Of a DNA stretch of 49,604 nucleotides, positions 1-49,604 are shown in pieces. The DNA is taken from IMG/VR virus record IMGVR_UViG_3300045017_000039, positions 1 through 49,604 of that record, one strand, 5' to 3'. A program made the position numbers and the translations under genes. The notes below the pieces were generated by a model, which saw only the letters and a program-made list of their open reading frames with translations, searched no databases and was not told where the DNA came from. Position 1 is the stretch's first letter. Every line of letters starts with the position of its first letter. Source of the DNA: a virus.

Positions 1-47
1 CACCCGACATATATAACCCCCCCAAAAAAATTTTTAAGATAATTTAC

Positions 48-76
48 TTGACAAATAATTATTTATATGTTAATTA
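48..76 (+). promoter_or_regulatory. possible promoter ahead of the late operon
   Basis: A perfect TTGACA (48-53) lies in a very AT-rich stretch. At 17 bp spacing the -10 candidate is TAATTA, a poor match, while better TATATA strings lie 21 bp away, so the -10 is uncertain. If active, it would transcribe straight into the terminator at 96-137. Confidence 0.3.
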
Positions 77-95
77 TATAAATAAGATAAACAAG

Positions 96-137
96 TGGGA
101 AAATTATGTCTAAGACATCGTTTTCCCATTTTTTTTT
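96..137 (+). terminator. intrinsic terminator upstream of the terminase genes
   Basis: The arms TGGGAAAA (96-103) and TTTTCCCA (121-128) enclose a second inverted pair, ATGTC/GACAT, and are followed by nine T (129-137). This is a textbook rho-independent terminator on the + strand. Its place between a possible promoter and the late genes recalls phage late operons controlled by antitermination; that role is inference. Confidence 0.75.
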
Positions 138-156
138 GCCGGTGGGTTCGTATAGA

Positions 157-199
157 GGGTAGTTGGGCGGTATATATATCCACCGCGTCTCAACTACCC
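157..199 (+). promoter_or_regulatory. long hairpin just before the small terminase start
   Basis: GGGTAGTTG (157-165) pairs with CAACTACCC (191-199), and GCGG (167-170) with CCGC (183-186), around an AT-rich loop. It ends 10 bases before the first start codon and no T-run follows, so it is not a terminator. No Shine-Dalgarno sequence is visible at that start. The hairpin could control terminase translation or be part of a packaging (pac/cos) site. Confidence 0.5.
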
Positions 200-209
200 G
201 GTCTTCATT

Positions 210-788
210 ATGCAAAGTAAAGGGCTGAACGCCAAACATTGGAAAGCGTTGGAGTTAATCGAGGAAGGAGCTCTATCTTTAAAAGAGATAGCTAAGGCTT
301 GTGGTTTGTCTTATGACTATCTTTATGATCTTTATCAGTGCGATACTACCAAAACCGGTACTCTTGGAGAGTTGTTCAAATCTGAACTTGACAAGATAAC
401 TGTACGAAATTCGGCTAAAATACGTATTTTAGTTAAAGATAATAAGAAATTGGCATTAGCTAAAATGAATGATTATTTACGTTTATGCCAAAAAGAGAAG
501 CCAACACCAGAGTTGGCACGCGAAATGGCAACGTTGTTAAACTCACTTAGTAAGACCGCAGGGGTGGAAATTAATCAATTAAACGTCTATAAAGGTCTAA
601 ATGTAGAGGATTTAAGAAATGAGTTTAAACGACTTAGTGCCATTGCAAGGCACGCACTTGACGGAGAAGGAGTTTCTCGCGTTGGGGAGGGTGGATCAGG
701 AAGCGTACTTGATACTTTTAGAGGAGGAGATAGCCTACCGGAAGAGTCGCAAGATCCTATACTACCTACCGACGGAGAAACAAAATAA
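210..788 (+). CDS. putative terminase small subunit (HTH DNA-binding)
   Basis: A 192-residue protein directly upstream of, and overlapping, the large terminase gene. Residues about 12-42 read as a helix-turn-helix (an 'LKEIAKACGLSYDYLYDLY' core), as in small terminases that recognise the packaging site. A helical middle could form the oligomer. The last about 50 residues are Gly/Ser/Glu-rich and lie over the start of the next gene in another frame. No ribosome binding site is evident before the ATG; a strong hairpin ends ten bases upstream. The assignment rests on position plus HTH, not on a specific family signature. Confidence 0.6.
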   Translation: MQSKGLNAKHWKALELIEEGALSLKEIAKACGLSYDYLYDLYQCDTTKTGTLGELFKSELDKITVRNSAKIRILVKDNKKLALAKMNDYLRLCQKEKPTPELAREMATLLNSLSKTAGVEINQLNVYKGLNVEDLRNEFKRLSAIARHALDGEGVSRVGEGGSGSVLDTFRGGDSLPEESQDPILPTDGETK

Positions 789-2139
789 ATTTCATACTTC
801 TCCTGCTATTACTAGAGCGATCTTTGGAGGTAATAGATCGGGAAAAACTACTGCCGGGGGTATGGAGTTTCTCTTTCATACTACCGGTTTATACCCCAAA
901 TGGTATCCTGAGGATAAGAAGTTACCTGGCCCTGTTATAGGCAGGATTGTGGCTAAGGATTTCCAGAAGGGTGTTGGGGAAGTAATAATACCTTTTCTTG
1001 AGAACTGGCTCGATATGAGCCTGGTAGCCAAGAAATATCGCAATCCTATAGGGATTCCGGTAAAGTGGTATTTAAAAAATGGTTCGGTCTTTGATATTTT
1101 AACTCATGAACAGACTACGGAACAATTTGAGGGTTGGAAGGGTCACGTTGCTTGGTTTGATGAACCGCCACCAAGGGATAAATATATTGCTACCCTACGT
1201 GGATTGGTGGATTATCGGGGCAGAAACTGGCTTACTATGACTCCCCTTACCCAGCCGTGGATTTATGATGAGATCTATACTAAGGCGGACGGAAAGAGGA
1301 TCTTTGCCATCGTGATGGATATTCGCGATAATCCTCATTTACCTGAAGAAGCTATAGTGGAATTTGAGAAATCCCTCACCGAAGAAGAGAGGGAGGCTCG
1401 ACTTCACGGTCGTTTCCTTCACTTGACTGGGTTGGTATATAAAGAATTTAACCCGGACATCCATATCTGCGAACCTCCGCAGATAAAACCTGGTTGGTCC
1501 AGGTTCTTTGCTATAGATCCTCACGATAGAAATCCGACCGCGTGCCTTTGGCTTGCCATAGATCCTCAGGATAATCATTGGATCTATGATGAGTTATGGC
1601 TGTCAGATATGACTATTGAGCAGATAGCTCATGCCATACACGTGCAGGAAGGCGAAATGATCCCTCAAGTCCGCCTTATTGATCCTCATATGGATAAGGA
1701 GAATGTTCTGGGGGGCGGTTTTAATGTTCGCCGAGAATTGATGAAATATGGCATTTATTGCCAAAGAGCCAACACAGACCCGTCTCTGGGCAAACAACGC
1801 ATTAAAAATGCCCTTAGAACGCGATTTTCGCCTATTTTAAAAACGGAGGTGAGCCAGTTAATGGTCTCTCGGTACTGTACTCAGACAGTTTATGAATTTC
1901 AACATTATATTTGGGATGAATACAGGAGAGATCCTTCAAGTTACGATCTTAAAGAACAGGTGAAGAAAAAGAATGATCACTTTATGGATTGTCTTAGATA
2001 TATTTATAATTTTGGTCCAAGATATATTCCTCCAGACGAAAGTGACCAGGAGGAAATAATTTATGAAGGAGAATATACAAAATATCCTACAAAGAAAGTA
2101 GGTGGAAAAAGTGGGCAGTATAGCGATTTAATTGAGTAG
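619..2139 (+). CDS. terL: terminase large subunit (packaging ATPase/nuclease)
   Basis: Motor that cuts the concatemer and pumps DNA into the prohead. Walker A GGNRSGKT is at residues 70-77 and Walker B 'HVAWFDE' ends at D181/E182. The C-terminal RNase H-like nuclease acidic residues are probably D300 ('FFAIDPHD'), D355 ('RLIDPHM') and D457 ('HFMDCLRY'). The length of 506 is typical. The start is preceded by an AGAGGA-type ribosome site eight bases upstream and gives a 170-base out-of-frame overlap with the small subunit gene, unusually long. The N-terminal helix before Walker A looks natural, so I keep this start. Confidence 0.93.
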   Translation: MSLNDLVPLQGTHLTEKEFLALGRVDQEAYLILLEEEIAYRKSRKILYYLPTEKQNKFHTSPAITRAIFGGNRSGKTTAGGMEFLFHTTGLYPKWYPEDKKLPGPVIGRIVAKDFQKGVGEVIIPFLENWLDMSLVAKKYRNPIGIPVKWYLKNGSVFDILTHEQTTEQFEGWKGHVAWFDEPPPRDKYIATLRGLVDYRGRNWLTMTPLTQPWIYDEIYTKADGKRIFAIVMDIRDNPHLPEEAIVEFEKSLTEEEREARLHGRFLHLTGLVYKEFNPDIHICEPPQIKPGWSRFFAIDPHDRNPTACLWLAIDPQDNHWIYDELWLSDMTIEQIAHAIHVQEGEMIPQVRLIDPHMDKENVLGGGFNVRRELMKYGIYCQRANTDPSLGKQRIKNALRTRFSPILKTEVSQLMVSRYCTQTVYEFQHYIWDEYRRDPSSYDLKEQVKKKNDHFMDCLRYIYNFGPRYIPPDESDQEEIIYEGEYTKYPTKKVGGKSGQYSDLIE

Positions 2140-2149
2140 GAGGTTAAAA

Positions 2150-2332
2150 ATGGCAAAGAATTGGATACAGGGAGCAATAGTTCATCCGGGTGGATTACAT
2201 AAGGCCCTAGGTGTACCGGCTGGGCAGAAGATACCAGAATCTAAAATTAATGCCGCTGCCAAAAAGGGCGGGAGATTAGGTCGTATGGCTAGATTGGCTA
2301 AGACATTGAAAAAAATGAGGAAGAAAAAATGA
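2150..2332 (+). CDS. small basic phage protein between terminase and portal
   Basis: Sixty residues, very Lys/Arg-rich at the C-terminus. It opens with 'MAKNWIQGAIVHPGGLHKAL', a pattern I recognise from small conserved proteins of unknown function encoded next to packaging genes in many phages. The start is fixed by AGGAGG eight bases upstream; a longer in-frame reading beginning at 2132 is rejected. The end overlaps the portal start by four bases (ATGA), suggesting translational coupling. Function unknown; nucleic-acid contact is plausible from the charge. Confidence 0.75.
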   Translation: MAKNWIQGAIVHPGGLHKALGVPAGQKIPESKINAAAKKGGRLGRMARLAKTLKKMRKKK

Positions 2333-4068
2333 CAGATAGCGATAAATTAATGACGGATTATATAGTTAGGGAATTTCTTCGTTATGAAGGATATCATCGT
2401 GATAGGTTTGATGAGGCGGAGAAAATATATGATCATTGGATAGGAAAAGCACCACGCCGGGATTATGATTGGCAGAATGCCGTACATGTACCCTTAACAC
2501 TTGAGGGAGAGCAGACTATTACTCCCAGATTATATACAGCCCTATTTCCCACTGATGCCCCAGTTGATGTACACGTAGAGGGAGATGCACCCGAAGAGCA
2601 GGGTATAGCTATTAAATCTATTATTCAACATCATTTTAGAGTAGCTAATACCAAGGGAGAGGCTTGGCCTATGCTTACTCAAGCTTCATTGTTTGGTACG
2701 GGATATTGTGAGGGTGGATTTTGGTATGTAAAACGTGGGTGGCAAATAAGTAATATTGGAGAGAGATATAATACTGTTATAGAATCTAGACCTGATTGTA
2801 AATTTGTTAATTTCTTTGAGATGTTTCCACATCCGGCAAAGATTAGGATGGATGATGGTTTGCCTTTGATAAGACGCAGATTCTGCGATGCTGAATTCTT
2901 AAAGAATCTTGCAGATAATCCTAATTTTAAATTAGGCAATATGCAAGAAGCCTTGGAAAGTAAACCCGTAGGGCCTAGTGGTAGGGGTCCTATTAAAGAG
3001 GGAGAAGATTATGAGTTTCTTGAATATTGGGGACCCTGGGATGAAATATCTGAAAGGGAAGGAAAAGTTATAAAGAGAAAAGCTATTCCTTACTGGGGTA
3101 TTGTTATTAATAGATCTGTATTGATTAGGAATATTCCCAATCCCTATAATCATCAGATACCACCTTACTGTAAAGTAGTTCTTCTAAAGGACTGTAAGCC
3201 TTCGTGGTTTGGTATAGGCATAGGGAAAGCAGGGATATCTTCCCAAGAAAGAGTGAATAAGATAGTTAATCAACGCTTAGATAATGTTGATTTAGTGTTA
3301 AATAAACAGGGTTGTTATGATGGGAATGATCCATTGGTTAATACTAAGAAGTTACAGGTTTCTAAGCCAGGATTGTGGCATAAGGTTTCTAATACTATTG
3401 CCTCTTTGCGTTGGATGGATATTCCTGATGTCACTTCTTCTTCCTACAAAGAAGAAGAAGCGGCTAAGCAGGATTTTAGGGAGGCAACGGGAGCAACAGC
3501 ACAATTAATGCCCACAGAAGATCCCATGCATAGGACAGCTTTAGGTATTCAGTTGTTACAGGGAGCTGCCGGTATGAGGTTTAGGCCAGTATTGTCTCAG
3601 ATGGAATTAGACTTTATCCAACAATTGGCTATGTTTTTCTTTTCCAATCTCAAGCAATTCATGACAACTGCTGAGTGGGTATTAATTACGGGTAAAAACG
3701 GAGAGCAAAGACCTATTTTAATCACCCCTGAGCAAATCCAAGCTAAGGTATTCTTCATACCCACAGGTATATCTGAAACATTGAATAAAGAGATTCAGGT
3801 GGGACAATTATTACGCTTTAAAGAAGTTACTATTAATGATCCTACGGTAAATAGACAGGAAATTAATAAGAGAATAGCTGAATTAATGGGTTTTAAAGAT
3901 ATTAATAAATTACTTACACCAATGCAACCTGCGACTAATGCGGGTTTATCACCCGAAGAACAACAAAGAATTCAACAGAGATTAGCAGAAGGAGCAACGC
4001 CCGAAGAGATTAAACGGGAGATGTTGGGAGAACCTCCCATGAGGAATATGGCTAATGTTCAAACTTGA
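2329..4068 (+). CDS. portal protein
   Basis: A 579-residue protein downstream of the terminase and upstream of scaffold and capsid, the canonical portal place. The central 'QERVNKIVNQRLDNVDLVLNK' type segment, and the helical segment with 'FREATGATAQLMPTEDPMHRTA', match the portals of short-tailed phages as I know them. The C-terminus is Gln/Pro-rich and charged, as in portal barrels or tails. It would form the dodecameric ring at the capsid vertex, bind the terminase during packaging and carry the tail adaptor afterwards. It overlaps the upstream gene by four bases. Confidence 0.85.
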   Translation: MTDSDKLMTDYIVREFLRYEGYHRDRFDEAEKIYDHWIGKAPRRDYDWQNAVHVPLTLEGEQTITPRLYTALFPTDAPVDVHVEGDAPEEQGIAIKSIIQHHFRVANTKGEAWPMLTQASLFGTGYCEGGFWYVKRGWQISNIGERYNTVIESRPDCKFVNFFEMFPHPAKIRMDDGLPLIRRRFCDAEFLKNLADNPNFKLGNMQEALESKPVGPSGRGPIKEGEDYEFLEYWGPWDEISEREGKVIKRKAIPYWGIVINRSVLIRNIPNPYNHQIPPYCKVVLLKDCKPSWFGIGIGKAGISSQERVNKIVNQRLDNVDLVLNKQGCYDGNDPLVNTKKLQVSKPGLWHKVSNTIASLRWMDIPDVTSSSYKEEEAAKQDFREATGATAQLMPTEDPMHRTALGIQLLQGAAGMRFRPVLSQMELDFIQQLAMFFFSNLKQFMTTAEWVLITGKNGEQRPILITPEQIQAKVFFIPTGISETLNKEIQVGQLLRFKEVTINDPTVNRQEINKRIAELMGFKDINKLLTPMQPATNAGLSPEEQQRIQQRLAEGATPEEIKREMLGEPPMRNMANVQT

Positions 4069-4098
4069 ACATATATATAATATAAGGAGTGTTCAAAT

Positions 4099-4299
4099 AT
4101 GAACATAGAAACAGCTAAAGAGATTCATGTTAGTTTATTGTGGGAAGAAATTTGTAAAGAGTTGGATGAAAGAATAAATAAATTAGTTGTATCCTTACGG
4201 AAATGTACGCCTGAGACATTATCTATAATCCAGGCTAAAATTGCTACCCTTGAAGAGATTAAACGCCTTCCTCAAGATGTAATAGAGAGGGAGGAATAA
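4099..4299 (+). CDS. small helical protein, unknown function
   Basis: Sixty-six residues, almost entirely predicted helix, acidic and basic residues alternating ('EEICKELDERINKLV'). It has AAGGAG upstream and sits between portal and scaffold genes. No family recognised. A capsid assembly accessory role is only a guess from position. Confidence 0.65.
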   Translation: MNIETAKEIHVSLLWEEICKELDERINKLVVSLRKCTPETLSIIQAKIATLEEIKRLPQDVIEREE

Positions 4300-4351
4300 C
4301 TTCGGCTCGGATGTCCGTAAACATCCGTTAATTAAGTTATAGGAGGTTTAC

Positions 4352-5047
4352 ATGTCAGATCAGGACAAAGGTAATGTAAATCCCGATCCTGCCGTTACCC
4401 AGGATCCCTCCACCCAGGGCACGGGTGTACCGTCTACGTCAGGGACGCAAACTACTGATGATCAGGGTAAAATGGTTCCCTATGCTGCTATGAAGGAGGA
4501 GAGAGAAAAGAGACAGGCTCTCCAGGCTGAGTTGGATTTACTCAAGAATCAGACCACCAAAGTTCCCGTAGCATCTGATCCTATGGCTGATACCCGTAGG
4601 CAATTAGATGAATTATGGGATACGGATCCCAGACGGGCTATGCAATGGGAAACTCAGTTGGCGTTTCAATGGTATGATCAGATTAATGCTGCTGTTGAGT
4701 TACAGGAAGATGATGTAATTACAAAACATCCAGATTATAACCAGTTTCGTGGTGAGGTGCGTAAATATATACGCAGTATGCCAATGGAACAAAGGGCAAA
4801 AGCGGGTGTGGTGGAATTAGCTTATTATGCTGTAAAGGGACAACAGGTTGATAAGATTATCCAGAAGCGTGAACAGGAGATTCTTGATAGGATCAAGGCT
4901 GGGGAAAGTGTCTCGGGATTTAGTTCCGGTACTACTTCTTCTTCTGCCGTTAATACTGGTGCGGTTAAATTAACCGATGATCAGAAGAAGGCTGCGGCAG
5001 CTTTGGGTATTTCCGAAGAGGATTACATTAAGAACATTAAAAAATAG
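4352..5047 (+). CDS. putative head scaffolding protein
   Basis: A 231-residue hydrophilic protein with a disordered Pro/Gly/Thr N-terminus (about 1-45), a charged helical stretch with a coiled-coil look ('AAMKEEREKRQALQAELDLL', about 46-66), then helices and a Lys-rich C-terminus. This layout, and the position between portal and major capsid protein, fits a scaffolding protein that templates the procapsid and then leaves. The start has AGGAGG at a good distance. No protease gene is obvious nearby. Confidence 0.65.
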   Translation: MSDQDKGNVNPDPAVTQDPSTQGTGVPSTSGTQTTDDQGKMVPYAAMKEEREKRQALQAELDLLKNQTTKVPVASDPMADTRRQLDELWDTDPRRAMQWETQLAFQWYDQINAAVELQEDDVITKHPDYNQFRGEVRKYIRSMPMEQRAKAGVVELAYYAVKGQQVDKIIQKREQEILDRIKAGESVSGFSSGTTSSSAVNTGAVKLTDDQKKAAAALGISEEDYIKNIKK

Positions 5048-5048
5048 T

Positions 5049-5351
5049 ATGCACATAATTCTTGATATACCCATTACGAAAAAGATGAATCCCGGTGCTT
5101 TCCGCGGTGATATGGCTTGTCCCTATTGTGGATGTGGTTTAAGGGGTAAGCCAAGGGCCCGTTGGAAATACATCGAAAAGACATCTCCCTTTCGGATTAG
5201 GTATCAATGCAAGGATTGTGGACGTACTATGCAGTACGATTTTTCCAACAACGCTGATTGGGTGAATAAACATCCTTATGAACCTTACAAAAAATCTAAG
5301 TTTCGTAAAATAGTGGAGAGTTGGAAAAATTCAAAAGTATCTACGGGGTAA
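5049..5351 (+). CDS. zinc-ribbon protein in the capsid operon
   Basis: About 100 residues with 'CPYCGCG' (near 18-24) and 'CKDCGRTM' (near 56-63), a two-knuckle zinc ribbon, and a basic C-terminus. The start is uncertain: the ATG at 5049 lies just after the scaffold stop but lacks a clear ribosome site, and a second ATG at 5085 is also possible. A zinc ribbon within the capsid block is uncommon; it may bind nucleic acid or another virion protein. Confidence 0.65.
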   Translation: MHIILDIPITKKMNPGAFRGDMACPYCGCGLRGKPRARWKYIEKTSPFRIRYQCKDCGRTMQYDFSNNADWVNKHPYEPYKKSKFRKIVESWKNSKVSTG

Positions 5352-5400
5352 ACCTCGCGGATACATTCCAAGGCAATCCTTGGAGAAAAGGGAGGTAACA

Positions 5401-6201
5401 ATGAGATATCACTATGATCTATCCGGTGGCGAAGCCATCATTCGTGATTATCCTGTCTATGATGCTGCTAATCTTGATGCTGGTGAATTACTCATGCTTG
5501 GTACTACAGATCCCGATAGTGGAGCAGATGAATCACAAGCCCTAATAACAGCCTATAATGCCACAGCGGCTAATCAAGCTATTGATGCCATAGGTATTCT
5601 TAATGAGAGTACTTATGAAAGTGGTGGGACAACTCCTTCGAGAGCCCCATCAACAACTACTGGTCCTTATTATGGCAAAGTGATTATTAATCCTTTGGCT
5701 GTATATCTGGTAGAGCAATCTTTAGCTGCGGCTGATGATGCGGCCATCACCAGTACATCTACGACAACCTTAACAGTATCTTCTTTACAAGATGATATTG
5801 ATGGTGCTTGGGTGTATTTTCCTTTAACTCAATCTGGGGTTAAGGGAAGTTTGCGTTTACTTGCTGCTTCTGCTTCTGGTTCTGCGACTATGGATTCTGC
5901 ATTAACAACTACTGGTGGCAGTTCAGACACTATTGTGTTAATTTCTCAACCTTTGAAATATTCTTTGCCTTTAGAAGCAGCTGCGAAGAAAGTATCTTCC
6001 GGAGATTGTACTGCACAACTTAATGCAGCAACTAATCTCAGGATTTTACAGACTTACATCGACAGGGATACTGGTTACGAATTAATGAGACCACAGGTAC
6101 ATTATGCACTTAACAATTTGGATCAAGTTAAGGGTGGAAATGGTCCTAAATTTTACTATGACATTCTCTTGAAAGATCATATTTTTGGTATTCAAGAGTA
6201 A
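5401..6201 (+). CDS. probable capsid-associated (decoration-like) protein
   Basis: A 266-residue, Ala/Thr/Ser-rich, beta-rich protein directly before the major capsid gene. Its N-terminus ('DAGELLMLGTTDPDSGADES') resembles small head decoration proteins encoded next to capsid genes, but it is longer than those. The start at 5401 follows GGGAGG; an upstream in-frame start is rejected. A small perfect hairpin (CCAAGG/CCTTGG, 5367-5382) precedes the gene. Function inferred from position. Confidence 0.55.
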   Translation: MRYHYDLSGGEAIIRDYPVYDAANLDAGELLMLGTTDPDSGADESQALITAYNATAANQAIDAIGILNESTYESGGTTPSRAPSTTTGPYYGKVIINPLAVYLVEQSLAAADDAAITSTSTTTLTVSSLQDDIDGAWVYFPLTQSGVKGSLRLLAASASGSATMDSALTTTGGSSDTIVLISQPLKYSLPLEAAAKKVSSGDCTAQLNAATNLRILQTYIDRDTGYELMRPQVHYALNNLDQVKGGNGPKFYYDILLKDHIFGIQE

Positions 6202-6219
6202 GACTACAGGGGGTGACGT

Positions 6220-7116
6220 ATGGGTATAGTTGCTAGTGAGAATTTTGGCTATTTACTAGATCCGGGACTCCGGAAAATCTTTACTGATGAGTATAATCTT
6301 CCTGGTAGCTTACTTGATATGATCTACGGTGTAGAGAAATCAAATAAAGCTACAGAGTATGATTATGCTATTGGTGGCTTGAGTGACATGGAAGAGTTTG
6401 ATGGGACGATTACCTATAGCGATTTCTCTGGACAATACAGAGTATCCTATTCTCATAAAGAATGGGTGAAGGGTATTAAGATAGAGAGAAAGCTAGTTGA
6501 TGATGATTTGTATAATGTCATCAATAAGAGACCCCAGACTCTTGCCTTGGTTGCAAAGAGAACGAGAGAGAAACATGGTTCCAACATTTTTAACAATGCG
6601 TTCAACACCACGATTTTTGCAGGTGGAGATACTTATGCACTTTGCTATAGTGCACACACCGCAAAGGGAACTTCTACCACACAATCCAATGCAGGTTCTT
6701 CTGCATTAAGTAAAACTTCTTTAGCGGCAGCTCGCTTAGCTATGAGGGGTTTTATGGATGACACCGATAATCTTATTAATGCTCAGGGAGATACTTTGCT
6801 TGTTCCGCCTGAATTGGAACAAACTGCATGGGAATTGACCCAAAGCGATAAGGTTGTTGATAGTGCGGAGAATAATCCGAACTTTTTCAAGGGACGTTAC
6901 AAAGTGTTGGTGTGGGATTATCTTTCAGATTCTAACAACTGGTTCTTGTTGGATTCCAGGTATGGCAAACTATTCTTAAAATGGTTTGACAGAATTCCTG
7001 TAGAATTCAATAAGGATAAGGATTTTGACACCTATGTTGCAAAATGGTCAGCTTATACCCGTTATTCCTACGGGTTCAGCGATTGGAAATGGATTTACGG
7101 TTCTAACGTAAGCTAA
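6220..7116 (+). CDS. major capsid protein
   Basis: A 298-residue protein with the features of an HK97-fold shell subunit: an N-terminal arm, a mid-region 'VAKRTREKHGSNIFNNAFN' resembling Mu-type capsid proteins, and an 'LLVPPELEQTAWEL' segment. The C-terminal part has 'VLVWDYLSDSNNWFLLD', the strand pattern often seen in major capsid proteins. It has a good GGGGGTG ribosome site. Being last in the terminase-portal-scaffold order makes this the best capsid candidate. Confidence 0.82.
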   Translation: MGIVASENFGYLLDPGLRKIFTDEYNLPGSLLDMIYGVEKSNKATEYDYAIGGLSDMEEFDGTITYSDFSGQYRVSYSHKEWVKGIKIERKLVDDDLYNVINKRPQTLALVAKRTREKHGSNIFNNAFNTTIFAGGDTYALCYSAHTAKGTSTTQSNAGSSALSKTSLAAARLAMRGFMDDTDNLINAQGDTLLVPPELEQTAWELTQSDKVVDSAENNPNFFKGRYKVLVWDYLSDSNNWFLLDSRYGKLFLKWFDRIPVEFNKDKDFDTYVAKWSAYTRYSYGFSDWKWIYGSNVS

Positions 7117-7150
7117 AATGGGTAAGGGCGGGTTGAATTCCTGCTAGTAG

Positions 7151-7185
7151 CTTGGGGGTCAACTGCGTAGCGGGTGGCTCCCAAG
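7151..7185 (+). promoter_or_regulatory. hairpin in the leader between capsid and beta-helix genes
   Basis: CTTGGGGG (7151-7158) pairs with CTCCCAAG (7178-7185) over eight pairs including one G-U, with a 19-base loop. No T-run follows, so it is unlikely to be a terminator. It sits in a 90-base gap that ends in GAAGGAGGA and the start at 7207, and may tune mRNA stability or the capsid/fibre ratio. Confidence 0.35.
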
Positions 7186-7206
7186 ATATTCCTGAAGGAG
7201 GATAAA

Positions 7207-8196
7207 ATGGGTTTAACAAGATTTCCGCATGGAGTTTCCAGTTATGGGATTCCTATCTTAGGCACTGGAGCTAGGTATACTGGTTGGTGGGGAACTACGA
7301 GCCGATTTGTGGATTATGATTACGGAAGTGATGGTAATTCCGGTACTGAACCTACGGATGCTTACAAGAATCTTCAGACAGCTATAGATGCATCTTCAAT
7401 AGGAGATGTTATCTATATTCGCAACAGAGATCAAGACACAACCTCTACAGATCCGGAATATATTATTCCAGCGAGTACGACTAACTGGTCAGTTGCAGAA
7501 GCTAAAACGCACCTGAGTATTATAGGTGCTGCACCAACATCTCACTTAGCCGGTGTTTGTGGTAGTGGAAACATGGCAATTTATCTGCGTGGTAATGCTA
7601 CTGCTACGACTGGGCCAGTGATGGATTGGAAAGGTGCTTTTGGGTTAATTGAGAATATTGCTTGGCATCGTGGAGCTGTCACAAGTGGAAGTATCTTAAA
7701 ACTTAATGGAAATAGTACTTCCCTTAGGGCTGCCAATACTGTTATTGCTAATTGTTTATTTAGGATGGATAGCAATACAGGTGGTTCTATTTACAACGTT
7801 GATAACTGGTGGGTGACTATTTATGGTTGTACTTTCCATGATTGTAAGATTGGAATCTATTTACATGGTTCTAGTTCTACGATTAGGAGAACCACAATAG
7901 ATAGTTGCAATTTTAGGAACCAAACTGCTGCTTCAGTAGATCAAAACATTCTGGTTAGTGGTAGTAGTACACAAGATGTTACTATCCAGAATTGCACATT
8001 TGGTTGTAATATTCCAGGGGCGGGTACAAATCTTTTTATTAACTTTACAGCCACCGCTACTGGTTTAGTTTACAATTGTGCTTTCTGTGCTGATACTGTA
8101 GAAGGTACTAGCTACATGATTTTGAATGGCGTTGATTTTCTGGATTGCCATCAAGCACGTTGTACAGCTGATAGCGAAGCGATTGCAGGGACGTAA
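7207..8196 (+). CDS. right-handed beta-helix (pectate-lyase-like) virion protein
   Basis: A 329-residue protein. 'DYDYGSDGNSGTEPTDAYKN' followed by 'LQTAIDASSIGDVIYIR' (about 35-75) is the characteristic entry of extracellular right-handed parallel beta-helix proteins. The rest is a series of short strands and Asn/Ser/Thr turns ('NCTFGCNI', 'STIRRTTIDSCNF'). Phage beta-helices serve as receptor-binding or depolymerase spikes or as head fibres; placement next to the capsid gene favours a surface fibre. The start at 7207 has GAAGGAGGA; a longer reading frame starting at 7174 is rejected. No catalytic residues could be assigned. Confidence 0.7.
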   Translation: MGLTRFPHGVSSYGIPILGTGARYTGWWGTTSRFVDYDYGSDGNSGTEPTDAYKNLQTAIDASSIGDVIYIRNRDQDTTSTDPEYIIPASTTNWSVAEAKTHLSIIGAAPTSHLAGVCGSGNMAIYLRGNATATTGPVMDWKGAFGLIENIAWHRGAVTSGSILKLNGNSTSLRAANTVIANCLFRMDSNTGGSIYNVDNWWVTIYGCTFHDCKIGIYLHGSSSTIRRTTIDSCNFRNQTAASVDQNILVSGSSTQDVTIQNCTFGCNIPGAGTNLFINFTATATGLVYNCAFCADTVEGTSYMILNGVDFLDCHQARCTADSEAIAGT

Positions 8197-8206
8197 AAAT
8201 AGTTAG

Positions 8207-8232
8207 CGAGGGGTAGAAATACCCCTCGTTTT
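8207..8232 (+). terminator. intrinsic terminator after the capsid/beta-helix block
   Basis: CGAGGGGTA (8207-8215), a GAAA tetraloop and TACCCCTCG (8220-8228), followed by TTTT. The nine-pair stem closed by a GNRA loop is very stable but the T-run is short. It probably reduces transcription of the following small genes relative to capsid genes. Confidence 0.75.
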
Positions 8233-8246
8233 ACTTAGGAGGTATT

Positions 8247-8444
8247 ATGCCTGGACAAGGCCCACAGTGGGCGGAAATTCAATGGATATGTTCTAAGTGT
8301 GGTGGGGATGGTAAATATGTACCACCTCATGATACTCAGCAACCTTCACCTTCAGAAATAGATTGTCCTCAATGTAATGGTGAAGGATATGTATCAATTG
8401 GGAGGTTACATATTAAGGCTATTATGGATGCTATCGAAGGTTAG
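8247..8444 (+). CDS. DnaJ-type zinc-finger mini-protein
   Basis: Sixty-five residues with 'CSKCGGDGKYV' and 'CPQCNGEGYV': two CxxCxGxG knuckles like the cysteine-rich domain of DnaJ, here without a J domain. AGGAGG precedes the start. Small DnaJ-zinc-finger proteins occur among phage structural genes; the partner is unknown, with fibre folding possible. Confidence 0.75.
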   Translation: MPGQGPQWAEIQWICSKCGGDGKYVPPHDTQQPSPSEIDCPQCNGEGYVSIGRLHIKAIMDAIEG

Positions 8445-8453
8445 GAGGAAATT

Positions 8454-8525
8454 ATGGACGATGAACTAGAATTGAGTGAATCACAGAAAGAAAGAATTAG
8501 AAAATCCGAAGAAGCGGATAAGTAA
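8454..8525 (+). CDS. 23-residue acidic peptide
   Basis: A tiny frame (MDDELELSESQKERIRKSEE...) with TAGGAGG upstream and a stop that overlaps the next start (TAATG). The ribosome site and coupling support translation. No function is known. Confidence 0.45.
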   Translation: MDDELELSESQKERIRKSEEADK

Positions 8526-8716
8526 TGTATATTATTGTTAAGAACAAACCGCATAGGTTTGGTAAAACCAGGAGTGAACACGAAAAAAATATCCGTAGGG
8601 AATGGGGTTGCAAGACACTTAGTGATGAGGCTTTAGATAAATGTAAATATTTAGAAAAGAAAAGTGGTGTCAAGAAATCTTTTTTTGACCAATCTCAGAT
8701 AGGTAAAGTGAGATAA
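8525..8716 (+). CDS. small basic protein, unknown function
   Basis: Sixty-three residues, Lys/Arg-rich, starting in the stop codon of the upstream mini-gene (TAATG), implying coupled translation. Two cysteines are 11 residues apart. No family recognised. Confidence 0.55.
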   Translation: MYIIVKNKPHRFGKTRSEHEKNIRREWGCKTLSDEALDKCKYLEKKSGVKKSFFDQSQIGKVR

Positions 8717-8717
8717 A

Positions 8718-8966
8718 TTGATTAAAAGGAGATTAAGATCGGAAGAAATAAAGAAAGGTCTCAACGCGGATATTGCTAAGTATGACGATGGTAGATATAT
8801 CCGTTGCAGGCAATGTGGATTTATGTGCCATCTGGATCGAGACCAGAAAGCCACGGACAGATCGTATCTTGGCACCGGTATTTCCTTTACCGTAATTTCT
8901 GCTACTTTATCCAATCCCGTAGTTAATTCTGGTTGCCCTATGTGTGGGAGTTATCTTTATGAGTAG
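8718..8966 (+). CDS. zinc-ribbon protein, copy 1 of a tandem pair
   Basis: Eighty-two residues with 'CRQCGFMCHLDRD' and 'GCPMCGSYLYE', a two-knuckle zinc ribbon. It is a clear paralogue of the next gene (same CRxCGFxCHLxRD, G-SGVSFT-like middle and GCPxCG end). The start appears to be TTG at 8718 and is uncertain, since an AAGGAG lies just inside the frame. Probably a small fibre- or nucleic-acid-associated protein. Codon use resembles its neighbours. Confidence 0.6.
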   Translation: MIKRRLRSEEIKKGLNADIAKYDDGRYIRCRQCGFMCHLDRDQKATDRSYLGTGISFTVISATLSNPVVNSGCPMCGSYLYE

Positions 8967-9270
8967 ATGGATAGATTCTAAAACCATTAAGACTGGGCGT
9001 AATGCTGAACATCCTAGCTATGTTGATAATAAATATATAAAATGTAGACGTTGTGGTTTTATTTGTCATCTTAATAGAGACAGTAGAGCTTCTATTAATT
9101 CTCGCGAAGGTAGCGGAGTTTCTTTTACCCTCACCGGTTCTTCTTACGATGGTGATAGATTTTATGATGATAATAATATTGAGTATGATGATGTTGCTTA
9201 TTATGATCCAATCGTGAGTAGGGGATGTCCCCTATGTGGAACTTTATTATATTATAAGGAGAATTATTAA
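8959..9270 (+). CDS. zinc-ribbon protein, copy 2 of a tandem pair
   Basis: A 103-residue paralogue of the upstream gene: 'CRRCGFICHLNRD', 'GSGVSFTLTG' and 'GCPLCGTLLYY' align one to one, but it carries an extra Asp/Tyr-rich segment (about 65-85) between the knuckles. I chose ATG 8959 (GGGAG upstream, eight-base overlap with the previous stop) over the GTG at 8944. Tandem duplication followed by an insertion is the simplest history. Confidence 0.65.
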   Translation: MSRWIDSKTIKTGRNAEHPSYVDNKYIKCRRCGFICHLNRDSRASINSREGSGVSFTLTGSSYDGDRFYDDNNIEYDDVAYYDPIVSRGCPLCGTLLYYKENY

Positions 9271-11054
9271 TGGCTTATCCTGATAATCTTCCTGATTTAA
9301 CTAATCCCGTAGCGACAGATAAGACTTCTAATCCTTCACATGCAGCCCAACACACTAATGCTAACAATGAGATAGAAGCTATTTGTACAGAATTAGGCAC
9401 TCTTCCAAAGGGAAGTTATGGTTCTGTTAAATTAAGACTTAATGCTATAGATGCTCATGTATCTAATACTACTTCTGTACATGGTCTTACCATTGCTAAT
9501 GTAACCCAATTAGGTAATCCGGCAGCAGGTATAGTTCTTTCTACCGGTTCTGCCTGGGGAACTTCCATTACCAATAATTCTACCAACTGGAATACTGCTT
9601 ATAGTTGGGGTAATCATGCTTCGGCAGGATATTTAACAGCAGTCGTGGCGGATAGCCCTCTCTCTGGGGCAGGAACTGCCGCTTCCCATTTAACAGTAGA
9701 TTTGTCGAGTAAACAAAATCTTCATGCTAACCTTACATCTGTTTCTGGGTTAATCTATGCTTCCGCTTCTTTTGTCAAGATGACAGGAGCAAATACATTC
9801 TCTCTTGATACCAACACTTATCTCACCGGAAACCAAACCATCACTTTAAGCGGAGATGTATCTGGAAGCGGTGCTACTTCTATAACTACTACAATCGGCA
9901 ACAGCAAAGTTACCGAGGCGATGCTGAACACTTCTGACAACACCACAGCAAATATGTCTACTTCAAAACATGGGTTTGCACCAAAAGGAAATAATGACGC
10001 TACTTATTATTTAGATGGAACTGGAGTGTGGTCAGTTCCTGCAGGAGGCGGTGGTGGCGGTGCTAACACCGCATTATCCAATCTTGCTTCCGTAGCCATA
10101 AATACTTCTTTAGTTTCGGATACTGACGACACTGACGATTTAGGTTCTTCTTCTAAAAAATGGAAGGATTTATATGTAGATGGCGTTGCCTATTGTGACC
10201 AAGTAGAGGCTCCAATTATTTCTGATAGTGCAACAGGAGAATTATCTTTAAGAGCAACTGCAAATGTAACTGTTTTAGTAGATAGTGATAATGACACAAG
10301 CGGGATTTTTTATATTAAAAAAGGTTTACCAGCCTCTCCCACGACATTAGTAACTGTCCAATCAACAAATGGTTATATGGGCATTGGTGCTGCTCCACAG
10401 CATTTATTAACTCTCTCTGGTGCTGTTGGTTCAAATAGAATGTCAATTATCCGCACAGACAGTGCAACTGCTTCTGGTGGAATTTTCTTTTTGGGTTCTG
10501 ACAATGTTTCTGACTGGAACATAGGGACTAACTTATATATAGGCAGTGGTTTTGAAATTTCCGAAGGTGCAGAGCCAGGCACGAGCAATAGATTTTATAT
10601 GTCAAATGGTGGTGCATTACGTCTTACTAACTACGGTGCAGGGACAGCTACATTTGACGCTTCTGGAAATATTACATCGGTATCGGATATAAGGCTTAAA
10701 GATATTCAGGGTGATTATCAGAGAAGCCTTGCAGAAATCCTTGCTATTAGCCCGATTCTTTTCAAATATAAAAAAGAAACTGGTTTGGATACAGAAAACA
10801 TTTACGTTGGCTTTTCAGCACAGGAAGTAATGAAGTATATACCAGAGGCAATAGGGGTGGATAGTAAAGATTATTATACTTTTAATGACAAAGTAATTAT
10901 AGCCACGTTGGTAAATGCAGTGAAGGAATTGCAGAAAGAGATAGATGAGTTGAAGAAGGTTAATAATCTGCCTATTGAAAAATATAAAGCAGTTGAAGAA
11001 ATAGATGATAGTAAAGTAACAAAATATAAAGAAGCAAAAAGAAATGTTACTTAA
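9270..11054 (+). CDS. tail fibre with C-terminal S74 self-cleaving chaperone
   Basis: A 594-residue fibre. The N-terminal part ('NPSHAAQHTNANNEIEAI', a virion-attachment motif frequent in fibres) leads into repetitive beta/collar-like sequence and a poly-Gly hinge near 256-263. The C-terminus from about 465 is an intramolecular chaperone of the endosialidase/S74 type: 'SDIRLK' supplies the Ser472/Lys477 dyad at the usual spacing, followed by the 'SPILFKYK', 'YVGFSAQEV' and coiled-coil 'VNAVKELQKEIDELKK' segments. The chaperone is expected to trimerise the fibre and then cleave itself off. It starts one base inside the previous stop region (TTAATGG). Confidence 0.88.
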   Translation: MAYPDNLPDLTNPVATDKTSNPSHAAQHTNANNEIEAICTELGTLPKGSYGSVKLRLNAIDAHVSNTTSVHGLTIANVTQLGNPAAGIVLSTGSAWGTSITNNSTNWNTAYSWGNHASAGYLTAVVADSPLSGAGTAASHLTVDLSSKQNLHANLTSVSGLIYASASFVKMTGANTFSLDTNTYLTGNQTITLSGDVSGSGATSITTTIGNSKVTEAMLNTSDNTTANMSTSKHGFAPKGNNDATYYLDGTGVWSVPAGGGGGGANTALSNLASVAINTSLVSDTDDTDDLGSSSKKWKDLYVDGVAYCDQVEAPIISDSATGELSLRATANVTVLVDSDNDTSGIFYIKKGLPASPTTLVTVQSTNGYMGIGAAPQHLLTLSGAVGSNRMSIIRTDSATASGGIFFLGSDNVSDWNIGTNLYIGSGFEISEGAEPGTSNRFYMSNGGALRLTNYGAGTATFDASGNITSVSDIRLKDIQGDYQRSLAEILAISPILFKYKKETGLDTENIYVGFSAQEVMKYIPEAIGVDSKDYYTFNDKVIIATLVNAVKELQKEIDELKKVNNLPIEKYKAVEEIDDSKVTKYKEAKRNVT

Positions 11055-11081
11055 TATGATATTGATAAACGGGAGGTTGAT

Positions 11082-11528
11082 ATGGGTATGAAACATTATT
11101 TTCTTTCAGTATCTGAAAGAGAAGAACTTAAACAGCAGAAGAAAGAATTAGAGAATACCCTGAGAGAAGCTGAAGAGTGGGGTAAGGGTACTCAAGCAGA
11201 ATCTCTAGATAAAAGTAGGATTAATAAAGAAATAAAATTTCTAGAGAAGGCTCTTCGTGCTAGTATTCCCGGAAATATTAGTTCTGCTCAAAAAGATAAA
11301 CTTTATAAAGAAATGGGGGAACTTGAAGAACAAATTAAAGAAGGTATGCCTACTTATGATGAGATGTGGATGCCGGAGAAAAATCCAGGTGTTGTGATGA
11401 AACATTATCAATGGGAGCGGAAGAATGCTCAGAAAATAGATCGTTGGAAACAAATTAATAGGGCTCTCGATCCTCTTAATCCCACAATCTCTAGTATAGA
11501 AAGATTACGAAGAAAAGGAGGTAACTGA
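11082..11528 (+). CDS. coiled-coil protein in the fibre block
   Basis: A 148-residue, highly charged protein with long heptad-like helices (about 8-90). AGGTTGAT-type ribosome site upstream. It resembles fibre-module helper or structural accessory proteins by position only; no family recognised. Confidence 0.6.
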   Translation: MGMKHYFLSVSEREELKQQKKELENTLREAEEWGKGTQAESLDKSRINKEIKFLEKALRASIPGNISSAQKDKLYKEMGELEEQIKEGMPTYDEMWMPEKNPGVVMKHYQWERKNAQKIDRWKQINRALDPLNPTISSIERLRRKGGN

Positions 11529-11529
11529 A

Positions 11530-11823
11530 ATGGCTAATAGTACTACTACAAATCCTATTTATTTGGACACTTTTAGCGGTGATGTCACCATTTCTACTGG
11601 ACCCATAATTGTTAAATCCATAGTATTTGGTGGTGGAAGTGCCAATGATACTTTGGTTTTAGAAGATGCTAAGGGTGTATGGTGTGTAAGGATTAAATGT
11701 CCCACAGCAGGAGATACTAAACAGATTGACTTTGGACCTGAAGGGCAGGTCTTCCAGAATGGTTTAATCTGTGATGTATCTGATGGGGCATATAACACAG
11801 CGTACGCTTTTATTTATCTCTAA
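11530..11823 (+). CDS. small beta-rich structural protein
   Basis: Ninety-seven residues, mostly short strands ('IVVKSIVFGGGSANDTLVL', 'WCVRIKCPTAGDTKQIDFG'), the style of small phage baseplate/fibre adaptor or decoration subunits. Strong AAAGGAGG upstream; its stop overlaps the next start. Confidence 0.6.
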   Translation: MANSTTTNPIYLDTFSGDVTISTGPIIVKSIVFGGGSANDTLVLEDAKGVWCVRIKCPTAGDTKQIDFGPEGQVFQNGLICDVSDGAYNTAYAFIYL

Positions 11824-12125
11824 TGCTTATTTGTAAGGTCAGGACAAATATTGTGCCGTCCTCCGGGGACGGTTCTTCAAATACTCCCCGCTTTCTGGGA
11901 GCGGAATTAGTACAGGTGTATTTGAAGGCAACTACATCTACTACTATCTTCGATTTTTCTCTAATAGATGAAGATAATGATGTGGTGTATGAAATAGAGG
12001 GAATTGAAGGAGAATATAATCAGTTTGGTATATATGTACCTCTACATGGAATATATACTATGCAGATTGTTGATTCTACCGTTGATGAGGCTATTACTGT
12101 AAAATTGATGGTGGAGGAAGAATGA
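11823..12125 (+). CDS. small beta-rich structural protein
   Basis: One hundred residues, beta-rich, with the closing 'GIYTMQIVDSTVDEAITVKL' resembling the end of a jelly-roll. TAATG overlap with the preceding gene and a four-base overlap with the next indicate coupled translation. Possibly pairs with the preceding protein in one virion substructure. Confidence 0.6.
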   Translation: MLICKVRTNIVPSSGDGSSNTPRFLGAELVQVYLKATTSTTIFDFSLIDEDNDVVYEIEGIEGEYNQFGIYVPLHGIYTMQIVDSTVDEAITVKLMVEEE

Positions 12126-12355
12126 ACGCGAAAATGAAGAGGAATATTATTAGACCTCTCATTATGTTTAGGAGAGAAATGCACAAGAGAAATCATTATA
12201 CTCGGACTCCTAAAGAAATTATTGAGATGAGAGATTGTTTACATGAAGAAAGTTTAAAGGCACAAAGAATGGGCAATAAAGAAAAGGCATTATTATTAGA
12301 ACATGAAGCTAATGCTCTAAGTTGGGTATTGAAAGATGAGTCAATTGCCGAGTGA
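12122..12355 (+). CDS. small helical basic protein
   Basis: Seventy-seven residues, Lys/Arg/Glu-rich helices. It starts in ATGA overlap with the upstream gene and ends 20 bases inside the next gene. No family recognised. Confidence 0.55.
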   Translation: MNAKMKRNIIRPLIMFRREMHKRNHYTRTPKEIIEMRDCLHEESLKAQRMGNKEKALLLEHEANALSWVLKDESIAE

Positions 12356-12578
12356 AGGTTCACATCTTATAGCTTATGATACTAACGATAATCCTCTATA
12401 TGAGGGTTGGGCGGTGAGGAAGGGGGCTACAACTACTTCAGCTATATGGAAAATTAAGAAGTATATATGGGTCATAGGTTCTGGAGGAGAAAATATAATG
12501 ATTCAAGAACAATGGGCAGATGGTAATGAACTTTATGATAATATCTGGGATAATAGAATTTTACTTAATTATTTATAA
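12336..12578 (+). CDS. conserved phage structural mini-protein
   Basis: Eighty residues. The pattern 'LIAYDTNDNPLYEGWAVRKG ... W-IKK ... WADGNELYDNIWDNR' is one I recognise from small proteins encoded beside fibres in many phages (substrate-like 'NPLYIG...WADG...FDNIWDNR'). Likely a virion component; biochemical role unknown. It ends two bases before the large fibre gene. Confidence 0.7.
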   Translation: MSQLPSEGSHLIAYDTNDNPLYEGWAVRKGATTTSAIWKIKKYIWVIGSGGENIMIQEQWADGNELYDNIWDNRILLNYL

Positions 12579-12580
12579 CT

Positions 12581-14986
12581 ATGGCTTGGGTATATAATCC
12601 TTTTACTGAGAAATTGGACGTGAAAGATTCTTCAATCCGCTACCTTAAACTTAATGGTTCTAACGAGAACACCAACTTAAATATAAGTCCTTACCACTAT
12701 GTAACTACTGGCAGGTATTATACTACTGCCATTACACCATTACCTACCGTTGATGGTATTACTTGGGCGGCAAGAAAAAAACTTACTGCTACCACCAAGC
12801 CATCCTCAACTTTGTCAAACTACACTCATCGTGTAGCCATAGTTAATGACGCACAGATAGGTGCAAGGTGCTTATCAAGCGGATATGACATAAGGTTTAC
12901 CGCTTCTGACGGGACTACTTTGCTTGCTTATAAGAGGGAATACTTCGCCATCTCTGGCGGTCTTGCCAAAGGCGAGTTCTGGGTAATGATGCCATCGGTG
13001 TCAAGCAGTTCAAATGCCATAATTTATATTTATTACGGCAATGCTACTGCCCCAGATGTATCCACCAATACTAATGTATGGGATAGCAATACCATACGTT
13101 TGTTCTATATGAAAAATCTTACTGGTGCGGCTGATGGTGAAGATGCCAAAGGATATGATTTAACCAATTACAATGCTACCGCTACAACGGGTAAAATAGG
13201 CGGTGCTAATTCGTATGCCGCTAACCAATATCAGGAAGGTGCTACAACCAACCTGCCAAGCGGTGCTTCAAGCAGGACTTATTCTTTCTGGTATAAGACT
13301 ACTGATTATAGCAACCAGAAGGTTATTCTTTCCTATGGAACTTCCTCTGGCGACCAGAGGATAATGCTGTATTATCAAAGCGGTTATATCCGCTTCAACA
13401 CTAATGCTTGGGAATTAAACAGGTATGTATGGAACATTTTCGGCAGTTGGACAAGGATTGATTGGACTTATGATGGAACTGTGGTAAAGCTGTATACCAA
13501 TGGTGCATATACGGGACCTACGGGCAATAGGACACTTGCCACTACTACCACAAACGGATTAGACTTATCAAAACTATTCGGTGCTTCAAGCGGTTGGGCT
13601 TTGGGGCAGTTAGACCACGTGATGATTTCCGATATTGTGCGTAGCGATGCTTGGATTGCTTATGACTATACTGTTCACAATTCTTCCTCTGCCAACTGGA
13701 CTTGGGATTATGAAAGAGTATCTAATGATAGTTTTCTTGAATATGATGACGTACTTGCTTCTTTGATACTTTATCATCAGGGATTAGTGGCTTTAGGTGC
13801 TTCTGCTTCTTCATTAACAACATATCTTCCCGTGAATGCAAGCATATCATTAACTACACCTTCTCTTACCGTCTCTTCTGCAATGTATCTTACTGGCTGG
13901 AGTGCCAGCAGGATTCCATACATAACAGGTTCAAGCGGGTTATTGACAAATAGTGCAAATCTTACATTTAGTGGTTCGCAGTTATATGTGAATAGCAGTA
14001 TTTCTGTTGCTGGCTATATAAGTGTCCCAACTCTTTATGGTAATACATACGGGGCTCACTATGGCGATGTTTACAATGCAACAAATGTTAATACAACAAA
14101 TATTACTGCAACAAATGCCAACCTTGTTTACTTAACCATCACCCACCCTACTAACCCCTTTATAAACTATCAGGGGACAGAAACTGCAAATGGTTATACA
14201 AATCTTTCTACGCTTCAAGGCGTAGGGGCGATGACAGCACCGTTGCAGAGTTCTGGTGCTAATGGCGGGTGGACTTTTCATGGGATGATAAAAATACAGG
14301 TAAAACTTGCAGATGAAAGCACGGTTGAAAGGTGGGTTCCTGATTATACTTTTCATTGCGGTTATGACTGCGAACAGGATAACTGTACCTGCAATACTGA
14401 CGGTTGCGGTGCAGATTGTGCTTGTAACACCAACTGCCCCTGTAATACAGATGCTCCCTGCACACCAGATTGTCCCTGCAATACAAACTGCTCTTGCGAT
14501 GCTGACTGTAATTGCAACACTAATTATGGATGCGGAGCAGACCCTTGTGCTCCAGATTGTGCTTGTAATACAGACTGTTTTTGTAATGTCAACTGCTGGT
14601 GTAATACAAATGGATGTGGAACTAACTGTACATGTAATGCTGATTGTGCCTGCAACATCAATGGTGGCTGTGGTGTTGACCCTTGTGCACCAGATTGCCC
14701 TTGCAATATGGATGGCTGTGGTGTTGATTGTGCCTGTAATGCAGATTGTTTTTGTAATGCTAACTGTGCCTGCAATACAGATTGTAATTGTAATATAAAC
14801 TGTGGTTGCGATGGTGCAGACCCCTGTGGACCTGACTGCCCATGCAATACGGATTGTACCTGTAACTATGACTATAGTTGTTGTGAACCAGATTGCACCT
14901 GTAATGTTGATTGTGTTTGTAATACTAACGGCTGTGGTGCTAATTGTGTTTGCTTTGCCGATTGCACCTGTAATCAGGATAATTAA
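12581..14986 (+). CDS. adhesin-like fibre with DUF2341/LamG-like domains and a 60-cysteine C-terminal repeat
   Basis: 801 residues in four parts: N-terminal attachment (about 1-55); a DUF2341-like domain (about 57-170, 'YDIRFTASDGTTLLAYKREY', 'IYIYYGNATAPDVS'); a concanavalin/LamG-like lectin domain (about 175-385, 'YSFWYKTTDYSNQKVILSYG', 'WTRIDWTYDGTVVKLYTNG'); beta-rich stalk; then residues 593-801 with 60 Cys in repeats of D/N-C-x-C-N-x-D/N and GCGxD-P-C spacers. The cysteine tail stops one base-step before a radical SAM/SPASM enzyme gene. Such a tail on a phage fibre is not a family I know. It may hold metal or disulfides, or be the substrate of the adjacent enzyme. Slightly GC-richer codon use than the flanking genes suggests transfer as a cassette. 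Confidence 0.85.
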   Translation: MAWVYNPFTEKLDVKDSSIRYLKLNGSNENTNLNISPYHYVTTGRYYTTAITPLPTVDGITWAARKKLTATTKPSSTLSNYTHRVAIVNDAQIGARCLSSGYDIRFTASDGTTLLAYKREYFAISGGLAKGEFWVMMPSVSSSSNAIIYIYYGNATAPDVSTNTNVWDSNTIRLFYMKNLTGAADGEDAKGYDLTNYNATATTGKIGGANSYAANQYQEGATTNLPSGASSRTYSFWYKTTDYSNQKVILSYGTSSGDQRIMLYYQSGYIRFNTNAWELNRYVWNIFGSWTRIDWTYDGTVVKLYTNGAYTGPTGNRTLATTTTNGLDLSKLFGASSGWALGQLDHVMISDIVRSDAWIAYDYTVHNSSSANWTWDYERVSNDSFLEYDDVLASLILYHQGLVALGASASSLTTYLPVNASISLTTPSLTVSSAMYLTGWSASRIPYITGSSGLLTNSANLTFSGSQLYVNSSISVAGYISVPTLYGNTYGAHYGDVYNATNVNTTNITATNANLVYLTITHPTNPFINYQGTETANGYTNLSTLQGVGAMTAPLQSSGANGGWTFHGMIKIQVKLADESTVERWVPDYTFHCGYDCEQDNCTCNTDGCGADCACNTNCPCNTDAPCTPDCPCNTNCSCDADCNCNTNYGCGADPCAPDCACNTDCFCNVNCWCNTNGCGTNCTCNADCACNINGGCGVDPCAPDCPCNMDGCGVDCACNADCFCNANCACNTDCNCNINCGCDGADPCGPDCPCNTDCTCNYDYSCCEPDCTCNVDCVCNTNGCGANCVCFADCTCNQDN
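14357..14977 (+). repeat. imperfect tandem repeats encoding CxCNxD/N units
   Basis: About 620 bases of degenerate TGT/TGC-spaced units, commonly 15-18 bases (TGCAATACAGATTGT-like). Superimposed is a longer period marked by 'GCG-DPC-PDC' segments at three places. Copies differ mostly at third positions, so the protein pattern is conserved more than the DNA, evidence for selection on cysteine spacing. Confidence 0.8.
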
Positions 14987-16258
14987 ATGGATATACTAAA
15001 GCACCCACTACATATTGAAAGTATTGATTTAGAGATAACTTCAAAGTGTAATTTACTTTGTTCCTATTGCTATATTAAGTGCGGGAAATATCCTATGGGC
15101 GATATGAGTGATGAAACCATAGAACTTACATTAGACCTGATAGAAAAATACGGAGTCCCTCAACCTACGACAGGAAAGACCTGTGATGGTAAAACAAGAA
15201 ATGTGAGGGCTACTGCTATTGCTTTCTATGGAGGAGAACCCATGCTTTCCTTTGAAAGAATGGAATACTTTATCCTGCGTTCCATTAAACGCAATATGAA
15301 ACTCAAATTCTCCGCACTCTCCAACGGCACAACAGGAACACAGGAACAAGTGAATTTTCTGCGTTATTTCAACATCTGGACTCAAAGGAGTATTGATGGT
15401 TGCCCTGAAGCACAGGAGAAATATAGACCTAATTCAATAGAGTTATATAAGGAAAAAAACAAGATATGGAAGGACTATGACCATTCCCGTAGAATGACCG
15501 TTCAACCAGAGTTTGCCAAAGACCTGCTTAAAAGCCAGTTATTCTTTGAGGAAATGGGCTTCTGGAAAGGCATTTCACCTATGCCTAATTACTATACCGA
15601 ATGGAGTGATGAGCATATAGAGGACTTTAAAAAATCATTATGGGATATAGGCAGGCATTATATTATACGCTGGAAAGAGGGAAAGGCTTTCTACAACTAT
15701 TACTTAACAAGGGAAATGGTGGCAAGGTTCTTAAGCCAGCAATCCTTTGGTTGCGGTGGCGGGAGAGGGTTACATTGTGTATCTTGGGATGGCTGGTTAT
15801 ATATGTGCCATAGGTTTTCCAAAGAACCGCACGATAGCCCATTCTGCTACGGCTACATTAAAGACGTTCTTGATGGAACTGCCAAAGGTTATGATGAGAT
15901 AGTTTATGACCGCACCGCACAATACCAAAGGAACACAAGAAATGAGTGGGAAGAAGAATGTAAGACCTGCATAGGCAATGGAAACTGCGAGAAGGGCTGT
16001 ATGCATACTAATTGGCTTACTACCCACACAACCAATAAACCGCCCCCATTGTATTGCGAGATACGCAAGGAAGCCTCTAAAGTGGTTACTTGGCTTGATG
16101 AGCAGTTAAGACCTCTTAATCTTGAGTGGTGGAAGCAGGGAAATACGCTTGTAAGAAGTAATCCCATCTGTAACCAGCAGATACAATCAAACCAACCTTG
16201 CGGTGTGGATGCGTGGCAGGTCTTTTCAGACGGCACAAGAAGGAGGATGGAAAAATGA
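14987..16258 (+). CDS. radical SAM/SPASM peptide-modifying enzyme (anSME-like)
   Basis: A 423-residue enzyme of the SPASM class. The radical SAM cluster is CxxxCxxC at C21/C25/C28; SAM-binding 'GGEP' is at 82-85 and 'SNGT' at 112-115. The SPASM domain is complete: C256-x12-G269-x4-C274, then C325-x2-C328-x5-C334-x3-C338, and C357, matching the published seven-cysteine layout of sulfatase maturases. The family oxidises or thioether-links Cys/Ser/Asp/Asn residues in partner proteins. The ATG follows the stop of the 60-cysteine fibre gene with no gap, pointing to that fibre as substrate. No sulfatase is encoded here. Cluster-dependent chemistry implies an anaerobic host. Confidence 0.92.
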   Translation: MDILKHPLHIESIDLEITSKCNLLCSYCYIKCGKYPMGDMSDETIELTLDLIEKYGVPQPTTGKTCDGKTRNVRATAIAFYGGEPMLSFERMEYFILRSIKRNMKLKFSALSNGTTGTQEQVNFLRYFNIWTQRSIDGCPEAQEKYRPNSIELYKEKNKIWKDYDHSRRMTVQPEFAKDLLKSQLFFEEMGFWKGISPMPNYYTEWSDEHIEDFKKSLWDIGRHYIIRWKEGKAFYNYYLTREMVARFLSQQSFGCGGGRGLHCVSWDGWLYMCHRFSKEPHDSPFCYGYIKDVLDGTAKGYDEIVYDRTAQYQRNTRNEWEEECKTCIGNGNCEKGCMHTNWLTTHTTNKPPPLYCEIRKEASKVVTWLDEQLRPLNLEWWKQGNTLVRSNPICNQQIQSNQPCGVDAWQVFSDGTRRRMEK

Positions 16259-16449
16259 TTTATAAATTGGTGTGGGTTATATCCGATTATTTAAACAACA
16301 ACAGCGTAATCAAGATATTCGGTTATAATGATGACGGAGACATCTGCCTTGAAAGCTATACGCCTGTTGAAGGCATAGAATTGACAAGGGATAAGGCATT
16401 GGAAAAGTTGAAAGAAATTGAGGAATGGAAGGATAAGGATATAAAATAA
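16255..16449 (+). CDS. small protein coupled to the radical SAM gene
   Basis: Sixty-four residues ('YKLVWVISDYLNNNSVIKIF ... LTRDKALEKLKEIEEW'), ATGA overlap with the maturase, and AAGGAGG inside the end of that gene. Beta strands then a helix. Tight linkage suggests an accessory of the fibre-maturation cassette (for example a recognition domain), but it has no RRE signature I can recognise. Confidence 0.65.
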   Translation: MIYKLVWVISDYLNNNSVIKIFGYNDDGDICLESYTPVEGIELTRDKALEKLKEIEEWKDKDIK

Positions 16450-16459
16450 GGAGGTGCAA

Positions 16460-16612
16460 ATGGGCTTAAAAGAATTATATGAAACCTATGGTCAACTTAT
16501 TATACAACTGGAGATTTTACAGAATAAAATAAATGAGTGCAAGCAAAGTATAGCACAGGAACTTAACAAGCCAAGAGTAGACCCTAAACCAGATTTAGGG
16601 GAAAAGGAGTAA
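16460..16612 (+). CDS. 50-residue helical peptide
   Basis: Reads MGLKELYETYGQLIIQLEIL and continues as a single amphipathic helix with a Pro/Asp tail. AAGGAGG upstream, stop one base before the next gene. Probably a coiled-coil subunit of the fibre cassette. Confidence 0.55.
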   Translation: MGLKELYETYGQLIIQLEILQNKINECKQSIAQELNKPRVDPKPDLGEKE

Positions 16613-16613
16613 G

Positions 16614-16913
16614 ATGTATCAGGGGGAAGAAAGACGTAAAGATTATCCTGACATAAAGGAACGCCTGACTATCATAGAAACCAACTGGGCTAATTACAGC
16701 AAGTCTTTTGACGAATGGAAGAAAGAGAGCAAGGAATGGCGTATAAGGTTCTGCGAGAAGATAGACAAGATTATAGACAAACTTGACAAGCTTCCTTGCG
16801 ATGAAAGAAAAGGGTTTTACCAGAGTATAAACAGGCAGGTAACCTTTATGTGGGTTATACTCGGTTCTTATATCTTGGCGTTGGTTGGAATTATAATAAA
16901 ATTATATGGATGA
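16614..16913 (+). CDS. single-pass membrane coiled-coil protein
   Basis: Ninety-nine residues: hydrophilic coiled-coil (about 1-75) and one C-terminal transmembrane helix ('FMWVILGSYILALVGIIIKL'). Tail-anchored coiled coils of this kind occur in phages near lysis or superinfection-exclusion genes. Here it is inside the fibre cassette, so its job is unclear. It overlaps the next mini-gene by eight bases. Confidence 0.6.
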   Translation: MYQGEERRKDYPDIKERLTIIETNWANYSKSFDEWKKESKEWRIRFCEKIDKIIDKLDKLPCDERKGFYQSINRQVTFMWVILGSYILALVGIIIKLYG

Positions 16914-17067
16914 TAATGTTAAACTCAACAGAAAAAAGTTTGACGAGTTTATCCATAAATCAATAATGGAATTAGTAAATAAAACAAAATTGATTGAGAA
17001 GGAAATTGAGGGTTTACGCTGGCAATTATTAATGATGATTGAAAATAATAAAAAAGAGGAGGAATAA
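16906..17067 (+). CDS. 53-residue helical peptide
   Basis: Starts inside the previous gene, stops with TAATG overlap onto the adaptor gene. Composition Lys/Glu/Leu/Ile, one helix. The double overlap supports translation; no family recognised. It marks the right edge of the differently composed 12.6-17.07 kb cassette. Confidence 0.5.
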   Translation: MDDNVKLNRKKFDEFIHKSIMELVNKTKLIEKEIEGLRWQLLMMIENNKKEEE

Positions 17068-17729
17068 TGACCAGAAAACAAATACGCGATTTAACAAGGA
17101 AGAGACTGGGGGAGACAACTTCAGCATTCTGGTCCGACGTAGAATTAAATGACTGGATTAATGATGGTGGTAGGGATGTCTGTTATAGAACAAAATGTAA
17201 AAGAACTGATGGTTATCTAACAACCTCTTCAGGTGTTGGGGAATATTCTCTTTCTACTTACTTTCCTGCTTTATTATCTATTTTCAGAATTTATTTCTAT
17301 CAGAACGGAAGTAGTTGGCAGAAATTAGATCCAACAACAGAAGAAGAACTTGATATTCTTCATCCGGGTTGGAAGAGTGCTTCTTCCGGAGTTCCTACGG
17401 AATATTTTTATGATCTTAAATTAAATAGGTTAGGTTTCTATTTAAAACCCAATAGCAGTAATGCCGGTACTAATTATGCTAGAGTTTATTATGCTGAGGA
17501 TTTTACTAATATAACAGATGATAATACAGAACCAAATATTCCAGAATTTCTGCATGTGGCAATTTCTGATCATGTGGTGGCTTATGGTTTTGAGCAACGA
17601 GGTTATGGTGATAAAGCTAACGATGCTTGGTTAAAATACTTCAGTAGATTACGAGAATGGAGAACCGAGAGCGATAGGGAGAGAGAAGACGAAGAAATAA
17701 TAATGAAAAATTATAAAAATATATATTAA
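17067..17729 (+). CDS. head-tail adaptor-like protein
   Basis: A 220-residue protein starting 'TRKQIRDLTRKRLGETTSAF' and continuing with W-x-D-x-E-L-N-D-W-I, a motif I recognise from phage head-tail adaptor (gp4/gp6-like) proteins. A helical bundle N-terminus, a beta middle and a charged helical tail fit a ring docking on the portal. It precedes the large nozzle-like protein, the expected podovirus order. Confidence 0.7.
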   Translation: MTRKQIRDLTRKRLGETTSAFWSDVELNDWINDGGRDVCYRTKCKRTDGYLTTSSGVGEYSLSTYFPALLSIFRIYFYQNGSSWQKLDPTTEEELDILHPGWKSASSGVPTEYFYDLKLNRLGFYLKPNSSNAGTNYARVYYAEDFTNITDDNTEPNIPEFLHVAISDHVVAYGFEQRGYGDKANDAWLKYFSRLREWRTESDREREDEEIIMKNYKNIY

Positions 17730-17730
17730 T

Positions 17731-19968
17731 ATGGCAAGAAGAAATTCTCTAACAAGTTCTTTAATGCAATGGTACATTAAGAGTTTTCAAGGTATGAACA
17801 ATAAGATTGAGGAAAACGAACTTAATGTGCAACAGGGTATTTTAGCTCAGAATTGTCGATATGATGATGAACCCGGAAGTGCAGTTAAACGTAAACCTTT
17901 GCGTTATTATAATTCTTCTAGCTTGGGTTCTAGTGCAATCAAAAGTAGTTATAGATTTTATAAGAGCGATGGTACTATGAAGTTGATCGTTGCTTATAGT
18001 ACTACCCTGAAGGTGGGTAATGATACTACGGGTACTTATACTAATATAGCTACAGGATTAACAGATGGAAAGAGGTGGACTTTTGTTACTTATAAAGATC
18101 TTTGCATTATGTCTAATGGTTATGATGATATGTTAGTTTATGATGGTTCAAGTGATAATGTGACTTGGCAATTAGGAGCTTGTAAGATTGTACAAGGAAC
18201 TGGTACCGGCATAACCAGAACTAATATTTCTTACCAGATAACCATAGATAATGATGCTTATGTGTGTGGGGCTATCTCTAATATTATTGCTTCAGTTACC
18301 AATAAAAGTATAGATTTAAGTAATATACCCCTGGGACCTTCTGGGACGACTAATCGTAAGATATATAGACAATCTAGCGAAACTTCTGGTTATCGCCTTA
18401 TAACTACCCTTTCTGATAATACTACTACGACTTATACAGATACTACTGCCGATGCTTCTGGTGGGACTGTCTTACCAGCCGTGACTGATAATATGCCGAA
18501 GGGACAGGAATTGAGACTTTATCGGGAGAGATTGTTTCTTACCAGAGATCTTAATAATCCAAATAGAATTTATTATTCTATGGCTTATTTACCTGGTTAT
18601 ATTGATGCCTTAGATTATATGGATGTTTTTCCTAATGATAATGATGAGATATCGGGTGTTCCCATTACTCGCGGGATAATGTATTGTATTAAAAAGAATA
18701 CTATAAGACCTATTCATATCACTTCTCCCATTAGTGGAGCAGATGATACTACTTGGTATGTAGGAGATCCCATATCTTTTAATGGTAGTCCTGCACCTTA
18801 TTCTATAACCCAAACACCTTACGGTACTCTTTATCTGGGTTGGGATCATTGGTATCTTTTTGATGGAGGTGTATCTAATCTTATTATAGATGAATTTGAC
18901 ACTACCGATATCCTTAATTCTGCCTATGGAGATGTAGTCGGTCATTGGCATAATGGAGTTTTTCTTGCTAGTTATAGAGATGCTACCATAGCTCCTCAAT
19001 ATAATAATAGAATAATGAGATATGATATGAAACGAAAGGCTTTAAGTATAGACAATATAGATGCAGATTGTTTCACTTCTGCTGTTGGTGATGATGAAGT
19101 GGGTGAACTTTACATAGGGAAAAGTAGTGCTGGAATAGTTTATAAAGCTGAGACTGAGACATTAATTGTTAATCTTTCCAAGAAAAGTACTTTTGATTTA
19201 GGTACTAAGAGTGGAGTAAGAGTAGACGGGGAAGAAGATTCACCTACTATTATTATCGGGAGAACAGCAATTATTAATGATTTGTCAGGTAATATTAATG
19301 CTCAAACTGGTACCATAGATATGACTGGTACTTCTGGTACTTATACTTATCTTTCCCAAAATATCAGAGCAGGCTCTTTTGGTAATCTTTATTGGAATGA
19401 GAGTTTTTATCACAGCAGTGATGATATTCAATTTTATACTAGAACAGGAGCTACCCAGGCTGCCTGTGAGGCTGCATCCTGGGATGGTCCATTGAGTAAT
19501 CCCAACGGTTCTGCCATCACTTCTGCGGCTGATGAATGGTTTCAATTTAAAATAGCATTTACAGCCAATTCAACAGCGGGAGCTCCATATATTTACTTTA
19601 GCGGTGGTTATGTTATTAAATATGAATATGTTCGTGCTGGAACTACAGCTGAAACTGCTATTGAATTTATTTATGATACTGGTTATAGGAATTATGAAGA
19701 ACCCATGGTGGATAAGATATTAAAGAAAATTATTTCTGTGCATGAAGGCACTCAAGGTACATTTATGATTTATTGGTATACTGATGATGAAAGTCAATCA
19801 GGTTCTTTTACCATAGATCTTTCTCAATATCCCAAGAGATGGGAAAGCTTTTTCCCCTCGACGGCAATAGGTAAAAAAATAAGATTTAAGATTTACAAGA
19901 ATGATCTTTATGATTTTAAGATTAAAGAGCTCAAGGGATTATATACTCCCGAGCCAATCATAGTATAG
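17731..19968 (+). CDS. tail nozzle/beta-propeller-like structural protein
   Basis: 745 residues. The opening 'FQGMNNKIEENELNVQQGIL' and 'NCRYDDEPGSAVKRKPLRYY' is the signature start of the large podovirus 'minor structural/nozzle' proteins, and the body has repeated blades of short strands ending in W/Y-D-G ('DLCIMSNGYDDMLVYDG', 'LYLGWDHWYLFDGG'), a beta-propeller pattern. Expected to extend the tail tube below the adaptor. Starts two bases after the adaptor stop. Confidence 0.7.
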   Translation: MARRNSLTSSLMQWYIKSFQGMNNKIEENELNVQQGILAQNCRYDDEPGSAVKRKPLRYYNSSSLGSSAIKSSYRFYKSDGTMKLIVAYSTTLKVGNDTTGTYTNIATGLTDGKRWTFVTYKDLCIMSNGYDDMLVYDGSSDNVTWQLGACKIVQGTGTGITRTNISYQITIDNDAYVCGAISNIIASVTNKSIDLSNIPLGPSGTTNRKIYRQSSETSGYRLITTLSDNTTTTYTDTTADASGGTVLPAVTDNMPKGQELRLYRERLFLTRDLNNPNRIYYSMAYLPGYIDALDYMDVFPNDNDEISGVPITRGIMYCIKKNTIRPIHITSPISGADDTTWYVGDPISFNGSPAPYSITQTPYGTLYLGWDHWYLFDGGVSNLIIDEFDTTDILNSAYGDVVGHWHNGVFLASYRDATIAPQYNNRIMRYDMKRKALSIDNIDADCFTSAVGDDEVGELYIGKSSAGIVYKAETETLIVNLSKKSTFDLGTKSGVRVDGEEDSPTIIIGRTAIINDLSGNINAQTGTIDMTGTSGTYTYLSQNIRAGSFGNLYWNESFYHSSDDIQFYTRTGATQAACEAASWDGPLSNPNGSAITSAADEWFQFKIAFTANSTAGAPYIYFSGGYVIKYEYVRAGTTAETAIEFIYDTGYRNYEEPMVDKILKKIISVHEGTQGTFMIYWYTDDESQSGSFTIDLSQYPKRWESFFPSTAIGKKIRFKIYKNDLYDFKIKELKGLYTPEPIIV

Positions 19969-19977
19969 GAGGTTAAA

Positions 19978-20790
19978 ATGGCAGATCAATGGCTTAAAGG
20001 AAAACCAGCAGGAACAGATAATGCTTCTGATATTGATACATTAGTTCAGGCTAATAATAGTGCCCTGGATAGATTATTGGCAAACTACAGGGAAAATTGT
20101 TATGTCAAGTATGCCAGTGCTTCAACGGTGACTATAGGGATAGGTTCTGTTGTTTGTAGTAATTCTGATGGATCTGTCAGGGTTTTAAGACAGAATACTA
20201 CGGCAGTTACATTGGATCTTACATCTGATTTAGATGTGGGTGCTGAAGCTGTCAGTACTTATTATTATATTTATGCTGTTGCTGATACTGATGCTACTAC
20301 TTTCACGGGTAAAATATCTTTGTCTTCCACAGCACCTACGGGAGTAACATATTATAAAAAACTTGGTTATTTTTATAATAATTCTTCAGGAGATATTGTA
20401 AATGTGGGCAATTTCAGCGATACTGCTAATTTTGTTTATGCTACGGCAGCTACCGATATTACTACTACGTCTACTACTTATGCTGATATGGATAGTATGG
20501 TTTGTTATTTTGTTTCCAATGGAAGACCGGTGGAAATTAAATTCACTGGTATTTTTAGTGATGTTAATGGTAATCCCAGTGTAGCAATTGATGTAGATGG
20601 AACAGATAAGATAGTTGGAACTTTGTATCATGATTCTGGAGCTATTTATGGACCCCTTACTTTATTCTGGGCAGAGATTCTAAGTGCGGGTACGCATACT
20701 ATAAAAGTGCAATGGAAAACAAATTCAGGAACTACTAACCAATATGGTTCTACTCATGGCGGACGCATCTTGATGGTGGAGGAAAAATAA
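19978..20790 (+). CDS. fibre/tail-associated beta-rich protein
   Basis: A 270-residue protein: helical N-terminus ('DIDTLVQANNSALDRLLANY'), strand-rich body, and a closing 'SAGTHTIKVQWKTNSG' that resembles the C-terminal jelly-roll of phage fibres. AGGAGG upstream. Likely a virion spike component; receptor role not shown. Confidence 0.6.
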   Translation: MADQWLKGKPAGTDNASDIDTLVQANNSALDRLLANYRENCYVKYASASTVTIGIGSVVCSNSDGSVRVLRQNTTAVTLDLTSDLDVGAEAVSTYYYIYAVADTDATTFTGKISLSSTAPTGVTYYKKLGYFYNNSSGDIVNVGNFSDTANFVYATAATDITTTSTTYADMDSMVCYFVSNGRPVEIKFTGIFSDVNGNPSVAIDVDGTDKIVGTLYHDSGAIYGPLTLFWAEILSAGTHTIKVQWKTNSGTTNQYGSTHGGRILMVEEK

Positions 20791-20922
20791 ATGCCTTACG
20801 TAGCTAAGGGAAAAACAGTTTATAAAAAGACTACTACAGGTTTAAAAAAAGTCGGTACTACAAAGAAGTCAGTTAAGAAATATTTACGTGCATTATACGC
20901 GAATATTATAAGGGAGAAATAA
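20791..20922 (+). CDS. 43-residue very basic peptide
   Basis: Lys/Thr-rich (reads MPYVAKGKTVYKKTTTGLKK...). It starts just after the preceding stop, with GGAGG inside the upstream gene, and its stop overlaps the next start. It may bind DNA in the virion or be a structural linker. No homologue recognised. Confidence 0.55.
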   Translation: MPYVAKGKTVYKKTTTGLKKVGTTKKSVKKYLRALYANIIREK

Positions 20923-21233
20923 TGGCTATACCAACAACAGAAGTAGTAGTTAATTTCGATGAGAGTAGCATTCCTATACTAAATAAAATCATTGAGGATA
21001 TTCGTAGTTCAGCTTCAACGGTACGGTATGTTACTACCGTACCAACGGCTGATAATGTACAACACAATGAGATTGTAGTGTATGATGATGGTACTAATAC
21101 TGAACAGATATATTTTAAAACCGGTAAAAATGAATTAAAGAGTATTTCAACGGCATTGATGATTATTGAGAACCGCACAGACGATCCTGCTTCTCCGGTA
21201 GCGGGACAAATATGGTTCAGGACGGATTTATAA
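20922..21233 (+). CDS. small fibre-associated protein
   Basis: A 103-residue protein with a 'VPTADNVQHNEIVVYDDG' and 'DPASPVAGQIWFRTD' pattern frequent in phage tail accessory proteins ('...PVEGQIWFNT..'). Coupled on both sides (TAATG). Probably an N-terminal adaptor for the next lectin-like protein. Confidence 0.6.
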   Translation: MAIPTTEVVVNFDESSIPILNKIIEDIRSSASTVRYVTTVPTADNVQHNEIVVYDDGTNTEQIYFKTGKNELKSISTALMIIENRTDDPASPVAGQIWFRTDL

Positions 21234-22024
21234 TGGCTGTAGATTGGGATTTATTAAACGAGGATTGTGCTGATATTAGTGACTGGACTGATAATGATAC
21301 CGGAGATGGAGTAAGTTCTCAGGAAACTTTCGATAGTAAAAGTTGTTTTAAATTTTTAAAACCCACAGCTGATGGTAATTATGCTTCACGTTTTATAGAT
21401 ATTGGAAGTTTCAGTGGAAATTATACATTAGAATTTATGATTTATTTAGATAATATAGGAGTAATGGAGAGTGGAGGAGATTATAACGGAGTGCAAATAC
21501 AGGCAAGGGGACCCACCTATAGACTGGCTGTCAACATAGGAACAAATGGTCTTTCTGTCAGAGATAGTACTCAATGGAATTTGATCTCTGGTATTTCAAT
21601 AGTTCAGGATGAATGGCATAAATATCGTTTTGAAGTTCATAATAGTCAAACTGATGTAGATATATATATAGATGATATTTTAAAAACGATAGATGCAGAT
21701 TGTTCTTTAGCAACGACCGGTAGCGATGGTCGAGTTTATTATTGGGCAATTTCCGATTCTCTTCCCAATGTTTTAACTTATGTGGATTGGGTTAAGGCAG
21801 ATACCGGAGTAGGTAATATGTATTTTGATGTGGGCTTTAGGGTTAGGGGAGGATCAACTACTCATCGTATAGGTGTAACAACATTAAGCGGACATAAATT
21901 GAGGATTAATGATGGAAGTACTACTTATGGGATTGTGTTAGCAGCTGTTAGTGATGATGATGCTAGTCCTCTAAGAATATATGATGGTAATAATATAAAA
22001 GCATTACCGAAGTTAGATTATTAG
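21233..22024 (+). CDS. LamG/concanavalin-like virion protein
   Basis: 263 residues from ATG 21233. 'DISDWTDNDTGDG...F', 'YTLEFMIYLDNIGVMES', 'DEWHKYRFEVHNSQTDVDIY' and 'IDDILKTIDAD' form a laminin-G/concanavalin A-type beta sandwich (about 10-190), a fold used for glycan binding. The C-terminal 70 residues ('RVRGGSTTHRIGV', 'SPLRIYDGNNIKAL') look like a fibre cap shared with other phage fibres. Starts TAATG on the preceding gene. Confidence 0.65.
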   Translation: MAVDWDLLNEDCADISDWTDNDTGDGVSSQETFDSKSCFKFLKPTADGNYASRFIDIGSFSGNYTLEFMIYLDNIGVMESGGDYNGVQIQARGPTYRLAVNIGTNGLSVRDSTQWNLISGISIVQDEWHKYRFEVHNSQTDVDIYIDDILKTIDADCSLATTGSDGRVYYWAISDSLPNVLTYVDWVKADTGVGNMYFDVGFRVRGGSTTHRIGVTTLSGHKLRINDGSTTYGIVLAAVSDDDASPLRIYDGNNIKALPKLDY

Positions 22025-22034
22025 GAGGTTGAAA

Positions 22035-22991
22035 ATGAAAAAGAAAAATGCACCTTGGATTGAGGTTGATGAAGCATTTCCTTGGGCTCCTTTAATTATG
22101 GCTGCTGGCACCCTGGGGGCTTCGGCTTTATCAACATTTGGAGGTAAGAAAAGCGGAGGAGGGGGAGGGTATACTCCCGGACAAATAGTTACCTTGCCAC
22201 AATATTCTTTTACAGAACCGCGATTAAGGCTTACTTCTGATTTTATAGCTAGTAATATTGAACGTATGAATAGGGGAGAATATCCTACCTACTTTTCTTC
22301 GGCTTTACCTACCCTTAGGGAAGGTATGTCAAGACCATTAAAGAAAACTTATTTCGGAGTTCCCGGAGATAGATCAACATCGGTTACGTCATTGATTGAG
22401 TCAGCAGCTGCACGCACAGGAGCCGGACCGGCAGTGGCAGCCAAACAGACCAATCGTGCTTTGGCTGAATACGCAGAAAAAGAAACAGCCATTGATGAAT
22501 ATCTTACTAAACTCGGTGTTGATATTATGAGTCAAGATGCTTATAGGTTTCCTTCTCTCAGTATGTCCATGCCCGAAGGACCTACCTCGGTGGTGATTGG
22601 CGGGACACCTTACAATATTCCCGCACAACCTGATTATATGTCTTCCATTGGAAGTTCATTAGGAAATTTCTTTGGTAGTCAAACTTTTAGTGATTTATTG
22701 AACTCTTTATTTTCAGGTACTAAAACCACAGGAACAGCCATGGTAACACCGGAATCTATAACTGGAGATTGGTCTAATCTTTATACTGGTGCATTTAATC
22801 CCAACTGGTTGAATAATTGGTCATATAATATTCCAACAACAGCAACTACGTATTCAGCAACACCGGTCTATACACCCACCAGTTCAGGATCTATTAGTAA
22901 TACGCCTTATTTGCAAGGAGTAGGTAATTACGGACAGGCCTGGGGCGATGTCTGGACTAATCTAAGTAGTTTTTTAAGCGGTAGGAGGTAA
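22035..22991 (+). CDS. putative internal virion protein
   Basis: A 318-residue protein with a short hydrophobic N-terminal segment (about 14-34, Ala/Gly/Leu), a Gly-rich hinge, a helical Arg/Ala middle and a Ser/Thr/Tyr-rich tail. The place, before a 217-residue and a 1966-residue protein, is that of the podovirus ejection proteins. AGGAGG at 22023 fixes the start. The function is assigned from context only. Confidence 0.55.
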   Translation: MKKKNAPWIEVDEAFPWAPLIMAAGTLGASALSTFGGKKSGGGGGYTPGQIVTLPQYSFTEPRLRLTSDFIASNIERMNRGEYPTYFSSALPTLREGMSRPLKKTYFGVPGDRSTSVTSLIESAAARTGAGPAVAAKQTNRALAEYAEKETAIDEYLTKLGVDIMSQDAYRFPSLSMSMPEGPTSVVIGGTPYNIPAQPDYMSSIGSSLGNFFGSQTFSDLLNSLFSGTKTTGTAMVTPESITGDWSNLYTGAFNPNWLNNWSYNIPTTATTYSATPVYTPTSSGSISNTPYLQGVGNYGQAWGDVWTNLSSFLSGRR

Positions 22992-22995
22992 TAAT

Positions 22996-23649
22996 ATGGC
23001 AGAATTAACATCACCACAATTTTTTCCTATACCTGGAACGGGGTATTCTTATTCTATTCCGGGGCCGACTGCCGCAGAGAAGGCTTTCGGCACTTTAGCT
23101 AATTTTCTTAATGCTTATGCTCAAGGACAAGAAAAGAAAGAAGCACAACTTGGGGCTTTGCTTCCTTATTTTATTCAGAAAGGTCAAGTCACCATGGCTC
23201 CTGAAGGTGCTTATCGGTATGCTGGACAGCGTTTCAATATCGGTGAAGTTCCCATGGATTGGAGTAATGTCAGGGATATGCTTGAAACTCAACGTCTAGC
23301 TTCTGGTCAGGAATTGCCTGGAGCCGTAGCTAATCGTAATGTCAGATTATTGGAAATTTTTACTACGACACCAATAGGTACAGAATTAACCAAGAGAATG
23401 ATTACAGAAAGAAATCCTCAAAAGAAATTACAATATCAACAGGATTTTATGAATGGTTTTGCCAATTTTATTTCACAATATAATATGTCATCCTTTTTAT
23501 CCGGTGTTAATTCTGTTCCTGGATTACCACAACAAGCACAGGAAGAGGTGGTTAGGTACCAGGGGAATGGTCAATATTTTGAAATTCCAGTATCAGATCA
23601 AGAAGCTATTGCCGAAGCTGAAGCAAAAGGATATAGAAAAATTAGATGA
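22996..23649 (+). CDS. putative internal virion protein
   Basis: 217 residues; helical, Ala/Gln-rich N-terminal half ('AEKAFGTLANFLNAYAQG') and charged C-terminus. Overlaps the giant downstream gene by four bases (ATGA). Together with its neighbours it most likely forms the ejectosome core packed in the head. No enzymatic motif seen. Confidence 0.55.
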   Translation: MAELTSPQFFPIPGTGYSYSIPGPTAAEKAFGTLANFLNAYAQGQEKKEAQLGALLPYFIQKGQVTMAPEGAYRYAGQRFNIGEVPMDWSNVRDMLETQRLASGQELPGAVANRNVRLLEIFTTTPIGTELTKRMITERNPQKKLQYQQDFMNGFANFISQYNMSSFLSGVNSVPGLPQQAQEEVVRYQGNGQYFEIPVSDQEAIAEAEAKGYRKIR

Positions 23650-26600
23650 GTGTTTTGGATAAATATCGGATAGCTCCTTCGGAAGAGAGTACTACGTTAT
23701 TTCCTTCCAAGAAAGAAGGAAAACCAGAGATACCCTCTTCTCTTGCTAAATATCAAACTTTACCTCGCGAAATTATACCCGCCGGTATTCCTTATTGGGC
23801 TACTCGTTTAATAGCAGGCCCTGCTGAACGGGCTTTAATAGGTTTAGCCCAGCTTCCTTATGTTGTCAGTAAGGGTGTATCTTGGTTGGGAGAACAAGCC
23901 GGTATACCTGGTGCTAAAGAAGAAAAAGAGAAACTTACTAGGAAGATATCAGCTATGGAGCCTGAAAAGATTGGTTTTGTTACACCCAAGGAAGAAGAGA
24001 CTAGGGCCTATCGTGATATATATAATTATCAAAAATCTAAATGGCGAGGCCATCTTAACAGGGTTGTAGAAACAGCCACTGACTTGGGAGGAGTAATACT
24101 CCAGGTGATGGCCGCCAGGAAAATACCACCCATTGGCAGGGCTGCTACCCTAGCTGAACCGCCAGTAACTTATGGTGAAGGTTTTGTTATGAGCGGGGGG
24201 CTCGGAGTAGAACCAGCATCGGTTAGGGCTATATCTTCTTTAATGTCTAAGACCACCCCAACGCTAGATATAATAAGAAAAGCCAGGCAAATAGCTCATA
24301 CTGCCAAAGGTGCAGGCATTTTTGCTTTGCATGGTGCCTTAACTACACCGGGAGATCTAAGAACCAGGACAGAATCTGCAATGTGGAGAATGATGTATGG
24401 TCTTTCTAATATTCATCCTGTCTTTACCAACATAACTACACCAGGTAAAACTTTCCTTGTGGATATGGGTATTAATAGTCTTCTTAGTTCTCCCGCTTAT
24501 GCTTCAGCCCTGAAACAAGCAACTTCTAAAGATGGTAAGGTGGATGCCGATGAATTCCTGGGTAATGCTCTTCCTCAATTAGCTATTGATGTAGTTATGG
24601 CTGCCTGGATAGCTAGAGATATCGGCAATGAGAATGCTTATAAAAATCAATATGCTGTACAATTAAAGAAATCCGGGGTGGTAGATACTGAAATAAAAGC
24701 CAGGTTGGATAATTTAACTAAATTATATGGTGGTATATTGAGAATGACTCAGGAGGAAGTTCCCGGAAGAATAAGAGAGGAGCAACCACCACAAGATCTT
24801 TACGAAGAAATTTATAAAGCCGGCAGACTGATCAAAGGTTCTAAAAGAGAAGTACCTTATTTTGCTCAGCCTGATGCCGATGCTACTCTTCGTACTGCCA
24901 GGGAAGTATGGGAGAAGGGTGGGTATAAACTGAAAGGCAATATAGATTTTGACGAACTACCGGATCCTGTCAAACAGCAAATAGTCACTACCTTGAAAGC
25001 CGATAATCCTGAAGCCTTCAAGAATTTCTTTACTCATCTTACCAAAGAATCTAATCAGGTTTACTGGAGGGGTGGAGGAACTGCCGAAGAAGGAGTCAAA
25101 GTATTTTATCGCGGGGAAAATCTTGAGATGGATAACTTTATAAAAAGATTGGTAGCCGATAAAGTACATCCCAATGATTTGGAAATACGTTATACTACGA
25201 TACCTGGGGGACAGAAAAATGTAGTGCAAAAAGTCCGTAATGCTATTTGGCAGGAGATTAGGGCTTCCCGTCTTGCCGAAACTTTTAAGGATTTTAAGAA
25301 GGTTGAGGAACTCCCTAAGGTTGAAGGGGTAAGAGTAGAACAACCTAAGGTTAAAGTTACTGAATTTGAATATAAACCTGGTATTAAATATTTTGCTACT
25401 GATGTTGAGGGGATTTATCATTTAGAGCAAAACCCTAAAGTTTTATCTATATTTGGGAAAGCGAAAAAATCTGGTATAGATATTCTATGGGAAGTTAAAG
25501 GTAAACCTGTTCCCGGTAATGTGAATTATACCGGTAGAATACGTATTAATGGTGAGTGGTATTCCAGAGAACAAGGTAAAAAAATTGTCGGAGATTTACT
25601 CTCCAAGAAAGAAAAAGTCTTTGAGAAGCCCGTAACTTCCAAAGATATTCCTGATCGTTCTGAATCTCTAGAAAAAATACAAATCTCCCAACTTAATACT
25701 TTTAGGGATAAATTGAATAGATTGGGGAAAGGTAAATTTACTATAGTATTATCCGATAAACCTTTAGTTTTTGAGAAAATTGAAGGAGATAAAATTTATG
25801 TAGGTTCAGGTATAGACCGTAAAGGTAATCAGATTTATCTCCACATGCCTGTATTATTACAAACTTGGAAGTTATATCAACAAAGATTATTGGGTAATAT
25901 TCCTCCTGGTATAGAAAGTGCTGCCCAGTTTATAAGATTTGTCATTGAGCATGAGAAGGTACATTTACTTACCGGCATAGATGGATCAAGGATAGATGAA
26001 AGTATTGCTAATATTATAGCCCTGGAAAGAATAGGCAGGAAAGATTTAGCTTCTACTCTTGAGGGTATGGTTCCTGCCTCCTTAAAAATAAAAGATGATA
26101 TGAGTCGCCAGGCTCTTTCTATTTTTGAGGAAGTACCAGTGGCAAAGACCGGTATAGAAAAGATTGATGCCTGGATTACTCAATATGAAAAAGAGAATAT
26201 CCCTGTCACCAGAGAGATCCCAGCAGAGACGGCCAAGGTTTATATTGATGTTACTGATCAATTGGGTAAAGATATTTATGGTGAAGAACAATCTGTAGAG
26301 AAGATTGAGGGAGCAAAGATAATTTCCGGTAAAAAGAAATATTTGGATAAAGTATCTTTTGAGGTTAGACAAGTGTTCAAAGAGAAAGGGAAAAAACCTG
26401 CTCAAAAAGTAACTTCCTTTATTATTCCTCTTGATGAACAAAGTTTTGAGTCTTTCACAGCGACAGGAGAATCAAATATCCCAATAATACCCAAGACTGC
26501 TGATGTTTTAGAGAATATTAATCAAAATATTAAGGATGCAGAGAATATTAAGAGATCTAAGATTATAAAAAAGGCTAAAATTCCTGAAGCAGAAATAGAT

Positions 26601-29546
26601 AAGTGGTACAGTAAAGTCAATGAGGAACTTCTCAATGATCGCAAGAATGAAGTATTAGCAGATGAAACTTTAAAACCCGAAGATAAAGAGAAAATCTTAA
26701 CTGATTTAGATGCACAGGTAAAATTAATAAAGAAAAAGGCTGCCAATTCAGAAGACGAAGTATTAAATATTGAGGATGCTTTTTGGCCCTGGTTTAACAA
26801 TAAATTTACTGGGGAGAAAATTGAGGAACGCGATGCACCAGATGAAGGAACTCAACGTTTTGATTTATTATGGAGAATGACTCTCCGGGCATCTCGCCTT
26901 TTGGGTGTTAATGAAGAACGGATGAAAAGATTCTTCGGTCCCGCCTTCATGGAGAAACACATGAGAGTACCGGAGGTTGCTGGTCTTGAAGAGATAGCTC
27001 CAACGGTTATCCAAAAAACTATAGCCCAGCAGAATCCCAGAGTTCCCAGGTTTCTTGGAGAAGTTTTTACTGATATACTTACTAGGTCTATCAGGGCAGA
27101 GGTAATTAAACAACATCCTGATTGGAAATTATCAGAGAAAGTCCAACGTATACAGGCAATTTCCCAGGTTATGCTCAGGGCTGCAGAAGAAATAGGTCAT
27201 AAAGATGGTTCTCCCATAGATACTTTCTTTAGAACAGAGATAGGTCAAGGGTGGGCTAAACATGCCAATGGTTTTCAAGCACAAGCCTTTAAGGAAGATA
27301 TGAAAGCTATGCATGAAGCTATGAAAATTGGCTATTCAGATACTGATGTGAAGACTTGGGAGCAGGGTAGACAGCCGTTGGCATTCTTTAATTTACTTAA
27401 AGATTATCCCCAGGTACAAGCCCTTGTGGTATGGACGAAAGCCCGCGTTGAGAAGGAAGCGTTGAAGGCTGGCTTGGACAATCATCTTTTTGATAATACT
27501 GCTATTCTTCAGAGTATTATGGAGGGTTTTGCACACAGAGTTTTCAAGAAGATGCCCTGGCAACAACACGGTGGCGGGTTTGGTCTACCTTCTATTGTTG
27601 AATTAGGACAGAAATATAAGACATTTTCAGAATTTAAGAAAGCATCTGGGGGTAGAGATTTAAAAGTTATAGATAATATTCTCGGTTCTGTTGGTGATTA
27701 TATCGCTGATATTTATGACAAGATAAGACTTCAGGAATATCTCAATTATATGACTGCTCAGAAAGTACCAGGTACTGATCTTGGTTTAGTAGAATATACT
27801 ACTAAGACTAAAGACGAGGGTTATCTTACTGCTAATGGTTATACCAAGATGGAATTTGCTCCTGGGTTAGCCCGTTGGAGAACCGTGGGCGGAACAACGA
27901 TGTATGAAGTACCTTGGGTGCACTCTAGTATCTATAATCTGGTTAAAGATATTATTTCAGCTAAAGTAAATAAGATGGGTACTCTTTATTCTTTGGCTAA
28001 TAAAGTCAATAAGACTATTCTGCGTTTTGTTTTAATGTCTCCTTATCAGTGGGGCGTTCCCACTCCAGGCATGCTTTGGATGAATCCCACAAAGCAATGG
28101 AAATATCTCTGGAATCCTTTAATTCCCACTAAAGATTGGTTAATCAAGAGGGGCTTGGAAGAAGGCGGGAAAGAGTTAAAAGGAGAAGGTAGACCGTTGA
28201 CGCATTTCTTTGATTTTCCTGATATTGATCCCCAACGCATGATGGAATATATGAATTGGGGATCTCGGGCTTTTGACTATGATGGTCTATTAGCCAGTGT
28301 TTTTGACAAGGAAGCTATGGCTAAACATCCTGCTTTACGCAGTGAATATGAAAGGTATCGCGAATGGTTGTGGGGCAGGGGCGGTATAGATAAATATACT
28401 TTTAATAATTATTCTTCCCGAATAATCTATCATCTTACCAAATCTTTGCAGGAGAAATTTATGCGGAATAATAAAATGTCTTACGAAGATGCGGGACGCA
28501 GAGCCGTGATGATGGTTAATGATATTACTGGTCTTATAGATTCTCGTATATATGGCAAGGAGGGTCCTCTCCTTAATCTTCTTCTCATGACCAGGGATTA
28601 TACTATGGGTATATTAAGAACCTTTACCGGTGCTATGGGTTGGCATAAAGATTGGGATGGTGAGGGATTGAAGTCTTATTTCAACGCTATTCTTCACGGG
28701 GAGAAGACCAAGGCTGATATGAAAGCCCTCCAACCTTATTATGCTCAGCATTTAATGAAGATGATTGTGGCTAAACTTATAATGGTGAATTTATTACAAT
28801 ATGGTTGGAGTTTTTTAAATGATGACTCCGAAGAAAGAGGTAAGTTTTCTTTCCAGAATGAACCCAACATGCGTCTTAATATCAAAACTCCCTTCAGGGA
28901 TGCTGATGGACAACCATTATATTTAGATACTTTAATCCTCCATGAGTCTAATCTTATGGTGGATGCTTTGGGAGATTTACCCATTTTTAGACAACTGGGT
29001 GGACGCGGCATAGAACCTTTTGTCCGCCAACGTTTATCTTATGTAGTCCAACAATTCATTGATTGGTATTCTAATACCGATTGGAAAGGACAGATGATTA
29101 CTGAAGATGCTGATATTATAGGTCATTATCAGCATTATAAAGATAAAATAGAACATGCTTTAAAGTCAGGACTTCCCTTCTTTATCCGTCCCGATATGAA
29201 ATTAGCAGGAGGTAGAGCGGCTTACACTGCTATGCAATTATTGGCCGGATCAGCGTTGAAGCGTGGGATTCCAACGGAGCCTGGCTATACTTGGCAGGAA
29301 GCCCAAGAAGCCCAGAATGCTATACGCTATCAGAATTATTTAGAGAGGAAGGCCCGCCAGCAGGGTAGTCTTGCATCTTCAGATCAGGAGTTGGCATCGT
29401 TGGTTGAACGTGGGGTTCTCACTCCTACCCAGGCATTGAATATTATGCGGAGGAGACCGGTATCTACAACTATACAGAAGCAGCGAAAGCAGATGTTGGA
29501 GGGTTATCAATCATTAGAAGAATTGCCTTCTTGGTTGCGTTATTAA
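23646..29546 (+). CDS. giant internal virion protein with an HExxH peptidase motif
   Basis: A 1966-residue protein, the largest here, in the slot of the large podovirus ejection protein. It holds a zinc-metallopeptidase motif HEKVH at 769-773 followed about 12 residues on by E785 ('DESIAN'), a gluzincin-like arrangement, in the segment 690-850. Residues about 120-330 are helical and partly hydrophobic; 1060-1966 is mostly helical with a Trp/Tyr-rich region near 1480-1560, and the C-terminus resembles ejection-protein tails. Multidomain 'polyvalent' proteins are injected with phage DNA and may cut host proteins or cell wall. The metallopeptidase role is inference from the motif. Confidence 0.7.
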   Translation: MSVLDKYRIAPSEESTTLFPSKKEGKPEIPSSLAKYQTLPREIIPAGIPYWATRLIAGPAERALIGLAQLPYVVSKGVSWLGEQAGIPGAKEEKEKLTRKISAMEPEKIGFVTPKEEETRAYRDIYNYQKSKWRGHLNRVVETATDLGGVILQVMAARKIPPIGRAATLAEPPVTYGEGFVMSGGLGVEPASVRAISSLMSKTTPTLDIIRKARQIAHTAKGAGIFALHGALTTPGDLRTRTESAMWRMMYGLSNIHPVFTNITTPGKTFLVDMGINSLLSSPAYASALKQATSKDGKVDADEFLGNALPQLAIDVVMAAWIARDIGNENAYKNQYAVQLKKSGVVDTEIKARLDNLTKLYGGILRMTQEEVPGRIREEQPPQDLYEEIYKAGRLIKGSKREVPYFAQPDADATLRTAREVWEKGGYKLKGNIDFDELPDPVKQQIVTTLKADNPEAFKNFFTHLTKESNQVYWRGGGTAEEGVKVFYRGENLEMDNFIKRLVADKVHPNDLEIRYTTIPGGQKNVVQKVRNAIWQEIRASRLAETFKDFKKVEELPKVEGVRVEQPKVKVTEFEYKPGIKYFATDVEGIYHLEQNPKVLSIFGKAKKSGIDILWEVKGKPVPGNVNYTGRIRINGEWYSREQGKKIVGDLLSKKEKVFEKPVTSKDIPDRSESLEKIQISQLNTFRDKLNRLGKGKFTIVLSDKPLVFEKIEGDKIYVGSGIDRKGNQIYLHMPVLLQTWKLYQQRLLGNIPPGIESAAQFIRFVIEHEKVHLLTGIDGSRIDESIANIIALERIGRKDLASTLEGMVPASLKIKDDMSRQALSIFEEVPVAKTGIEKIDAWITQYEKENIPVTREIPAETAKVYIDVTDQLGKDIYGEEQSVEKIEGAKIISGKKKYLDKVSFEVRQVFKEKGKKPAQKVTSFIIPLDEQSFESFTATGESNIPIIPKTADVLENINQNIKDAENIKRSKIIKKAKIPEAEIDKWYSKVNEELLNDRKNEVLADETLKPEDKEKILTDLDAQVKLIKKKAANSEDEVLNIEDAFWPWFNNKFTGEKIEERDAPDEGTQRFDLLWRMTLRASRLLGVNEERMKRFFGPAFMEKHMRVPEVAGLEEIAPTVIQKTIAQQNPRVPRFLGEVFTDILTRSIRAEVIKQHPDWKLSEKVQRIQAISQVMLRAAEEIGHKDGSPIDTFFRTEIGQGWAKHANGFQAQAFKEDMKAMHEAMKIGYSDTDVKTWEQGRQPLAFFNLLKDYPQVQALVVWTKARVEKEALKAGLDNHLFDNTAILQSIMEGFAHRVFKKMPWQQHGGGFGLPSIVELGQKYKTFSEFKKASGGRDLKVIDNILGSVGDYIADIYDKIRLQEYLNYMTAQKVPGTDLGLVEYTTKTKDEGYLTANGYTKMEFAPGLARWRTVGGTTMYEVPWVHSSIYNLVKDIISAKVNKMGTLYSLANKVNKTILRFVLMSPYQWGVPTPGMLWMNPTKQWKYLWNPLIPTKDWLIKRGLEEGGKELKGEGRPLTHFFDFPDIDPQRMMEYMNWGSRAFDYDGLLASVFDKEAMAKHPALRSEYERYREWLWGRGGIDKYTFNNYSSRIIYHLTKSLQEKFMRNNKMSYEDAGRRAVMMVNDITGLIDSRIYGKEGPLLNLLLMTRDYTMGILRTFTGAMGWHKDWDGEGLKSYFNAILHGEKTKADMKALQPYYAQHLMKMIVAKLIMVNLLQYGWSFLNDDSEERGKFSFQNEPNMRLNIKTPFRDADGQPLYLDTLILHESNLMVDALGDLPIFRQLGGRGIEPFVRQRLSYVVQQFIDWYSNTDWKGQMITEDADIIGHYQHYKDKIEHALKSGLPFFIRPDMKLAGGRAAYTAMQLLAGSALKRGIPTEPGYTWQEAQEAQNAIRYQNYLERKARQQGSLASSDQELASLVERGVLTPTQALNIMRRRPVSTTIQKQRKQMLEGYQSLEELPSWLRY

Positions 29547-29551
29547 TTATT

Positions 29552-30334
29552 ATGACTAAACCTTCAGATAAATTAGCACGGATTTGGTTAGAGGCCAGGG
29601 ATGAAGGAACTCCTGGGAAATTTAAATCTCTCAGACAATATCCCGGGCTCCCTGCTTACTGGCTTTCTCCAGAAAATATGGCTACTTATATGAATGCTCC
29701 CGATCCTGTAAGTTTATATCTTAATCCCAATCCAACACCGATACCCTATAGTTATCCCACCTCTGCTCTTCATCTACCTCAGTTTAGTTCCGAAGATATT
29801 AGAGAGAAAAATGTAAAGAAAAGAGAAGCTAGAGCTATGAAGAGAGAAGATGAATATGTACGCAGGACTATGGCTGAGCATTTTAAATATGATTTATATC
29901 AGAAACATGCTAATAAATATCTCTCTAGACCCACCTTTGAGGGTACTCCCCTTACTGGTTCTATGCTTGCCGATATTGCCAAGGATACTTTATTAAAGAC
30001 AGGAGTCCTGGTTCCGTTGGAGTTGGTTCTTAGCCAGGCACAATTTGAAACTAGCATGGGGCGGAAGGGCAGGAACCCTATCACCAATCCTTTTAATGTT
30101 GGAGAGTATGATGAAGGTACTAAACTTAAATTTAAAACCACCAGGGAAGGAGTTCAGGCATATTTTAATTTAATAGCCAAGAATTACTTAAAGGGTAAGA
30201 CCTTGGATGACTTGCTCACCAACTTTGTCAACGAGCAGGGAAATAGATATGCTACTGATAAAGCGTATGAGCAAAAGATCAAAAGACAAATTGACTACAT
30301 ACGCAAGTTCCTAAGTAAAGGAGGTTTAAAATGA
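29552..30334 (+). CDS. glucosaminidase-like peptidoglycan hydrolase
   Basis: A 260-residue protein whose C-terminal half (about 150-260) has the pattern of GH73-type N-acetylglucosaminidases: 'ELVLSQAQFETSMG' with candidate catalytic E166, 'NPFNVGEYDEG' and 'YFNLIAKNYLKG'. The N-terminal 140 residues are charged and may anchor it to the virion. It is either the endolysin or a tail lysin; placement just before holin and spanin genes favours the endolysin. The ATG at 29552 is used; no strong ribosome site precedes it. Confidence 0.72.
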   Translation: MTKPSDKLARIWLEARDEGTPGKFKSLRQYPGLPAYWLSPENMATYMNAPDPVSLYLNPNPTPIPYSYPTSALHLPQFSSEDIREKNVKKREARAMKREDEYVRRTMAEHFKYDLYQKHANKYLSRPTFEGTPLTGSMLADIAKDTLLKTGVLVPLELVLSQAQFETSMGRKGRNPITNPFNVGEYDEGTKLKFKTTREGVQAYFNLIAKNYLKGKTLDDLLTNFVNEQGNRYATDKAYEQKIKRQIDYIRKFLSKGGLK

Positions 30335-30528
30335 TGCAGATTATTCAATATGTAACCGGACATTGGATGGAAATTACAGAATTGATAGCAGCCATCATAG
30401 GTGTAGCCAGTTTAATAGTAAAGATAACCCCAACGCTTAAAGATGATAATTTTTTATTGCCTATTGTCCAGTTTATAGGCAAGTATATAGCGTTGGATAA
30501 ATACGGCCCAACTACACGGCCTAAGTAA
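30331..30528 (+). CDS. holin-like small membrane protein
   Basis: Sixty-five residues with one clear transmembrane helix ('ELIAAIIGVASLIVKITPTL') and a charged C-terminus. Four-base overlap with the lysin gene and AAAGGAGG upstream. I recognise similar one-helix proteins annotated as holin-like in phage lysis cassettes. A second ATG one codon in is equally good. Confidence 0.6.
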   Translation: MMQIIQYVTGHWMEITELIAAIIGVASLIVKITPTLKDDNFLLPIVQFIGKYIALDKYGPTTRPK

Positions 30529-30725
30529 TGGGTATTTTTGAAACTATTTCAGCTATTATCAGATTAATTCTGCTTATTGTTTCTGTAAAGCTGGAAAAAA
30601 ATAAGCAGCGTAAGGAGAAAATGGAAAATGCGGTACGGGATATTAAAGAGGGGATCAGGAATAACAATCCTTCTACTATTACTGCCGCTTTTGACCGGCT
30701 TAATAGGTTGTACAAGCGTAAGTAG
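30528..30725 (+). CDS. inner-membrane spanin-like protein
   Basis: Sixty-five residues: an N-terminal transmembrane helix ('ISAIIRLILLIVSV') followed by a Lys/Glu/Arg helix of about 40 residues. It is overlapped out of frame by a lipoprotein gene, the Rz/Rz1-type layout. The periplasmic part is short for bridging the envelope, so the pair may act as an atypical spanin. Starts one base into the holin-like gene's stop. Confidence 0.5.
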   Translation: MGIFETISAIIRLILLIVSVKLEKNKQRKEKMENAVRDIKEGIRNNNPSTITAAFDRLNRLYKRK

Positions 30726-30867
30726 GGTTGTTCTTCACCCCATAGATAAATCGGATATATTCAGAATACCGCAAGGTACTAAGGTAGGAGAGGTGACTAC
30801 GGAGAAAAATGGTTATTTTCTGTCTGATTACTACATTGAGGAGATAGCTAAGGTCAGTGTAGAATAG
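30628..30867 (+). CDS. outer-membrane spanin-like lipoprotein
   Basis: Seventy-nine residues: a signal peptide with a basic start and a Leu run, and a lipobox L25-I26-G27/C28, so the mature lipoprotein is 52 residues. It begins 98 bases inside the inner-membrane gene in another frame. The nested arrangement, and the absence of any other lipoprotein in the cassette, make an o-spanin the likeliest role. It implies an outer membrane in the host. Confidence 0.6.
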   Translation: MRYGILKRGSGITILLLLLPLLTGLIGCTSVSRVVLHPIDKSDIFRIPQGTKVGEVTTEKNGYFLSDYYIEEIAKVSVE

Positions 30868-30899
30868 GGTTCTTTGGGCAGGAAATGGCCTTTTTAGCT
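30846..30899 (+). terminator. possible terminator after the lysis cassette
   Basis: AGCTAAGGTC (30846-30855) can pair with GGCC-TTTTT-AGCT (30887-30899) with a T bulge and one G-U. A T-run lies within the 3' arm. This is a weak, imperfect structure; it marks the end of the late block if real. Confidence 0.25.
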
Positions 30900-30920
30900 T
30901 AGTTTCACCCTAAAGACACA

Positions 30921-31363
30921 ATGTACCTCAAGTTGGTGTGCCTGGGTGATCAGCATATTCCTTATTTAAATAGGAAAGCTCACGGCATTATTATCAAATT
31001 TCTCAAGGATATTAAACCCGATAAGATTATACTTCTTGGTGATTTAATAGACTTCTGGGAGATATCTCATTTTGATAAGGATCCTTCCCGCAACAACGAA
31101 CTCATACTGATTGTTCTGGGGCTAAGGGAGCTTGGGAGAATGGGTGTTTATGTAAATTAGAATTAGCCAAGGAATGGCGGACTATTTATCCCCCTGATTG
31201 GCAATTGGGATTTAGTATTGTTTTTATGAGGGAGGATAAACGGCTTTTCCATATATCACAGATATATGTGCATAATAGCACATTTATCTTTGGAGAAAAG
31301 GAATACCGTTATGGAGAAATTGAAAGACCTGGAAGCCTACCCATCGGCAACATATCAAGTTAA
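30921..31363 (+). pseudogene. calcineurin-like phosphoesterase broken by an internal deletion
   Basis: The N-terminal frame (30921-31160) has 'LVCLGDQHIPY' (metal motif I) and 'DKIILLGDLIDFWEISHF' (motif II), but runs into a stop before the GNHD/E motif. From 31142 a second frame, ending at 31363, reads 'GCLCKLELAKEW', 'YPPDWQLGFSIV' and 'FHISQIYVHNSTFIFG', which I recognise as the C-terminus of the same phage phosphoesterase type. The middle third with motifs III-V is missing and the two frames differ, so a deletion plus frame change has killed the gene. The C-terminal remnant overlaps the next gene's start. Confidence 0.7.
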
Positions 31364-31706
31364 GGTTGGTTGTGGACATTTGCATGTTACTGTGGTATAT
31401 TATGAAGGAAAAGTATATAATGTTTTTATTCATAGAAAGAGTAAGGCTCCTCAAGTTAAGTGTGATATTATTTGGTTTGATGGACTCCAACGGCAGACCA
31501 CCTTCCAGACACGTCGGGAGATGATTCAGGTGATTAAGGATTTGCGTGGAAATGATGATCCGGTACAGGGACATTATTGCCAGCAGTTCAACATCTATCT
31601 GAAGGGATTGATTAAAAAGGGTAAACTGGCCGCTTATTCGTGCCAGGATGCAGTTGCAAGGGTGTTGTATAAAGAATATGAAAAAAATAAACTATTGGAG
31701 GATTAA
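31311..31706 (+). CDS. TSCPD-domain protein
   Basis: 131 residues from ATG 31311 (AAAAGGAA upstream). 'VKVGCGHLHVTVVYYEGKVY' and the closing 'YSCQDAVARVL' (compare 'SCPDAIARAL') match the TSCPD fold found alone in phages and at the C-terminus of class II ribonucleotide reductases. The usual TSCPD tetrad reads SCQD here. It probably binds a nucleotide or metal; function unproven. Confidence 0.65.
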   Translation: MEKLKDLEAYPSATYQVKVGCGHLHVTVVYYEGKVYNVFIHRKSKAPQVKCDIIWFDGLQRQTTFQTRREMIQVIKDLRGNDDPVQGHYCQQFNIYLKGLIKKGKLAAYSCQDAVARVLYKEYEKNKLLED

Positions 31707-31775
31707 ATGACCCCACAAATTGAGCAGGAGATTAAGGAAATATTAAAAGATGAAAAAATTATGCGACTTACTTGA
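31707..31775 (+). CDS. 22-residue peptide overlapping the next gene
   Basis: Reads MTPQIEQEIKEILKDEKIMR... directly after TTGGAGGATTAA; the stop lies 26 bases inside the next gene. Good ribosome site but very short; may serve to couple translation. Confidence 0.35.
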   Translation: MTPQIEQEIKEILKDEKIMRLT

Positions 31776-32022
31776 ACCCGAAATTAAGGATTTAGTAATG
31801 TTATTGAGAGAATATGGATTTAATACATTTTGTTCTTGTGGTCATCAACCAAATCCCTATATTCAAATAGAATGTTATGCCGATAGCGATATTACTAATT
31901 TATATAATTTGCTTATAGAAAATAATTATACAAATTTTGCTATTAAATTTTATTGGGATACTATAACAAACTCAAAACATTTAGAAGTTATATTAAATTT
32001 GAAGCCATCCACAAAAGAATAA
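31750..32022 (+). CDS. small protein of unknown function
   Basis: Ninety residues: 'EIKDLVMLLREYGFNTFCSC' followed by GHQPNPYI and strands, a pattern seen in small conserved phage proteins. Two Cys (CSC) and one His could bind metal. Its start lies within the upstream peptide. Confidence 0.6.
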   Translation: MKKLCDLLEPEIKDLVMLLREYGFNTFCSCGHQPNPYIQIECYADSDITNLYNLLIENNYTNFAIKFYWDTITNSKHLEVILNLKPSTKE

Positions 32023-32034
32023 GAGGAGGATTAA

Positions 32035-32148
32035 ATGGATAAAGAGGAAGTGAAAAAGAAAAGTAAAAAAGTTTGGAAAATAGAAAAGAAAGTGAAAACT
32101 TTGGGAGAGTTATCCCACAACATTACTGAATTGATGGGGAAGGAGTGA
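32035..32148 (+). CDS. 37-residue basic peptide
   Basis: Reads MDKEEVKKKSKKVWKIEKK... with AGAGGAGG upstream; highly charged. Downstream to 32292 is AT-rich sequence with only tiny frames (for example 27 codons at 32213 without a ribosome site). Confidence 0.4.
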   Translation: MDKEEVKKKSKKVWKIEKKVKTLGELSHNITELMGKE

Positions 32149-32292
32149 AGAATGATAAAAATTAAAAAGTCAACAAAAAAAGAATAAGGATTTTCTTTCA
32201 ACAAAAATTAAAATGCAACAATCGGTGATGGATTCTCTTCTTAAAGAAATGGAGTATGCAATCATTAGTAAAAAAAATTTTAAAAATTTTCC

Positions 32293-32320
32293 TTGACATT
32301 TTTAAAAAAGTTTATATAAT
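32293..32320 (+). promoter_or_regulatory. near-consensus sigma-70-type promoter
   Basis: TTGACA (32293-32298), 16-base spacer, TATAAT (32315-32320): both boxes perfect, in an A/T-rich upstream region. Transcription would begin near 32327, at the foot of the pseudoknot leader, and serve the rightward nuclease/methyltransferase/recombination operon. Confidence 0.85.
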
Positions 32321-32330
32321 AAAAAGCGTG

Positions 32331-32430
32331 AGGGCGTATAACAAATCCTATATAAAAATCGGACGTAGCGAACACTTCCTTTCCCAACTCAGAGCCTCTT
32401 CTCTGGGTTATACGCCCTTTCGCTACGTCC
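32331..32430 (+). promoter_or_regulatory. pseudoknotted structured leader RNA
   Basis: Two perfect 12-base inverted repeats interleave in the order A-B-A'-B': AGGGCGTATAAC (32331-32342) pairs with 32407-32418, and GGACGTAGCGAA (32361-32372) with 32419-32430. Interleaving, not nesting, defines a pseudoknot. The 3' strands are contiguous, allowing a 24-pair coaxial stack; linkers of 18 and 34 bases are long enough to close it. The 34-base linker holds a third hairpin, CAGAG/CTCTG (32389-32404). It lies between promoter and ribosome site TAGGAGG (start 32450). I do not recognise it as a known family. Confidence 0.75.
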
Positions 32431-32449
32431 ACTTCTTTTAGGAGGTGGT

Positions 32450-33316
32450 ATGCTTGAACTATCAAATCACCTTGCCAGCCTTGCCCGTGGTTGTTGGATG
32501 AAATTTAAATGGTATTATGTTGACGGTTTAGAGCCACTCAAAGCTAAGCCGGTAGTTGTTTCTCTTGGTGCAATAATTCATAGTGCTTTTGATCTTCACT
32601 ATAGGGGAATGAATAATGAAACCATAGTCCGTCATATTAACGATGAATTTGAAAAAGAAATTAGTAAAGTTGAAATGCCCGATCAGGAAGAACTTATTGT
32701 GGCTAAGTGGACAGCCTTGGGTATGTGGAATGCTTTTCCCTTTAAAGATTTGAAAGAATATGAAGAGATTTATTCTGAAGAAAAATTTTCTGTTCCCTTG
32801 GGGGACTTATTAAATGTTATCCTAAAAGGAAAAATAGACCGTAGAGTTAAAAAAAATAATATTTGGTGGGTTAAAGAATTAAAGACCACAGGTCTTTCTC
32901 AGCGGCAATTTGAAGGGCGTATTCGCACATCAGATCAAGCTACTACTTATGTTTATGGGACGCGTAGCTACGGTGTTCAGGGTGTTATGTATGATTGTAT
33001 TAAACGACCCTATCTTCGCAAAAGAGTTAATGAAACTGCAAATGATTATGGATTACGGATTCTCCACGATTATCATGATCGGAAAGAATATTATTTTTCT
33101 CAACATTATACTTATAGAAATGAAATAGATCTTAAACATTTTGAGGAAGACGCTATCAAACTTGCTGAGGAAATGCTTGATAAATTGGAAAAGAAAAATT
33201 TTTATCGCAATACTGATCAATGTTGGAATTTCAATGCAGAATGTCCTTATCTAAAAATATGTTTTCAAGAAATGCCTGATCCTTTAACTTTAGAATTATA
33301 TTATAAAAAGAGGTGA
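32450..33316 (+). CDS. PD-(D/E)XK nuclease, Cas4/AddB-like with Fe-S cysteines
   Basis: 288 residues. The nuclease core is 'LKGKIDRR' (D130) and 'WWVKELKTT' (E143, K145). One N-terminal Cys (C15) and three C-terminal Cys (C258, C265, C271) match the iron-sulfur clamp of Cas4/AddB-type exonucleases. No cas gene is present, so a role in phage recombination or DNA processing beside the Sak4-like annealing genes downstream is likelier. It is the first gene behind a strong promoter and a pseudoknotted leader, hence probably regulated at RNA level. AGGAGGTGG gives the start. Confidence 0.8.
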   Translation: MLELSNHLASLARGCWMKFKWYYVDGLEPLKAKPVVVSLGAIIHSAFDLHYRGMNNETIVRHINDEFEKEISKVEMPDQEELIVAKWTALGMWNAFPFKDLKEYEEIYSEEKFSVPLGDLLNVILKGKIDRRVKKNNIWWVKELKTTGLSQRQFEGRIRTSDQATTYVYGTRSYGVQGVMYDCIKRPYLRKRVNETANDYGLRILHDYHDRKEYYFSQHYTYRNEIDLKHFEEDAIKLAEEMLDKLEKKNFYRNTDQCWNFNAECPYLKICFQEMPDPLTLELYYKKR

Positions 33317-33327
33317 GGGAGGGCGTA

Positions 33328-33369
33328 ATGGATTTAGAGAAATGGGAAGAACCATTGGTGTTGAGTTAA
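33328..33369 (+). CDS. 13-codon frame of doubtful status
   Basis: MDLEKWEEPLVLS after GGGAGGGCGTA. A ribosome site is present but the peptide is very short; it may be a leader peptide or a remnant. Confidence 0.2.
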   Translation: MDLEKWEEPLVLS

Positions 33370-33400
33370 TCAAAAACAATCTCGTTAAGGTGGAGGAGAT

Positions 33401-33682
33401 ATGAAAAGAACTTGTCCTACTTGCAAGAATGAATATGATGATGGTGGAGATAGTTGGAAAAAAACTTGTTATCAATGCTATCGTGATTATAGGGGTTATT
33501 CTCGTATAAATCCGTTAAGATACAAACATAGTGATGTTTATATAACTCATCCATCAGTTACTAAAGAAGAACTTGATGGGTGGATAAAGAAAAATAGGTT
33601 AGAAACTGGTTGGGGAGCTGAAGAATATGAACCAAATGCAATAAAATTTAAGATTTGGACAGTATATACTTACTTTGATTAA
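33401..33682 (+). CDS. zinc-finger protein
   Basis: Ninety-three residues: 'CPTCKNEYDDGG' and 'KKTCYQCYRDYRG' form a CxxC...CxxC knuckle; the remainder is Lys/Tyr-rich. Small zinc fingers like this are frequent in the early region. GGAGGAG precedes the start. Confidence 0.65.
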   Translation: MKRTCPTCKNEYDDGGDSWKKTCYQCYRDYRGYSRINPLRYKHSDVYITHPSVTKEELDGWIKKNRLETGWGAEEYEPNAIKFKIWTVYTYFD

Positions 33683-33689
33683 GAGGCTT

Positions 33690-33854
33690 ATGCCAAAACA
33701 AAAATATATTGATAAACTATTTGATGAAGTGATTATACAACAATGTATATTAAATACTTTCTATAAAAGACTATGGGGTGCGTGGAAAGTTTTAAGAGGA
33801 AAAGCAGGAATAATACTTTTGGAAATAAATCCAAAAGATTTCTATAAGAAATAA
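33690..33854 (+). CDS. 54-residue basic protein
   Basis: Starts MPKQKYIDKLFDE..., Lys-rich. AAGAGG upstream. It shares the opening MPKQ with the next two mini-genes, a possible family of duplicated N-termini. Function unknown. Confidence 0.5.
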   Translation: MPKQKYIDKLFDEVIIQQCILNTFYKRLWGAWKVLRGKAGIILLEINPKDFYKK

Positions 33855-34013
33855 ATGCCAAAACAAAAAGACAAGAAAATAAGATACGACTGCACTCTTT
33901 GGTATTTTGCTGAACAGATAGGGATTAAACTTTGGCAAGCAGTGGAAGTTAAGAATTTTGTTATAATGCAACTTAAAAAAAGAAGGAGGTTTAAATGCCA
34001 AAACAAACGATAA
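33855..34013 (+). CDS. 52-residue basic protein
   Basis: Reads MPKQKDKKIRYDCTLWYFAE...; ATG directly follows the previous stop. The last 18 bases overlap the next frame. No family recognised. Confidence 0.45.
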   Translation: MPKQKDKKIRYDCTLWYFAEQIGIKLWQAVEVKNFVIMQLKKRRRFKCQNKR

Positions 34014-34078
34014 GGGAGATATTATGGGAATTTCATAATGAATTAACCAAGCCAAAGCCGAAATCCGTAAGAGAATAG
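33995..34078 (+). CDS. 27-residue peptide, possibly a frameshifted gene
   Basis: Reads MPKQTIREILWEFHNELTKP... with AAGGAGG upstream. Shifting frame after 'NELTK' would continue as 'AKAEIRKRIEELFKKELQ' and end at 34117, a pattern that looks like the true C-terminus. The gene therefore appears truncated by a frameshift. The alternative tail is the unit repeated at 36418-36457. Confidence 0.45.
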   Translation: MPKQTIREILWEFHNELTKPKPKSVRE

Positions 34079-34095
34079 AAGAATTGTTTAAAAAA
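34055..34095 (+). repeat. direct repeat, copy 1 (partner at 36418-36457)
   Basis: Forty bases beginning AAGCCGAAATCCG; 36 of 40 match the copy at 36418, all four differences being A/G transitions. In one frame both copies encode AE(I/V)R..IEELFKKE. The two copies bracket the methyltransferase/HNH/hexamer-repeat segment. Confidence 0.7.
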
Positions 34096-34151
34096 GAATT
34101 GCAAAGGGAATGTTGAGATGGTTAAAATAAATGAAATTCAAGGTGAGGTAA

Positions 34152-35570
34152 ATGAACCATATAGATTTGTTTTCAGGTATTGGTGGATTTGCTTTAGCGG
34201 CAAAGGGAGTATGGGGAGATGAATATAATAACCTATTCTTTTGCGATAATAATATTTTTTGCCAAGAAGTCATTAGGAAGAACTTCGGAAAGGAGAGTTT
34301 GATTTATGGGGACATACACGAAATTATTACTTGGCTTGTCGTTAAAAATGTGGTAAAATATATATTATGCGAACACCTAAACAGAAACGAGCAGATTTTA
34401 GAAATCTTCAAAAGGCAATTATTGCTCACCGAAAGCCAAAAGAAATCCTTATATGTGAATATTGCAAAAAAGAATATGAAGCTTTTTTATATGAAAAGAA
34501 GCGACGTAGACGATACTGCTCTCGCATCTGTCGTTACAAAGGGATGCGAGGAGAACTTGCCCCTAATGCAAATGGCGGAAAGTGGATGCGAGGAACAAGT
34601 AATCCAAACTGGAAAAACGGAAGAGGTAGAGAGCGAAACCTGCGTTACTATGACCCAGCAACAATTAAATGGCGAAGAAGAGTATTTGCGAGGAATAGAT
34701 ATACTTGCCAAGATTGTGGATATATACCTACAAAAGCAGGTCAACTTAACGCCCACCACATTGTGCGATGGGTTGACGACAAACGAAAGAGATTTGCTAT
34801 TTCAAATGGCATTACTTTATGCCTTAAATGCCACAATAGGAGACATACAAAATGACAAACGACCAGACCTTGTTTCGGGGGGATTTCCGTGCCAGAGTTT
34901 TTCTTGTGCCGGGAAGCGAAGAGGCACGAAAGATGACCGTTATCTCTGGCCAGAAATGTTTGCAATCATACGACTTACGAAACCGAGGTTCGTCTTGGCA
35001 GAGAACGTTCGTGGCTTACTTACTATTGAAGGGGGAATGGTATTCGAGCAAGTGTGCCTTGACTTGGAAAGAGCAGGTTACGAAGTCCAAACGTTTATTA
35101 TTCCAGCTTGTGCCATCAACGCACCGCACAGGAGAGATAGGGTGTGGATTGTTGCCAACTGCAAATGCGAACTTACACGGAACATCTCCACGTACACTAC
35201 AGAAAGTATCGGAAGGCAAAGTGATGAAGACATTGGACAGACAGATAGCAATGCTTCCGACACCGGCAACGAGGGATTACAAGGGGGCAGGAAAACCCGA
35301 AACGAGGATAGCAACAGGACGGAATATGGCAACGAACAGTTTGACAGATGCAATAGAAGTTTCAACCGCAAAGGGTGGAAGCGAAACTGGCTTGAAGTTG
35401 CAACCAGACTTTGTGGAATGGATGCAAGGATTTCCACAGGGGTGGACAGACTTAAATTATCAGCAAGTAAGCACCGAGTAGAACGCTTAAAGTCATTAGG
35501 AAATGCTATAGTGCCACCACTTGTAATAGAAATTATGAAAGGTATTAAATATGCTGAAATCCAAAAATAA
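34152..35570 (+). CDS. DNA cytosine-C5 methyltransferase with a 177-residue HNH-encoding insertion
   Basis: 472 residues. Motif I 'DLFSGIGGFALA' (5-16), catalytic motif IV 'GGFPCQSFS' (Cys247), motif VI 'LAENVRGL', motif VIII 'HRRDRVWIV' and motif X 'RLKSLGNAIVPP' are all present, so the enzyme could be active and would protect phage DNA. Between 'YGDI' and 'GDIQND..DLVSGG' lies an extra segment of exactly 177 codons with no stop codon; its DNA carries an HNH gene in another frame. The target-recognition part is low complexity in this frame and is overlapped by another frame. AGGTGAGG upstream of the ATG. Confidence 0.85.
   Translation: MNHIDLFSGIGGFALAAKGVWGDEYNNLFFCDNNIFCQEVIRKNFGKESLIYGDIHEIITWLVVKNVVKYILCEHLNRNEQILEIFKRQLLLTESQKKSLYVNIAKKNMKLFYMKRSDVDDTALASVVTKGCEENLPLMQMAESGCEEQVIQTGKTEEVESETCVTMTQQQLNGEEEYLRGIDILAKIVDIYLQKQVNLTPTTLCDGLTTNERDLLFQMALLYALNATIGDIQNDKRPDLVSGGFPCQSFSCAGKRRGTKDDRYLWPEMFAIIRLTKPRFVLAENVRGLLTIEGGMVFEQVCLDLERAGYEVQTFIIPACAINAPHRRDRVWIVANCKCELTRNISTYTTESIGRQSDEDIGQTDSNASDTGNEGLQGGRKTRNEDSNRTEYGNEQFDRCNRSFNRKGWKRNWLEVATRLCGMDARISTGVDRLKLSASKHRVERLKSLGNAIVPPLVIEIMKGIKYAEIQK
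34311..34849 (+). mobile_element. HNH-gene insertion flanked by GACATACA repeats
   Basis: GACATACA occurs at 34311-34318 and 34842-34849, 531 bases (177 codons) apart, each inside a GDI codon triplet of the methyltransferase. Removing one repeat unit restores a normal-length enzyme. The insert is an HNH gene plus about 50 bases. It is thus a candidate homing element that keeps its host frame open. Confidence 0.65.
34367..34855 (+). CDS. HNH endonuclease nested in the methyltransferase gene
   Basis: 162 residues in frame +2 relative to the host gene. N-terminal zinc knuckle 'CEYCKKEYE' with 'YCSRICR' (about 31-66), then 'TSNPNWKNGRGRE', then an HNH core 'CQDCGYIP', 'LNAHHIVRW', 'ITLCLKCHNRRH' (about 114-160) with both zinc CxxC pairs. 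Homing-type HNH enzymes nick sequence-specific sites and spread into alleles lacking them. Its last codons lie in the methyltransferase target copy. No ribosome site is clear, so expression may be low or depend on read-through. Confidence 0.85.
   Translation: MRTPKQKRADFRNLQKAIIAHRKPKEILICEYCKKEYEAFLYEKKRRRRYCSRICRYKGMRGELAPNANGGKWMRGTSNPNWKNGRGRERNLRYYDPATIKWRRRVFARNRYTCQDCGYIPTKAGQLNAHHIVRWVDDKRKRFAISNGITLCLKCHNRRHTK
34852..35481 (+). CDS. overlapping frame with recurrent motif pattern, 209 codons
   Basis: Starts in the HNH stop (ATGA) and lies in the third frame over the methyltransferase C-terminal half. It has 'CALTWKEQVTKSKRLLFQLV', 'LLPTANAN', 'MLPTPATRDYKGA' and 'FVEWMQGFPQGWTDLN'. 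I recognise this LPTP/EWxxGFPxGWTDL pattern from proteins predicted over or beside phage methyltransferases. In the region of the enzyme's low-complexity target domain this frame looks more protein-like. It may be a real overlapping gene or a shadow of conserved motifs; a codon-phase test is needed. Confidence 0.45.
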   Translation: MTNDQTLFRGDFRARVFLVPGSEEARKMTVISGQKCLQSYDLRNRGSSWQRTFVAYLLLKGEWYSSKCALTWKEQVTKSKRLLFQLVPSTHRTGEIGCGLLPTANANLHGTSPRTLQKVSEGKVMKTLDRQIAMLPTPATRDYKGAGKPETRIATGRNMATNSLTDAIEVSTAKGGSETGLKLQPDFVEWMQGFPQGWTDLNYQQVSTE

Positions 35571-35633
35571 GAACAACTTTTTATATAAAGTAACAGACAC
35601 CATGAGGAGTTAATTATATAAGAGGAGGTTGAA

Positions 35634-35795
35634 ATGAATATTATTTGCTTGGAAATTGGTAAACAAATGTCGCGGTCGCGGTCGCGGTCGTGGTCGCGGT
35701 CGTGGTCGCAGTCGGGGTCGTGGTCGGGGTCGCGGTTGGGGTCGCGGTCGTGGTCGGGGTCGCAGTCGGGGTCGCGGTCGTGGTCGTGGTCGTAA
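35634..35795 (+). CDS. 53-codon Ser/Arg/Trp dipeptide-repeat frame
   Basis: The only frame here with an ATG and ribosome site (AGAGGAGG). After 12 ordinary residues it is a run of S-R, S-W, S-G and S-Q pairs produced by a hexanucleotide repeat, closed by TAA. Frame +1 instead reads Arg-Gly repeats and differs between units mostly at synonymous positions, yet has no ATG. The true product is therefore uncertain; a frameshift or a TTG start at 35656 could give the Arg-Gly protein. Confidence 0.4.
   Translation: MNIICLEIGKQMSRSRSRSWSRSWSQSGSWSGSRLGSRSWSGSQSGSRSWSWS
35670..35792 (+). repeat. GGTCGN hexanucleotide microsatellite
   Basis: About 20 tandem copies of GGTCGC/GGTCGT/GGTCGG with a few variants (AGTCGG, TGGGGT). 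Because the unit is six bases, expansion never shifts frame. All six frames are open across it. Variation is concentrated at the sixth base, the wobble base of Arg codons in the Arg-Gly frame. Confidence 0.9.
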
Positions 35796-35812
35796 AACAA
35801 AAAGGAGGTAAA

Positions 35813-36154
35813 ATGACAAGAATTATTGAGATTTCTGATGAAACTTATGAAAAAATTAGACAACAATTAGGGGAGGATTGTTTTAAAGACATAACTTCAT
35901 TGCAAGATATGGTAGGTGAAAAATTCTTTTTTAGAACAGTTACTTATCATTTAACTGGTAGAGTTAAAAAAGTTATTGGTTCTATTCTTGAATTAGAAAA
36001 TGCTGCTTGGATAGCCGATAGTGGGAGATTTATGAATGCCATTAAAGAGGGGAAATTAAGCGAGGTTGAACCAGTAGGGAGAGCATTTATCAATATAAAC
36101 TCGGTAACAGATTTCTTTCCTTGGAAGCATCCTTTACCAGATAAACAACTATAA
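35813..36154 (+). CDS. conserved phage protein of unknown function
   Basis: 113 residues from ATG 35813 (AAAGGAGG upstream; the longer in-frame reading through the hexamer repeat is rejected). 'GEKFFFRTVTYHLTGRVKKV', 'ENAAWIADSGRFMNAIKEG', 'VEPVGR' and 'DFFPWKHPLP' form a pattern I recognise from a frequent small phage protein. Role unknown. Confidence 0.75.
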   Translation: MTRIIEISDETYEKIRQQLGEDCFKDITSLQDMVGEKFFFRTVTYHLTGRVKKVIGSILELENAAWIADSGRFMNAIKEGKLSEVEPVGRAFININSVTDFFPWKHPLPDKQL

Positions 36155-36164
36155 TAGAGGAGTT

Positions 36165-36419
36165 ATGAGTGCTGACAACGGTATTTACATTCACAAGTTC
36201 CGTAATGGTTGGGCGGTAGAACATTGCCAAGCCATAGATAATATTTACTGGCATAGAGGCAAAAAGAAATATAATTATGGTATTCTATATTCTTATTTTC
36301 GTGGAGCAAAGAGATTTAAAACTAAAGGCAGAGCATTAAAGTATGCTTTTAAATTACAAGATGAAATATTATTAGATGACTTTTGTCCGATATTAGAATA
36401 TGGGATATGTGAAGTATAA
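36165..36419 (+). CDS. conserved phage protein ('MSADNGIYI' type)
   Basis: Eighty-four residues. 'MSADNGIYIHKFRNGWAVEH' and 'KGRALKYAFKLQDEILLDD' and the end 'ILEYGI' are typical of a small early-region protein common in phages, without known function. GAGGAG precedes the ATG. Confidence 0.75.
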   Translation: MSADNGIYIHKFRNGWAVEHCQAIDNIYWHRGKKKYNYGILYSYFRGAKRFKTKGRALKYAFKLQDEILLDDFCPILEYGICEV

Positions 36420-36457
36420 GCCGAAGTCCGTGAGGGGATAGAAGAATTGTTTAAAAA
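36418..36457 (+). repeat. direct repeat, copy 2 (partner at 34055-34095)
   Basis: See copy 1. Here the encoded 'AEVREGIEELFKKEV' tail has lost everything upstream of a stop, so it is an orphan gene end. Its last part (AAAAAGGAGG) doubles as the ribosome site of the next gene. Confidence 0.7.
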
Positions 36458-36468
36458 GGAGGTGTAGT

Positions 36469-36873
36469 ATGGGTTTCTTGAATTGGACAGTTAAAGATAA
36501 GGAAGTTAAAAGTTTGGTGAAGCAGGTTGAAGATTTGCTTGAGGAAAAGAAAAAACTAAAAGAGGAACTTGAAGATTTGAAGTTGAAGAAACGCCTTGAG
36601 CAGGAAGAAATTAAACATCTTACCCGCATCAATGAGGAGAGAATGAGGCAGGAAGTTGAGGGGGAAAAAATCAAGTTAGCAAAAGAACAGGCAGAGGCTA
36701 TAGCAAAATTTAAAGAAGAACAAAGGGTGTTGTTAGTTGAAAGCCTGAAATCTTTCCACGAAAAAATGGAAGGAAGGTTCAACACAGAACTCGGTAATTT
36801 AAAAGAAATCTATCAAGCCCTTATGAGCAGATTACCCAATGTCAACTTAACATTGGAAAAGAGGATAAAATGA
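36469..36873 (+). CDS. coiled-coil protein
   Basis: A 134-residue protein that is nearly one long helix of Lys/Glu heptads (about 10-115). Strong AAAGGAGG. Four-base overlap with the next gene. No family recognised; likely oligomeric. Confidence 0.55.
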   Translation: MGFLNWTVKDKEVKSLVKQVEDLLEEKKKLKEELEDLKLKKRLEQEEIKHLTRINEERMRQEVEGEKIKLAKEQAEAIAKFKEEQRVLLVESLKSFHEKMEGRFNTELGNLKEIYQALMSRLPNVNLTLEKRIK

Positions 36874-37070
36874 CAAATTGGTATGAGCAATTAAACTGGA
36901 CAACTACCACAGGAACTGGAGGATACACCACAAGCACAGGAGATTACACAGTAGAACAACTACAAGTATCTTTTTATCGCATCAACGAACTCTGTTCATT
37001 TTCAGAGGGTGGAATATTTAAAGAACCGCTTGATGAATTAAGAATAAAAGTGGCAAAGTGGTTGAAGTAA
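36870..37070 (+). CDS. small Thr/Gly-rich protein
   Basis: Sixty-six residues. A Thr/Gly/Tyr N-terminus ('WTTTTGTGGYTTSTGDYTVE') and a helical C-terminus. Coupled to the upstream gene. Unknown function. The frame 37072-37206 immediately after lacks a ribosome site. Confidence 0.55.
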   Translation: MTNWYEQLNWTTTTGTGGYTTSTGDYTVEQLQVSFYRINELCSFSEGGIFKEPLDELRIKVAKWLK

Positions 37071-37126
37071 AATGACCGAATTTGAGTGTTATTACAAGTT
37101 GTATAAGAAAGAAGGAGGCGTAAATT

Positions 37127-37288
37127 ATGAAATTCTTAAAGTGGTACTCGTTTATTTGCGTGGGTGTTTCTACTCTTTATTGTTTGAGAGATGGTTTTTT
37201 GGGTAATGAAAATGCCTTTTTAGGAGCCATTTTTTATATACCCATTGCCATTTATCTTTGGAAATTGGTAATAAAAAAGGAGGTCTAA
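37127..37288 (+). CDS. two-helix membrane mini-protein
   Basis: 53 residues with two hydrophobic helices ('FICVGVSTLYCL', 'FLGAIFYIPIAIYLWKLVI'). GAAGGAGG upstream and TAATG overlap with the next gene. Small membrane proteins in early regions often act on superinfection or host membrane; here unproven. Confidence 0.6.
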   Translation: MKFLKWYSFICVGVSTLYCLRDGFLGNENAFLGAIFYIPIAIYLWKLVIKKEV

Positions 37289-37464
37289 TGGCAGTTTCAT
37301 ATGGTTGTGACAGGTGTGGACGGTTAGTTCACCCGGAAGTAGATCTTTATGAACTTAATATTCGTGAACCCATGAAAGATAGGCCGGTTATCCGTCCCAT
37401 TGAAATTTGTGCCCACTGTAAAGAAGAAATCGTTGCATTTATTAATAACCAAAAGGAGGTTTGA
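37288..37464 (+). CDS. zinc-ribbon mini-protein
   Basis: 58 residues: 'YGCDRCGRLVHPEVDLYELN' and 'ICAHCKEEIVAFINN', a CxxC...CxxC ribbon resembling phage/host small zinc proteins. AAAAGGAGG upstream, start inside the previous stop. Function unknown. Confidence 0.65.
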   Translation: MAVSYGCDRCGRLVHPEVDLYELNIREPMKDRPVIRPIEICAHCKEEIVAFINNQKEV

Positions 37465-37673
37465 TGTTTGAAAAAAAGAAAACAGAGGATAAAAAGGTGG
37501 AACCTACGCCCATTCCAACACCGACATTGGGGAAAGAAGCATCTTTAGATGATAGGGTAGATGCTCTTCATGATGCGATAATACAACTTATTAAAGAAAC
37601 TACTCAGCTTATTAAAGAATGGCAGGATTTAAAAGAAAATATAACCATTTGGCAGAAAGCTGGTAGATTTTGA
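37464..37673 (+). CDS. small helical protein before the recombination genes
   Basis: Sixty-nine residues; a Lys/Pro/Thr-rich disordered start, then a helix (about 28-62). ATG at 37464 follows AAAAGGAGG. May be an accessory to the ATPase next door. Confidence 0.5.
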   Translation: MFEKKKTEDKKVEPTPIPTPTLGKEASLDDRVDALHDAIIQLIKETTQLIKEWQDLKENITIWQKAGRF

Positions 37674-37687
37674 AGGAGGTGATAAGT

Positions 37688-38407
37688 GTGTCTCTAAAAT
37701 TTGAAAAATCTCCCTCAAAAATAAATAGGGGGATTAGTCTGTTAATTTATGCAGATCCCGGTGTTGGGAAAACTACACTTGCATCAACATTGCCCACCGG
37801 CGAAACGTTGATCATCAACACCGAGGCTGGATTGGGTCCCCTTCTGGGAACTGATCATGTAGTGTTTAACATCAACGGTGATAATCTTGACAGACTCGAA
37901 GAAATTTATAAATATCTTCGGACGGAAAAACACCCCTTTAAATACGTTGTTGTTGACAATATCTCTGAACTTGAACAATGGATCATTCTTTCTTTAACGG
38001 TTAAACGAGGAAAAGAGTTTACTGAGATTAGAGAATATGGTGACGCAGCTTTCAAGATGAGGGAATATCTTCATTTATTCAGAGACCTTATCTTCAGAGA
38101 AATTTGTGTTGTCTTCAACGCCTGGGAATTTCCCATGGAGATTCGTAGCCTAGAGGGTGTAGTGATAACCAAGACCTTTCCTAAGTTGGCAAGAAAAATA
38201 GCTCCCGAAGTATGTGGTATCGTTGATGTGGTGGGTCACTTACAGGTCCACGAAAAATCAGGTAAACGTTGGATAAGATTTGGACCCTCCGATCAATATA
38301 TTACCAAATCCCAATTTAAGGGTTTAGATCGTGATGAGCCCGCTGATTTAAAGGTTGTGTTAAAAAAGTTATTTGAATTTGATTATTCTAAGGAGGTGGA
38401 TAAATGA
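37688..38407 (+). CDS. Sak4-like RecA-fold ATPase (single-strand annealing)
   Basis: 239 residues. Walker A 'ADPGVGKTT' (22-30, K28), a Walker B-like 'FKYVVVDNISELEQW' and a RecA-like core match phage AAA_24/Sak4 recombinases, which anneal single strands and usually pair with a single-strand-binding-like DUF669 protein as here. I use GTG 37688 because GGAGG sits eight bases upstream; an upstream in-frame TTG is weaker. Likely serves recombination-dependent repair or replication. Confidence 0.8.
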   Translation: MSLKFEKSPSKINRGISLLIYADPGVGKTTLASTLPTGETLIINTEAGLGPLLGTDHVVFNINGDNLDRLEEIYKYLRTEKHPFKYVVVDNISELEQWIILSLTVKRGKEFTEIREYGDAAFKMREYLHLFRDLIFREICVVFNAWEFPMEIRSLEGVVITKTFPKLARKIAPEVCGIVDVVGHLQVHEKSGKRWIRFGPSDQYITKSQFKGLDRDEPADLKVVLKKLFEFDYSKEVDK

Positions 38408-38877
38408 GTTTACACGTTGATTGGACTAAGGCTAATTCTAATATTGAACTTTACCCCGCTGGCACTTACAAGGTTTGTATTACTCGTTGGGAATATGTCA
38501 CGGCAAAAACGGGAAGTAAACAGATACGTTGGGTTGCTGAGATTGAAGAACCAACGGAATTTGCTACCAAACCCATACTGGATCACTGTGTCCTCAGTGA
38601 AAATACTACTTGGAAATTAGCTAATTTTGTATCTTCTTGTGGTATAAATACTAATAAATTACCCATTACTGAGGTGGGTAGTCCTTCGTTTGAACGGATT
38701 TTGGATGCCTGCGTAGGAAGATCCATGTATTGGAATCTTAATGTAGAAACTTACCAAGGAATAAATCGCAATAAAGTACAGGAATATCTTCGTGACGAAA
38801 AACAACCGCCATTAGAAATAGAGATTGGTGAGGGAGAATTACCAGATTTTCTTGAAGATGCCGGTACGCCTGCATGA
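38404..38877 (+). CDS. DUF669-like ssDNA-binding partner protein
   Basis: 157 residues. 'LYPAGTYKVCITRWEYVTAK', 'DHCVLSENTTWKLANFVSSC' and 'GRSMYWNLNVETYQGINRNK' are the family pattern (OB-like) of DUF669 proteins adjoining Sak4 ATPases. ATGA overlap with the ATPase. An acidic C-terminus fits a ssDNA-binding protein. Confidence 0.75.
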   Translation: MSLHVDWTKANSNIELYPAGTYKVCITRWEYVTAKTGSKQIRWVAEIEEPTEFATKPILDHCVLSENTTWKLANFVSSCGINTNKLPITEVGSPSFERILDACVGRSMYWNLNVETYQGINRNKVQEYLRDEKQPPLEIEIGEGELPDFLEDAGTPA

Positions 38878-39125
38878 TTAGAATAAACATTAAAGAACCC
38901 ATCTGGAACGGAGGTGCTGACGCACGGTGCGTTGGCATCGCCGAGTACCGGATGACGGATGAGCAATTACTTATCAACATAGAGTATATCAATAAATATA
39001 AAGAAAGAATTTATCCTAATCCTTATTTTATTACTAAGACCAAAGCATTGACTTATCCCGTTAAGAAAGTAAAGGGTGTTAATCTCAGAATAATACCAAT
39101 TAGGGATTTGGTAAGAGGTATATAA
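38874..39125 (+). CDS. conserved small protein of the recombination operon
   Basis: Eighty-three residues; 'GIAEYRMTDEQLLINIEYIN' and 'PNPYFITKTKALTYPVKKVK' are familiar from early phage operons. ATGA overlap with the DUF669-like gene. Function unknown, probably DNA-metabolism accessory. Confidence 0.65.
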   Translation: MIRINIKEPIWNGGADARCVGIAEYRMTDEQLLINIEYINKYKERIYPNPYFITKTKALTYPVKKVKGVNLRIIPIRDLVRGI

Positions 39126-39137
39126 CAAAGGAGAATA

Positions 39138-39932
39138 ATGGATAAGAGATATATTAATCCCTACAAGATGTTTCTTGGAGCTTTCTTACCCAACTGGCTA
39201 CTAAGAAGACAGGAACTATCCCCAGGGGCGAAGCTGTGCTATGCACGGCTCGCCCAATATGCCGGAGAAAACGGAGTCTGTTATCCTAAACAGGAAACGT
39301 TGGGAGAAGATTTGGGGGTTAGTCGCTATCAAGTATTGAGGTATATTGCGGAACTTAAAAAAGTAAAATTATTAGAGACAAGACGCGAAAGTAAGGGGAA
39401 CATCTATCTTTTCCTATTACATGAATGGATGGAAATGTTCAATGTTGCACTTCATTCTCCAAGTGATGTTGCAAACATGCCACCTGATAGCGTTGCAAAT
39501 ATGCCACATTGTATAGGAAGAGAATCATTAGAAGAGAATCATATAATACATCCCCCCTATTATCCCCCCAAGGATTCTACACACCTTAAAGACTTTCCTT
39601 TCTTTGAGGAAGAAATTTTTCGGACGTGGAACGAACTTGCCTGTCTTTGTCCTGTTTTACCTGCGGTTAAGGGAATTTCGGGTGAACGTCGCAGGCATCT
39701 GAAGCAGAGATATTCCAACGCTACTTTCAAGAAAGATTGGAAACAAGCCATGGGAGAGATCCCAAAGAATCCTTTCTTGTTGGGTACCGGTAAACATAAA
39801 TGGGTAGCCAACTTTGATTGGTTTATAGCCAATGATACTAATTTTTTGAAGATTCTAGAGGGTAGATATCGGGGCACAGAGGCAGAACAAGTCAACGAAC
39901 AGGAACGTATAATGAAGAAAGTAAGATCATGA
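39138..39932 (+). CDS. winged-helix replication-initiator-like protein
   Basis: 264 residues. N-terminal winged HTH: 'LSPGAKLCYARLAQYAGENG', 'YPKQETLGEDLGVSRYQVLR', 'YIAELKKVKLLETRRESKG' (about 26-90), the layout of phage replication/initiator proteins. A Pro-rich linker with a 'VANMPxxS' direct repeat follows, then a C-terminal helical domain (about 150-260). No helicase, polymerase or primase was found in this window, so it probably recruits host machinery. Confidence 0.7.
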   Translation: MDKRYINPYKMFLGAFLPNWLLRRQELSPGAKLCYARLAQYAGENGVCYPKQETLGEDLGVSRYQVLRYIAELKKVKLLETRRESKGNIYLFLLHEWMEMFNVALHSPSDVANMPPDSVANMPHCIGRESLEENHIIHPPYYPPKDSTHLKDFPFFEEEIFRTWNELACLCPVLPAVKGISGERRRHLKQRYSNATFKKDWKQAMGEIPKNPFLLGTGKHKWVANFDWFIANDTNFLKILEGRYRGTEAEQVNEQERIMKKVRS

Positions 39933-40138
39933 AACAGATTAAATATACTATGATAGATTTAATCAATATCAGGAAAGAGTATGATGATAATTTTGAGAAT
40001 TTAAAAGCATTTGTGAATACACCTCAACACCAGAAATTTGTAGAGATTGAACGGATTCTCTATAAAATAGAGAAGAAAATTATGCACTGTTTATTTAGGG
40101 AGAGGTATAGACATGTTAGAAAAGATAGGGAAACTTGA
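39929..40138 (+). CDS. small helical protein
   Basis: Sixty-nine residues, basic and helical, overlapping the initiator-like gene by four bases and the next gene by 26. No family recognised. Confidence 0.5.
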   Translation: MKQIKYTMIDLINIRKEYDDNFENLKAFVNTPQHQKFVEIERILYKIEKKIMHCLFRERYRHVRKDRET

Positions 40139-40511
40139 TATTACGACAATAAGACGTGGGGATTTTAAGAACTGGTTAATTCAGAAAGGTATATCATTAG
40201 ATGAGTTTAAGAAACTGGGTTTGGATCAACGCAAGATAACTTTTTTGAGATGGAAACATGGCATGCTTAACGATGATTCCAACACAGCAGCTGAAGATAA
40301 TGAATGGGAAGTTATTCATATGTTGCAAGGAACAACCAAGGATCAGTGGAAAACCCTTGATATAGGAGTGCGTGCTTATCTTTATAGAAAGTATAAATGG
40401 CATAAGTATTGTCAGAAGATTTGGAAAGCCATAGAGGATGAATCTTTTTTCTATAGTGATATGGGAGAAGTAATTAAAATTAAGGAAATGTTTGGTGGAA
40501 AGGAGGTTTAA
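40113..40511 (+). CDS. early protein of unknown function
   Basis: 132 residues, helical, basic. 'WLIQKGISLDEFKKLGLDQR' and 'LDIGVRAYLYRKYKWHKYC' suggest an HTH-like or DNA-bound helix bundle. Partial overlap with the upstream gene. Unknown function. Confidence 0.55.
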   Translation: MLEKIGKLDITTIRRGDFKNWLIQKGISLDEFKKLGLDQRKITFLRWKHGMLNDDSNTAAEDNEWEVIHMLQGTTKDQWKTLDIGVRAYLYRKYKWHKYCQKIWKAIEDESFFYSDMGEVIKIKEMFGGKEV

Positions 40512-40667
40512 ATGAAAAAGATAATTTTGGGTATGATTGCGATAACTTTATTAATAGTATTGATAGCTTGGAGGAGAACAGATTATACTTGTTTAAATAG
40601 ATGTTTGCAAAATGGTTATCAATATGGTTACTGTAAATATCTTTGCAGTTGGGATACGAACTATTAG
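40512..40667 (+). CDS. secreted/membrane-anchored CX3C-CX3C mini-protein
   Basis: 51 residues. A signal-anchor helix ('KKIILGMIAITLLIVLIAW', about 2-20) precedes a short domain with C27-x3-C31-x9-C41-x3-C45 and 'NGYQYGYC' between, the cysteine framework of alpha-hairpinin-like folds. AGGAGG upstream. The likely location is periplasm or the outer face of the inner membrane. Whether it is an inhibitor, exclusion factor or other is not shown. Confidence 0.65.
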   Translation: MKKIILGMIAITLLIVLIAWRRTDYTCLNRCLQNGYQYGYCKYLCSWDTNY

Positions 40668-40673
40668 GGGGGG

Positions 40674-40796
40674 ATGATGGCTGGAGAAAAAACCCCTTAT
40701 GGTTATCGTTGTAAGAGATGTGGAAAAAAAATGCGTGTTGAACGAAATGCGGTGAGGGATTTATGTGCAAAGTGTCGAAGAAAATTATACAAATAA
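40674..40796 (+). CDS. zinc-ribbon mini-protein
   Basis: 40 residues: 'YRCKRCGKKM' and 'LCAKCRRKLYK', a CxxC-x14-CxxC ribbon with a basic tail. Poly-G ribosome site. Overlaps the next gene by 34 bases. Confidence 0.6.
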   Translation: MMAGEKTPYGYRCKRCGKKMRVERNAVRDLCAKCRRKLYK

Positions 40797-40915
40797 AAGG
40801 AGTAATATTACTTCTGTTGATTATTGGTAGTTGGGTATTGCTAATATACTTAACCTACATACTTGCCATAGGAATCATTTGGATTATTAATCTTTTTTGG
40901 TTACTTAGAAAATGA
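40763..40915 (+). CDS. two-helix membrane mini-protein
   Basis: 50 residues, two hydrophobic segments (about 12-30 and 32-48) with a basic start. Nested start within the zinc-ribbon gene and ATGA overlap with the next gene. No ribosome site stronger than AAAATTA upstream, so expression relies on coupling. Confidence 0.5.
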   Translation: MCKVSKKIIQIKGVILLLLIIGSWVLLIYLTYILAIGIIWIINLFWLLRK

Positions 40916-41238
40916 GAAATTCAGGTAAATATTATAAGATAAAAACAAAAAAATGGTTTTTGGGTAAAGGATATTTCTGTGAATATCTTGAAAAGAATCA
41001 AACTATCTTTAATAAAAAGACAGGAAAAATTATCTTTATTAAACGAGATATTGCTGGGGCAGATGGACTAGCCATGAATAAAGATGAAATAATTTTCTGG
41101 AATTCTAAATCAGGACACGCTAATATTAAACAAGGTATTGAGGAATTTCAGAAGTATCCCTATCCTGGATATGTTAAGCGTTGGATTGTGAAGTGGATCC
41201 CCAGGAAGGCGGAACCTGAGGTGGTGATAATAGCATGA
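40912..41238 (+). CDS. putative PD-(D/E)XK-like small nuclease
   Basis: 108 residues. 'GADGLAMNKDEIIFWNSKSG' followed by 'KQGIEEFQKYP' resembles VRR-NUC/resolvase-type cores (acidic residue, then W-x-S-K), though the usual (E/Q)xK reads SK. Four-base overlaps on both sides. Could be a Holliday-junction resolvase-like enzyme. Confidence 0.45.
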   Translation: MRNSGKYYKIKTKKWFLGKGYFCEYLEKNQTIFNKKTGKIIFIKRDIAGADGLAMNKDEIIFWNSKSGHANIKQGIEEFQKYPYPGYVKRWIVKWIPRKAEPEVVIIA

Positions 41239-41705
41239 ACCAAACCTTGATGGGTACTATTATGTTAGGACAGGCTATCATACTTGCTGTTGGGTGTTGG
41301 TTTTATATGTGGGGTGGACGGGATGGCAAGTGGAAAAGGAGATTTATCGGTTCGTTGATATGTTCAATGGCTCTTTGGATTGGGTTAATCTTCTCTGGGA
41401 AGTTTGAATGGTGGGCGTTAGGTGTTTATCCTTTACTAATCATAGCCTTTTCGTTAGGTTACGGTAGTGACATACAAATAAAAAAGATTATTAAAAGATT
41501 AATAATCTCTTTATATGTAAGTCTAACCGGATTATTGTTATGTTTGATTTATGGTGGATCTAGTTGGAATATTTTGCCCTTGCAGATATTGATAGCGTTG
41601 GGGAGCGTTTGGCTGGGTGTCAAGAACCCAGCCCAGGCTCCTGTTGAGGAATTTTTCGTGTGCTTACTATTGACAGAATGTTTATTACTTTATCCGTGGA
41701 TCTAA
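41235..41705 (+). CDS. polytopic membrane protein
   Basis: 156 residues with about five transmembrane helices (starting near 8, 37, 55, 90, 118). It ends four bases into the convergent leftward gene. No family recognised; phage membrane proteins here may alter host uptake or exclude superinfection. Last gene of the rightward operon. Confidence 0.65.
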   Translation: MNQTLMGTIMLGQAIILAVGCWFYMWGGRDGKWKRRFIGSLICSMALWIGLIFSGKFEWWALGVYPLLIIAFSLGYGSDIQIKKIIKRLIISLYVSLTGLLLCLIYGGSSWNILPLQILIALGSVWLGVKNPAQAPVEEFFVCLLLTECLLLYPWI

Positions 41706-41917
41706 AGTTTATCAAATACCAACTTGCGTGATGTTGGACTTGGCGGGGGTACTCGATTGTGCCTTACCCAACCGAGAAAATATTTATCAAGATGCTTACA
41801 TTGTCTCTTTTTTTTCCAAGCCCAACACTCGCAATAGATAACTCCATCTCCACCTTCTATGATTTTATATGACTTTCCAGGGTGGGATTCGCTTTCAAAT
41901 TCCTGTAGAATTTTCAT
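41702..41917 (-). CDS. SWIM-type zinc finger protein
   Basis: Seventy-one residues from the ATG at 41917, with AAAGGAG upstream; a longer in-frame start at 42007 is less likely. 'YCECWAWKKKRQCKHLDKYF' is a CxCx(n)CxH SWIM finger, typically a DNA- or protein-binding module. Tail-to-tail overlap of four bases with the rightward membrane gene. Confidence 0.7.
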   Translation of the reverse strand: MKILQEFESESHPGKSYKIIEGGDGVIYCECWAWKKKRQCKHLDKYFLGWVRHNRVPPPSPTSRKLVFDKL

Positions 41918-42000
41918 TTTTTTCTCCTTTTGATTTTCTTTTTGAGTTGGCGTATGGTTATTTTGATTCTCATCATTTTGATTGGAATTTTTATGCTCAT
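41914..42000 (-). CDS. 28-residue very basic peptide
   Basis: Reads MSIKIPIKMMRIKITIRQLK..., start overlapping the upstream stop (ATGA) and stop overlapping the SWIM start (ATGA). GGAGG sits seven bases upstream. A competing reading is one longer SWIM protein from 42007. Coupling is good evidence, size is against it. Confidence 0.4.
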   Translation of the reverse strand: MSIKIPIKMMRIKITIRQLKKKIKRRKK

Positions 42001-42227
42001 TTTCCATCCTCCTCCACTCTCTTTATTATCGTTGGACTTACATTCTTCCAACACCCAGGACATACTACCATGCTTCCGCGTGTTTCCCATTGTCTACGGT
42101 TATGTATTCCTTTTCCCAGTATCATTCTAGTTATTCTGAATTGTTGTTTTCTTATTGGTGTTTGGCATACATCACAACCCTTGATTTTCACAACAACATA
42201 CTTTTTTATTTTTCTTGTCAATAACAT
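41997..42227 (-). CDS. zinc-knuckle protein
   Basis: Seventy-six residues. 'GCDVCQTPIRKQQFRITRM' and 'VVCPGCWKNVSPTIIKRV' make a CxxC...CxxC knuckle with basic helices, suggesting nucleic-acid binding. It is the first gene after a structured leader (42245-42332) and has GGAGGAA upstream. Confidence 0.65.
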   Translation of the reverse strand: MLLTRKIKKYVVVKIKGCDVCQTPIRKQQFRITRMILGKGIHNRRQWETRGSMVVCPGCWKNVSPTIIKRVEEDGK

Positions 42228-42244
42228 ACTTCCTCCAGCTTGGC

Positions 42245-42332
42245 AAAGCTTTCTATGAAAACCAGTTACGATTATTTGTTATCCAACCAAATAATCTACG
42301 TCTCAGCTCCGCTTCGTTTCATAGAAAGCTTT
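42245..42332 (-). promoter_or_regulatory. long-stem structured leader
   Basis: A perfect 16-base stem pairs 42245-42260 with 42317-42332 (AAAGCTTTCTATGAAA and its complement). Inside it a nine-base stem pairs 42270-42278 with 42288-42296. Pairing continues outward with GCTTGGC/GCCCAGC-type complementarity around a bulge. No T-run follows on the leftward strand. It ends beside the ribosome site GGAGGA of the zinc-knuckle gene, so translational control or a stability element is likely. Confidence 0.65.
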
Positions 42333-42347
42333 CGTGCCCAGCTTCCG

Positions 42348-43010
42348 TCAAACTCTTTTTAATTTCTTTCCACCCGTTTGCGTTTGTATCGTTGATACTG
42401 CTTCAGGGATACCTTCCTGAATGTGCTGGAATATTTTTTCTTCCTTAAAGACACCTATCTCTAATCCCCATCTCGTTCCGTTGATTTTAATAGCCCTAAC
42501 ATATCCATCTCCGGCCATAAATCCCTTAGAGGATGTGTTGAATTCTCCTCTCGCTACCACCTGATTGGCATCCAGATATTCCCATAGTTTTCTCATCTGG
42601 TATAAGTTTGCCTTGATTGCTTTATCTTTTTCAAAATCTTTCTTCATACCATTATCATCTGGAAAGACCTCATAATATGCTGAAATTACATACCTATCAG
42701 TGTAGTTTTGTATCGGTTGGAACCCCTCAATCTCAAATACTTTGGTTTGTTGAATTTCCTGAACCTGTTCCCCTTGGTAAGTAAATACCAACTCTCCCTT
42801 GGAATAGAACTGACCAACATCATCAACCCATCTGCGTTGGGTATCTCCCGGCTGGAGAACTTTATTCTGATAGACTAATCTTTCTTTGACCACTTTACCG
42901 TTGGGTGCTTTTGCCTCAATATCAGGTTTTTCCCCTTTGGCCAGGTTTTCATAACGAACATTAAAGTTTAAACTATTTTGTTTATCTACTATCTGTAACT
43001 TATAAGCCAT
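42348..43010 (-). CDS. unknown protein with a Ku-like sequence pattern
   Basis: 220 residues. The pattern 'GELVFTYQGE ... KVFEIEGFQPIQNYTDRYVI', then 'YYEVFP', and later 'QVVARGEFNTSS' with a closing 'WGLEIGVFKEE' echoes the order of bacterial Ku cores (beta-barrel, then RVxIAxxxxR-like strand). Some mycobacteriophages encode Ku for end joining, and an ATP-dependent ligase lies in the same operon here. But identity looks low and the start of the Ku fold is not obvious. An alternative is an unrelated structural protein. Confidence 0.4.
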   Translation of the reverse strand: MAYKLQIVDKQNSLNFNVRYENLAKGEKPDIEAKAPNGKVVKERLVYQNKVLQPGDTQRRWVDDVGQFYSKGELVFTYQGEQVQEIQQTKVFEIEGFQPIQNYTDRYVISAYYEVFPDDNGMKKDFEKDKAIKANLYQMRKLWEYLDANQVVARGEFNTSSKGFMAGDGYVRAIKINGTRWGLEIGVFKEEKIFQHIQEGIPEAVSTIQTQTGGKKLKRV

Positions 43011-43011
43011 A

Positions 43012-44514
43012 TTAACCTCCTAACAACTGCATTATTACTTCCAACAATACTAATTCAGCATTTTCTCCAACCAGGATATTATTGTCGCCTATAATTTTCT
43101 TTACAAAAGCTCCTTGTAGTTCTGCATCTATTCCTATAATCATACACTTTACTTCGCTGTTCTTTTTTATTATTAGATTTTGCATATCTTCTATCTCGCG
43201 ATTGTCCACTAGACCATCAGTAAAGACTATAATTAACTTATTACCATCGATCTCAAACTCATTACTGATTTTTTCCATAACCCCCTCAAACGCTAGATAA
43301 AGATTAGTACCACCGCAAGGCCAGTATTCATCAGCCCAAGTTTCTTTGTTATAGGCAATAGGATTAGTATTAAATCCACTAATATCCCAATTCACATCTA
43401 TCCCTTCAGCCTGTCTCACCTCCTCTAAAATATTAATTAAACTCTTGACGCATTTTATTACGACACTATGCTTAGATTGATTATCTAAAAGATTACTCAT
43501 CATAGAACCACTAGCGTCCAAGAGAATTAGTATTTTTGATTTCTTTCTTTTCACTATTTTGTCATTATAGAATAATTCTTCTATGTCCCCGGTGTGGAAA
43601 CTTATTAGATTATCAGTGTTTAGAATTAGTCCATTGTCTATTATTTTTTGTTCTTTAATATCTAATAGATCTTTAAATCTTTGCTTGGTTAATTCCCCTA
43701 AAGCTAACGATCCTATCTCGGAGCTACCCACTTTTGCATTAGGATCTATCTCCCATAATTTATTGGTAGAGAAATAACCTCCAAGGATAATTCCTTTTTC
43801 TTCTCTTCCTTGCTTGTCCTTTTCTTCTTCCTTCTTATTTTGTTTTGCCTGTCCCCGAGTTTGTTCCTTATCTTGTTCTCCCCCTTCAGAATTTTCTCCA
43901 TTTTCATCAGGAATTTCTTCTGGTTTACTTTGAGAATCTAGATTATATTTCCTCATTAATTCTTTTATGATTTCCTTGGCTTGAGAATAGTTCTCTGCGT
44001 TTAGGGCATTTTCACATTCCCACATTTTGCTGGCTGTTTCGGCTTGGCGTATTTTTTCTTCTTCATTAATTTCGTTAAACAGATATTTAACCATTCCCTC
44101 GTTGTCTAAAATACCTTGCATTAAATCTCTACATAATAAGGATAGATTTTCATACTGTTCTTTCGTTATCATGGTTCTTTCGTAAAGTTTTTCATAGAAC
44201 CCTATAATGTTTGGCAGGATATCAAAGTTCTTTCTATCTATCCTGACATCTTCGATGGCGTTTAGAATAAGATGCTCTGTTTCATTATCTATAAGCTCTT
44301 TTATCGGAAGTTTCTTTGTGTGTCTTATGTGGGCCGCTTCGTGCATTAATATAGCTAGGGCTGCTTCAGCATTCTCTGTCTTTATATTGTTAGGAAGATA
44401 GATTGTGTTAGTCTTTATATCGGTTGTCGGTGAAACGTTGGGTTGAAAGACCACATTTATTCCTAATTCTTTGCCTATCCACTTGGCAATTATCTCATAA
44501 GTTCTTAAGTTCAT
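43012..44514 (-). CDS. CobT/VWA-domain protein with metallopeptidase motif
   Basis: 500 residues. N-terminal 'LMHEAAHIRHT' gives a zinc HExxH at H58-H62 with E88 in 'NAIEDVRID' as a candidate third ligand. An acidic Gln/Glu/Lys linker (about 190-240) follows, then a von Willebrand A domain with MIDAS D333-x-S335-x-S337 ('LLDASGSM') and 'IVFTDGL'. Proteins of this build are chaperone partners of MoxR AAA+ ATPases, one gene upstream here. The pair probably inserts metal or remodels a target complex. Confidence 0.82.
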   Translation of the reverse strand: MNLRTYEIIAKWIGKELGINVVFQPNVSPTTDIKTNTIYLPNNIKTENAEAALAILMHEAAHIRHTKKLPIKELIDNETEHLILNAIEDVRIDRKNFDILPNIIGFYEKLYERTMITKEQYENLSLLCRDLMQGILDNEGMVKYLFNEINEEEKIRQAETASKMWECENALNAENYSQAKEIIKELMRKYNLDSQSKPEEIPDENGENSEGGEQDKEQTRGQAKQNKKEEEKDKQGREEKGIILGGYFSTNKLWEIDPNAKVGSSEIGSLALGELTKQRFKDLLDIKEQKIIDNGLILNTDNLISFHTGDIEELFYNDKIVKRKKSKILILLDASGSMMSNLLDNQSKHSVVIKCVKSLINILEEVRQAEGIDVNWDISGFNTNPIAYNKETWADEYWPCGGTNLYLAFEGVMEKISNEFEIDGNKLIIVFTDGLVDNREIEDMQNLIIKKNSEVKCMIIGIDAELQGAFVKKIIGDNNILVGENAELVLLEVIMQLLGG

Positions 44515-44525
44515 TCACTCCTCCT

Positions 44526-45686
44526 TTAATCTATTTCTTCCGCTTTCCAAGTTGCATTTATCAATACCGTTATACTTTCTTTGGCCTTTGGTTGACTCAC
44601 AGCATCTAGCATGCCTGATAAACCCACTTCAACGGCACTCTTTAACGGTAATCCATGGAGCCACAGGTCAATTACACTGTTTAATTGCCTGATTGAAATA
44701 TCTATTGGCAGATCATTTCGTTGGATTAACTCAATCACCTCGAAATAAAATGCTGCGAACTTTTCAACATCAGTTGCTATTAATCCTGGAAATCGTTTGG
44801 CTATAGCCTTCTTAATCTGTGACTTTGTAAATTCTGGGTAGGTAATAAACACACATCTGCCCAGAAAATTAGCTGGTTTGATGTTACCGCCGATATACTT
44901 TTGTCCTTTAGGATTCATAGCGAAACCCACCTTGCAATCAGGATGTAGCTTATAAATCTTACCTTTGCCATCATCAGCGTCTTTAATAAATAATTCTCTG
45001 TTCTGTAACAATGCGTGGAAATCATAAGTATAAGTATTACTAGTTGCATTAATCTCATCAAAAAGCATCACGCCTGGATGTTGAATTGCCTGAGTCATCA
45101 GAGATTCCTTGAACTTTACCGTTCCGTTCTCAATGGTTTTATCGCCGAACAATTTTTGTAGTTTCATATCCTCATAACAGGAGAACAGATAGAATGGTAA
45201 GCCCTGTTTATAAGCATAATAGGCATGTCCATAAGTTTTTCCCGTTCCCTGCTTACCTTGAGTCAACGGATAGATTGTTTTCTTTGGTCCTTGGAGATTA
45301 TACGCAGAGGCTAACAGTTTATCGATATCTCTTTCTATATAATCTTCAAAGTCTTTTTCTTCGGGAATATATTTTTTTAATTCTTCTGGAATCTCATAAG
45401 TTCTTATAGCAATAGTGGTACTTAACAATTCTCGTTTGGATTTTTCTTCTGTAGTTGCAGTACTAGCTGGAGATACTGGTTCTACCCTTACTTTTCCGCC
45501 AACGCTTACCCCAGAAAGTGGTTTACCCATCACGATAAATCTTCCCCTTATCGTTGACTCATCCAGGGTGATTCCATATTTCTTTTTTAATTCATCAGCA
45601 ATTTGCCAGGCTTTTACTTTGGTTCCATTTATTTCCAACGCATTTCTTATTTCTTCTAATTGTTCATTGCTTACTTGGCTCACCAC
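44526..45686 (-). CDS. MoxR/CobS-type AAA+ ATPase
   Basis: 386 residues. N-terminal HTH-like domain (about 8-55, 'KVKAWQIADELKKKYGITLD'); Walker A 'GKQGTGKT' (144-151), Walker B 'VMLFDEI' (D210/E211), sensor N in 'FAMNPKG', and an arginine in 'FLGRCVF'. A GTG start is used, six bases after GGAGG; a second GTG follows. MoxR plus VWA protein pairs are known in bacteria and some phages. Target unknown; no cobalamin gene is near. Confidence 0.85.
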   Translation of the reverse strand: MVSQVSNEQLEEIRNALEINGTKVKAWQIADELKKKYGITLDESTIRGRFIVMGKPLSGVSVGGKVRVEPVSPASTATTEEKSKRELLSTTIAIRTYEIPEELKKYIPEEKDFEDYIERDIDKLLASAYNLQGPKKTIYPLTQGKQGTGKTYGHAYYAYKQGLPFYLFSCYEDMKLQKLFGDKTIENGTVKFKESLMTQAIQHPGVMLFDEINATSNTYTYDFHALLQNRELFIKDADDGKGKIYKLHPDCKVGFAMNPKGQKYIGGNIKPANFLGRCVFITYPEFTKSQIKKAIAKRFPGLIATDVEKFAAFYFEVIELIQRNDLPIDISIRQLNSVIDLWLHGLPLKSAVEVGLSGMLDAVSQPKAKESITVLINATWKAEEID

Positions 45687-45930
45687 GCTCCACCTCCTTG
45701 CGTTCCTCTTTCGCTACTGTTCCCCACACATAATATTGCAAGGCCTCCCAGGCTTTAGTTCCTTTTGTTCCCTTAATTATCTTTACCAAACCCGCGTTAG
45801 TCATAATATCAATACCAATAAGTTTCCTTCCTTGTTCAAGATAACTTAGAATTTCATTGGTATCTACCATGATACGGTAAACCTTATGTCCTTTAGCCGT
45901 TGTCTTTGCAAAGGCATTAGATATCTTCAT
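45664..45930 (-). CDS. small protein overlapping the MoxR gene
   Basis: Eighty-eight residues; a beta-alpha pattern with a basic C-terminal tail that lies 23 bases over the MoxR start. GGAGGTG upstream. No family recognised; could be an adaptor of the ATPase. Confidence 0.5.
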   Translation of the reverse strand: MKISNAFAKTTAKGHKVYRIMVDTNEILSYLEQGRKLIGIDIMTNAGLVKIIKGTKGTKAWEALQYYVWGTVAKEERKEVERGEPSKQ

Positions 45931-46270
45931 TTTTTCTCACCTCCTCTTTATATTTCTTTATCTCCACAGGATCATCACTTTGAATTAACAACTCATCAAT
46001 CTTTTCTATTTCTGGAAGGTTGTTCGCTAGATTTCGCTGCGTTTCTCGTATCTTCCTAATAATTTCTTCTTCTGTTGTGTTATCAGGAATAACAAAACCA
46101 TAAAATTCCTTTCTGTCGTTTGAATCGTGCATCTTTTTATCCCGATAATATCTAAATCTTCCTTCTCCTTTCCATTTATTTTTAGTTCGTTTCACACTGC
46201 ACATAAAATTTCCCGTCGGCCACATAATTGTCCAGATACCCAAAACATAATCGTTTTCTTTCATTTCCAT
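45917..46270 (-). CDS. early protein of unknown function
   Basis: 117 residues. N-terminal strands ('DYVLGIWTIMWPTGNFMCSV') and a long charged C-terminal helix ending over the next gene's start. GGAGGGAG upstream. No family recognised. Confidence 0.55.
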   Translation of the reverse strand: MEMKENDYVLGIWTIMWPTGNFMCSVKRTKNKWKGEGRFRYYRDKKMHDSNDRKEFYGFVIPDNTTEEEIIRKIRETQRNLANNLPEIEKIDELLIQSDDPVEIKKYKEEVRKNEDI

Positions 46271-46279
46271 AACTCCCTC

Positions 46280-47062
46280 CTACACTTTCTTAATAAAGAC
46301 AGGGTGTCTTAATCCTCCGCCATCTAGTATGCCCTGGTACTCTACCTCTACCCTATCCCCTATCTTTAACGCTGTCTTGTCTTTATTACAAACCTTTAAT
46401 CCATTTATCTTGTTTCCTTTAGGGCTATCAACTTTAATCTCTACCCGTTCTTTTACTGGATCAATACCAACGATTTCAAACTCAGATCTATCTTTCACTT
46501 TAATCTTTACCCAATCAACAGCACCTGAGCTTGGTAGAGAGCCGTTGATATTTTTTACCACTATTCCTTCATAACCTTCCTTTTTAATCCTTGCATAATA
46601 GTCCATCATTTCCTCGTAATTTTCAACATATTCACAGGGAATTACAAGATGATTATCGTTGAAAGGTAAGTTCAATAACATTTCCTTTCTGTCTATTAAT
46701 GGGTTGGTAATTACACTTTCATTATCATACCACAGCAAATCATAGGCCCTGAAATGGAGATGATCTTCGTTGTCCTTAGCAGATAGTAACTTATAAAGAT
46801 CGTTGGCATAGCCATAATCATAGACAAGTTCACCCATGATAGACACTTTCTTGTCGGTGGGACAGATATTATCTACCCAAATTCCTTTTCTAGCGGTTCC
46901 ATATTTATTCAGAAGCATAGCCTTATCCGTGTTCCAATTAATATACAGAATGTTGGCTTCTCCATCTAGTTTCTTCTCAGCAAAGGCAGGATAAATTATC
47001 TGTTTTATGTTTCCTCTAAAGCTCGGAATAAATATCGATGAAATCTGCTTCGATATCTCCAT
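46280..47062 (-). CDS. ATP-dependent DNA ligase
   Basis: 260 residues from ATG 47062. Motif I 'EKKLDGEA' with adenylated Lys31, motif III 'IMGELVYDYG', motif IV 'EGIVVKN', motif V 'WVKIKVKD', then an OB-fold C-domain with 'LKIGDRVEVEYQG'. All motifs are intact, so it should seal nicks. The small size resembles phage minimal ligases. Whether it works with the Ku-like protein is open. The start is inside the upstream zinc gene; an in-frame start at 47122 is rejected. Confidence 0.88.
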   Translation of the reverse strand: MEISKQISSIFIPSFRGNIKQIIYPAFAEKKLDGEANILYINWNTDKAMLLNKYGTARKGIWVDNICPTDKKVSIMGELVYDYGYANDLYKLLSAKDNEDHLHFRAYDLLWYDNESVITNPLIDRKEMLLNLPFNDNHLVIPCEYVENYEEMMDYYARIKKEGYEGIVVKNINGSLPSSGAVDWVKIKVKDRSEFEIVGIDPVKERVEIKVDSPKGNKINGLKVCNKDKTALKIGDRVEVEYQGILDGGGLRHPVFIKKV

Positions 47063-47162
47063 AGTCCACCATCCTTCCACACCAAGGACACCACTCGCTC
47101 TCTTCATCCTCAAATATATCAAGAATTATCTCATTACTTCCACAGAATGGACAATTTTTCAT
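47016..47162 (-). CDS. zinc-finger mini-protein
   Basis: 48 residues: 'NCPFCGSNEIIL' and 'EWCPWCGRMVDYGD', a CxxC-CxxC ribbon like Lar-type phage anti-restriction proteins and small host zinc proteins. It overlaps the ligase start by 47 bases and follows an ATGA-coupled helical mini-gene. Confidence 0.65.
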   Translation of the reverse strand: MKNCPFCGSNEIILDIFEDEESEWCPWCGRMVDYGDIEADFIDIYSEL

Positions 47163-47302
47163 AGTTCTCTATCTCCCCACTGTTCTGCTTCTTCAACGTC
47201 CCCCAATACTATCTTCTCTAGTTCTGCTACCTGTCTTTTTAGAATTTCTATTTCTTCAAACAATATCCTGAACTGACCGTCTATCTCATCAAAATTCAAC
47301 AT
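47159..47302 (-). CDS. 47-residue coiled-coil peptide
   Basis: Reads MLNFDEIDGQFRILFEEIEI..., heptad-like Leu/Ile/Glu, coupled (ATGA) to the zinc mini-gene. AAAGGAGGTG upstream. Function unknown. Confidence 0.55.
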   Translation of the reverse strand: MLNFDEIDGQFRILFEEIEILKRQVAELEKIVLGDVEEAEQWGDREL

Positions 47303-47305
47303 TTT

Positions 47306-47371
47306 TCACCTCCTTTTTATCGCATACATACTTGGAATTGCCCTGATTTCGTCAATTTTAGTCCCTTCCAT
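47306..47371 (-). CDS. 21-residue peptide frame
   Basis: MEGTKIDEIRAIPSMYAIKR-type sequence with poly-G ribosome site. Its 3' end carries the ribosome site (AAAGGAGG) of the next gene. Uncertain. Confidence 0.3.
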   Translation of the reverse strand: MEGTKIDEIRAIPSMYAIKRR

Positions 47372-47401
47372 TTTACCCCCCCCTTCTTTATTCTGTTAAC
47401 A

Positions 47402-47626
47402 TTATTTAACCCCTAAAGGCATATATTTTGGGTTATACCTTGTGCCTTTCATTGTTTCTTTGTTTCTGCGTCTTTCTACCCACTGTCTAAACCTTAACAT
47501 ATCAAATCTTGGATTATCATTAGCGAAAATTTCTTCCAGAAAATTCATTAGTTTAATTCTATCCTCATTGTTAGGGATTAAACTAATTGCATCAGCGAAT
47601 AACTGATAATCCTTTTTGCCCATCAT
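47402..47626 (-). CDS. conserved phage mini-protein
   Basis: 74 residues. 'FADAISLIPNNEDRIKLMNF' and 'NPRFDMLRFRQWVERRR' is a pattern I have seen in small early phage proteins (NPRFDxxRFxxW). Two start codons adjacent; AAGGAGG upstream. Unknown function. Confidence 0.6.
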   Translation of the reverse strand: MMGKKDYQLFADAISLIPNNEDRIKLMNFLEEIFANDNPRFDMLRFRQWVERRRNKETMKGTRYNPKYMPLGVK

Positions 47627-47644
47627 TTTAAATCACCTCCTTTT

Positions 47645-47854
47645 TTAAATTTCAATCAAACCCTCATCTAATAAACGTTGACACGTTCTCCCAAAAAATC
47701 CTTGTAATTGTAAATGTAATTTTTTATCGTAAATATATTGCCACGCTGTTAGTTGTTCCTTTTCGCTTGCCCCTTCTCCTTCACAAAACCCCTCTGCAAT
47801 TGCTGTTGCCAAATATGGAGTCAATTTTTTATAAAATTTTGTTTTACGGTACAT
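47645..47854 (-). CDS. conserved phage mini-protein
   Basis: 69 residues ending 'AWQYIYDKKLHLQLQGFFGR' and 'TCQRLLDEGLIEI'. The 'AWQYL-LQGWFGR-AxxLI-EGLI' arrangement is common in phages without assigned function. Ribosome site AAAGGAGG. Confidence 0.65.
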   Translation of the reverse strand: MYRKTKFYKKLTPYLATAIAEGFCEGEGASEKEQLTAWQYIYDKKLHLQLQGFFGRTCQRLLDEGLIEI

Positions 47855-47855
47855 T

Positions 47856-48017
47856 TTACCTCCTTTTTAAATTAGCCATTGTTTCATCGGGTTCATAAGT
47901 ATCAGGGACACACCAAGCACACACATTTAAGGGTATGGGTGGCGTATCTTCCTCCTCCTTAAACCAACACCTGTAAAGTTCATTAGTTATTCTGCCACAC
48001 AATTGACAGCGTTTCAT
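47856..48017 (-). CDS. zinc-ribbon mini-protein
   Basis: 53 residues: 'RCQLCGRITNELYRC' and 'NVCAWCVPDTYEPDETMANL', a CxxC...CxxC ribbon. ATGA overlap with the upstream gene. One of about eleven small zinc-ribbon proteins in this window. Confidence 0.6.
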   Translation of the reverse strand: MKRCQLCGRITNELYRCWFKEEEDTPPIPLNVCAWCVPDTYEPDETMANLKRR

Positions 48018-48310
48018 ACAAACTCCCCCAATCTTTCTTCGTTCAACATAAAGTCTTTTATTGTTTTTATTATTCCATTTACCAATAGAATATAATTCTC
48101 TTTATCTATTTTTCCTATCTTTGCTGCACTAAAAGTAATGATCTCTAGGGCTTCTACCAAACAAGTTGTGAGTAGGGATGTTATCTCGCTATTGGTTGCA
48201 GTTAATTCTCCCTGAGCCGATTTGTCCATGCCCAATTTTAATGTTTCATGAATCGCGTTCTTCAGTCGTGTTCTAAGTAGATATTTTAAAGGTTCCAGTT
48301 CTTCTTTCAT
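48014..48310 (-). CDS. small helical protein
   Basis: 98 residues, all helical, acidic ('ALEIITFSAAKIGKIDKENY'). Coupled at both ends. No family recognised. Confidence 0.55.
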   Translation of the reverse strand: MKEELEPLKYLLRTRLKNAIHETLKLGMDKSAQGELTATNSEITSLLTTCLVEALEIITFSAAKIGKIDKENYILLVNGIIKTIKDFMLNEERLGEFV

Positions 48311-48546
48311 TTTTCTTCCTCCTTCCTTAAAGACAAATATTCTTCATACTCAGCCTCGCCAGTCATCCAACCAATCCAACGTTCTATCATTTCGTGTCCG
48401 CTTAGATTATCTTCTTCATCCCAACGTCCTTTCTCACGGTTAAACCGGAGAAATCTTAACCAACTACCATACTGATCAAACTGGAACATAAGTTTATACT
48501 CTGTTCCGTGAATATCCTGATAAACAGCCATTTCTATTTCTGCCAT
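48307..48546 (-). CDS. small beta-rich protein
   Basis: 79 residues from ATG 48546 (AGGAGGTG upstream; an extended start at 48597 is rejected). 'VYQDIHGTEYKLMFQFDQYG' then acidic helix. Four-base overlap with the next gene. Unknown function. Confidence 0.6.
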   Translation of the reverse strand: MAEIEMAVYQDIHGTEYKLMFQFDQYGSWLRFLRFNREKGRWDEEDNLSGHEMIERWIGWMTGEAEYEEYLSLRKEEEK

Positions 48547-48556
48547 CTTACACCTC

Positions 48557-48805
48557 CTACCAGTTTTCTCCCCACTGATCACTATATTTCTCTTCAACGC
48601 TAACTCTAGCCAACTCAGCCACTATATTCTGCATATTTTCCAGCTTCTTTTGGTCGGGCCATGGAACATCTTTCTCTGCCATTTCATACCTGGTTATCAA
48701 TGCATCACATATTTTATATGCCAGCATTATTAAAGTATTCTTTGATACCTCTTTGTTCTTCAATACCTCACTGCCCTCTAATATACTTAATACCTGTAAC
48801 AACAT
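48557..48805 (-). CDS. small helical protein
   Basis: 82 residues, helical. ATG 48805 is eight bases after GGAGG; a GTG three codons earlier abuts the ribosome site and is unlikely. No family recognised. Confidence 0.55.
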   Translation of the reverse strand: MLLQVLSILEGSEVLKNKEVSKNTLIMLAYKICDALITRYEMAEKDVPWPDQKKLENMQNIVAELARVSVEEKYSDQWGENW

Positions 48806-48819
48806 CTTACTCACCTCCT

Positions 48820-49167
48820 TTAGACTACATCGGGATTAGTTATTAATATCTCTGCACACCTCATTACAAACTCCTCTAAACTTTCTGTCATTCTTAATTT
48901 ACACCCCTTACTTAATAAATATGCTACTTGATTTTGTAGTCTATGTTCTTCTTTCCAATAACCATTCCATTTAGTTTCGTTGCTTATTATTGCACTTTCT
49001 GTCGGTGTTAATTCCTGATCTGTTCTACTAATATTAAATCTTGCACTCGGTCCATCAGCCATAAAACATCTTCGCCCTGTCCATTCATCAACGGCAAACT
49101 TATCTTGCATTCTGCCATTCTTCCATACTGGACTATATCTTTTTAATCTACGATCTGGTGCACACAT
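48820..49167 (-). CDS. unknown early protein
   Basis: 115 residues with a basic N-terminus and 'DKFAVDEWTGRRCFMADGPS', followed by a helical C-terminus. First gene after the terminator at 49207-49242. AAAGGAGGTG upstream. No family recognised. Confidence 0.55.
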   Translation of the reverse strand: MCAPDRRLKRYSPVWKNGRMQDKFAVDEWTGRRCFMADGPSARFNISRTDQELTPTESAIISNETKWNGYWKEEHRLQNQVAYLLSKGCKLRMTESLEEFVMRCAEILITNPDVV

Positions 49168-49206
49168 CTTTCACCTCCTTTTATTGTTGTTGTCGTTGGA
49201 ATGAAT

Positions 49207-49242
49207 AAAAAAAGTGTGGAAGAGCATATTGCTCTCCCACAC
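49207..49242 (-). terminator. intrinsic terminator between the first two leftward genes
   Basis: On the leftward strand GTGTGG-AGAGCA pairs with TGCTCT-CCACAC around a TAT loop with one mismatch, followed by seven T (49213-49207). It isolates the first leftward gene as a highly expressed short unit unless read-through occurs. Confidence 0.85.
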
Positions 49243-49249
49243 AATTAAC

Positions 49250-49522
49250 CTAATCCTCATTAGCGGGCTTTGTAGCAAAGGTTCTCCAATTACCTACATA
49301 CCCTTGGACTACATTACCACTCTTTTGAGTATAGGTCTTAGGCTCGCCACTGATATATGAACATATAATCATATCGTGGCCTTCCTTTTCTGCGTCAGCC
49401 AATAAATGCTTTAAGTCGCTGACGCTTGAGACGATCCTATGAACCTTAATAGGCTCGCCTGTGGATTTATTAACCTTATCCACCACTTTTATGAATTGTG
49501 AGAAACGATTTGAAATAAACAT
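49250..49522 (-). CDS. first leftward gene, unknown function
   Basis: 90 residues: strand-helix-strand ('KVHRIVSSVSDLKHLLADAE', 'DMIICSYISGEPKTYTQ'). Bounded by its own terminator downstream and a ribosome-site-sequestering hairpin upstream, so expression is set separately from the rest of the operon. The ATG at 49522 is used (GGGGGTG six bases upstream). Could be an early host-takeover or regulatory protein. Confidence 0.6.
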   Translation of the reverse strand: MFISNRFSQFIKVVDKVNKSTGEPIKVHRIVSSVSDLKHLLADAEKEGHDMIICSYISGEPKTYTQKSGNVVQGYVGNWRTFATKPANED

Positions 49523-49528
49523 AAGCGA

Positions 49529-49554
49529 CACCCCCTTTGAGCGGAGCGGGGGTG
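49529..49554 (-). promoter_or_regulatory. hairpin covering the ribosome site of the first leftward gene
   Basis: On the leftward strand CACCCCC (49554-49548) pairs with GGGGGTG (49535-49529). The latter is the Shine-Dalgarno sequence of the gene starting at 49522, so the seven-pair GC stem hides it. The remaining bases to the right end (49555-49604) show no clear promoter. Confidence 0.6.
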
Positions 49555-49604
49555 GAGCGTACCCCGGGTATGTGGTTTTTGCCTATCCCTTATGCCGTCG
49601 TGAC

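Follow-up and report, generated by a model that had tools for sequence, protein, structure and literature searches.

A cysteine array on a phage fibre-like protein and the adjoining radical SAM/SPASM enzyme: a candidate substrate and maturase pair

QhpD is a SPASM enzyme whose Cys-to-Asp/Glu thioethers are formed within a protein subunit and not in a secreted peptide. In the freyrasin-type ranthipeptides, the radical SAM/SPASM enzyme PapB is found beside a Cys/Asp-rich substrate, PapA. PapB accepts Cys-Xn-Asp with n = 0-6, and also Glu, and forms in-line and nested rings (PMC9413430). Radical SAM genes are also present in phages, with 11 such proteins in Campylobacter phage CP220 (PMC2853527), 12 genes in a marine T4-like phage (PMC5332604), and eight in Aeromonas phage 332-Vera, where they lie among structural genes (PMC12390700). 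Multiple radical SAM genes in a phage were termed 'highly unusual' and read as metabolic (PMC2853527, PMC5332604). A description of Cys arrays paired with such enzymes was not found in the open-access literature.

The window, which is the whole stretch of viral DNA analysed (49,604 nucleotides), contains the following features of interest.

2329..4068, + strand: SU10-type portal protein (context; PF23899 2e-10, PHROG 332 and 1216)
9270..11054, + strand: fibre protein with a Peptidase_S74 intramolecular chaperone (context; profile match)
12581..14986, + strand: fibre-like protein of 801 aa (ORF), with DUF2341, a LamG-like domain of ConA-like lectin type, and the Cys array at the C-terminus
14357..14983, + strand: Cys array, residues 593-801, 60 Cys in CxCNx[D/N] units, the proposed substrate (from composition and spacing)
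14987..16258, + strand: radical SAM/SPASM enzyme of 423 aa, the proposed maturase (CX3CX2C, 7-Cys SPASM motif, profiles, fold)
16255..16449, + strand: 64-aa ORF, ATGA-coupled to the enzyme; low-confidence AF2 model, beta-beta-beta-alpha (pLDDT 60, pTM 0.39)
17067..17729, + strand: SU10-type adaptor protein of the tail module (context; PF24175 2e-21, PHROG 399 structural protein)

The source virus infects bacteria. In the 801-aa protein, DUF2341 (residues 101-166, 4.1e-10) and Laminin_G_3 (residues 222-360, 2.7e-9) were both above the Pfam cut-off, and its gene is located within the structural module, between the S74 fibre and the SU10-type adaptor. Fibre-type domains and a tail-module location place the protein among phage tail fibres, and from the same domains and position we infer that it is a virion component. 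Neither a reverse transcriptase, a DGR sign for the repeats, nor an amine dehydrogenase was found among the genes annotated here.

The first-pass annotation had counted 60 Cys in the C-terminal 209 residues of this protein, and the count was confirmed; 60 of the 61 Cys of the fibre sit there. The array is 29% Cys and also contains 35 Asn and 27 Asp, with zero Arg and zero Lys. Its Cys spacings were non-random (CxC 23, CxxxC 23, CxxC 0, and CC 1). D/N was present at +3 for 57 of the 60 Cys (26 D, 31 N), compared with 17.7 ± 3.0 Cys and a maximum of 30 in 2000 shuffled arrays, and CxxxD was observed only twice. The CxCNx[D/N] units claimed earlier are there, but the array is not one uniform motif, since GCG, DPC, and CC variants interrupt it. 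Across the 20 hexapeptide units C, N, and D/N were constant while the wobble bases differed, and the repeats were imperfect at the DNA level; the array therefore reflects selection on the protein and not an expanded microsatellite. A tblastn search of the array against phage records, with the low-complexity filter on, gave no relative.

The fibre stop abuts the enzyme ATG, as had been noted, with TAA followed directly by ATG at 14984-14989 and AGGA about 9 nt upstream. The tail and the enzyme had also been called fused, which was not the case, as the genes abut as two separate ORFs. The 64-aa ORF starts at 16255 within the end of the enzyme gene (ATGA) and is preceded by AAGGAGG at 16240-16246. 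The first-pass annotation had suggested this small protein as a recognition partner, which gained no support: profile searches with its 63-residue translation gave no family match, and no homologue was recognised among the flanking genes of the one locus checked (L415). No separate RRE protein was recognised, the model of the 64-aa ORF being too poor to judge, and no leader sequence or RRE domain was found for the window pair.

C21, C25, and C28 of the 423-aa enzyme form the radical SAM motif (CX3CX2C). All seven SPASM auxiliary Cys were recovered, as the annotation had stated (C256-x12-G269-x4-C274 ... C325-x2-C328-x5-C334-x3-C338 ... C357), and with the pattern CX9-15GX4C ... CX2CX5CX3C ... 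C the enzyme belongs to the radical SAM/SPASM superfamily. The best NCBIfam model was NF047865 PapB (1.3e-41, residues 10-352), at 142.9 bits against a curated cut-off of 340 bits. The next matches included other thioether or Cys-rich maturases. Scores were below the cut-off for TIGR03906 (QhpD), third best, at 1.9e-21 and 76.3 bits (cut-off 453), TIGR04115 (CXXX-repeat maturase) at 36.2 bits (cut-off 350), and TIGR03942 (anSME) at 34 bits (cut-off 349). PHROG 1802 matched along the enzyme core (2.6e-27, residues 12-346), in a collection that has no curated cut-offs. The AF2 model (pLDDT 74, pTM 0.78) had CteB (5wgg) as its closest solved fold, with Z 30.9 over 325 residues at 22% identity, and also matched anSMEcpe (Z 26.2) and ChlB. 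CteB aligned from residue 88, and with 20 residues before C21 the window enzyme has no N-terminal RRE-like extension. Both the profiles and the predicted fold place the enzyme nearest to the ranthipeptide-type thioether maturases.

When the enzyme and the 745-aa neighbour were each used as a single-protein query against viral contigs, neither gave a relative. A search of viral contigs with the enzyme only, in which the array was not used as a query, gave 77 relatives. The four closest (32-40% identity) all had a Cys-array protein 15-67 nt upstream, and their best curated model was likewise NF047865 PapB. D/E/N was present at +3 for 0.74, 0.70, 0.45, and 0.68 of the Cys in these four arrays, compared with 0.30, 0.34, 0.27, and 0.38 in their shuffles. 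The closest array has CxCDxE instead of CxCNx[D/N] (L480, unit CxCDx[E]), so that the predicted acceptor type and spacing are conserved although the residues changed. A same-strand Cys-dense ORF was observed for 65 of the 77 relatives versus 6 of the 96 control loci (p 8e-28), and a further count gave 23/57 enzyme-selected loci versus 0/96 (p 4e-12), or 14/32 clusters after de-duplication. These percentages may run somewhat high, as enzymes that had first been noticed next to arrays went in part into the queries A1 and A3. The control loci were about 8 kb compared with 11-13 kb for the enzyme loci, and the 15-mer control was not fully random (one gene family was common to several of the 96 loci). 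The control count was gene-filtered, an unfiltered one being dominated by shadow-frame ORFs.

The pairing extends to unrelated phages, which were also reached by searching with the array alone. At least 22 enzyme clusters were paired with Cys arrays on unrelated bodies, namely T7-type fibres, collagen fibres, and Hint- or S74-processed proteins, and the window enzyme had 16-25% identity to most other phage enzymes. Arrays were observed on genuine fibre bodies, namely on a T7 tail-fibre N-domain with collagen (L149), on a collagen body (L481), on an F5/8-C discoidin body (L483), and on other proteins ending in Hint or S74. In L415/L551, a protein of 81 Cys whose body differs carries the same GCGx[DN]CxC[ND]x[DN]C unit as the window array and has an enzyme as a neighbour. 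PHROG 1802 members beside (CNC)n-type tails matched at 1e-53 to 1e-73, and two MAG loci (L256 and L276) also had arrays paired with radical SAM genes. Among cultured phages, the pair is present in Achromobacter JWF (array protein gp028, enzyme gp030) and in Salmonella SPN3US and its relatives; SPN3US has two CXXX proteins, one of which its record leaves unannotated. Gut phage-record matches (L091-L094) looked like cellular ScfB-type enzymes and had no arrays. Most matches from an array-pattern scan of genome contigs were (CNC)n frames of microsatellites or GCGCNNNC proteins of spore-coat-like type; they came without the enzyme and were set aside as unrelated.

The first-pass annotation had proposed a search of phages for Cys-repeat fibres beside SPASM genes, which gave many pairs. 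It had also named what would count against it, that is, arrays mostly without the enzyme or the enzyme beside unrelated genes; this was looked for, and the pairing was kept in the relatives. The pairing interpretation is supported because it held through enzyme-only and array-only searches, because the enzyme is ranthipeptide-like in sequence and fold, and because this contrary pattern did not appear; a thioether product, the array as substrate, and a rigid or metal-loaded tip are proposed on top of it.

The best overall explanation, to which we give a probability of roughly 0.5, is that the gene pair encodes a substrate and its dedicated maturase, which would build a thioether ladder and a stiff fibre tip. 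Judged from sequence, the enzyme very probably modifies the array, and the product is probably a thioether of some regiochemistry; a non-alpha thioether to the D/N at +3 is about an even bet, and so is a role of the array in the virion as a tip that is hardened or adhesive. In an oxygen-poor host under infection, the enzyme, with no leader-binding RRE domain of its own, would travel along the C-terminal array of the newly made fibre while this is unfolded. At the Asp/Asn that follows a Cys at +3, it would abstract a hydrogen from the side chain and bond the carbon concerned to the Cys sulphur. Short thioether rings would result, interleaved as a ladder (C1 to N4 and C3 to D/N6 per CxCNx[D/N]). 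As each ring would cost two hydrogens, the array could hold about 57 rings at most, with a mass change of up to −115 Da. The lectin-like fibre would then have a stiff tip that does not reshuffle as disulphides do and withstands reduction and proteases.

Modification of the array by other radical chemistry, such as C-alpha (sactionine) thioethers, an N-to-C Cys-to-Asn beta-thioether (NxxC), oxidation, dehydrogenation, or epimerisation, is possible but doubtful. NxxC units are in excess in the array (21 versus 9.9 ± 2.4 in shuffles), SPASM enzymes are diverse in chemistry, and anSMEcpe and ChlB are also among the fold matches of the model. Among the non-Cys residues of 22 phage arrays, Asn was the most frequent (24%) and Asp made up 4%, so the Asp-specific PapB chemistry cannot be general, and distant pairs with the acidic residue at +4 or with little acid (CTCTCTC, CQTCQGC, CXXX) mean that one chemistry may not cover all. 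However, the best model and the fold are both thioether maturases, the absence of Arg leaves no CxPxR sulphatase motif for formylglycine, and the sub-family keeps the +3 spacing even where D replaces N and E replaces D, which points to the +3 side chain.

We consider it improbable that the array is a metallothionein-like, Fe-S-loaded, or disulphide tip with the enzyme as no maturase or only an indirect helper. A 29% Cys content with 23 CxC is like that of metallothioneins, and metal could also bind arrays after modification, but CxxC and CC are too scarce to resemble Zn or Fe-S sites, and plain metal binding gives the tight SPASM pairing no role. L424, a phage protein from the array scan, does resemble a real metallothionein, and it had no enzyme in the stretch examined, whereas the fibre arrays have one. 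Far less probable is an auxiliary metabolic gene (low-oxygen or Fe-S metabolism) lying beside the fibre by chance, as the earlier readings of phage radical SAM genes would suggest (PMC2853527, PMC5332604). CP220 with its 11 radical SAM proteins (PMC2853527) fits such a reading; in the roughly 99 kb examined, no Cys array adjoined a radical SAM gene, and the sole Cys-rich protein was not beside such an enzyme. For the window's own enzyme lineage the reading is largely excluded, as the family consists of peptide or protein maturases with a SPASM domain, and Cys arrays adjoin the enzyme in each of the four nearest relatives and in most of the 77, but not in the controls.

A substrate and maturase pair thus offers a testable alternative to the metabolic reading, in which at least many phage radical SAM genes mature virion proteins. 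With a Cys array and a radical enzyme, phages appear to make their fibre tips harder or to alter them chemically. We lean towards a widespread virion-maturation system in tailed phages (podoviruses, siphoviruses, T4-like, and jumbo phages), in which dedicated radical SAM/SPASM enzymes would turn the long terminal Cys arrays of fibres and small virion proteins into a RiPP-like poly-thioether material, either ahead of Hint or S74 self-processing or along with it. If true, this would explain the many radical SAM genes among the structural genes of some phages, covalent radical cross-linking would join the methods of phage fibre building, and the enzymes would be ones that install dozens of cross-links in one large protein with no fused leader-binding domain. 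A blind spot of virion proteomics would also be exposed, because cross-linked arrays with no Lys/Arg escape ordinary tryptic searches. The claim is testable now, since cultured phages carry the pair.

Compared with PapB/PapA, the window enzyme is below the model cut-off and has no RRE-like N-terminal region, and its proposed substrate, with 60 Cys versus six motifs in PapA, forms the end of a viral fibre of 801 aa. PapB forms S-C(beta/gamma) thioethers, and its substrates have a CX3D/E repeat, whereas the window array is CX2[D/N] (57/60). QhpD is the maturase of quinohaemoprotein amine dehydrogenase, a substrate unlike the window fibre. The SCIFF maturase CteB/ScfB (5wgg/5why) is a thioether former with the closest solved fold, but CteB carries a region before residue 88 that the window enzyme lacks, and the SCIFF precursor is a short peptide. 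The anSME substrate motif, CxPxR, does not occur in the array, and metallothionein fits the window composition only in part, given its CxxC and CC counts. The CXXX-repeat peptide and maturase (TIGR04114/TIGR04115) also combine a substrate of repeated Cys motifs with a neighbouring radical SAM enzyme, but their repeat spacing and enzyme sub-family differ from those of the window; a jumbo-phage Cys protein scored 19.9 against TIGR04114 (cut-off 20). Among phages, the window enzyme is a distant member of PHROG 1802, a 'radical SAM domain-containing protein' family with no assigned function.

The window, a complete virus record of 49,604 bases, carries a structural module of terminase, SU10-type portal and adaptor, capsid protein and S74 fibre. 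The features discussed here are as follows.

12581-14986, + strand, 801-residue fibre with a DUF2341 and a LamG-like domain, flanked by the S74 fibre and the adaptor
14987-16258, + strand, radical SAM/SPASM enzyme, 423 residues
16255-16449, + strand, 64-residue ORF
19978-20790, protein matching the second domain of Mtd (8e-6)
34152-35570, C5-cytosine methyltransferase gene
35669-35792, 30-base tandem repeat of GTCGCG type, just past the methyltransferase gene
43012-45686, - strand, AAA ATPase (CobS-like, PHROG 249) adjoining a VWA-domain protein with a weak peptidase PHROG match

The Mtd fold is receptor-binding and is in use in retroelement-diversified phages.

The first-pass annotation described a cysteine-array fibre abutting a SPASM gene, and this description was accurate. 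The last 209 residues of the fibre contained 60 Cys, 35 Asn and 27 Asp, with no Lys or Arg, and the junction with the enzyme gene (TAA|ATG) had zero gap. The enzyme showed CX3CX2C and the full, textbook seven-Cys SPASM motif, which were invariant or nearly so across 33 phage homologues. The start of the 64-residue ORF overlapped the enzyme stop (ATGA) and had a strong Shine-Dalgarno sequence in front; a single-sequence structure model of it was of poor quality and spoke neither for nor against the first-pass suggestion that this protein may be the recognition partner.

The spacing of the array was more than chance. The array pattern had nine matches in the window and none in any of 100 shuffles. 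Asp or Asn stood at +3 for 57 of the 60 Cys, compared with 17.7 ± 3.0 (maximum 30) in 2000 shuffles of the same residues. CxxC was absent (16.6 expected), and CC occurred once (13.3 expected). The wobble bases of the Cys, Asn and Asp codons differed among the repeat units, which indicates that protein sequence and spacing are what is kept.

Scanning with the enzyme alone (alignment A1) gave 57 loci. Under a strict definition of an array gene (four or more CxC within 30 residues, six or more Cys, no longer ORF overlapping), 23 of these loci and 0 of 96 control loci had one; after de-duplication the values were 14 of 32 clusters (p 3e-10), or 19 of 32 at a threshold of three (p 2e-14). Of 77 enzyme loci, 65 had a same-strand Cys-dense ORF, in 40 cases within 1 kb, versus 6 of 96 controls on either strand (p 8e-28); in these counts many loci are mutually related, the control set is imperfect and the query alignments were partly seeded with enzymes first found beside arrays.

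The nearest enzyme relatives came from a scan with a further alignment, A3, and were confirmed against the window enzyme: L480 and L483 (40%), L481 (37%) and L482 (32%). In all four a Cys-array protein ended 15-67 nt upstream of the enzyme on the same strand, with 48, 56, 31 and 107 Cys, respectively. The bodies of these proteins ranged from 445 to 1987 residues; one included collagen and another a discoidin domain. The L480 repeat was CxCDx[E] (CACDLE, CGCDTE, CTCDQE and others), so that compared with CxCNx[D/N] of the window both acceptor residues were exchanged conservatively. Asp, Glu or Asn at +3 of Cys reached 0.74 in L480, 0.70 in L481, 0.45 in L482 and 0.68 in L483, against 0.30, 0.34, 0.27 and 0.38 after shuffling. 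L415/L551 encoded a protein of 81 Cys whose body was different but which shared the window's GCGx[DN]CxC[ND]x[DN]C unit, and an enzyme gene adjoined it. Judged by these sequences, the array is seen to travel with the enzyme and not with the fibre body.

The reverse search, a DNA pattern of two repeat units scanned over IMG/VR, found many unrelated phages with structural proteins ending in (CNC)n tails. A radical SAM gene lay on the same stretch as the array in 20 of these loci. For further contigs whose first stretch was too short, another locus from that contig carried the gene (L072, L067, L071, L069, and L554 for L041); in four further loci the downstream DNA was too short to score. Clustering at 60% identity gave 22 enzyme clusters in which a same-strand array partner lay no more than about 2 kb away. 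Array-bearing bodies included a T7 tail-fibre N-domain with collagen and phage tail repeats (L149), tail-fibre PHROGs (L032) and small proteins of 78-180 residues. The array was mostly at the extreme C-terminus or immediately followed by a self-processing domain (Hint or S74); before Hint, self-cleavage would leave the array as the new C-terminus. Immediate Hint neighbours were seen in L083/L087 (JWF gp028), L118, L124, L130, L402, L474 and L060. CTCNCNYC-type arrays abutted an S74-like chaperone segment (SDERLK...) in L097, L488, L502, L516, L519, L530, L542, L545, L546 and L548, and several radical SAM genes were found near such arrays in large phages.

Other arrangements were also observed. 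In the phage locus L096 an acyl-carrier-protein-like gene (1932-2228) stood amid radical SAM genes, adjoining a 90-Cys array protein. The Clostridia MAG locus L256, probably a prophage, had tandem array proteins of 36 and 34 Cys (3440-4327, 4360-5691) behind tail-fibre-like repeats, with one radical SAM gene and a partial second one after them. In the Bacillales MAG locus L276 (856-2159) a radical SAM gene overlapped a 24-Cys DCNCNVDCDCN protein with no obvious phage context, possibly a bacterial RiPP relative. As a contrast case, the viral contig L424 encoded a metallothionein-like Cys protein (273-671) with no radical SAM gene in the stretch covered.

Cultured phages also carried such pairs. 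In Achromobacter phage JWF the fibre-like, Hint-ended protein was gp028 (QNCNCDCNCNCSC|FPAGT) and the enzyme gp030. In Salmonella phage SPN3US and in Erwinia phages EarlPhillipIV, Kwan and phiEaH2, CXXX-repeat proteins of 20-23 Cys directly preceded two radical SAM genes. The SPN3US genes (L367, NC_027402) were:

4085-4483, CXXX-repeat Cys gene, unannotated
4497-4898, CXXX-repeat Cys gene

This pair lay between a virion structural gene and the two radical SAM genes, and had the same place in the jumbo-phage loci L368, L369 and L089. The enzyme of this group matched in 82 phage records.

Pairing was recovered from either gene, and the earlier interpretation, that the enzyme matures the array, is supported within the limits of sequence evidence and can be broadened. 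The window pair belongs to a large class of phage genes that couple a Cys array with a radical SAM enzyme, a class that appears to be undescribed. In the papers found, the many radical SAM genes of phages are treated as odd or metabolic (PMC2853527, PMC5332604, PMC12390700). The array-enzyme pairing was not found in searches of open-access papers outside bioRxiv.

Among curated models the PapB ranthipeptide maturase scored best for the enzyme (142.9 bits, 1.3e-41); nif11-peptide, QhpD and SCIFF maturases came next, and no maturase model reached its cut-off. The enzyme is a distant member of PHROG 1802. PapB bonds the sulphur of Cys to Asp at the beta carbon, or to Glu at the gamma carbon, in Cys-Xn-Asp with n of 0-6, forming in-line and nested rings (PMC9413430). 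The window array offered 26 CX2D and 31 CX2N candidate acceptor sites, and 21 NxxC units. In the simplest model nearly every Cys would close a thioether ring of its own, the interleaved rings forming a ladder. Asn as acceptor has a precedent in the beta-thioether ranthipeptides of the NxxC type. More distant pairs had the acid at +4 or few acids at all, which makes it probable that sub-families differ in chemistry or regiochemistry.

An AlphaFold2 model of the enzyme (pLDDT 74, pTM 0.78) was nearest in fold to CteB (Z 30.9 over 325 residues), then to anSMEcpe and ChlB. CteB is thioether-forming, and its N-terminal region is absent from the window enzyme. The class of enzyme chemistry is known; what is new is that viral fibres appear to be its target.
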